Part shown: one piece after another, positions 1 through 22,638 of the stretch
How positions within the stretch are numbered: the first letter of the stretch is position 1
How the letters are laid out: every line of letters starts with the position of its first letter
Virus record (IMG/VR): IMGVR_UViG_3300025644_000176
Coordinates: 1 to 22,638 of that record
Strand: one strand, 5' to 3'
DNA length: 22,638 nucleotides
Source of the DNA: a virus
Translations under genes and position numbers: made by a program
The notes under the pieces: model-generated
The model's database searches: none
The model's input: only the letters and a program-made list of their open reading frames with translations
Told to the model about the DNA's origin: nothing

Positions 1-304
1 CATCACTCATCCCCTTTCTCAAAGCATTAATAAATCCAAAGTGAAATAGCCAATTCCTATCATCATCACTTAGTTCCCAAGTAGATGCCTCACCTTCGAA
101 CTCATTGGGAGATAATACTTTAACATCATCTGTCTTACCCATCTCTTCAATTAAGTATTCCAAACCTTGTTTCATCAACGCGGTTTGTATATCATTATCT
201 AAGTCCATAGTTACATTCGCTGAACCATCAGGGTTATCAATAACCTCAATATTAAAAATATTATCTTCGTTAATTTCTTGTTCTATATCGATTTCACTCA
301 TCAT
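1..304 (-). CDS. Hypothetical acidic phage protein, 3' end outside window
   Basis: An open frame starts with tandem ATGs (304-302 and 301-299) and runs off the left edge after 101 codons without a stop. A Shine-Dalgarno AAGGA lies about 5 nt upstream and a complete promoter (334-362) precedes it, so the start is well supported. The visible part is strongly acidic, rich in D, E and N (it begins MMSEIDIEQEINEDN), with a helical-looking stretch around residues 40-57 (QTALMKQGLEYLIEEM). No cysteines, no membrane segment and no catalytic motif are visible. I do not recognise the family. It is the first gene of its transcript and so probably expressed early in infection (inference). Confidence 0.75.
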   Translation of the reverse strand, partial: MMSEIDIEQEINEDNIFNIEVIDNPDGSANVTMDLDNDIQTALMKQGLEYLIEEMGKTDDVKVLSPNEFEGEASTWELSDDDRNWLFHFGFINALRKGMSD

Positions 305-308
305 CTAT

Positions 309-380
309 TCCTTTTTTATTGTAATATAACTATATTATATCATACTTTTAAGCATCTGTAAAGTGCAAAACCGTATTATT
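309..380 (-). repeat. Promoter-RBS cassette, copy A (duplicate of 1037-1108)
   Basis: These 72 bp match 1037-1108 at 70 positions; the two differences, at 329-330, are AC here and GT there. They form the 2-nt centre of a perfect dyad (TAATATA, 2 nt, TATATTA; 322-337) spanning the -10 and the predicted start site. The cassette carries upstream element, -35, -10, dyad, A-rich leader and the start of the Shine-Dalgarno. Confidence 0.9.
334..362 (-). promoter_or_regulatory. Sigma70-type early promoter with extended -10
   Basis: On the minus strand TTTACA (362-357) is followed by a 17-bp spacer and TATAAT (339-334), preceded by TG to give TGATATAAT. The upstream bases TACGGTTTTGCAC recur at other promoters here. 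Predicted start is near 327, giving a leader of about 23 nt that holds the Shine-Dalgarno of the 1-304 gene. It begins just after the cytochrome gene's stop codon. Confidence 0.85.
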
Positions 381-660
381 CACCAAATAAATATAAGCCA
401 ATATCTTCTTCATACCCAGCCGCCATAGGTGCCATCGCGTTCATCGTTGAATCCACTCTAGCGCCAGTTTGAAAATCCTTCAACTGTTTAACAATAAAAG
501 CCGTATCTTTCCCAGCCAAGCTTGGATATACAGGAATTGATGAAACACCACTCACTCCATGACAACCACTACAACCAAGACTATTATACATCGCCTCACC
601 ATTAACCGCGTCGCCTGCATTAACATTTAATGCAAGAAATAACATCGCCAATTTTTTCAT
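376..660 (-). CDS. Class I c-type cytochrome (c4/c553-like), exported
   Basis: A 94-aa monohaem cytochrome c, an electron carrier that would act in the host periplasm. A short signal peptide (residues 1-15: KK, then a hydrophobic run, then VNA before Gly16) precedes a haem-binding CSGCH at 30-34. A YPSLAG block (45-50) and QLKDFQTGAR (59-68), typical of the c4/c5-type fold, follow. Met73, Met76 or Met79 (MNAMAPM) can serve as the axial haem ligand. It is short, ending in GLYLFGE where free cytochromes usually have a longer last helix. A strong Shine-Dalgarno AAGGAG lies 8 nt before ATG. It has no promoter of its own and follows two small unknown genes. Electron-transfer carriers of this kind are rare in phages; the natural reading is an auxiliary metabolic gene supporting host respiration (inference). 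Maturation would need the host Ccm/Ccs system. Confidence 0.9.
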   Translation of the reverse strand: MKKLAMLFLALNVNAGDAVNGEAMYNSLGCSGCHGVSGVSSIPVYPSLAGKDTAFIVKQLKDFQTGARVDSTMNAMAPMAAGYEEDIGLYLFGE

Positions 661-678
661 ATCTTTTTCTCCTTTTTT

Positions 679-873
679 TTAAATTGTTTTACCTTTCATT
701 AAAAACCACTCATCTTTAATTAGAGATAGGACGTGATCTGAAAATTCAAATAATATTTCATCATCATCATTATCCACATCCACAGCACCTATAATATCAT
801 GTCTAATGAAGAAGATATGCTCATCTCTTTTTATTTTATGATAAAGATAATCTCCCACCTTAGTTAGACTCAT
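679..873 (-). CDS. Hypothetical 64-aa phage protein
   Basis: The start is set at ATG 873 (MSLTKVGDYLYHK) because AAAGGAG lies 5 nt upstream; the frame opens 7 codons earlier but without a ribosome-binding site. The product is small and acidic, with a VDVDNDDDE stretch in the middle and a KDEWFLMKGK ending, and no recognisable catalytic motif. It overlaps the end of the 860-1030 gene by 14 bp, so translation is probably coupled. The cytochrome gene follows 18 bp downstream. The basic N-terminal half, acidic centre and lack of membrane segment suggest a small soluble early protein. Function unknown. Confidence 0.7.
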   Translation of the reverse strand: MSLTKVGDYLYHKIKRDEHIFFIRHDIIGAVDVDNDDDEILFEFSDHVLSLIKDEWFLMKGKTI

Positions 874-1030
874 TATGCTCCTTTGCATCCGCATACCCCG
901 ACAAATAGTCTTGATATTCAGGTGAGTCTTCTCTTAAAACTATGTCAGTGCCCTGACCACCATCACAATATCCGGCTATATAATATCTATTCTTTGTATT
1001 TAAAAAATTATTCTTTTCACTGTTATTCAT
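860..1030 (-). CDS. Hypothetical 56-aa phage protein
   Basis: A short ORF beginning MNNSEKNNFLNTKNRYY and ending AKEHNESN. Its start is very well supported: AAGGA sits 6 nt before ATG 1030 and a full promoter cassette (1037-1108) lies directly upstream. Its 3' end carries the Shine-Dalgarno and start codon of the next gene (679-873), the overlap style seen throughout the window. The middle contains YIAGYCDGGQGTD, with one cysteine. I see no known motif. Likely a small early protein of unknown role. Confidence 0.75.
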   Translation of the reverse strand: MNNSEKNNFLNTKNRYYIAGYCDGGQGTDIVLREDSPEYQDYLSGYADAKEHNESN

Positions 1031-1036
1031 AGTATA

Positions 1037-1108
1037 TCCTTTTTTATTGTAATATAGTTATATTATATCATACTTTTAAGCATCTGTAAAGTGCAAAACC
1101 GTATTATT
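1037..1108 (-). repeat. Promoter-RBS cassette, copy B (duplicate of 309-380)
   Basis: This copy matches 309-380 except at 1057-1058 (GT instead of AC), the centre of the dyad at 1050-1065. Its distal half is read in frame as the last codons of the methyltransferase gene, so the cassette doubles as coding sequence. Confidence 0.9.
1062..1090 (-). promoter_or_regulatory. Sigma70-type early promoter with extended -10
   Basis: TTTACA (1090-1085), 17-bp spacer, TGA-TATAAT (TATAAT at 1067-1062). It reads into the 860-1030, 679-873 and cytochrome genes. It lies partly inside the 3' end of the methyltransferase gene, whose stop codon (1078-1076) falls within the spacer. Confidence 0.85.
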
Positions 1109-1903
1109 TTCAATCTTTCTCCAAAATGCGGGTCTACCGTTCCAACACTTGGTTGCAATTTTTTCATATCCCCATTTTTTCATAGTCTTATTAAATAATC
1201 TATTCATCTGTGGTTTAGTATATGTAACCCCACCATGATAATATTCGTTGAAGTGGCCAATCGCGTCCTGTGTAAAAGCATTGGCTAATAACAAATATCT
1301 TGGATTGGTGTTTATTAAAATATCCTCTAAATGTTCTATGGGGTGATCCCAATGTTCAAAGTATTCTGATGCGAAGATTAGATCTACACTCCCTAAACTA
1401 GAATGGTCGGGTAGCATTGTAAATCCATATTGATTGCCTAAATCTTCTGCCATGGTATATTGATGACTTCCCACTACATTAGTTCCATATACAGTAGCGT
1501 TGGGAAATATATCTCGTTTAAGTACTGATGTAGTATAGCCCACGCCATTGCCTAAATCCACGACTGTATTAACACCCACCATTTGAGATACTACACCTAA
1601 TCTGACAATATCTTTTAAATATTGTCTAGAGTACTTAGTCCAACATAGCCAAGTTTCACAGAAATAATATGGACTTTCATATACGGAATAGTCAGGTACC
1701 CCAGAAGATAATGAATTGTACCATTGGCCCATTAGATTATCCATTTCAACCATTTCTGATTTATCGGAATCTGGTTTATTATGATTTCTTATGGCCGCCC
1801 GTGTAGTGATACGAGCCTTATCAATATCAATATTCCCATGACGAGCACAAAAATCTAGATATTTATCTAAGCCTTTTTTACCAACTTCATTTATCATAAT
1901 CAT
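1076..1903 (-). CDS. Class I SAM-dependent methyltransferase-like protein
   Basis: A 275-aa protein with a Rossmann methyltransferase core: motif I VVDLGNGVGY (114-123, SAM-binding glycine loop), a second strand VYGTNV (138-143) and the motif IV region VDLIFASEYFEHWDHP (173-188). Substrate unknown: the EYFEHW block resembles small-molecule or sugar methyltransferases more than the DPPY/NPPY motif of amino-methylating DNA enzymes. A Cys/Trp-rich stretch (about 78-90) and a basic tail (CWNGRPAFWRK) may bind substrate. ATG 1903 overlaps the end of the HTH gene by 17 bp, so the two are probably co-translated; Met3 is an alternative start. The last eight codons (TVLHFTDA) are made of promoter sequence for the next transcript. 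A link to the sugar genes further downstream in the genome is possible but not shown. Confidence 0.75.
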   Translation of the reverse strand: MIMINEVGKKGLDKYLDFCARHGNIDIDKARITTRAAIRNHNKPDSDKSEMVEMDNLMGQWYNSLSSGVPDYSVYESPYYFCETWLCWTKYSRQYLKDIVRLGVVSQMVGVNTVVDLGNGVGYTTSVLKRDIFPNATVYGTNVVGSHQYTMAEDLGNQYGFTMLPDHSSLGSVDLIFASEYFEHWDHPIEHLEDILINTNPRYLLLANAFTQDAIGHFNEYYHGGVTYTKPQMNRLFNKTMKKWGYEKIATKCWNGRPAFWRKIENNTVLHFTDA

Positions 1904-2069
1904 TATCCAAGTACATCTTCTTCATGTCCTGTGCTTGTTTCATTTTGGATAATTTTTCCAGAGCGGCTTTTTCGATTGCGTAAACGCGTTGACGTGTAAT
2001 ACCCATCACATCCGCTACTTCTTGTAGTGACATCACCGGCTCAATACCTAGAGTTTTCATTTTTGACAT
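1887..2069 (-). CDS. Small HTH protein resembling sigma70 region 4
   Basis: A 60-aa protein whose centre, SLQEVADVMGITRQRVYAIE (residues 14-33), reads like sigma-factor region 4.2: a Leu-Glu-Glu-Val helix, a GITRQRV turn and recognition helix, then IEKAALEKL. Region 4.2 binds the -35 element; here it is nearly the whole protein, with no room for other sigma regions. It could be a promoter-specific activator, an anti-sigma mimic or a repressor (inference). A promoter (2102-2130) with a conserved start-site dyad sits directly upstream, and AAAGG lies about 9 nt before ATG 2069. The tail overlaps the start of the methyltransferase gene. Members of the HTH superfamily are hard to separate at this length, so DNA binding is the firm part of the call. 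Confidence 0.75.
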   Translation of the reverse strand: MSKMKTLGIEPVMSLQEVADVMGITRQRVYAIEKAALEKLSKMKQAQDMKKMYLDNDYDK

Positions 2070-2101
2070 TTATAGTACCTTTCTTATTGTAATATAGTTA
2101 T

Positions 2102-2130
2102 ATTATATCATACTTTTAATGCGTTGTACA
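2102..2130 (-). promoter_or_regulatory. Sigma70-type early promoter with extended -10 and start-site dyad
   Basis: TGTACA (2130-2125), 17-bp spacer, TGA-TATAAT (TATAAT at 2107-2102), then the dyad TAATATA-AC-TATATTA as read on the minus strand (2105-2090). It lies directly upstream of the HTH gene. The -10/dyad half is nearly identical to the cassettes at 309 and 1037, but the bases around -35 diverge. Confidence 0.8.
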
Positions 2131-2150
2131 GTGCTATATGAATTATTTTA

Positions 2151-2441
2151 TCAATGTAACATCTTTAATATTTTATTATTCGTTTTAGTGGGTGTCGCGA
2201 CACCAATCTTTTCAACAAAGGCTTGTTTAAATTGATCTAAATTAACCACAGTACCATCCTCCATCATAATGATAGAATTCCAGTTAATTATCAATTCATG
2301 TACTAGGTCGGCCTTATCCCCAACTTCACCGTCCACCGTTATTTCAAATTCAACACAGGAGTCGAAATCATTCCATTCAAAGCACATATTAATTCTATAA
2401 TTAATCGGCTTATCCATTTCTTTCACTTCTACTTCTTCCAT
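2151..2441 (-). CDS. Hypothetical 96-aa phage protein
   Basis: An acidic protein with a beta-rich centre (INYRINMCFEWNDFDSCVEFEITVDGEV) and a helical C-terminal half ending in KILKMLH; two cysteines (about residues 20 and 29). ATG 2441 overlaps the ligase stop by 13 bp, with only a weak GAGG upstream. Met9 (2417) is an alternative start. No catalytic motif or family is recognised. It is the last gene of the transcript that carries the glycosyltransferase and ligase; the next promoter follows within 60 bp. Confidence 0.65.
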   Translation of the reverse strand: MEEVEVKEMDKPINYRINMCFEWNDFDSCVEFEITVDGEVGDKADLVHELIINWNSIIMMEDGTVVNLDQFKQAFVEKIGVATPTKTNNKILKMLH

Positions 2442-3883
2442 AGATTATCCGCCTCATCTTTATCATCCCTCATCTCAACAAATACTGGTAGAAATAAACT
2501 ACCTAGATCATTACTCTTGCTTTTAATCTTGGCATTATATTGTACTGCCACAATATTACCCTTTAAACTATTTCTATTGGACCAGTATTCTTTTCGTTGT
2601 TCATCATCAAAGCCTGTACCCACGGCACATAAAGTGCCACCAGAACTATCCTTTACTATAAATGCCCCTAGCGCACCGGTGAATTTACCTTCACCTTCTT
2701 TGACATCAACGATTTCCAAATCCGCCTCTAATATCTCCTTCATCTTAACTAAATCTGGGCTTCGCTTATTCACCCAAGGAGAACTAATGTTCTTGATGAT
2801 TACACCCTCTTCACCTTTATCTAATAAAGAGTTGAATATTACCGAAGCCGCCTCATAGTCTTTTACAATGTGATTATCAATCATGGTTATGTTCGGTACA
2901 TTTTTAATGATTGAATCTAGGTGATATAATCTAGACTTAGTCAATATATCGCATCGCCCATCATTAAAGTTCTGCATTGGTATATAGTCCCAAGCCACCA
3001 TGCGAACCATTTTTCGCTCCTCATCTGAAATTGTTCCCTTCAATGCTTTATTGAGAATACCATTCCCAGTCTTCCTATCCAGTGGTGTACCATTAGAATC
3101 TACAATCAATAACTCTCCATCTATTACAAAATCATTACTTATATCAACATCAACCAATTCGGTGAATTGTGAACCTACATCGATGGGCTTACCATTGCGA
3201 GTAAATACAGATACATTATAGTCTTTGATTAGAATCATTGCCCTCATGCCATCCATCTTGGTTTGAACAAACGCTGGATAATTAATCTTAGCTAAATTCT
3301 TTTCGTTCATCGATGACGCGAGCATTACTGGAAATTCTGGTATGAAGTCTTTACCCCAGATTTTGTTCGCAGTCTTTTTAGACATACCCACCCTAAGATC
3401 CTTTTTAATAATGCGTTCAATAACTATTGCATCATCGGTTGAAATTCTAGATAAAATATCGGCGAGGTATAGTGCACCAGCACCACCAGTCAATTCTCTT
3501 GATGATAATTTTGACAATTTATTTATACCCCAATCAATATCATATAAATCACAATACTTAATTGTTTCATATTCCGGTATCTTCTTAATATGATATATAA
3601 TTCTTGGGTCCAAAGCATGTATAAGCACAGATTTCAATGATTCATTATCTTTATTTTCTTCTAGTATTGATAGCTTCTCTAATTTCTTAGGTGTCGCTTC
3701 AATCTTATTTAATATTGCCAATATATTTTTCATTTTCTCCTTAAAATCATTACAAGTATAATATAGACTATCAATATATTTAGTATGCTTTTTACACATA
3801 ATCCCTTTGGCCCCATTAACGAAATTCGACCTATGGGCACAGTTATAACATATTGGTTCTATATATTTAATGGCACAGTTCAT
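2429..3883 (-). CDS. lig: ATP-dependent DNA ligase (T4 gp30-like) with N-terminal Cys-rich extension
   Basis: Seals nicks in duplex DNA through a ligase-AMP intermediate, joining Okazaki fragments in phage replication. Motif I is KMDG with the AMP-accepting lysine at 209; motif III is FVIDGELL, motif IV EGVIIKN and motif V VKMKE. Counted from an internal ATG at Met51 (3733), that lysine is residue 159, the number known for T4 ligase, and Met51 is preceded by a strong AAGGAG. From Met51 the N-terminus (KNILAILNKIEATPKK...ENKDNESLK) resembles the start of T4 gp30. The 50 residues before it hold a Cys cluster (C3, C12, C15, C30, H33, C44) ending CNDFKEK, like small phage zinc-binding proteins. 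The gene may therefore yield a full 484-aa fusion, a 434-aa ligase, or both. It starts 8 bp after the UDP-glucose dehydrogenase stop, with no good ribosome-binding site at 3883. Confidence 0.92.
   Translation of the reverse strand: MNCAIKYIEPICYNCAHRSNFVNGAKGIMCKKHTKYIDSLYYTCNDFKEKMKNILAILNKIEATPKKLEKLSILEENKDNESLKSVLIHALDPRIIYHIKKIPEYETIKYCDLYDIDWGINKLSKLSSRELTGGAGALYLADILSRISTDDAIVIERIIKKDLRVGMSKKTANKIWGKDFIPEFPVMLASSMNEKNLAKINYPAFVQTKMDGMRAMILIKDYNVSVFTRNGKPIDVGSQFTELVDVDISNDFVIDGELLIVDSNGTPLDRKTGNGILNKALKGTISDEERKMVRMVAWDYIPMQNFNDGRCDILTKSRLYHLDSIIKNVPNITMIDNHIVKDYEAASVIFNSLLDKGEEGVIIKNISSPWVNKRSPDLVKMKEILEADLEIVDVKEGEGKFTGALGAFIVKDSSGGTLCAVGTGFDDEQRKEYWSNRNSLKGNIVAVQYNAKIKSKSNDLGSLFLPVFVEMRDDKDEADNLWKK
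3731..3742 (-). promoter_or_regulatory. Strong internal ribosome-binding site and start codon inside the ligase frame
   Basis: AAGGAG (3742-3737), then AAA and ATG (3733-3731), in frame with the ligase ORF. This site would start a protein aligned with the T4 ligase N-terminus, whereas the upstream ATG at 3883 lacks a comparable Shine-Dalgarno. AAGGAG-AAA-ATG is also used at the 29-aa gene starting at 12967. Confidence 0.7.
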
Positions 3884-3891
3884 AATCGTTT

Positions 3892-4737
3892 CTAAGCGTT
3901 GTTATTAGTGTTTTGGTGGATATTATAACTAACATTTTGTGCCTTTTCCCTATCATCCAACTCATATAGATTTCTATATTCATTATTTCTCGTGATGGTT
4001 TCCCTAATGATAGTTAAATCTGGGAATAGATTAGAGATTGCCGTGGTGTCTTTAGGGAAGCAGGCGCCCCCATATCCTTTTCTACCATCTGGGCCAGGGA
4101 CTGAAGTATGGCTTATTCCAATTCTTGGGTCTGCGGTAATGCCCTTCATAATCTCTGAATAAGAACAACCGAAAGATTCTATCGCGTCCGACCATTGATT
4201 GAAGAATAAGACTTTGGCTGCCAAGAAAGAATTCATTCCATATTTAACAAAACTTGCCTCCGGTGCAGACATATGATATTTTGGTGCAGGTATGCAGATA
4301 GTATTGTTATTATAATACTCTTCCAATAATTTAGTAACATTGGGTCTACCACCGAATACGTGATGCGTAGCATGTTCAAAGTCATGCAGAGCATTAGTCT
4401 CAGTTAAGAATTCAGGATTGTATACAAATCTCTCATAGGTATCAGATAAAGATTTAACAATATCTGGAGTCACTGTGGACTTCAAAACAATGATACCATC
4501 ATAGCCATTAATCTCTTTTATCACAGTATCGATAATGGATGAATCAATACTACCATCGCCGCTCATAGGTGTCGGCACACAGATGAAGATAACTTCTGGA
4601 TTTGAGGCCATTACATCTTTTGTGGTAGTTCCCAATAAAGGATCTGAGATCACGATACTATTATCATCTTTAGTAAAGCCATGCACCACCGCCTTACCAA
4701 CAAACCCATTACCAATTACACCAATGTTTATACACAT
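3892..4737 (-). CDS. Short UDP-glucose/GDP-mannose dehydrogenase family protein
   Basis: Predicted to oxidise a nucleotide sugar, most likely UDP-glucose to UDP-glucuronate, using two NAD+. The NAD-binding loop is GNGFVG (9-14), followed by CVPTP (53-57), VLKSTV (84-89) and NPEFLTE (107-113). Lys165 and Asn169 (ASFVKYGMN) and catalytic Cys226 in GYGGACFPKD complete the active site. At 281 aa it is much shorter than the usual roughly 390-450: the third, UDP-binding Rossmann domain is missing and only a short Asn-rich tail (NIHQNTNNNA) follows. I recall short forms of this kind in other phages. ATG 4737 overlaps the epimerase end by 10 bp, with GGAG 8 nt upstream. With the adjacent epimerase and glycosyltransferase it suggests synthesis and use of an activated sugar. 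Confidence 0.88.
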   Translation of the reverse strand: MCINIGVIGNGFVGKAVVHGFTKDDNSIVISDPLLGTTTKDVMASNPEVIFICVPTPMSGDGSIDSSIIDTVIKEINGYDGIIVLKSTVTPDIVKSLSDTYERFVYNPEFLTETNALHDFEHATHHVFGGRPNVTKLLEEYYNNNTICIPAPKYHMSAPEASFVKYGMNSFLAAKVLFFNQWSDAIESFGCSYSEIMKGITADPRIGISHTSVPGPDGRKGYGGACFPKDTTAISNLFPDLTIIRETITRNNEYRNLYELDDREKAQNVSYNIHQNTNNNA

Positions 4738-5597
4738 AAATCCAACTCCATAATATAATTCATCAAATTACCTTTCTCCACCCAACCTAGGGCCTTCGTC
4801 TTACTAGTCCTTACTTCACCCATCATTCTATTGCCAGGTCTTTCCGGTATGAATTCAATCACAGGCCTAGGCCCTTTAATTGCAATCATTTCAGCAATAG
4901 TGGCTATGGTGTATGCAGTATCAGAGCCTATACCATAGCCATCACCTTCACCCTTCTCACCCACAAGTATAATACCATTGATAATATCATCAATATATGT
5001 AAAGTTCCTCATTTGAGTTCCAGGATTTACCACACTTATCTTTTCGCCATTTCTAACCTTTTCAAGGAATAGAGCAACCACAGTAGCGTACTTACCAGTC
5101 TTAATCTCTCTACCACCGTACACATTATAGAAATAAGTAATGGCATAGTCAATTCCGAACCATTCACCATAGTTTATTACAAGATCCGTATTGGAAGCTT
5201 TAGACCAAGCGTATGGACTCTGATCCCTGCCAGTATTATCATCGGCAAATTTAGTACTCGACCCCGAATAGATTAATCTTGCACCATATTTTCTAACAAA
5301 CTCCAATACAGCGAATGTGCCCTTTTTATTATACTCCAATACTAATTCTACATCTTCAAAGCTTTGTTCCACCCTAGAATATTCACCTAGGTGATAGATA
5401 ATCTCTATATCGGGGTCAATTAATGTTTCAATATCCTTGGTTGAACCAGTAACATATCTCACCCCCGATATGTGATTAAAGATTGAGCCGGTGAAGTAAT
5501 TATCCAGCGAAGTAACTTCATGACCTTCACCCACCAATCTTTCACATAGGTGTGAACCAATAAAACCTGCACCACCCGTCACCAATATTTTAATCAT
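4728..5597 (-). CDS. NAD-dependent sugar-nucleotide epimerase/dehydratase (extended SDR)
   Basis: A 289-aa extended short-chain dehydrogenase. It has the NAD-binding GGAGFIGSH at 8-16, D32N33 after strand 2, the catalytic triad Ser113/114 (YSGSS), Tyr129 and Lys133 (SPYAWSK), and the RNFTYIDD block common to UDP-sugar enzymes. The reaction could be 4-epimerisation, 4,6-dehydration or UDP-glucuronate decarboxylation; the sequence alone does not decide. The neighbouring UDP-glucose dehydrogenase makes a UDP-glucuronate-derived sugar attractive (inference). The start at 5597 (MIKILVTGG) is chosen because the SDR fold begins there; the frame is open for 19 more codons upstream, but those lie inside the preceding gene. 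AGGAG lies about 12 nt upstream and the start overlaps that gene by 8 bp. Confidence 0.9.
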   Translation of the reverse strand: MIKILVTGGAGFIGSHLCERLVGEGHEVTSLDNYFTGSIFNHISGVRYVTGSTKDIETLIDPDIEIIYHLGEYSRVEQSFEDVELVLEYNKKGTFAVLEFVRKYGARLIYSGSSTKFADDNTGRDQSPYAWSKASNTDLVINYGEWFGIDYAITYFYNVYGGREIKTGKYATVVALFLEKVRNGEKISVVNPGTQMRNFTYIDDIINGIILVGEKGEGDGYGIGSDTAYTIATIAEMIAIKGPRPVIEFIPERPGNRMMGEVRTSKTKALGWVEKGNLMNYIMELDLCV

Positions 5598-5919
5598 ATC
5601 TACCCGTAGCTCCTGTTGCGTCTTCAGCCTTGGCCGCGTCTTCACCATCTTCATCCATCCATCTCAATAAAGAGTTTCTATTTCTATCTAATACTGGGTA
5701 CCAAATACTTTTAGTCTTGTTGGTGATCTGAGGTTGACCAATAAGGTCTGCAAAATCTCTAATGTCTTTATCATTACGGAAACGAATTTTAAGCACCAAG
5801 GGAGCTTCGTTATCCTCTTGTATAAATTCCGGCATATCGTCCCAACCGAACGGTGTTTGTTCTTCCTCTCTACCCGTCATTACGAGTAAATTCTGTGGCT
5901 TATCATTTTTCTTAGGCAT
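5590..5919 (-). CDS. Hypothetical 109-aa protein beside the glycosyltransferase
   Basis: A 109-aa soluble protein. The core (about 25-88) contains TPFGWDDMPEF (22-32) and a beta-alpha unit (PLVLKIRFRNDKDIRDFADLIG), then KTKSIWYP and SLLRWMDEDG. The tail is low-complexity, rich in Ala, Asp and Gly. I believe I have seen this TPFGWDDMPEF...KTKSIWYP pattern in other phage proteins of unknown function, but cannot confirm it here. ATG 5919 overlaps the glycosyltransferase stop by 8 bp and has AAGGAAG 6 nt upstream, so tight coupling to that gene suggests a role in the same process. No catalytic residues can be named. Confidence 0.75.
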   Translation of the reverse strand: MPKKNDKPQNLLVMTGREEEQTPFGWDDMPEFIQEDNEAPLVLKIRFRNDKDIRDFADLIGQPQITNKTKSIWYPVLDRNRNSLLRWMDEDGEDAAKAEDATGATGRYD

Positions 5920-6838
5920 TATTTTCTTCCTTATCTTCGTTTGTTAAATCTTCTTCATTCATTCTCATTAATTTCATACCATATTCATTAGTACCCTTAC
6001 TTATATTTAGTCCTTTTTTAAGCACTAGTTTATTGCTGACCTTGAATCCTTCATAATTTACGTGATGATGCCACCTTCCCCATTTCTTTGTAATACGCAC
6101 CACATCCGGGTGTTGGTCTCTCAAAGACTCTGCGAAGGTTAATCTGTTATCGAACGCCTCTCCATCCTTGGCATATACTTCTTCTGTATTACCACCCTCC
6201 ATAGACATTGTTGCCGACTTACCACATAGGAATGCATTGTATAGGAATGTATTATAACCATCCTTTAATATTCGTAAGCTTAGGTCTGTATCTTCATTAT
6301 ATCTTCCACGCCATCTATGAGGAATATCATTACTTAATAGTATACAAGAATATACTCTAGTGTTTAGATAGTAGGGAGGTCGTTTAGAAAACGCGGGGGC
6401 AAAGAATGCATAGTTCATGCCAGACATGGGTACATTTTCATACCTATCAGTAAAGTCTTCACATGCTTTAAAAATATTGCCGGACGTTACTCTGATCTTT
6501 AAATTATTATTTAGTCTATAGAAGTGTCGGATATTGTCATCCATAATCCAATGCCGTGCGTGGCCCTCAGAAATTGAATGTTCCCACACCCAGTTTCTCA
6601 CCGGTATTGAACCACCGATCTGGCCCTTGTCATCAGGTATTGCGTATTTAGGATCTTCTCTGAAGCCTTCGGGTAGTGTCAGAATCTTGTCTGGGTCAAT
6701 TACCGCGGCGTAATCTGCATATTCGCTTTTCTCGATTACAATTCTATATGGAGTATTTAATGCCTCCAATGTTCTCGATGTTTGTCTTGATTCTGCTCTA
6801 CCTTTCGATATAATATAAATTGGATATTTTCCGTTCAT
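5912..6838 (-). CDS. TET-associated-type glycosyltransferase (TAGT family)
   Basis: A 308-aa GT-A-like glycosyltransferase. It begins YPIYIISKGRA (5-15), followed by PYRIVIEKSEY (30-40), GSIPVRNWVWEHS (76-88), the metal-binding-type HWIMDDNI (D100, D101) and RWRGRYNEDTDLSLR (175-189) with acidic NEDTD at 181-185. It ends with QHPDVV and GRWHHHVNY. This pattern fits the TET/JBP-associated glycosyltransferases described in phages, which are thought to modify oxidised pyrimidines in DNA; no TET/JBP dioxygenase or base hydroxymethylase is present in this window. A dedicated promoter (6869-6897) and GGAAGAG just before ATG 6838 make it the first gene of its transcript. Epimerase and UDP-glucose dehydrogenase genes follow and could supply the donor sugar. 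The acceptor (DNA or other) is not shown by the sequence. Confidence 0.82.
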   Translation of the reverse strand: MNGKYPIYIISKGRAESRQTSRTLEALNTPYRIVIEKSEYADYAAVIDPDKILTLPEGFREDPKYAIPDDKGQIGGSIPVRNWVWEHSISEGHARHWIMDDNIRHFYRLNNNLKIRVTSGNIFKACEDFTDRYENVPMSGMNYAFFAPAFSKRPPYYLNTRVYSCILLSNDIPHRWRGRYNEDTDLSLRILKDGYNTFLYNAFLCGKSATMSMEGGNTEEVYAKDGEAFDNRLTFAESLRDQHPDVVRITKKWGRWHHHVNYEGFKVSNKLVLKKGLNISKGTNEYGMKLMRMNEEDLTNEDKEENNA

Positions 6839-6868
6839 TCACTCTTCCATTATTTAGTTTATACTACT

Positions 6869-6897
6869 ATTATAACATATTTTACAGCTTATGTAAA
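6869..6897 (-). promoter_or_regulatory. Sigma70-type early promoter with extended -10
   Basis: TTTACA (6897-6892), 17-bp spacer, TGT-TATAAT (TATAAT at 6874-6869). The -35 and part of the spacer are the last codons of the 6882-7373 gene. Predicted start near 6862 gives a leader of about 24 nt before the glycosyltransferase ATG. The leader includes a three-codon ATG-GAA-GAG-TGA that doubles as the Shine-Dalgarno region. Confidence 0.85.
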
Positions 6898-7373
6898 TAG
6901 GTTTTTGGTAAATATTTACCACCATAATTTGAATTCCACATACCATTAATGGCCTTCTTGGAATTCACAAAATTTAATATTTTGAATGTTACTACATCCC
7001 CGGCCTCTAATAGTCTTTCTGGTCTTATCGTTTCATATAAGAGGAAGTGGGTCAAGAAGTCTTTATCAATTGAATCTGTGATCTTAACCAGCGCCGCGGA
7101 AGATATATTCCAATGTGAATAGTTGATTTCTTTATTGTCTACTTTATAATCATATAGACCCCAATCGTATCTCCAATTAGTTTTCTCATCAGAATAGATC
7201 AATGGCTCATCTACAAATGTATTACGTTCCATCCACCATTCTAGCAATAGGCTATCACATTTGTCTCTACTGTTGAACGCGGAACCATTTTCATATATGT
7301 GATCTCGATAATCTATAAAGTCCTGTGATACTGTAATGACTCTATTATCCAGTATTTTTTTTATTTTATTTAT
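6882..7373 (-). CDS. Hypothetical phage protein, apparent ATA start
   Basis: A protein-like frame, aromatic and acidic, runs from 7373 to its stop at 6884-6882 (163 codons). Recognisable blocks include DNRVITVSQDFIDYRDHIYENG near the start, LLLEWWMERN, ETIRPERLLEAGDVVTF and NSNYGGKYLPK near the end. No ATG or GTG occurs in frame over the first 46 codons. At the exact place where other junctions here have TAATG, this one reads TAATA: the RNase H stop TAA followed by ATA in this frame, then INKIKKILDNRV. Other options are CTG at 7352, TTG at 7247 or ATG at 7232, each of which discards coherent sequence. The start may be a true AUA codon, a G-to-A mutation or a sequence error. Family and function not recognised. 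Confidence 0.7.
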   Translation of the reverse strand: MNKIKKILDNRVITVSQDFIDYRDHIYENGSAFNSRDKCDSLLLEWWMERNTFVDEPLIYSDEKTNWRYDWGLYDYKVDNKEINYSHWNISSAALVKITDSIDKDFLTHFLLYETIRPERLLEAGDVVTFKILNFVNSKKAINGMWNSNYGGKYLPKTYLHKL

Positions 7374-8221
7374 TATACCGATGCTACATCCCCGATTAAG
7401 TTCCTAAGCTTCTTTTTAGTAAAGTAATTAAATATTTTCATCCGGTGTGTAGTACCACTATAATTAGAATATTTGTCATCAATCTCATTTTTAATATCAT
7501 CCGGTGTACAGGTCAAGTCGATCATATTTTTATTAAGCATCCACCTATCCGCCATCTCTGAAGTAGTTAAGAAATCCTCTGGCTTCATTTCAAGCCAAGC
7601 CTCAATATATATCTTCTTCATAGGGGTTTGTCTCTTACTAGTCACAAATGTATCATCGGAAGATAATATATTGGGAATACCATCACCACTATCTCCTCTA
7701 ATGATATGCTCCTTTAAATAGGCCACTGGGTCTTTATGACTAATAAATTTCTTAATAATGGGTGACCATTGCTTTACATCACCCGCACTATGCAATTGTA
7801 TAAAGTCTTTATCGGCCGATACAATAGTGATGGGTTGGTGTCTAGCATATTTAAGAGTGATAAAGCCGATGATGTCATCCGCTTCAGCGCCTTTCACATA
7901 TATAACTTTCCATGGTAGGTTATCATTAATTTCATCTAAGATTAAGTTAAAGATTTTATATACCTCACCCCAATCATAGGGAGAAGCCTCTCTAGTTTTT
8001 TGTCGTGAAGCTTTATAATGTGGAAAAGCTTCGCGCCTCCAACTTCTTGCATCTGCACAGATAACCACTTCATCGGCTTTAAATTTCTTTTTATAACCTA
8101 TAATAGTATTTAGTATCAAGTGGCGGATTAAATCCTCGTTTACATCTTTCTGAGATTTAGTCACAGCCATTAGCGACCCAATCGCAATTCCATTGAAGTC
8201 AATTAACATTAGTTTATTCAT
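7373..8221 (-). CDS. rnh: RNase H / 5'-3' FEN-family nuclease (T4 Rnh-like)
   Basis: A 282-aa flap-nuclease-family enzyme that would remove RNA primers and adjacent DNA from lagging-strand fragments ahead of ligase. The acidic metal-binding residues are laid out as expected: Asp8 (LMLIDFNG), Asp57 (CADARSWRR), Glu113, Asp115 and Asp116 (GAEADDIIGF), Asp137 and Asp139 (SADKDFIQL), Asp177 and Asp180 (GDSGDGIPN, helix-hairpin-helix region). A basic patch HYKASRQKTR (68-77) fits the arch that grips the 5' end. T4 Rnh is 305 aa, so the length is normal. ATG 8221 overlaps the topoisomerase stop as ATGA, indicating coupled translation. Its stop codon is shared with the odd start of the next gene. 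Confidence 0.93.
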   Translation of the reverse strand: MNKLMLIDFNGIAIGSLMAVTKSQKDVNEDLIRHLILNTIIGYKKKFKADEVVICADARSWRREAFPHYKASRQKTREASPYDWGEVYKIFNLILDEINDNLPWKVIYVKGAEADDIIGFITLKYARHQPITIVSADKDFIQLHSAGDVKQWSPIIKKFISHKDPVAYLKEHIIRGDSGDGIPNILSSDDTFVTSKRQTPMKKIYIEAWLEMKPEDFLTTSEMADRWMLNKNMIDLTCTPDDIKNEIDDKYSNYSGTTHRMKIFNYFTKKKLRNLIGDVASV

Positions 8222-9492
8222 AATTTATTTAAGTCTTCCGTGTACTCAATTTCCGCGGTAGTACAATTCCAGTGTTTTAATTCTTTAATTAATGTAGTCT
8301 CCATTCCCTTCAATATATCTATATTATCTTTGGTTAGAGAGTACATGTTCATTTTTAATAACATGTCTATATTATTATAACACATATCGGTGAGAGTGTT
8401 AACCATTTCACCTTTATTTTTACCCTTAAAGTTAATCTTACCGGAAATAACTTCAGTAATAAATCTAATCTTCTCAATCACTAGATCAAGCGATGTCTGG
8501 TCTCTATTAATATTAAACTTAAGTCTTTGTTCAACATATTTAATGCGAGCATCAACAAAGTCCTCAATTAACTCATAAGGGTTATCATAGATTTTCAACT
8601 TACCGTTTTCACCAATCACAGTAATATTTTCATGCAATACTTTCTTAAGGGCAAATGTTGGTATGATGTTAGGATCTTTTCGCATCCTTACTTCAAATTG
8701 GAAACCATTCTCATCACATTGGTCATCATAAGAAGATATTTTTCCCTTCGAGGCCAATTTCTCTAGGTGCTCAATGTATTTTTCACGCGTAAATACCGGT
8801 GGTACCTCGGTAATGCTAATCTTGGTGGGTGAGATTACTTTATAACTACCCGTCACCATGATTTCAGATCCTATTCGTTCCACTGTACCATTAAAGTCAG
8901 GGAATTGTGGTATTAACTTCATACCTCTAATATTCTTACCCTTGAGCCGTGCCTTTACAAGCTTTAATAACACTTTAGGGTCATACGGCATAATCTTTGT
9001 AGCAAAGCCTACGGAAATTCCCTGCACACCATTAACCAATACCCACGGTATTAGAGGAAGATAAAATCTCGGCTCAGGGTCTTCAGGGTCTTTCATTGGT
9101 GGCATTACATCAAAATCTGCAAACCATTTATCAAAGTTATTGGATAATTTTGTGAAAGTATATCTAGCCGCAGCAGCGGCCGGTACTAATCTTGACCCAA
9201 AAGAGCCTTCGCCTTCGAGTAGTGAAATATTATTATTAAATGGCGCGACCAATCCATTGATTGCATCTTCTAATGATGCTGGTCCATGATGGAAGTTTGC
9301 GTGTGAGATTACGGCACCGGCCAGTGAAGCCGTTTTATTTAGTTTGTGACGCGCCACCTTATTTGTTGTGTATACAATCTTCCTCTGCCCTGACTTAAAT
9401 CCATCCATCATACTAGGAATGGCGCGATTATACAATACATATTCTGAGTATGATTTAAACTCGTTATTTACAAGATCCTCAATAGATTTCAT
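8218..9492 (-). CDS. 52: Type II DNA topoisomerase medium subunit (T4 gp52-like)
   Basis: The DNA-cleaving subunit (GyrA/ParC-like) of the phage type II topoisomerase; it works with the 10152-11960 product to relax and untangle replicating DNA. The start MKSIEDLVNNEF...YSEYVLYNRAIP matches the family opening, then DGFKSGQRKIVY (30-41), GAVISHANFHHG (59-70) and the catalytic Arg110-Tyr111 in AAAAARYTFTKL. Further conserved blocks are PLIPWVLVNGVQGISVGFAT and the C-terminal coiled tower region. At 424 aa it is close to T4 gp52 (about 440) and lacks the GyrA beta-propeller, so no supercoiling is expected. It starts one base after the stop of the 95-aa gene. Confidence 0.95.
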   Translation of the reverse strand: MKSIEDLVNNEFKSYSEYVLYNRAIPSMMDGFKSGQRKIVYTTNKVARHKLNKTASLAGAVISHANFHHGPASLEDAINGLVAPFNNNISLLEGEGSFGSRLVPAAAAARYTFTKLSNNFDKWFADFDVMPPMKDPEDPEPRFYLPLIPWVLVNGVQGISVGFATKIMPYDPKVLLKLVKARLKGKNIRGMKLIPQFPDFNGTVERIGSEIMVTGSYKVISPTKISITEVPPVFTREKYIEHLEKLASKGKISSYDDQCDENGFQFEVRMRKDPNIIPTFALKKVLHENITVIGENGKLKIYDNPYELIEDFVDARIKYVEQRLKFNINRDQTSLDLVIEKIRFITEVISGKINFKGKNKGEMVNTLTDMCYNNIDMLLKMNMYSLTKDNIDILKGMETTLIKELKHWNCTTAEIEYTEDLNKL

Positions 9493-9493
9493 A

Positions 9494-9781
9494 TTACCAA
9501 TCAGGGGTGTTAAAATTTAAACCGGAGGTGGTGGCCATGTCGGCTTTATTCTCCGTCTCGGTGGCGTACATAAATTCAGGTGAGTATGCCGCCATACCCT
9601 GAGCCTCAATATTATCATCATTAATTTCAGCCATACCGAATAGAGCTTTATCAATCATTTTATTTTCTTCAACCATTGAAACCGCGTTCATCGAAATATC
9701 CAATTTAGATGAGCCATGAAGTCTTCGTTGTTTAGCTTCATATTGTAGTTTTTCTCTTCTGTTCATGCCTCTAGTATTCAT
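9494..9781 (-). CDS. Hypothetical 95-aa phage protein
   Basis: Begins with a basic, helical stretch (MNTRGMNRREKLQYEAKQRRLHG as a pattern, residues 1-23), then Met-rich and acidic segments, and ends in SGLNFNTPDW. ATG 9781 is preceded by AAGGAAG about 5 nt away and by a promoter (9811-9839), so it heads the transcript that carries topoisomerase medium subunit and RNase H. The basic N-terminus and acidic, probably disordered remainder suggest a small DNA- or protein-binding accessory factor (inference). Seven methionines besides the start are notable. Family not recognised. Confidence 0.72.
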   Translation of the reverse strand: MNTRGMNRREKLQYEAKQRRLHGSSKLDISMNAVSMVEENKMIDKALFGMAEINDDNIEAQGMAAYSPEFMYATETENKADMATTSGLNFNTPDW

Positions 9782-9810
9782 ATCACTTCCTTTTCAATTG
9801 TTATATGTAT

Positions 9811-9839
9811 ATTATATCATAAAATAGGGCCTGTGTAAA
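9811..9839 (-). promoter_or_regulatory. Sigma70-type early promoter with extended -10
   Basis: TTTACA (9839-9834), 17-bp spacer, TGA-TATAAT (TATAAT at 9816-9811), with the shared upstream sequence AATACGGTTTTGCAC (about 9854-9840). It sits between the NTP-pyrophosphatase-like gene and the 95-aa gene, about 30 bp before the latter's ATG. Confidence 0.85.
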
Positions 9840-9858
9840 GTGCAAAACCGTATTTATT

Positions 9859-10152
9859 TTAATCTTTTAACAATAGACCATCGGAAAACGATCCATTTGT
9901 GATAACCTTCTCTATTTTGGCCTTAAGTACATCATCTTCATCAACTCCGTGTGCCTTCATAATAGCTAAGAAAACTTCATACACATCTGCATATTCATTA
10001 ACATCGCTCCAATCAGAGTCGGCAAGTTCCTGCAACTCCTCATTTAGTTTATCCATCAAAAATTTCTTATATGTTTCACCCTTAGGGTCTACATTAGATA
10101 ATCTTGACTTAGGTATAATATCTCTATATTTGTTTCTTATTAATTTATACAT
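9859..10152 (-). CDS. MazG-like all-alpha NTP pyrophosphatase family protein
   Basis: A 97-aa, all-helical protein. It opens YKLIRNKYRDIIPK, then EELQELADS and EYADVYEVFLAIMKAHG, ending in KVITNGSFSDGLLLKD. This matches the pattern of phosphoribosyl-ATP-pyrophosphatase/MazG-like proteins: a basic KLxRxK N-terminus, an EExxEL helix and an E(x)xxD metal-binding pair, with the GxFxxGxxL tail of the house-cleaning NTP-PPase group. Such enzymes hydrolyse unwanted NTPs or dNTPs to the monophosphate. ATG 10152 overlaps the topoisomerase stop as TAATG, so that start is preferred to a TTG five codons upstream. Co-translation with topoisomerase places it in the replication programme. Confidence 0.75.
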   Translation of the reverse strand: MYKLIRNKYRDIIPKSRLSNVDPKGETYKKFLMDKLNEELQELADSDWSDVNEYADVYEVFLAIMKAHGVDEDDVLKAKIEKVITNGSFSDGLLLKD

Positions 10153-11960
10153 TATGCTAGTAACCAATCCTTTCGTAATTGGGCCTCGTCACCTAAAGCT
10201 AAATGTAGTGCTTTAGGATCATTTATATCATCATGTGTAATAACATCATAATCATCTGTGTTAATAATATCTCTATATTCTGAAGCCGATAAAGAACCAA
10301 GACCCTTGGCGTATTTCTTACTCCACCCACTCAAGTCTTCATTGCCAATTTCTTTTAAATTATATAGATATTTTACTTCACCACCCTTCTTGGCAATCAT
10401 TAGTGGTGAGTTATAGATTCTAATCTTATGGTGTGTGAATAGCTCCTTCCAATGAGCGAAGAATCCGATGAGTAGCATTTTAATGTGGTGCCCATCTTCA
10501 TCCTGGTCGGTAAGAATACCGATATAGTCATAATTCATTGTAGTGACGGGTTCACCTAAATTTAAGCCTAGAATATTCATTACATCGCTCAACTCTTTGT
10601 TTTTAACAATATCGGTTAGCTTCATACCGTATGTATTCTTAACCTTGCCCTTCAATGGATAACCACCATGAATTTTAGGATCGCGAACCTTAATAAGATT
10701 ACCAATCGCTGATTGACCCTCAGTCAAGAAAAGAATATTGCCACCACCCTTGGCTTGAACGTGAGAAATAACCTTCTTTCTGTGAGTGTCTTTAAGCTTT
10801 TTTCTTAATTCTCGAGCTTCGGCCAGTTGTTTCTTAAGTAATTGAGCCTCAATGATAGGCATAATAAGATCTTCATTACGCATTATCTTATTGAACCATT
10901 TATCGTTATCCTCCAAATCGGCGAATAGGTCTTTAAATTTTGATATCTCGAGAGTCATTCGTTCCTTGGTTTGAGACTCCCATTTCAGGCCTGGAATTTC
11001 ATTGGTGATAAGAACGAATATAAATTTAGACTTAATATCAAACGGCTTAATATTAAGTTTATGTTTCTTATTGATCTTATCGCGCAGTGCATTATTAATA
11101 AGCATTGAAACATAATCAATGTGAGAACCACCTCTGAATGTTTCTATACCATTAAGAAATGAAATTTGATCACCAGCATCAGATGGTAGCACGGCAATTT
11201 TGTAATGATCGGTTTCAATAAATTCAAATACTGGATCGATCATGTTTAGATAATTTTTAAACACTCTACTCTTAATAAGCCTACCATTCAACTTAAATTG
11301 AATTTTAGGATAGCACACCGCAAGATCCATAACACGTTTTTCAATCATCATAATATGAGTATCATCCAATCCACTCATTTTAAATAATTCGTAGTCTGGT
11401 GTGTAGGTAACCTTCGTCCCCACATTACCGTTAGAGGCCGTGACTTGAGAATCACAGTGTAGCATACCATCTTTACATTTAATATGTGTTCTGTCCACAT
11501 TATTGTCTGTCATGACGGTGAACCTATGCGACATGATATTAACCAAAGATGCACCAAGACCATGCGTACCAATACTTACAAAATCATCTTCACCAAAGTT
11601 GGCACCTGCGCGTAAATTAGTGAAGGCCAATTCAGCCTTGGTCTTACCATGCTCTTCATCAAACTCAGAAGATATGCCTCGGCCATTATCTTCAATGGAT
11701 ATTTTATCACCATCGATTTTAACTTTAATTAGATTCGCGTGCCTACCATCGGTTCTTAAATACTCATCTATTGAATTGGAAATAATCTCATCGAATAGCT
11801 TTAAGAAAGCGGGTACAATGTTAATGTTGCACTTTTCAATTTTATCATCAAATACACCCCATCGATTATGAGGTGATAGTGTAATATCGCCGACATACAT
11901 ACCAGGCTTTTGTCTTACATGGTCTCGTTCACTTAGAACTTTAATATCATTTTTTCTCAT
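10152..11960 (-). CDS. 39: Type II DNA topoisomerase large (ATPase) subunit (T4 gp39/gp60-like)
   Basis: The ATPase subunit (GyrB/ParE-like) that opens and closes the protein gate on the transported DNA segment. The GHKL ATPase shows Glu58 and Asn62 (DEIISNSIDEY), DNGRGI (91-96), GTHGLGA (131-137) and the switch-lysine loop QTKERM (330-335). The Toprim metal site follows: TEGQSAIG (Glu414) and DQDEDG (485-490). At 602 aa it is a single continuous chain, whereas in T4 the corresponding protein is split into gp39 and gp60. The opening MRKNDIKVLSERDHVRQKPGMYVGD fits the family, so ATG 11960 is the real start. There is no Shine-Dalgarno, and the promoter at 11968-11996 would start transcription at or within about 3 nt of the ATG, implying leaderless mRNA. 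It ends TAATG with the next gene. Confidence 0.95.
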   Translation of the reverse strand: MRKNDIKVLSERDHVRQKPGMYVGDITLSPHNRWGVFDDKIEKCNINIVPAFLKLFDEIISNSIDEYLRTDGRHANLIKVKIDGDKISIEDNGRGISSEFDEEHGKTKAELAFTNLRAGANFGEDDFVSIGTHGLGASLVNIMSHRFTVMTDNNVDRTHIKCKDGMLHCDSQVTASNGNVGTKVTYTPDYELFKMSGLDDTHIMMIEKRVMDLAVCYPKIQFKLNGRLIKSRVFKNYLNMIDPVFEFIETDHYKIAVLPSDAGDQISFLNGIETFRGGSHIDYVSMLINNALRDKINKKHKLNIKPFDIKSKFIFVLITNEIPGLKWESQTKERMTLEISKFKDLFADLEDNDKWFNKIMRNEDLIMPIIEAQLLKKQLAEARELRKKLKDTHRKKVISHVQAKGGGNILFLTEGQSAIGNLIKVRDPKIHGGYPLKGKVKNTYGMKLTDIVKNKELSDVMNILGLNLGEPVTTMNYDYIGILTDQDEDGHHIKMLLIGFFAHWKELFTHHKIRIYNSPLMIAKKGGEVKYLYNLKEIGNEDLSGWSKKYAKGLGSLSASEYRDIINTDDYDVITHDDINDPKALHLALGDEAQLRKDWLLA

Positions 11961-11967
11961 AATTTAT

Positions 11968-11996
11968 ATTATATCACATTTATTGTCTATTGTAAA
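11968..11996 (-). promoter_or_regulatory. Sigma70-type promoter positioned for a leaderless transcript
   Basis: TTTACA (11996-11991), 17-bp spacer, TGA-TATAAT (TATAAT at 11973-11968). Only 7 nt (ATAAATT) separate the -10 from the topoisomerase ATG, so the start would fall at 11961 or on the A of the start codon at 11960. The upstream half overlaps the end of the 54-aa membrane protein gene. Confidence 0.85.
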
Positions 11997-12144
11997 TACC
12001 TTGAGATTCTTCCCAGTCAATGAAAATACCGAACATCATAAAAGGTATTAATATTATCAAAAATAAAATCATCATGATTGTGACTATACTAAAGATGAAT
12101 GCTATCGCCATCCATTGCATAAATGTTAAGATTGATTCTTGCAT
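11980..12144 (-). CDS. Small single-span membrane protein, 54 aa
   Basis: A short ORF encoding MQESILTFMQWMAIAF, then a long hydrophobic run (about residues 13-41: IVTIMMILFLIILIPFMMFG) and a polar tail DWEESQGIYNRQ. This is a clear transmembrane helix in a tiny protein. ATG 12144 lies inside the 45-aa gene and overlaps it by 19 bp; the upstream ribosome-binding site is weak (TAAG), so translation probably depends on the gene before it. Its 3' end overlaps the topoisomerase promoter. With the tiny membrane genes at 12705-13065 it suggests a set of early inner-membrane effectors (inference). Function unknown. Confidence 0.6.
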   Translation of the reverse strand: MQESILTFMQWMAIAFIFSIVTIMMILFLIILIPFMMFGIFIDWEESQGIYNRQ

Positions 12145-12263
12145 CGCTTACTGTTTGGTTTACGAGCACATCTATATGAGCCGTGACTTAAAGATTTTTT
12201 ATTAATATTGTTTCCATTGGCGCCTCTTTTTCTTTTCACGCCGGCAATCACTGTTTTACTCAT
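12126..12263 (-). CDS. Small basic protein, 45 aa
   Basis: The chosen start at 12263 (MSKTVIAGVKRKRGANG) overlaps the upstream stop as ATGA; the same frame is open 15 codons earlier but that part lies inside the upstream gene. The product is strongly basic, with KRKRG near the start, RCARKPNSKRCKNQS at the end, and two cysteines. It has no acidic residues at all. It could bind nucleic acid or an acidic partner (inference); no family is recognised. Part of the coupled chain of tiny genes from 13065 to 11980. Confidence 0.6.
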   Translation of the reverse strand: MSKTVIAGVKRKRGANGNNINKKSLSHGSYRCARKPNSKRCKNQS

Positions 12264-12502
12264 TGCACACCCACACTTGTTACTTGGTCGAAGTGAAAAG
12301 AACGCCATTGTGCATTTCCATCCACCATTTCAGTGACTACCAGCATATCATCAGCATGTTCTCTACCCCCGTTACCGGAAGTTTCTGCCACCAAATCCTC
12401 TCTAGTAGTAAAAAAGCCTTGGCGTTCACTGCCATCCTTCTTTGTGAATGTGATGTCCACCACACCTTCTTTTAACCAACCCCTCAATTCATTAATATTC
12501 AT
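12260..12502 (-). CDS. Small SH3-barrel-like protein (resembles DUF2693-type)
   Basis: An 80-aa protein. MNINELRGWLKEGVVDITFTKKDGSER is the opening pattern (residues 1-27), then a glycine/glutamate-rich middle and a beta-rich end (MLVVTEMVDGNAQWRSFHFDQVTSVGVQ). The 'L-x-x-G-V-V-x-I-T-F-T-K-K-D-G' opening resembles the small viral SH3-like proteins known as DUF2693; this is by recollection only. The role of that family is not established. AGGAG lies about 11 nt before ATG 12502. It overlaps the next gene as ATGA. Confidence 0.7.
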   Translation of the reverse strand: MNINELRGWLKEGVVDITFTKKDGSERQGFFTTREDLVAETSGNGGREHADDMLVVTEMVDGNAQWRSFHFDQVTSVGVQ

Positions 12503-12520
12503 AATATATTTTTCTCCTAT

Positions 12521-12727
12521 TTATGTAAAATATTGATATACTCCATCGACTCGCGCCTGTGTACGTTTCCACACCAATCTATCTTCATCTTTAATGGCCC
12601 TATATGGTAAATTCATAATGTCATCTTCTCTTTTTCTGGCCTGTTCAATGACACCACCGTTAGCCAAAAACTCAGCCACTTGACCTTTTAAAATTGCCCT
12701 TGCCTTATCTTTTTCTGCTTGACTCAT
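12521..12727 (-). CDS. Hypothetical 68-aa phage protein
   Basis: ATG 12727 (MSQAEKDKARAILKGQ) is chosen because AGGAG lies 7 nt upstream; the frame extends 7 codons further without a ribosome-binding site. The protein is helical and charged, with VAEFLANGGVIEQ (about 17-29) followed by KREDDIMNLPYRA and a WKRTQARVDGV segment. The FLANGGxIxQ stretch recalls short phage DNA-binding or regulatory proteins, but I cannot assign a family. It overlaps the end of the 57-aa membrane protein gene by 23 bp, consistent with coupled translation. Confidence 0.68.
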   Translation of the reverse strand: MSQAEKDKARAILKGQVAEFLANGGVIEQARKREDDIMNLPYRAIKDEDRLVWKRTQARVDGVYQYFT

Positions 12728-12878
12728 TATACTGCTCCTCATAATCATTTAAAATACCATTGACAATATCATTAACAATATCATCCACCTCATTTCTAAA
12801 TTTATTGAACCCAATTGTGACGCCTATCCAATATGAAAAAAGCATTAAACCGGATGTGATAAACCAATAATATTCCAT
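12705..12878 (-). CDS. Small membrane protein with acidic tail, 57 aa
   Basis: An ORF encoding MEYYWFITSGLMLFSYWIGVTIG (N-terminal transmembrane helix, about residues 4-24), then NKFRNEVDDIVNDIVNGIL, an amphipathic acidic helix, and a charged end NESSRKR. ATG 12878 shares its A with the stop codon of the preceding microprotein (TGATG), so translation is almost certainly coupled. The C-terminal region overlaps the 68-aa gene by 23 bp and carries its Shine-Dalgarno GAGGAG. The layout (membrane anchor plus acidic coil) suits an inner-membrane anchored inhibitor or adaptor, but that is speculation. Confidence 0.65.
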   Translation of the reverse strand: MEYYWFITSGLMLFSYWIGVTIGFNKFRNEVDDIVNDIVNGILNDYEEQYNESSRKR

Positions 12879-12967
12879 CACTGTACCAACTTTAATTTAG
12901 TATGTAGACTACCTAGATACCAACCGATACCCACCGCCATAAAAACTATCGCAAATTCAAACATCAT
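12878..12967 (-). CDS. Membrane microprotein, 29 aa
   Basis: An ORF of 29 codons encoding MMFEFAIVFMAVGIGWYLG, a single hydrophobic helix, then SLHTKLKLVQ. Despite its size it has a textbook translation start: AAGGAG, AAA, ATGATG at 12967-12962. The first ATG overlaps the stop of the upstream microprotein (ATGATG containing TGA), and its own stop overlaps the next start (TGATG). Such a seamless chain makes chance unlikely. Topology is probably N-out with a basic cytoplasmic tail (inference). Confidence 0.65.
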   Translation of the reverse strand: MMFEFAIVFMAVGIGWYLGSLHTKLKLVQ

Positions 12968-13065
12968 TTTCTCCTTATTTTTCTAATTTCATTTTTCATA
13001 TTAGACATATTTATATGAAAAATACCTATAAAAATCACTAACGCAAAAAATTGTAAATACTCCAT
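12964..13065 (-). CDS. Membrane microprotein, 33 aa
   Basis: Encodes MEYLQFFALVIFIGIFHI, a hydrophobic helix, followed by a very basic tail KNEIRKIRRK. CAGGAGA lies about 7 nt before ATG 13065, and that ATG shares a base with the stop of the HAD-phosphatase gene (TAATG). Its own stop is embedded in the next start. The opening MEY plus aromatic hydrophobic run resembles that of the 57-aa protein (MEYYWFI), hinting at a common origin for at least two members of the group (weak evidence). Confidence 0.65.
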   Translation of the reverse strand: MEYLQFFALVIFIGIFHINMSNMKNEIRKIRRK

Positions 13066-13646
13066 TAAACTTCTCCTGTTATTTTATTATATATCTCTTT
13101 CCAATCCTGCACACGAATATCTAAGTGTTCCCCGACATTATGATTATGTGCCATCATAATAGGGCTTAGTCCAACATTATAACCAGCCTCAATGTTAGTG
13201 GGCTTATCTTCCACCCAATAACAACCAGAGTCTTTCCACTTAGCTAATTCTTTATCTTTATCATCGCCTTGACCTAATATAGTAATACCTTCAAAGACTT
13301 CCTTACCGAACAATGTTTCTAAGTTATACTTACGAAATTCCTTAGCAGCATCATCCGATGTTTGACTAGTGATTACATGAAACCTATAACCATGATCAGT
13401 ATATAACTTGCGTACATATTTAACAGCGTCACGCAATGGACCTAAGTTAGCCGTGTGAGCAGAAGAATTGAATTGACTAACATACTTATGACCCTCGCGT
13501 GGAGTAATTCCATATACTTTACCTATGTTGTACAATGATTTATTGATGGGCTTCATATCAAATTTTTCCAACATCCAATTATGGAAGTATGGTTCCCAAT
13601 CTAATAGGACTCCATCGCAATCAACTAAAATTATATTGTCTTTCAT
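13065..13646 (-). CDS. HAD-superfamily phosphatase, 5'-deoxynucleotidase-like
   Basis: A 193-aa HAD hydrolase. Motif I DCDGV carries nucleophile Asp9 and Asp11, motif II is ITS (Thr93/Ser94), and WVEDKPTNIEAG (144-155) supplies the motif IV acidic pair (Glu146, Asp147). A lysine for motif III is available in DDKDKELAKW (128-137). The helical cap between 20 and 70 and the overall length resemble cytosolic 5'(3')-deoxyribonucleotidases, which dephosphorylate nucleoside monophosphates; a different small phosphorylated substrate cannot be excluded. It starts TAATG on the upstream gene and ends TAATG into a microprotein gene, so it belongs to the same transcript. In a phage making its own dNTPs it could trim an unwanted nucleotide (inference). 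Confidence 0.82.
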   Translation of the reverse strand: MKDNIILVDCDGVLLDWEPYFHNWMLEKFDMKPINKSLYNIGKVYGITPREGHKYVSQFNSSAHTANLGPLRDAVKYVRKLYTDHGYRFHVITSQTSDDAAKEFRKYNLETLFGKEVFEGITILGQGDDKDKELAKWKDSGCYWVEDKPTNIEAGYNVGLSPIMMAHNHNVGEHLDIRVQDWKEIYNKITGEV

Positions 13647-14020
13647 TATACTATATTCACCCTCGCATTAACATGTTGTTGACTTAATTTATATCTATTA
13701 CCCGTGTGCACAGTCTCTACAATGAATGGGTATTTTCTATTCTTTGTTTTATATCCAACGAATCTGACTTCACCTAATTGTTTAATTCTAATTATATCAT
13801 TTTCTTTGAAATCGGAATATAGTTCTAATTCCATAGCCTCTCTAGATTGTGATCCGTGTAATTTAGCGTCAATCGTTATTGTCGCGGTTGAATCATTATA
13901 ATTAATTTTCTCCGATCTAATATCAAGGCCGACCTTTACACCAAATTTAGTTAATACCGCGTCCAATTCATGACGGAATTCTTTTAAATTACCTTTGTTA
14001 AATTCATTAATTTTTTTCAT
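13646..14020 (-). CDS. Hypothetical 124-aa phage protein with beta-rich C-terminus
   Basis: The N-terminal half (about 1-65) mixes helices with ITIDAKLHG. The C-terminal half (about 70-124) is beta-rich, with ENDIIRIKQLGEVRFVGYKTKNRKYPF as a span and a closing VHTGNRYKLSQQHV. A pattern of 'G-x-x-R-F-x-G-Y' then 'RKYPF' then 'YKLS' recurs in T4-like phage hypotheticals as I remember them, possibly a KOW/SH3-type barrel. ATG 14020 has AAAGGA about 7 nt upstream, and a -10 element lies just before. The gene overlaps the HAD gene as TAATG. No catalytic residue is visible. Confidence 0.72.
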   Translation of the reverse strand: MKKINEFNKGNLKEFRHELDAVLTKFGVKVGLDIRSEKINYNDSTATITIDAKLHGSQSREAMELELYSDFKENDIIRIKQLGEVRFVGYKTKNRKYPFIVETVHTGNRYKLSQQHVNARVNIV

Positions 14021-14044
14021 TTTTATGTCCTTTTTTTATTTTAT

Positions 14045-14074
14045 ATTATATCATTGATTCTTGAATTTTGTTGA
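14045..14074 (-). promoter_or_regulatory. Probable promoter: extended -10 with weak -35
   Basis: TGA-TATAAT (TATAAT at 14050-14045) is followed by the same A-rich leader (AAAATAAAAAAAGGA) seen at other promoters. The best -35 is TCAACA (14074-14069) with an 18-bp spacer, so this site would depend more on the extended -10. It lies just upstream of the 124-aa gene and overlaps the end of the 21-codon ORF. Confidence 0.55.
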
Positions 14075-14116
14075 TTTTCTTTTGTGTTTCAAATTAATTT
14101 CGCGTTCTTGTTTCAT
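14051..14116 (-). CDS. Possible tiny basic peptide, 21 aa
   Basis: An ORF of 21 codons, MKQEREINLKHKRKSTKFK plus NQ, starts TAATG on the stop of the 81-aa gene. The composition is very basic. Its stop TGA is part of the extended -10 of the next promoter. Coupling and composition are the only support; it may simply be spacer with a chance start. Confidence 0.35.
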   Translation of the reverse strand: MKQEREINLKHKRKSTKFKNQ

Positions 14117-14361
14117 TATGCCACCAACCTTTTGAAAGATTTGATGTCGTTTTCAAGACCGTGTTTAAAATCAATAATCATTTCAATTTCAGATATTTCT
14201 GTTTCTGTTTCAAACAGTTCTTTTTTGATTTTGTTTGCGACTTTTAATGCTTTTGATTTAGTTGTAAAGGTTTCGTAAAAACCTTCCCATTCATAATCAT
14301 CAACATAAGTTGTAACGTCCCAGTTATGTTCACTATGACTAATATAAATTGTTGCTAACAT
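14116..14361 (-). CDS. Hypothetical 81-aa phage protein
   Basis: ATG 14361 (MLATIYISHSEHNW) is chosen because GGAGA lies about 7 nt upstream; a GTG ten codons earlier extends the frame but sits directly on the leader. The protein opens with a beta hairpin (TIYISHSEHNWDVTTYVDDYEW as a span), then a helix with KSKALKVANKIKKELFETE and an acidic/basic C-terminal end. No motif is recognised. It is driven by the promoter at 14413-14441 and followed by the possible 21-aa peptide. Confidence 0.7.
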   Translation of the reverse strand: MLATIYISHSEHNWDVTTYVDDYEWEGFYETFTTKSKALKVANKIKKELFETETEISEIEMIIDFKHGLENDIKSFKRLVA

Positions 14362-14412
14362 TTTGTGTCTCCGTTTTATTAAAAGTAACACCTTTTTTTA
14401 TTTTATATGTAT

Positions 14413-14441
14413 ATTATATCATATTCTAATGCATTTGTAAA
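14413..14441 (-). promoter_or_regulatory. Sigma70-type early promoter with extended -10
   Basis: TTTACA (14441-14436), 17-bp spacer, TGA-TATAAT (TATAAT at 14418-14413), with the shared AATACGGTTTTGCAC upstream. The leader is about 45 nt, longer than at the other sites, to ATG 14361. Confidence 0.85.
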
Positions 14442-14483
14442 GTGCAAAACCGTATTTATTTTAACATTAATGATCTGTTCATA

Positions 14484-14609
14484 TTACTTTTTCTCATTAA
14501 TAATCTTATCAAGGTATTCAAAGAACTCATCCACAATTTGTTTACCCATCATGTTATCAACCGCCCTTCTTTGAGCCTCTTCTTGTTTTTTAGTAATTTT
14601 TCTTTTCAT
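14484..14609 (-). CDS. Small charged protein, 41 aa
   Basis: An ORF encoding MKRKITKKQEEAQRRAVDN then MMGKQIVDEFFEYLDKIINEKK. It is basic at the start, and the second half is an amphipathic helix (IVDEFFEYLDKII). AAGGA lies 7 nt before ATG 14609 and a promoter (14640-14667) directly precedes it, so expression is well supported. It stands alone in its transcript before the next promoter at 14413-14441. It could be a small binding protein aimed at a host factor (inference). Family not recognised. Confidence 0.72.
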   Translation of the reverse strand: MKRKITKKQEEAQRRAVDNMMGKQIVDEFFEYLDKIINEKK

Positions 14610-14639
14610 ATTATATCCTTTTTTATTGTTTATAGTTAT

Positions 14640-14667
14640 ATTATATCATAACTACGGCGAAAGTACA
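14640..14667 (-). promoter_or_regulatory. Extended -10 promoter directly after the terminator
   Basis: TGTACT (14667-14662), 16-bp spacer, TGA-TATAAT (TATAAT at 14645-14640), then ATAACTATAAACAATAAAAA leading into AAGGA. The spacer is one base shorter than at the other sites and the -35 is weaker. It starts new transcripts just 17 bp past the terminator hairpins. Confidence 0.75.
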
Positions 14668-14683
14668 GCGCTATCATCAAATA

Positions 14684-14742
14684 AAAAGGGATATAAAAAG
14701 GTATCCCTTAAGGGATATAAAAAGGTATCCCTTAAGGGATAC
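14684..14742 (-). terminator. Tandem palindromic Rho-independent terminator
   Basis: Read on the minus strand, the 8-bp arms AAGGGATA and TATCCCTT alternate. Two 24-bp hairpin units (14710-14733 and 14686-14709) each have an 8-bp perfect stem and the loop CCTTTTTA, and a further AAGGGATA-complement lies at 14734-14741. The last hairpin is followed by TTTATTTG, a usable U-tract. Adjacent arms can also pair as a 16-bp palindrome (TATCCCTTAAGGGATA), giving competing folds. The stop codon of the SegE-like gene is inside the first arm. Confidence 0.8.
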
Positions 14743-15151
14743 TAAGATTCTTGACTGAATTGTGGTTTAGTTTAATGGCGATAATGCCATTGTAGTTGTC
14801 TTCTCGTAATAGAACATTTTCTTGAACTTGATACCACATCTCCATGTAGTTGGTCTCACCACGAGTTTTACAGAGATGGATAATTTCTCTTTTGAATACC
14901 CCTTTACCAAGCTCTTCAATAGCCGCGGTAAGTCTATTCGACGAACCATAGTAAGAATCCCAATCGGTTTCAACTATTTTAATTCGTTTTCGTTTCTTGC
15001 CCTTCAATGGTTTTAATTTACGTTTGGTGTAAAAATACTTCCTTCCAACATAATCATACCCATTATCAGTATTGGTGATGCGATATATAAAACCGTAGTT
15101 TTCACCAATATCTTCCTTTTCAAATTTTTTGCCATTATATATCCATTCCAT
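14732..15151 (-). CDS. SegE-like GIY-YIG domain protein
   Basis: A 139-aa protein resembling the SegE-type GIY-YIG putative endonucleases of T4-like phages. The core pair is GFIYRITN (20-27) and YVGRKYF (34-40), followed by a very basic stretch KLKPLKGKKRKRIKIVE and then DWDSYYGSS, FKREIIHLC and NYMEMWYQ, where Glu103 is the likely metal ligand. It ends with YNGIIAIKLNHNSVK. This would be a nicking or cleaving endonuclease, possibly domesticated. It lies directly after nrdB, and homing nucleases are often found near nrd genes in T4-like phages. There is no intron sign in nrdB here. It starts 22 bp after nrdB without a clear Shine-Dalgarno and ends inside the terminator. Confidence 0.75.
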   Translation of the reverse strand: MEWIYNGKKFEKEDIGENYGFIYRITNTDNGYDYVGRKYFYTKRKLKPLKGKKRKRIKIVETDWDSYYGSSNRLTAAIEELGKGVFKREIIHLCKTRGETNYMEMWYQVQENVLLREDNYNGIIAIKLNHNSVKNLSIP

Positions 15152-15172
15152 TAATATATTTATTAGTGCTCA

Positions 15173-16336
15173 TCATAAATCATCTATACTGAAGTCTTCA
15201 TCTTTACTCGAGTCGATGGCGGCAATATAATTTACAGATTCGATTTCTTGTGGTGCGCTCTTAACATTGCTTGAATCAAGGTAGTTCTCAACCCACGGTA
15301 ATGGATTGTTGCCAATACTCAAGCCTAACTTAGATGGATTTAAACCAATGTTGGTCATGCGTATTGCGAAGATATAGTCCATGTATTCTTTCAGAATATG
15401 TTCATTCATACCAATCAGAGGTGTACCCTTACTGAATAAGTATTCAACCCACTCCATCTCTTCTTTGTATGCTGTCTCAAACATATCATAAGTTTCATCC
15501 TCTAGTTCTTCTATAATCTCCACGAACCCTTCGGACTTATCTGTTCTTAACATTTTAAGTACTCTTTGGAATACATCTAAATGCACCATTTCATCTCGCG
15601 CAATTAGCTTAAAGATATTACTAGAACCCGCCATCAATTTAGTTGGTTGTTCAGAGAAACTCCAATTAGTAACGAATGTACAGAAGAATCTAATACCTTC
15701 GAACATATTAAGAACTAACGCTGCTTTATAAATTGCAGTCTTAATTAGTTTCTCATCAACTTCAGGGTATATCTTAGCCATGTTATTAGCATTACATGTT
15801 GCATTAGCATCCATCTTATCAAAGATATCGGTCGCCCAATCAAATGCGCCTAGAATACTTGCCGCCCTCTTTTGGATGTGTTCATCACTAGTAATAGAAT
15901 CAATGAACTTATCTACATCATTATAGATAGCTCTTACCATTTCAGTATATGATTCAGAATGAAGTAACTCATTATTCTGATGATTCGTTATATATAGTTC
16001 CCACTCTGGGTTGTTGGAAATACCACCGTTATTGAATAGTTGTAATGGGGCGCGACCTGCACAGGAGTCTAATGTAATTGCGAACTTTAAACCCGCCTCA
16101 TAAATATGTCTACCCGCTTCATCAAGACTATCAAAGTCTTTCTTCTCTTTACTCAAATCAATTTCATTCTTACTCCAGTTTCCTATTGCACGCATCTCTT
16201 CAGCAAAGTCTAGAATCCACGGGTATTTTGGGTCGTGGTATGTTTGAATATTTCTATGACAAGAATTCTCACCAAGAAATAATGTTGTTCCCTTACTATA
16301 TACTGTTTCACCTAAACTAAATATTTTGCAACTCAT
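15173..16336 (-). CDS. nrdB: Ribonucleotide reductase class Ia, beta subunit
   Basis: Houses the di-iron centre and tyrosyl radical that drives NrdA in converting NDPs to dNDPs. All ligands are in place in the 387-aa chain: Asp90 (TLDS), Glu123, His126 and the radical Tyr130 (NELLHSESY), Glu213 (FEGIRFF), Glu249 and His252 (ARDEMVHL). The spacing Glu-x2-His-x3-Tyr matches Escherichia coli E115/H118/Y122. The acidic C-terminus (DEDFSIDDL) would dock on NrdA. Length equals T4 NrdB (about 388). The start at 16336 (MSCKIFSLGE) is chosen for AGGAG 7 nt upstream; the frame is open 12 codons further but overlaps the nrdA end. No intein or intron. It follows nrdA by 10 bp in one transcript. Confidence 0.96.
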   Translation of the reverse strand: MSCKIFSLGETVYSKGTTLFLGENSCHRNIQTYHDPKYPWILDFAEEMRAIGNWSKNEIDLSKEKKDFDSLDEAGRHIYEAGLKFAITLDSCAGRAPLQLFNNGGISNNPEWELYITNHQNNELLHSESYTEMVRAIYNDVDKFIDSITSDEHIQKRAASILGAFDWATDIFDKMDANATCNANNMAKIYPEVDEKLIKTAIYKAALVLNMFEGIRFFCTFVTNWSFSEQPTKLMAGSSNIFKLIARDEMVHLDVFQRVLKMLRTDKSEGFVEIIEELEDETYDMFETAYKEEMEWVEYLFSKGTPLIGMNEHILKEYMDYIFAIRMTNIGLNPSKLGLSIGNNPLPWVENYLDSSNVKSAPQEIESVNYIAAIDSSKDEDFSIDDL

Positions 16337-16346
16337 GCTATAACTC

Positions 16347-18629
16347 CTATATTGAACAAGCACCTGACTCACAGCCAGATACGATTACTTCACTTGTGTT
16401 TTCTTTATCCTTACTACGAATATAATATAAAGACTTAAGTCCATACTTGTACGCGGTAATGATGTCTCTTTTTACTCTATTACTATCTAAAACTTTCCCC
16501 TCAATCTTAGTTAAATCATACCATTGATTGACACTCATGCCTTGGTCGATAAACTTCTGAAGGATAGCCATTAACTTGATGTATTCGGAACTATCATTGT
16601 TTGGCATATACCATGCCTTCATATAATACTTTTCTTTATCATAATCTGGTATTAAGCTCTTAACTGTATAAGATGCACTCTCAAATGTATCGGTCACACT
16701 CTGAATTGGGTCAATACCCTGTGTAGAATTACTTACAAGAGAAGATGATGCAGTTGGTGGAATGGCAGACAATGCAGTATTTCTCATACCATACTTTTTA
16801 ATATCTTTTCTTAATCCAGGCCAATCACATAATAGTTTATTATCCACTAATTGATCTACATTCTTATTATATGTATCAATAGGCAACTTACCCTTCGAGT
16901 ATTCTGTTAAGTAGAAGTATTCACAAGCGCCACGTTCTTTAGCTAATTCCATTGAAGCTTTGATTAGACCATATTGGAATCTCTCCGCCCATCTATGAGA
17001 TAGCTCTTTACTCTTGACTGTACCCAATCTAGCCTCCGACTTAGCAAGGAAGTGAGCAAAATCTGAAATGCCAATGCCAAGGAATCTATAACCCTTCGTT
17101 GGCCATTCAGTTGCGTCCATCGGGTATTCTTGAATATCTATTAAGTTATCGAGAAATCGTACCATAATGCTAGTAAGCTTATCAAGTCTTGTAATGTTAG
17201 ATAGCTTACCAAAGTTGATACAGCCGAGAATACAAAGTGATACTTGACCATTATCTAGATCATAATCATCAATACATTCAAACTTAGTCTGTTTTAATCC
17301 ATCGAACTTCATAGCCTTAGTTGGCAAGAATATTTCGCTGCACAGATTTGTTTGTGTTACCGGTTCAGAGAACATACCTTGCTTGTTAATGTTATCAATG
17401 AAGTGTATGTAGATACGACCAGTACCAACACGTTCCTTAACAAGCTTATTGAAGATTTCGCTCGCAGGTATTTTTATCTTTCTTATGCCACGCTTATTCT
17501 CATATTCAATATAAGTCTTGGTGAAGTCATTCTTACCGTATGTATCAAATAGTTTAGGTACTTCCTCTGATGAGAATAATGTAAAGTCTTCCTTCTTCAT
17601 CAATCTATCAATAAAGATTGATGGGATGCCAATAGTATAATCAATGAATCGTGCTCTCGTAGTATTACTTCCTTGATTGTTCTTATATTCTAAAATATCC
17701 ATTATCTCCCAATTGAAGATAGGATAGTTAACTACAGTAGCACCACTACGTAATGAGTTTTGCGTGAACTGTTTACTCGCGGCTTCTACTGTCTTAAGTA
17801 GAGGTAGAGCACCGGTATGTTTAACAGTATTGTTCTTGACTGGTGCTAGGATACCTCGTATTGGGCCCATATCTATACCAATACCAGCTCTCTTGGCGGT
17901 CATCAGCGATAGTGCGTATTCGGAAGATAGAATAGACTCGGCCGAATCGCCCATCTTAATCTTACAACAAGAAGAGAACATCTTCAGTTGAGTACGTACA
18001 CCACTAATGATTGGAGTGGGTAGTGAGATTTCATCATCCTTCAAAGCATTATAAAAATCGACAATTAGCTTAGTTCTATTCTTCTCTTCAGCAAAGATAA
18101 CCATTGGAATAAGCATGAATGTCTCTTGCGGCATCTCCAAAAGCTTATCAGTCTTGACATCTTTAATAAGATATTTGCTCTCCATTTGAACAATGGATGC
18201 ATAACCTCTATTGAAGTTATTATCATAATCTAAGAATGTGCCTAATTCAACAATATCTTCATTAGTATATGAATCTAAGATGTCGGCCGAGTATAATTTA
18301 GATTCTACACGTTCTTGAACATATTGCAAGAACGGAATGGCGGTGAATGACGAATATACCTCTTTGCGCATATGCGAAATAAGAAGACGTCCCGCATAGA
18401 TATCATAGTCTGGTTCTACGGGGCTAATCTTCTCAGCCGCAGACTTAATCAATGTTTGCTGTATATCAACCGTTGATATCTTGTTTACGAATTTAATATG
18501 CGCGCTTAATGCTGTGTCTGATACAGATACCGCCAATCCATCCGAGCATATCTCTAATATTTCATGTATCTTATCTACATTTAATGCTTCTAATGAGCCG
18601 TCTCTTTTCTTTACATATATGTTAATCAT
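16347..18629 (-). CDS. nrdA: Ribonucleotide reductase class Ia, alpha subunit
   Basis: The catalytic subunit that reduces ribonucleotides for phage DNA synthesis. An N-terminal ATP-cone (1-90: YVKKRDGSLEALNVDKI...) gives overall allosteric control. Catalytic residues in the 760-aa chain are Asn428, Cys430 and Glu432 (TNLCSE), the redox pair Cys221 (FSSCC) and Cys466 (SLCILG), the radical-transfer tyrosines Tyr735-Tyr736 (SLYYIR), and the C-terminal thioredoxin-exchange pair Cys753 and Cys758 in CESGACSI. The ASSSLVSNSTQGIDP block is also conserved. The size is close to T4 NrdA (754). ATG 18629 lies one base past the stop of the zinc-ribbon gene. Electrons would come from a host or distant phage glutaredoxin/thioredoxin; none is encoded in this window. 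Confidence 0.97.
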   Translation of the reverse strand: MINIYVKKRDGSLEALNVDKIHEILEICSDGLAVSVSDTALSAHIKFVNKISTVDIQQTLIKSAAEKISPVEPDYDIYAGRLLISHMRKEVYSSFTAIPFLQYVQERVESKLYSADILDSYTNEDIVELGTFLDYDNNFNRGYASIVQMESKYLIKDVKTDKLLEMPQETFMLIPMVIFAEEKNRTKLIVDFYNALKDDEISLPTPIISGVRTQLKMFSSCCKIKMGDSAESILSSEYALSLMTAKRAGIGIDMGPIRGILAPVKNNTVKHTGALPLLKTVEAASKQFTQNSLRSGATVVNYPIFNWEIMDILEYKNNQGSNTTRARFIDYTIGIPSIFIDRLMKKEDFTLFSSEEVPKLFDTYGKNDFTKTYIEYENKRGIRKIKIPASEIFNKLVKERVGTGRIYIHFIDNINKQGMFSEPVTQTNLCSEIFLPTKAMKFDGLKQTKFECIDDYDLDNGQVSLCILGCINFGKLSNITRLDKLTSIMVRFLDNLIDIQEYPMDATEWPTKGYRFLGIGISDFAHFLAKSEARLGTVKSKELSHRWAERFQYGLIKASMELAKERGACEYFYLTEYSKGKLPIDTYNKNVDQLVDNKLLCDWPGLRKDIKKYGMRNTALSAIPPTASSSLVSNSTQGIDPIQSVTDTFESASYTVKSLIPDYDKEKYYMKAWYMPNNDSSEYIKLMAILQKFIDQGMSVNQWYDLTKIEGKVLDSNRVKRDIITAYKYGLKSLYYIRSKDKENTSEVIVSGCESGACSI

Positions 18630-18630
18630 A

Positions 18631-18849
18631 TCAATACCAATTTTTACCGCTTAACATTTCCTCTGTCTGTCTTGTAGCAAGATCAGCGCTCGGCTCTTTA
18701 AATTTACCATAAGAGATTTTAATCAATCTTTTCCAATTCTTTTCACCACATTTACATGGCTTTAAGTCTTCACATAGAGTCTCAGACCATTTTATAATTT
18801 CGTTAATCTCCTCACCACAAGATTCACATTTAAAATCATATATCGGCAT
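18631..18849 (-). CDS. FmdB-like zinc-ribbon protein
   Basis: A 72-aa protein that opens MPIYDFKCESCGEE, the signature start of the FmdB family, with a zinc-binding CxxC (C8, C11) and a second pair CKCGEK (about 32-35). The rest is basic (KNWKRLIKISYGKF) and ends TEEMLSGKNWY. FmdB-type ribbons are proposed regulatory or nucleic-acid-binding proteins; the phage role is unknown. ATG 18849 shares a base with the primase stop (TAATG) and the stop is one base before nrdA, so it is embedded in the primase-RNR operon. The frame is open five codons further, but MPIY is the usual start. GGAG lies about 9 nt upstream. Confidence 0.82.
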   Translation of the reverse strand: MPIYDFKCESCGEEINEIIKWSETLCEDLKPCKCGEKNWKRLIKISYGKFKEPSADLATRQTEEMLSGKNWY

Positions 18850-19847
18850 TATATTTTTCTCCATTCATTAATCATCATCTTGCATTTTAAGCCAGAGTAT
18901 GAATTGTTAATTATATCTTCCCTAATTTCTACTGGATCTACCCCATTGATAACCCATTCATTAATGTCTTTCCCTTCTACAATCGGGGGTAGCACCGCTA
19001 CACGATAACCCCTATCTACATATCTCTCCATCATCTGTATAATTTCTTTATTGCGAGGCTCTCTATCAAAGGCAAATATAATTTTATCCTTCGGGAGTCC
19101 TTCGATGTGTGATATACTCGATCCGGCCATGGCCAGTGCGTTGTCTATAAATAATGAATCTATAGGTCCTTCAACAACAATAATATCATCCTCTACATCA
19201 ATTCTTTCCAATCCATATAATTTATCAACTTCCAATATTCGTATGGTTATATAACGCATCTCAGTATCGGCTTCATACGATCTACCCTGAATATAAGTTA
19301 GCTCACCATCCATTGAATAGAACGGAATTATCAGGCGCGCATCGTCTTTCTTAGTATCAGGGAATTTATCGGGTACAATGGTATTTATAAATGCTTTGAA
19401 CCCATTTGTGTGGAATAGTAAATTAAATTTGTCTTCCGGTATTTGTCGCGACCTAACATATAATACGGCGGGGTGGTCATCATCCAATGTATCGAGGGAT
19501 GGTATGGATAGATCTTCTTTAAACTTCTTTTCAAATATAGGCTTCTTGAATGTATACGATGGTTTATCTTCACTCTTTTTACCAAACTTCTCAATTCTAT
19601 ATTCTGAATAGATGTTGGGAAAGAATTGTTTTAAGAATTTATCGAAGGGTTGTGCATAACTACAGTTAAAGCAGTGGGCCCAGGCTTTGCCTTTATTTTC
19701 ATATATCCACCCACGAGCTTTAGACTTGCTCTTATGCGAATCACCACATACCGGACATCTGAAGTTGAATTGATTTTGACCTTTATCCTTAAATCGTTCT
19801 AAGTGAAGGCCGGCACGGCGAATGTATGCGTTGTCAATATAATCCAT
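18849..19847 (-). CDS. 61: DNA primase (T4 gp61-like)
   Basis: Synthesises short RNA primers for lagging-strand DNA, normally with the gp41-type helicase (not in this window). The N-terminal zinc-binding domain has CPVCGDSHKSKSKARGW (C31, C34) and HCFNC (H58, C59, C62). The Toprim catalytic domain has VVEGPIDSLF (Glu226) and IIFAFDREPRN (Asp261), with PFYSMDGELTYIQGR (175-189) before it. At 332 aa it is close to T4 gp61 (342). ATG 19847 must be the start because the zinc domain follows at once and the next Met is far inside. No Shine-Dalgarno is present, and the promoter at 19856-19884 would place the mRNA 5' end only about 0-2 nt before the ATG. It ends TAATG with the zinc-ribbon gene. Confidence 0.93.
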   Translation of the reverse strand: MDYIDNAYIRRAGLHLERFKDKGQNQFNFRCPVCGDSHKSKSKARGWIYENKGKAWAHCFNCSYAQPFDKFLKQFFPNIYSEYRIEKFGKKSEDKPSYTFKKPIFEKKFKEDLSIPSLDTLDDDHPAVLYVRSRQIPEDKFNLLFHTNGFKAFINTIVPDKFPDTKKDDARLIIPFYSMDGELTYIQGRSYEADTEMRYITIRILEVDKLYGLERIDVEDDIIVVEGPIDSLFIDNALAMAGSSISHIEGLPKDKIIFAFDREPRNKEIIQMMERYVDRGYRVAVLPPIVEGKDINEWVINGVDPVEIREDIINNSYSGLKCKMMINEWRKI

Positions 19848-19855
19848 ATAGTTAT

Positions 19856-19884
19856 ATTATAACATAATATGCCATAAAAGTAAA
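19856..19884 (-). promoter_or_regulatory. Sigma70-type promoter positioned for a leaderless primase transcript
   Basis: TTTACT (19884-19879), 17-bp spacer, TGT-TATAAT (TATAAT at 19861-19856). Eight nt separate the -10 from the primase ATG at 19847, so transcription would start at A19849 or A19847. It drives primase, zinc ribbon, nrdA, nrdB and the SegE-like gene up to the terminator. Confidence 0.82.
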
Positions 19885-19888
19885 CTAA

Positions 19889-20131
19889 TTAGAACAAAAA
19901 TTCGCAGTTTTTACATGTGTCTTTGAAATCCTCTGAGTCGAGGGTTAGGCATGGCATTCTACCAATATTTTCAACCATAATCTGTTCGGCAAAACAATCC
20001 TCACGTATATCACAGTGTTGGCAACAAACCTTGGGCTTGTATTGTTTATATTTACAGATTTTAGTTATTTTAGATGCATCACAAAAATATTTCATAGTAT
20101 ATAATAATTTAGTTAATGGTGAGGTTCCCAT
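19889..20131 (-). CDS. Cys-rich small protein, probable metal binding
   Basis: An 80-aa frame with nine cysteines, arranged as FCDASKITKICKYK, KVCCQHCDIREDCFAEQ, then PCLTLDSEDF and TCKNCEFLF. Sets of CxxC and CxxxxxC pairs suggest one or two zinc or iron-sulphur sites. The first ATG (20131) overlaps the previous gene by 19 bp; Met13 at 20095 (MKYFCDASKI) is an equally plausible start, and neither has a clear Shine-Dalgarno. The layout recalls the Cys-rich extension of the ligase gene, though sequence identity is low. It is the last gene before the primase promoter. Function unknown. Confidence 0.65.
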   Translation of the reverse strand: MGTSPLTKLLYTMKYFCDASKITKICKYKQYKPKVCCQHCDIREDCFAEQIMVENIGRMPCLTLDSEDFKDTCKNCEFLF

Positions 20132-20844
20132 CTTTTAGAACCGGCGGCTCTGCGCAGGACAGTATAAGCACCGGTCGCTCTATCTTGAATCATGATACCG
20201 GCCTTGGAATTAATCTTGGCCCAGTTTTTGATGCCTTCGTATCTATCATCGCCTTCAAGATACTGCTGCCATCTACCAGTCTTTCGTTTACCCTTCATGC
20301 ATTTTGCATATACATCCGGTGAACAGGTGTAGTAATACATACCCATTGTCTTACCGTCAGGGTCAGAAACCAATGGAGTGGGGATTATGGCCACATCGGC
20401 GGTTGTTACAGCATCTTCAAATGTGATACCAAAATCTTCGGTTTCGATTGCCGCCTCTATAATCAATGCAGTTTCAACATTTTCTTCTTCTTTTAAATAT
20501 TTAGTAAAAGCAGCATTAATTTGTTCTTTACTTGCGCCCATGTTTATTATCTCCTCTCTTAATAAAAAATATGCCGCTGTCGCCTTACCCAATTTGGATT
20601 TGCCACCCGGTATTTTTTCTAATAAGCGTTTTAGGTTTCTTATTAATCTATGGAATAATGTATAATTATTCTTTTCGTCTTTCGTCTTTCTGTTTTTCTT
20701 TAATAACCTACCTTCATCATCAATGATGCCCAACTCATACGCTTCCCAGTCGGTCCAAGGTTTAGCTAAAAATTTAATAAATTTATAAACAATGTAGATG
20801 TCCACACCGCGACTGGCACCACCCTGTTCATTAATTTTATTCAT
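20113..20844 (-). CDS. Conserved-looking phage protein of unknown function, two regions
   Basis: A 243-aa protein. The N-terminal region (about 15-100) is basic and helical: IVYKFIKFLAKPWTDWEAYELGII as a span, RLLKKNRKTKD, then FHRLIRNLKRLLEKIPGGKSK. I recall this pattern in T4-like cyanophage and pelagiphage proteins of unknown function. The C-terminal region (about 145-243) is different: VAIIPTPLVSDPDGK, YYYTCSPDVYAKCMKGKRKTGRWQQYL, and a basic end AGSKRWEPHH. The centre (95-140) is an acidic helical linker. ATG 20844 overlaps the upstream stop as ATGA. No catalytic motif can be named; the basic patches would allow nucleic-acid binding. Confidence 0.75.
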   Translation of the reverse strand: MNKINEQGGASRGVDIYIVYKFIKFLAKPWTDWEAYELGIIDDEGRLLKKNRKTKDEKNNYTLFHRLIRNLKRLLEKIPGGKSKLGKATAAYFLLREEIINMGASKEQINAAFTKYLKEEENVETALIIEAAIETEDFGITFEDAVTTADVAIIPTPLVSDPDGKTMGMYYYTCSPDVYAKCMKGKRKTGRWQQYLEGDDRYEGIKNWAKINSKAGIMIQDRATGAYTVLRRAAGSKRWEPHH

Positions 20845-21185
20845 ATCTCTCTTTTTAGTTTTTCTAATAATTCTATATTACATCCTTTAAGCTCTGGTTG
20901 ACCAAGATTTAAAAAATGTAATACACTATTTAATTCTTTATGGACTCCCGGTGATACTATATTAAATAGTACTACATTCGTTGGAATTGGACCAAAAAGA
21001 TTATTAAGAATTATAATAATATTTATACAAGGTCTATCTTTAAAATTCCCAGTTTTATTGTACTCTTTAAGATATTTGTTCACAAATTTAATACGTGAAA
21101 TATCCTTTAAAAAAGAGGCAGTATCGCCGGCCGGATCATAATAATAACGCGCTAAATAACTTAATAATTCACTTCTACTTTTCAT
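20841..21185 (-). CDS. Conserved-looking phage protein, 114 aa (DUF7207-like by recollection)
   Basis: A mostly helical protein with CINIIIILNNLFGPIPTNVVLFNIV (53-77, a hydrophobic block) followed by HKELNSVLHFLNLGQPEL. This N-x-I-x-I-L-x-N-x-F-G-P ... L-x-F-x-I pattern resembles a family of small phage proteins of unknown function that I associate with DUF7207; not verified. ATG 21185 has AGAGG about 6 nt upstream and overlaps the previous gene by 11 bp. Translation of the next gene is coupled through ATGA. The hydrophobic block contains prolines and glycine and is probably a buried helix pair rather than a membrane span. Confidence 0.7.
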   Translation of the reverse strand: MKSRSELLSYLARYYYDPAGDTASFLKDISRIKFVNKYLKEYNKTGNFKDRPCINIIIILNNLFGPIPTNVVLFNIVSPGVHKELNSVLHFLNLGQPELKGCNIELLEKLKREI

Positions 21186-21402
21186 TATTTCCTCTTACTT
21201 CATTCAATGTTTGACGATATATTGTTTGATTAATATCCATCACGTTTAATAATATTTCCAACACACCCGCTAAAACTTGGCCTTGTCTAAGAGTCAATCT
21301 CTTATTGGCCTGTAAAGCCTTTATTGCACCATTAAATATGGCCACATCTTCTTTCTCAACTAAACCTTTCCGAGCTAAAATCATTAGCTTTGAACGATTC
21401 AT
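21175..21402 (-). CDS. Hypothetical 75-aa helical phage protein
   Basis: A small all-helical protein: MNRSKLMILARKGLVEKED, then FNGAIKALQANKRLTLRQGQVLAGVLEILLNVM as the central span (residues 23-55), with a polar end RGNNEK. The pattern 'ALxANKxLTxxQGxVL' in a basic amphipathic context would suit protein-protein contact. The start is TAATG on the kinase stop and the end overlaps the 114-aa gene by 11 bp, so three genes are translationally linked. No cysteines or aromatic-rich stretches. Family not recognised. Confidence 0.7.
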   Translation of the reverse strand: MNRSKLMILARKGLVEKEDVAIFNGAIKALQANKRLTLRQGQVLAGVLEILLNVMDINQTIYRQTLNEVRGNNEK

Positions 21403-22067
21403 TAATTTTCTTCAATCCATTTTACGGCTTTTTTATTGCTTGGTAATGAACTTGTCCACGCTTTAATTTTTGAATATGCCTTTTTAAAACCAGCATACTC
21501 AGTGCCTGTAGAATTATCCACAAGGTGAAATTTCTCTTTAAACAAAGAACTATAAACTCCTTTATTACCCTGAACTTCTTTCCAGAACTTCTCTACATCT
21601 TTAGGGTCTAATGTTCTATCGCCTTCAGAACCCCTCTCAATATTGCGCTGTAGCGCAGTGGATAAATCAGTATCTACAAATATCATGGCGGATTCATAAC
21701 CCAGCTCTTCGAACGAGGATTTCATCTTTTTAATCTTAGCAAGGTCTTTGCCAGTACCATCGATGACTAAACCGAGTCGGCCAGCGATGGCTAACTCCAA
21801 TTTCTTCTTAGTAGTCTTCTTGGATAGATCTCTTACAATATCCTTAGCGTATTTTTCATCATCCGGCATAGCGAGAGATAGTAATGATTTCTTCATAGCA
21901 ACTTTAAATGCTATGTCCGAATTAATCAAAGCCATATTCATTATCTTCAAACCGAGATTTTTAACAACCCATGACTTACCAGAGCCTGGTCCACCCGCCA
22001 TAAAGACTATGTGGAATATGGCTTTGTCGTTCTTACCTTCGTCAAGATGTTGCTTAAAGCTTAACAC
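21402..22067 (-). CDS. P-loop kinase, zeta-toxin/polynucleotide-kinase-like
   Basis: A 221-aa nucleotide kinase-like protein. Walker A is GGPGSGKS (25-32), an acidic catalytic candidate is Asp51 (LINSDIAF), the second core strand is LVIDGTGKD (about 99-107), and a lid with Arg (TALQRNIERG) follows. This arrangement matches the zeta-toxin/PNK/AAA-like kinase group, which phosphorylates sugars, nucleotides or nucleic-acid ends; the substrate here is unknown. A short leader MLSFKQHLDEG precedes the fold. The start codon is GTG at 22067, sharing a base with the upstream stop (TAGTG), with GAGAGGG just upstream. It sits among unknown small genes. No antitoxin is apparent, so a toxin role is not implied. 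Confidence 0.78.
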   Translation of the reverse strand: MLSFKQHLDEGKNDKAIFHIVFMAGGPGSGKSWVVKNLGLKIMNMALINSDIAFKVAMKKSLLSLAMPDDEKYAKDIVRDLSKKTTKKKLELAIAGRLGLVIDGTGKDLAKIKKMKSSFEELGYESAMIFVDTDLSTALQRNIERGSEGDRTLDPKDVEKFWKEVQGNKGVYSSLFKEKFHLVDNSTGTEYAGFKKAYSKIKAWTSSLPSNKKAVKWIEEN

Positions 22068-22351
22068 TAACCCTCTCTATCTATAGCGTATGGGCCAATT
22101 AGTGTAGGGCGATCACCCTTATCAACATATTTCTTAGAAAATATTAAAATATCTTTAGAGCCAACGCCTGTAATTCTTACATGACCAACAGGTGATGTAG
22201 AAGTAGTTACCTTTTTAAAGCCAGATGATTTAAGTATTTTTTCAAAATCAAATAAATTATTACCCTTCTTAACAGCATGATCGATAGCTGCCACTACACC
22301 GGATAATTCTTTATCTTTACCTTCCGTCATATGTATTAAATCTTCCATCAT
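22067..22351 (-). CDS. Hypothetical 94-aa phage protein
   Basis: The protein has a helical N-terminal half (MTEGKDKELSGVVAAIDHAV as a span) and a beta-rich second half (VGHVRITGVGSKDILIFSKKYV), ending GPYAIDREG. It starts TAATG with GAGGGG directly upstream, and a second ATG follows at once. It ends TAGTG on the kinase gene. No motif is recognised. The tight linkage to the P-loop kinase gene may reflect a shared role, but nothing in the sequence proves it. Confidence 0.7.
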   Translation of the reverse strand: MMEDLIHMTEGKDKELSGVVAAIDHAVKKGNNLFDFEKILKSSGFKKVTTSTSPVGHVRITGVGSKDILIFSKKYVDKGDRPTLIGPYAIDREG

Positions 22352-22596
22352 TAACCCCTCTTTGGAATAATTTTATTTGTTCTATCGATGACAGATTTAA
22401 AATCCTTACCTAACTCGAACATAGTGGTTAATTGATCGAATACATCGCCGTAACCAGAATGTGCAGCGTCATCATCTAGTTTATTTAAGTTATCTACCGA
22501 TTTTAATAGACTCTTTAAGTGCTTCATCATATCCGACAATTCAGCTTTCTTGGCTTTATTTGTCGTAACTTCATTCAATTCATTATATGTTTTCAT
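22351..22596 (-). CDS. Hypothetical 81-aa helical phage protein
   Basis: A charged, mainly helical protein: MKTYNELNEVTTNKAKKAEL, then MKHLKSLLKSVDNLNKLDDD, a short turn AAHSGYGDV, and a final helix with FELGKDFKSVIDRTNKII ending PKRG. The heptad-like spacing of leucines (about 23-42) could form a coiled coil. It starts TAATG on a gene that enters from the right edge and ends TAATG on the 94-aa gene. Small size, coil and operon position fit a binding or scaffold role (inference). Family not recognised. Confidence 0.7.
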   Translation of the reverse strand: MKTYNELNEVTTNKAKKAELSDMMKHLKSLLKSVDNLNKLDDDAAHSGYGDVFDQLTTMFELGKDFKSVIDRTNKIIPKRG

Positions 22597-22638
22597 TATC
22601 TTACTTCCCAGTATGACTCGCCACCAGACTTACCAGAA
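22596..22638 (-). CDS. 3' end of an upstream gene (partial)
   Basis: The last 13 codons of a gene that begins outside the window, read as SGKSGGESYWEVR followed by TAA (22598-22596). The stop overlaps the next start as TAATG, as elsewhere in this genome. Too short for a product call. Confidence 0.55.
   Translation of the reverse strand, partial: SGKSGGESYWEVR

Follow-up and report, generated by a model that had tools for sequence, protein, structure and literature searches.

The stretch of viral DNA analysed here, which we call the window, is a 22.6-kb fragment from an incomplete record classed as virus, with a GC content of about 35%. It encodes, on one strand, a set of T4-type genes (topoisomerase subunits, RNase H, DNA ligase, primase, and an aerobic ribonucleotide reductase) that are ~40% identical to those of deposited phages. 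At 376-660 lies a small cytochrome c gene (660-376). It follows two other small ORFs (1030-860 and 894-679), and all three lie between two copies of a promoter-like sequence. The features of this region are as follows.

334-362, minus strand: second perfect copy of the promoter core, just 3' of the cytochrome stop; presumed driver of ORF 2-304
376-660, minus strand: monohaem class I cytochrome c gene, 94 aa, ATG start, stop within the coordinates
442-444, minus strand: Met73, probable sixth (axial) haem ligand, invariant in 23 sequences
511-528, minus strand: YPSLAG loop, residues 45-50; P46, L48, and G50 are family-invariant
559-573, minus strand: CSGCH haem-attachment motif, residues 30-34; His34 is the proximal ligand
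616-660, minus strand: putative signal peptide MKKLAMLFLALNVNA, residues 1-15, assigned purely from hydropathy
669-674, minus strand: Shine-Dalgarno sequence AAGGAG, 8 nt 5' of the cytochrome ATG
679-894, minus strand: small ORF of 71 aa without a family match, directly upstream of the cytochrome and in the same presumed transcription unit
860-1030, minus strand: small ORF of 56 aa without a family match, the first gene after the promoter core at 1062-1090
1062-1090, minus strand: promoter-like core TTTACA-17-TATAAT, presumed driver of 1030 to 376

The same 32-base sequence recurs without a mismatch in both promoters, whose -35/-10 cores lie at 334-362 and 1062-1090; 0 such copies would be expected by chance. 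Altogether, six related promoter-like copies are present in the window (334-362, 1062-1090, 2102-2130, near 9775-9867, 14376-14462, and 14605-14650). The element consists of TTTACA-17-TATAAT inside TATGATATAATATA, plus AAAAGGA, and the copies diverge beyond the -10 core; it is likely a phage regulon promoter. Right after one of the copies, a 60-aa protein encoded at 1887-2069 (minus strand) matches sigma-70 region 4 (PF04545, E 1e-7) and is a candidate phage transcription regulator. A different repeat, the nearly palindromic 24-base unit AAGGGATATAAAAAGGTATCCCTT, occurs in perfect tandem, with 2.3 copies, at 14686-14741, where ORF 14732-15151 ends, and is possibly a terminator or binding site.

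Two further IMG/VR contigs carry an identical cytochrome gene and flanks, with 2-3 mismatches to the window over about 8.5 kb (at least 99.97% identity) across the gene and both flanks. Since the identical gene recurs in two other contigs and is accompanied by phage flanks and repeated promoters, we conclude that it is a real phage gene. An earlier note on this DNA had placed it between phage genes and phage promoters, and this was borne out, as the flanking ORFs are phage genes and a copy of the 32-base promoter sequence lies on either side.

Fold of the encoded protein

ORF 376-660 translates to MKKLAMLFLALNVNAGDAVNGEAMYNSLGCSGCHGVSGVSSIPVYPSLAGKDTAFIVKQLKDFQTGARVDSTMNAMAPMAAGYEEDIGLYLFGE (94 aa). 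The characteristics that the earlier note had read from it, namely the CSGCH haem site, the YPSLAG segment, the Met axial-ligand region, and a compact gene with a Shine-Dalgarno sequence, were all recovered. C30, C33, and H34 are invariant across 23 aligned relatives, and Met73 falls, in the alignment, on the TM of Colwellia c552 (4o1w), the Met ligand of c552-type cytochromes. The protein scores 24.5 bits against Pfam PF00034 (Cytochrom_C), over the curated cut-off of 21.3 (E 7e-5). In the PDB, cytochrome c4 was the best sequence match (1e-16), and Colwellia c552 (4o1w) was found with E 1e-15. The leader is short at 15 aa and is composed of KK, an 8-aa hydrophobic stretch (mean KD 2.94), and VNA|GD. 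After the leader, the protein would begin with GDAVNGEA, in agreement with GDAAAGKA and AGDAAAGQ, with which solved relatives begin in their mature form, and the cytochrome is putatively exported.

To this we can add a structural model, computed with AlphaFold2 from a 23-sequence alignment, which has a pLDDT of 96-98 for residues 21-94. Confidence was low in the leader only (residues 1-16), as expected for a leader that is cleaved. The model contains helices at 19-27, 31-34, 53-65, 71-80, and 84-93 and takes the class I fold, with its C-terminal helix present. Comparison by Foldseek and VIA-align superposed model residues 17-94 on Colwellia c552 (4o1w) with Z 13.8 and 1.1 Å over 76 residues; the next structural matches were other c552/c554 proteins, flavocytochrome c subunits, and c4. 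Among the viral structures of BFVD, none matched at E < 0.001. Structure prediction had been proposed as a check on whether the haem pocket is closed, and a class I fold so near to 4o1w speaks in its favour. Read from its sequence and model, the phage protein is a complete class I monohaem cytochrome c, in which haem would be covalently bound and redox active.

Family relationships and probable host

A first genome scan gave its best matches in a 'Candidatus Thioglobus' MAG (L009) and a 'PS1 clade' MAG (L010). A match was present in 79 of the 83 genomes of the order holding 'Candidatus Thioglobus', which NCBI lists under Gammaproteobacteria; in keeping with the record titles, we take this order to be the SUP05/Thioglobaceae group (GTDB order PS1). 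At all 28 loci that were read (L177-L204), a cytochrome c of ~100-110 aa is encoded directly upstream of the dihaem cytochrome c4. Its ten closest copies share 65-75% identity with the phage protein, the top one being L179 with 75% over the mature protein.

The trees support this relationship. In a 271-row tree, the phage protein fell within a 24-row set with support 99*, and also in a 97* clade. In a focused tree, it lies inside the family branch (100/100), and its sister is the cytochrome of a second phage contig, L205, at a weak 77/88. An AU test did not reject the phage genes held with the outgroup (p 0.42), so the exact branch of the phage genes is tentative, as is their finer placement with a short alignment of 76 columns. 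Phylogeny had been suggested as a way to find the donor lineage; the protein falls inside a cytochrome c family, and the donor lineage is probably of Thioglobaceae type. A Colwellia-type c552 and c4 itself were early matches and thus candidate donors, but the trees split both from the Thioglobaceae family.

L205 is a different T4-like contig, with a ligase 48% and an RNase H 41% identical to those of the window. Its cytochrome orthologue is 60% identical to the window's, has a similar leader (MKKLTILFLALALNANAGD), and keeps the motifs intact. The leaders of the host copies (MKKILLVAAAAAISMGSFSVQA) are unlike the phage leaders, and a leader that is shared by the phages but not by the hosts fits a single capture by a phage ancestor.

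The short Thioglobaceae/SUP05-type cytochromes c (~105 aa; L179, L182, L186, L181, L009, and L010) share with the phage protein the CxxCH motif, Met73, and the length of the C-terminal helix. The phage protein differs from them by its shorter leader (15 compared with ~22 aa), by its GDAVNGEA mature start, and by the c4 gene, which is absent from the phage window and present beside the cytochrome at every host locus read. A missing c4 neighbour is expected for a gene that has moved into a phage, and it limits our claim to membership in the protein family. Colwellia psychrerythraea c552 (4o1w) is likewise a class I monohaem protein of the same fold, at 41% identity, but the C-terminal part of Colwellia-type c552 is about 4 residues longer, and its Colwellia relatives branch apart from the donor clade in the tree. 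In dihaem c4 (6q2u, 1etp; bc1-cbb3-bound in 8smr), the neighbour of the host orthologue, each half is homologous to the phage protein, which has one haem domain where c4 has two. ORF 376-660 is almost certainly a genuine phage-borne cytochrome c of the short monohaem family of Thioglobaceae.

These relatives also bear out the expectation that the gene may point to the host group, and they indicate SUP05/Thioglobaceae-type Gammaproteobacteria, both by their presence across the order and by the family branch of the tree. The host is very probably of Thioglobaceae type, and a probable host is thereby suggested for an unassigned phage group. SUP05-type bacteria are important in the carbon, sulfur, and nitrogen cycles of low-oxygen seawater. 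When 20 kb of the 22.6-kb window was compared with the 83 genomes of the order, DNA similarity was limited to one sugar-epimerase region (in two genomes) and short stretches, too little to decide the host. The epimerase of the window is 60-62% identical to proteins of two Thioglobus-order genomes; at 3892-5654 (minus strand), the window encodes a UDP-glucose/GDP-mannose dehydrogenase and a sugar epimerase. CcmH was found in 77 of the 83 genomes, and ccoN (cbb3 oxidase) exceeded the cut-off in 46. Weaker ccoN matches, at frames of 536-550 aa in many genomes of the order, probably belong to other haem-copper oxidases.

Proposed role and alternative explanations

We propose, with a probability of roughly two in three, that the phage cytochrome is a functional electron carrier that supports respiration during infection. 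The source, a T4-like phage, would infect SUP05/Thioglobaceae-type sulfur-oxidising Gammaproteobacteria and would have derived its cytochrome gene from its host. The protein would be exported via Sec and acquire its haem from the Ccm machinery of the host; in the periplasm, it could serve as an extra mobile one-electron carrier. Electrons may come from the bc1 complex or from sulfur-oxidation donors and may pass to cytochrome c4 or to terminal oxidases of the cbb3 or aa3 type, by which the proton-motive force and the ATP supply would be sustained while the phage replicates. Cytochrome c4 feeds cbb3 oxidase and belongs to the Pseudomonas bc1-cbb3 supercomplex (8smr). The effect on host electron flow that the earlier note had considered is probable; we infer this function from the class I cytochrome c fold and the donor-family placement. 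If the proposal is true, the respiratory chain is another target of phages, which would draw on it at cytochrome c, in SUP05-type respiration or sulfur oxidation. A small, easily expressed phage cytochrome with a clear host partner (c4) offers a direct object for testing it.

We regard it as unlikely that the phage cytochrome instead redirects electrons, in which case it would compete at c4, at the oxidase, or at a sulfur-oxidising enzyme with the orthologue of the host and pass electrons towards another acceptor that suits the phage. Cyanophage plastocyanin has been discussed as such a diverted carrier (PMC10452541), and there are several phage-specific substitutions. The phage copies are also more acidic, with a mature net charge of -5 compared with 0 for L179, but host copy L186 has a charge of -4 and the difference is near the spread among the host copies. 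Moreover, the phage protein retains the haem ligands and almost every family-invariant position. Electron diversion is the weaker rival, without a strong reason in the sequence to favour it.

Somewhat less probable still is that the gene is a transduced passenger, that is, a recently captured host gene of no benefit to the phage. It is small and comes last in a presumed transcription unit made up of small, unknown ORFs, and because the two sister contigs hardly differ from the window, the three alone show no selection. The cytochrome gene has its own Shine-Dalgarno sequence, however, and the diverged orthologue in the other lineage, with its similar phage-type leader and intact motifs, argues against a passenger. 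Comparison of the window and L205 genes gave dN 0.29, dS 1.75, and a dN/dS of about 0.17, which is a rough value since dS is near saturation; with that reservation, the phage cytochrome is apparently under purifying selection. It is most likely a host-derived auxiliary metabolic gene that has been kept by selection. A search for sister phages by means of the ligase yielded 57 loci, and the stretches examined contained no further soluble cytochrome.

It is very improbable that the protein is a degraded or minimal cytochrome without a closed haem pocket. This idea goes back to the earlier note, which had described a shortened C-terminal helix and had raised the question of a minimal functional form. 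The C-terminal part is indeed about 4 residues shorter than in the c552 and c4 proteins, but equally short proteins make up the host family, which is ubiquitous in the order. The C-terminal alignment between the phage protein and its closest host copies is gap-free (alignment A3), and the phage protein matches the family pattern MxxMAxxxxGxExxIxxxL plus about 3 residues. The superposition on Colwellia c552 extends through residue 94, the last of the phage model, in which the pLDDT is high throughout the mature part. The C-terminal length is therefore a trait of the family and does not mark a minimal form that arose in the phage, and we reject a truncated cytochrome on the strength of the same-length relatives and the complete model.

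An assembly chimera or host contamination, conceivable for metagenomic contigs and an incomplete virus record, is ruled out for practical purposes by the two contigs that match across the gene and both flanks, by the phage ORFs and repeated phage promoters around it, by the absence of the host c4 neighbour, and by L205, which repeats the association in a second phage.

Other electron carriers of phages

Phage-borne electron carriers are already known from cyanophages, in which plastocyanin (petE) and ferredoxin (petF) are likewise soluble and of host origin (PMC10452541). The cyanophage carriers hold copper or iron-sulfur and belong to photosynthetic hosts, whereas the phage cytochrome holds haem c and its host is probably a sulfur-oxidising chemotroph. 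Phages of SUP05 carry dsrC acquired from SUP05 itself, and phages of sulfur oxidisers carry sox genes (soxYZ, soxC, and soxD), of which soxD bears cytochrome c motifs; these auxiliary genes act in sulfur chemistry, and the accessible parts of these papers describe no comparable monohaem soluble cytochrome c (PMC4164917, PMC8190135). We found no phage monohaem soluble cytochrome c described in the open-access literature, and the phage cytochrome had zero matches in 50,697 records of deposited phages.

The view that soluble cytochromes c are uncommon in phages thus holds for deposited phages, but not for marine metagenomic phages, among which cytochromes c of a second family are common. A search of IMG/VR with the family alignment returned about 78 contigs (L091-L168) with a different, monohaem cytochrome c, comprising 45 distinct proteins. 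These proteins (~147 aa) have an N-terminal hydrophobic, presumably membrane-spanning helix and SCTGxCY, followed by SGCAACHG...MSSTMWxQAG, and they match Pfam cytochrome c (for example, L110:5773-6216, L147:5773-6216, and L106:5773-6216). Their context is T4-like, and they adjoin either nrdB and glutaredoxin or, by sequence inspection, gp46/gp47-like recombination genes. The family was absent from deposited phages, and the window has no such cytochrome at the corresponding place. A model of the membrane-anchored protein was of low confidence (pLDDT 57).

The membrane-anchored family is possibly the more general finding, and it suggests that phage cytochromes c are more frequent than one would gather from GenBank. 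We put forward, tentatively and at somewhat less than even odds, that cytochromes c have repeatedly been acquired by marine T4-like phages whose hosts respire and are not photosynthetic (at least 2 families, the soluble SUP05-type carrier and the membrane-anchored one) and that control of the host respiratory chain is a common strategy of phages. If this is true, control at the cytochrome c step would be the respiratory counterpart of the photosynthesis genes of cyanophages.

Two further proteins are encoded beside these genes. A one-helix protein of 63-68 aa (KILQVVNLSPDES...HPMKQ.A.MSVVQV), which had no Pfam match, directly adjoins the membrane-anchored cytochrome in several contigs (L163:5585-5776, L106:6216-6422, and L097:6216-6422) and could be its partner subunit. 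In one contig, a DoxX-like membrane protein, named by eye, is encoded directly downstream of the phage cytochrome (L164:6212-6670).

Follow-up and report, generated by a model that had tools for sequence, protein, structure and literature searches.

The locus described here raises the question as to whether a glycosyltransferase gene and two nucleotide-sugar enzyme genes, lodged among the replication genes of a T4-like phage, serve to decorate the phage DNA or the surface of the host. The window analyzed, i.e., the whole stretch of 22,638 bases, is an entire IMG/VR virus record; it has no end repeats and is a genome fragment. Comparisons between sequences indicate that, in this lytic marine phage of the T4-like kind, these genes probably constitute a cassette for the glycosylation of DNA bases, located in an exchangeable hypermodification slot between the rnh and ligase genes.

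Organization and Expression Signals of the Locus

Genes of the T4 replication type encoding the primase, NrdA, NrdB, the large and medium subunits of the topoisomerase, RNase H, and the gp30 ligase were identified on the minus strand, based on Pfam and PHROG matches. The slot is bordered on the left by the RNase H/5'-3' exonuclease gene of the T4 rnh type (7373..8221, minus strand; PF02739, 1e-19; PF09293, 5.8e-12) and on the right by the ATP-dependent DNA ligase gene of the T4 gp30 type (2429..3883, minus strand; PF01068, 1.1e-22; PHROG 114 (gp30), 1.5e-122). From RNase H to the ligase, the interval contains a 121-aa ORF and the genes, all on the minus strand, of TAGT, a GT-A-type glycosyltransferase of 308 aa (5912..6838); a 109-aa protein, called the partner below (5590..5919); an SDR enzyme of the nucleotide-sugar epimerase/dehydratase type (4728..5597); and a short UDP-glucose/nucleotide-sugar dehydrogenase (UGD) of 281 aa (3892..4737). 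These genes overlap or nearly touch: TAGT and the partner gene share 8 nt, SDR and UGD share 10 nt, and 8 nt separate UGD from the ligase gene. The initial annotation had described four overlapping genes running into the ligase gene, and this is confirmed by the ORFs and by the Pfam and PHROG matches. As listed, the SDR ORF (4728-5654) overlaps the partner gene by 65 nt, but Met20 (position 5597), favoured by the SDR domain as well as by a plausible ribosome-binding site, is the more probable start; the protein then has 289 aa, and the real overlap is probably only 8 nt.

A promoter-like site of the type recurring in this phage (6869..6901, minus strand), which reads TTTACA-17-TATAAT with an extended -10 element, ends 31 nt upstream of TAGT. 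The recurrent motif (GCACTTTACA-N-TATGATATAAT) is present nine times in the window, always on the minus strand and never inside annotated genes, while 3-mer shuffles gave a mean of 0.63 per strand and a maximum of 5. The copy ahead of TAGT is weaker and resembles the other eight sites. The presence of this site, together with the fact that no terminator-like site was detected in the window sequence between TAGT and the ligase gene, makes a single transcript for the cassette and the ligase plausible, and the shared promoter and transcript previously proposed can be retained at that strength. No family reached the threshold in an Rfam scan of the window.

The Glycosyltransferase and Its Partner Protein

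The window TAGT matches PF20691 with 137.8 bits (5.9e-40), the curated cut-off being 27.5, and PHROG 842 (1.2e-43), and we propose that it is a DNA-base glycosyltransferase. The DDN (DXD-type) and NEDT motifs are invariant across 22 aligned TAGT relatives, and the structure model of a fused TAGT homologue, distinct from the window protein, matched GT-A/GT2-type enzymes with Z values of 12-14, which is consistent with a fold of this kind. The PF20691 enzyme of T6 is a DNA-sugar glucosyltransferase (PMC13216743). The pairwise similarity between the window and T6 proteins is not significant, and their relation is only a distant one; the substrate given in the database label of PF20691, "alpha-glucosyltransferase," was not transferred to the window TAGT.

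In T6, TAGT places glucose on glucosyl-hmC (PMC13216743, PMC13390438), and the enzyme studied here could likewise be a second-step enzyme extending a sugar set on hmC by another transferase encoded elsewhere in the genome, in which case UGD and SDR would supply the second sugar. The occurrence of gp42 and an alpha-glucosyltransferase (alpha-GT) in a relative of the window phage (see below) and that of two TAGTs in several TAGT phages are in line with this possibility, which we nevertheless regard as unlikely in view of the distance from T6 TAGT and of the large number of phages carrying TAGT but neither an alpha- nor a beta-GT (288 of 753 genomes; PMC13216743).

The partner protein matches no Pfam or PHROG family. 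A profile built from the window protein identified its 65-residue domain (W..MPEF...KTKSIWYP, residues ~22-88) in 80 of the 87 TAGT loci, and in 17 ORFs, including those of Aeromonas phage phiAS5, Tenacibaculum phage PTm1, Pectobacterium phage POP12, and Vibrio phage Kuja, it is fused N-terminally to TAGT. When it is not fused, the domain is encoded just downstream of TAGT, as in the window, or just upstream; an upstream gene often encodes a longer protein that ends with the domain, and some of these proteins have ParB_N-like matches. One locus encodes a ParB-partner-TAGT fusion (L058), and the fusions in two others (L059 and L072) have an additional C-terminal UDG-like domain, both below the Pfam cut-off. 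The ORFs adjoining the partner gene mostly overlap it by a few nt. With its domain in 80 of the 87 loci and, in 17 ORFs, joined to TAGT itself, the partner is a conserved associate of TAGT, and this linkage and fusion indicate that the two act jointly; the partner might be a docking or DNA-binding subunit. The structure model of the partner alone was weak (mean pLDDT 67) and was left out of the fold search, and in the model of the fusion the structure aligner hardly covered the partner region. A search with the ParB-linked form yielded mostly ParB proteins devoid of the partner domain.

The Proposed Donor Pathway

Of the 79 IMG/VR TAGT loci, 18 contain both a UGD and an SDR gene; either may come first, and the two are usually adjacent. 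Two forms of UGD were found. The short form, lacking PF03720, is that of the window (PF03721, 1.3e-14; PF00984, 1.8e-14; PHROG 9148, 1.9e-40) and most of the other loci, and the full-length form is that of L008, L010, L016, and L023-L025. The window UGD keeps the catalytic Glu/Lys/Asn/Cys motifs (GYGGACFPKD, KYGMNSFLAAK, and NPEFLTE). It gave no match with the C-terminal UDP-binding domain PF03720, which is present in the L024 enzyme and for which 281 aa leave no room. Since a full-length enzyme takes the place of the short one in an otherwise similar context, the latter would seem still to produce UDP-glucuronate, although, since the UDP-binding domain is missing, the activity of the window enzyme is not assured.

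Alignment of the SDR sequences encoded beside TAGT distinguished three subtypes. Subtype A, to which the window protein (PF01370, 9.4e-41) belongs, carries GSSTKF and has no glutamate at the catalytic position of UDP-xylose synthases (UXS). Subtype B carries HLAAYAGVRHSLEEP and FFTVYGP, which we take to be the UDP-glucuronate 4-epimerase pattern, and subtype C, found in L027, L040, and L066, carries ASTSEVYGDP (the TSE signature), the UDP-xylose-synthase pattern. All three would act downstream of UDP-glucuronate, the product of UGD. If the window SDR were itself a UDP-xylose synthase, the DNA would bear a pentose, by analogy with RB69. This would agree with the best solved-structure matches of the SDR, which are UDP-glucuronate decarboxylases, with UDP-glucose 4-epimerase close behind, and with the company that true UXS-signature SDRs keep with TAGT in the three subtype C loci. 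However, the catalytic T-S-E signature is absent from the window SDR in the alignment, and no NCBIfam equivalog cut-off was reached by this protein, for which no name was obtained. A pentose made in this way therefore seems rather unlikely.

The bacterial homologues of subtype A (59-62% identical to the window SDR) are accompanied by UGD in four of their six loci; the clusters in which they lie together with full-length UGD and glycosyltransferase genes have the look of surface-polysaccharide clusters. The SDR and UGD enzymes alone are therefore no proof of a role in DNA modification. They would also suit a role at the host surface, where their sugar would be used in a change of the capsule or O-antigen type and TAGT would be an envelope glycosyltransferase involved in superinfection exclusion or receptor masking.

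A SAM methyltransferase-like protein (1076..1903, minus strand; Methyltransf_23, 1.5e-5, under the cut-off) is a tentative candidate for a tailoring enzyme of the cassette. Its homologues adjoin TAGT in eight loci (L010, L016, L023, L025, L049, L056, L059, and L275).

Exchange of Cassettes and Distribution of the Genes

The lineage of the window phage was retrieved by performing an NrdA search. In two close relatives with gp39 proteins 83-84% identical to that of the window (L083/L089), the rnh-ligase slot contains genes for gp42 (a dCMP hydroxymethylase 56% identical to T6 gp42), a cupin-nucleotidyltransferase, FdtA and a DegT aminotransferase as members of a sugar pathway, a hexapeptide acyltransferase, and a homologue of T4 beta-GT, as well as an open frame resembling by eye the C5-methylases of L267 and L271; in the contig of L089 (G055), the ligase gene comes next, at 13,054. 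In L271 (gp39 83% identical), the slot encodes an enzyme of the TS superfamily (27% identical to gp42), a 5-hmdU-kinase (HMUDK)-type protein with the helical domain of the kinase, a myo-inositol-phosphate-synthase-like protein, an FkbM methyltransferase, and a C5-methylase, and is followed by the start of the ligase gene. A further relative (G024; NrdA 86% identical) carries gp42 and a DNA alpha-GT (PF11440, 3e-75) between gp43 and uvsX. The TAGT, partner, SDR, and UGD genes of the window were all undetectable in the portions of these relatives' sequences that were retrieved. L088, on the other hand, retains all four of them, with 77-86% identity. Judging from these gene contents, whole cassettes are swapped in a single rnh-ligase slot, the alternatives being recognisable DNA-modification kits. 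In this slot, closely related marine T4-like phages swap entire chemistries of DNA sugars, which is what selection for diversity by host nucleases would lead one to expect.

The same genes are also found in other locations. About 15 long marine contigs carry a TAGT of the window's clade along with the partner, UGD, and SDR genes between the DNA polymerase gene and uvsX-gp41; the order in T6 is DNA polymerase (gp43), gp42, TAGT, uvsX, gp40, and gp41. Seven other relatives (NrdA ~75-77% identical) carry TAGT and the partner gene just upstream of nrdA. Among 50,697 phage records, the window TAGT was matched in 24, and the window SDR had matches with more than 50% identity only in Vibrio phage Kuja (two records), which is also one of these 24, where a random record would be expected about once in 2,000. 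The Kuja subtype-A SDR gene (51% identity) follows a full-length UGD gene, ~60 kb away from two partner-TAGT fusions. Among the papers searched, none describing the DNA chemistry of Kuja was found. In the relative C48C1, which has a subtype-B SDR and a short UGD and no reported TAGT match, the gene of a TET/JBP enzyme adjoins that of a UDP-galactopyranose mutase.

These data bear on the host-surface role mentioned above: the slot and its neighbours consist of DNA replication genes, the same slot holds recognised DNA-modification enzymes in the relatives, and some phages have a TAGT joined to a ParB-like or UDG-like domain. In addition, the characterised PF20691 members known to us all act on DNA sugars (PMC13216743). 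We therefore consider a role at the host surface very unlikely. The preference for DNA over the envelope expressed in the initial annotation gains considerably from the slot exchange, the gp43-uvsX location, the partner domain, and the set of genes in Kuja, but not from any acceptor enzyme encoded in the window.

The Acceptor Base

No dCMP hydroxymethylase (gp42) was identified in the window, which says little, since this is a 22.6-kb fragment. No matches with PF00303 and PF12851 were obtained in the 21 TAGT-locus contigs tested with both models, which are up to 177 kb long and possibly incomplete; searches for TET/JBP enzymes and C5-methylases in TAGT contigs were nearly all empty, and no TET/JBP enzyme (PF12851) was found in the complete TAGT isolates phiAS5, PTm1, Kuja, POP12, and henriette. 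The source of a C5-hydroxymethyl acceptor postulated earlier exists in close relatives, in the form of gp42, but was found neither in the sequence of this phage nor, as a TS-type or TET enzyme, in the long TAGT contigs. An annotated thymidylate synthase in which no gp42-like motif was seen is present in phiAS5, Kuja, POP12 (where the enzyme is split), and henriette, and an annotated pyrimidine hydroxymethylase is present in PTm1. It may therefore be that hmC is not the acceptor in every case. ThyX, which is encoded in five long cassette contigs, was rejected as a source of hydroxymethyl groups: nothing points beyond dTMP synthesis. It is conceivable, though doubtful, that the partner-TAGT pair might glycosylate DNA without hydroxymethyl-cytosine made by gp42 or TET, using another base acceptor or a route of its own and charged sugars of the uronic-acid type, the identity of which would be switched by SDR exchange.

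Proposed Function of the Cassette

In the DNA-base glycosylation process favoured here, the phage UGD would oxidise the UDP-glucose of the host to UDP-glucuronate, which the subtype-A SDR would alter at C4 or nearby to give a derived uronic or other sugar. TAGT, assisted by the partner as a DNA- or enzyme-docking subunit, would then move this sugar onto a hydroxylated base of the phage DNA, and the methyltransferase (1076-1903) may cap it. The outcome would be a block on restriction, Cas, or other nucleases. We infer that DNA is the acceptor, and likewise the order of the steps and the class of the sugar. The function of TAGT in phages with no alpha- or beta-GT was left undefined in a 2026 paper (PMC13216743), and the cassette offers testable candidate answers: a route to the sugar donor via UDP-glucuronate, the conserved domain of the partner, and, in Kuja, an isolate that carries the set.

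Comparison with Known Systems

In a limited search of the literature, no published description of the TAGT-partner-UGD-SDR set was found. The T6/T2 beta-glucosyl-HMC alpha-glucosyltransferase (Ggt) belongs to the same Pfam (PF20691) and PHROG families as the window TAGT, and it is encoded in the gp43-uvsX region, where other marine T4-like contigs also carry TAGTs from the clade of the window protein. Apart from the lack of pairwise similarity, the two systems differ in that T6 uses host UDP-glucose without any phage UGD or SDR, that T6/T2 have no partner-domain gene beside TAGT, and that gp42 is adjacent in T6, whereas none was seen in the window.

The Bacillus phage SP-15 resembles the window phage in having UGD near the DNA ligase, and also has glycosyltransferases; its thymine is hypermodified with glucuronate/glucose, the uronate having been chemically shown on DNA (PMC5977210). 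SP-15 is however an unrelated phage, with no reported TAGT match and no SDR seen near UGD, and its glucuronate is phosphodiester-linked to dihydroxypentyluracil.

RB69 is also a T4-like phage, and the sugar-nucleotide genes of its arabinosyl-cytosine module adjoin the DNA polymerase gene, the module lying between this gene and uvsX (PMC6024577). Its route involves an isomerase, a kinase, and an NTP-transferase, the transferase is of the GT-B type, and no UGD, SDR, or TAGT is annotated in the region viewed. According to later work, its acceptor is 5-hydroxy- and not 5-hydroxymethyl-cytosine (PMC13390438). With unrelated enzymes, an acceptor other than 5-hydroxymethyl-cytosine, and no UXS signature in the window SDR, the parallel with RB69 and its pentose initially put forward has turned out to be weak.

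The Vibrio phage vB_VchM_Kuja belongs to the Ackermannviridae and differs from the window phage in its full-length UGD and in the distance of ~60 kb between its gene groups; like the window, it combines a TAGT, the partner, a subtype-A SDR, and an adjacent UGD, all in one isolate.

Other features of the window

A ~70-bp element recurs on the minus strand of the window (334-366, 1062-1094, 2102-2134, 9811-9843, and 14413-14445); it contains a strong promoter-like motif and probably constitutes a promoter class of the phage itself. The 94-aa CxxCH-motif protein (376-660, minus strand) matches the Pfam cytochrome c family above the cut-off (7e-5) and is predicted from its sequence to be a phage-encoded c-type cytochrome. 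This protein also shows a possible signal peptide. A SegE-type GIY-YIG homing endonuclease gene (14732-15151, minus strand) is flanked by the nrdB and topoisomerase genes.

Features of other phages

Fusions of the partner protein with the TAGT glycosyltransferase, carrying a UDG-like domain matched below the Pfam cut-off, occur at two other TAGT loci (L059:9644-11284 and L072:9286-11022). The contig of another TAGT phage encodes a small, secreted-looking protein, cupredoxin-like as judged by eye (L006:3995-4411). In phage C48C1, a TET/JBP enzyme, an unknown 344-aa protein, and a UDP-galactopyranose mutase are encoded in a single operon (L181:4584-8031).

Among the close relatives, L271 carries a TS-type enzyme, an HMUDK-type protein, an inositol-phosphate-synthase-like protein, an FkbM methyltransferase, and a C5-methylase, all five in a single slot (12312-19070), where an inositol-linked modification is possible. 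The L083 set, comprising gp42, a cupin/NTP-transferase, FdtA, an acyltransferase, a DegT aminotransferase, and a T4 beta-GT homologue (8288-14194), looks like a DNA modification kit of the amino-deoxysugar type.
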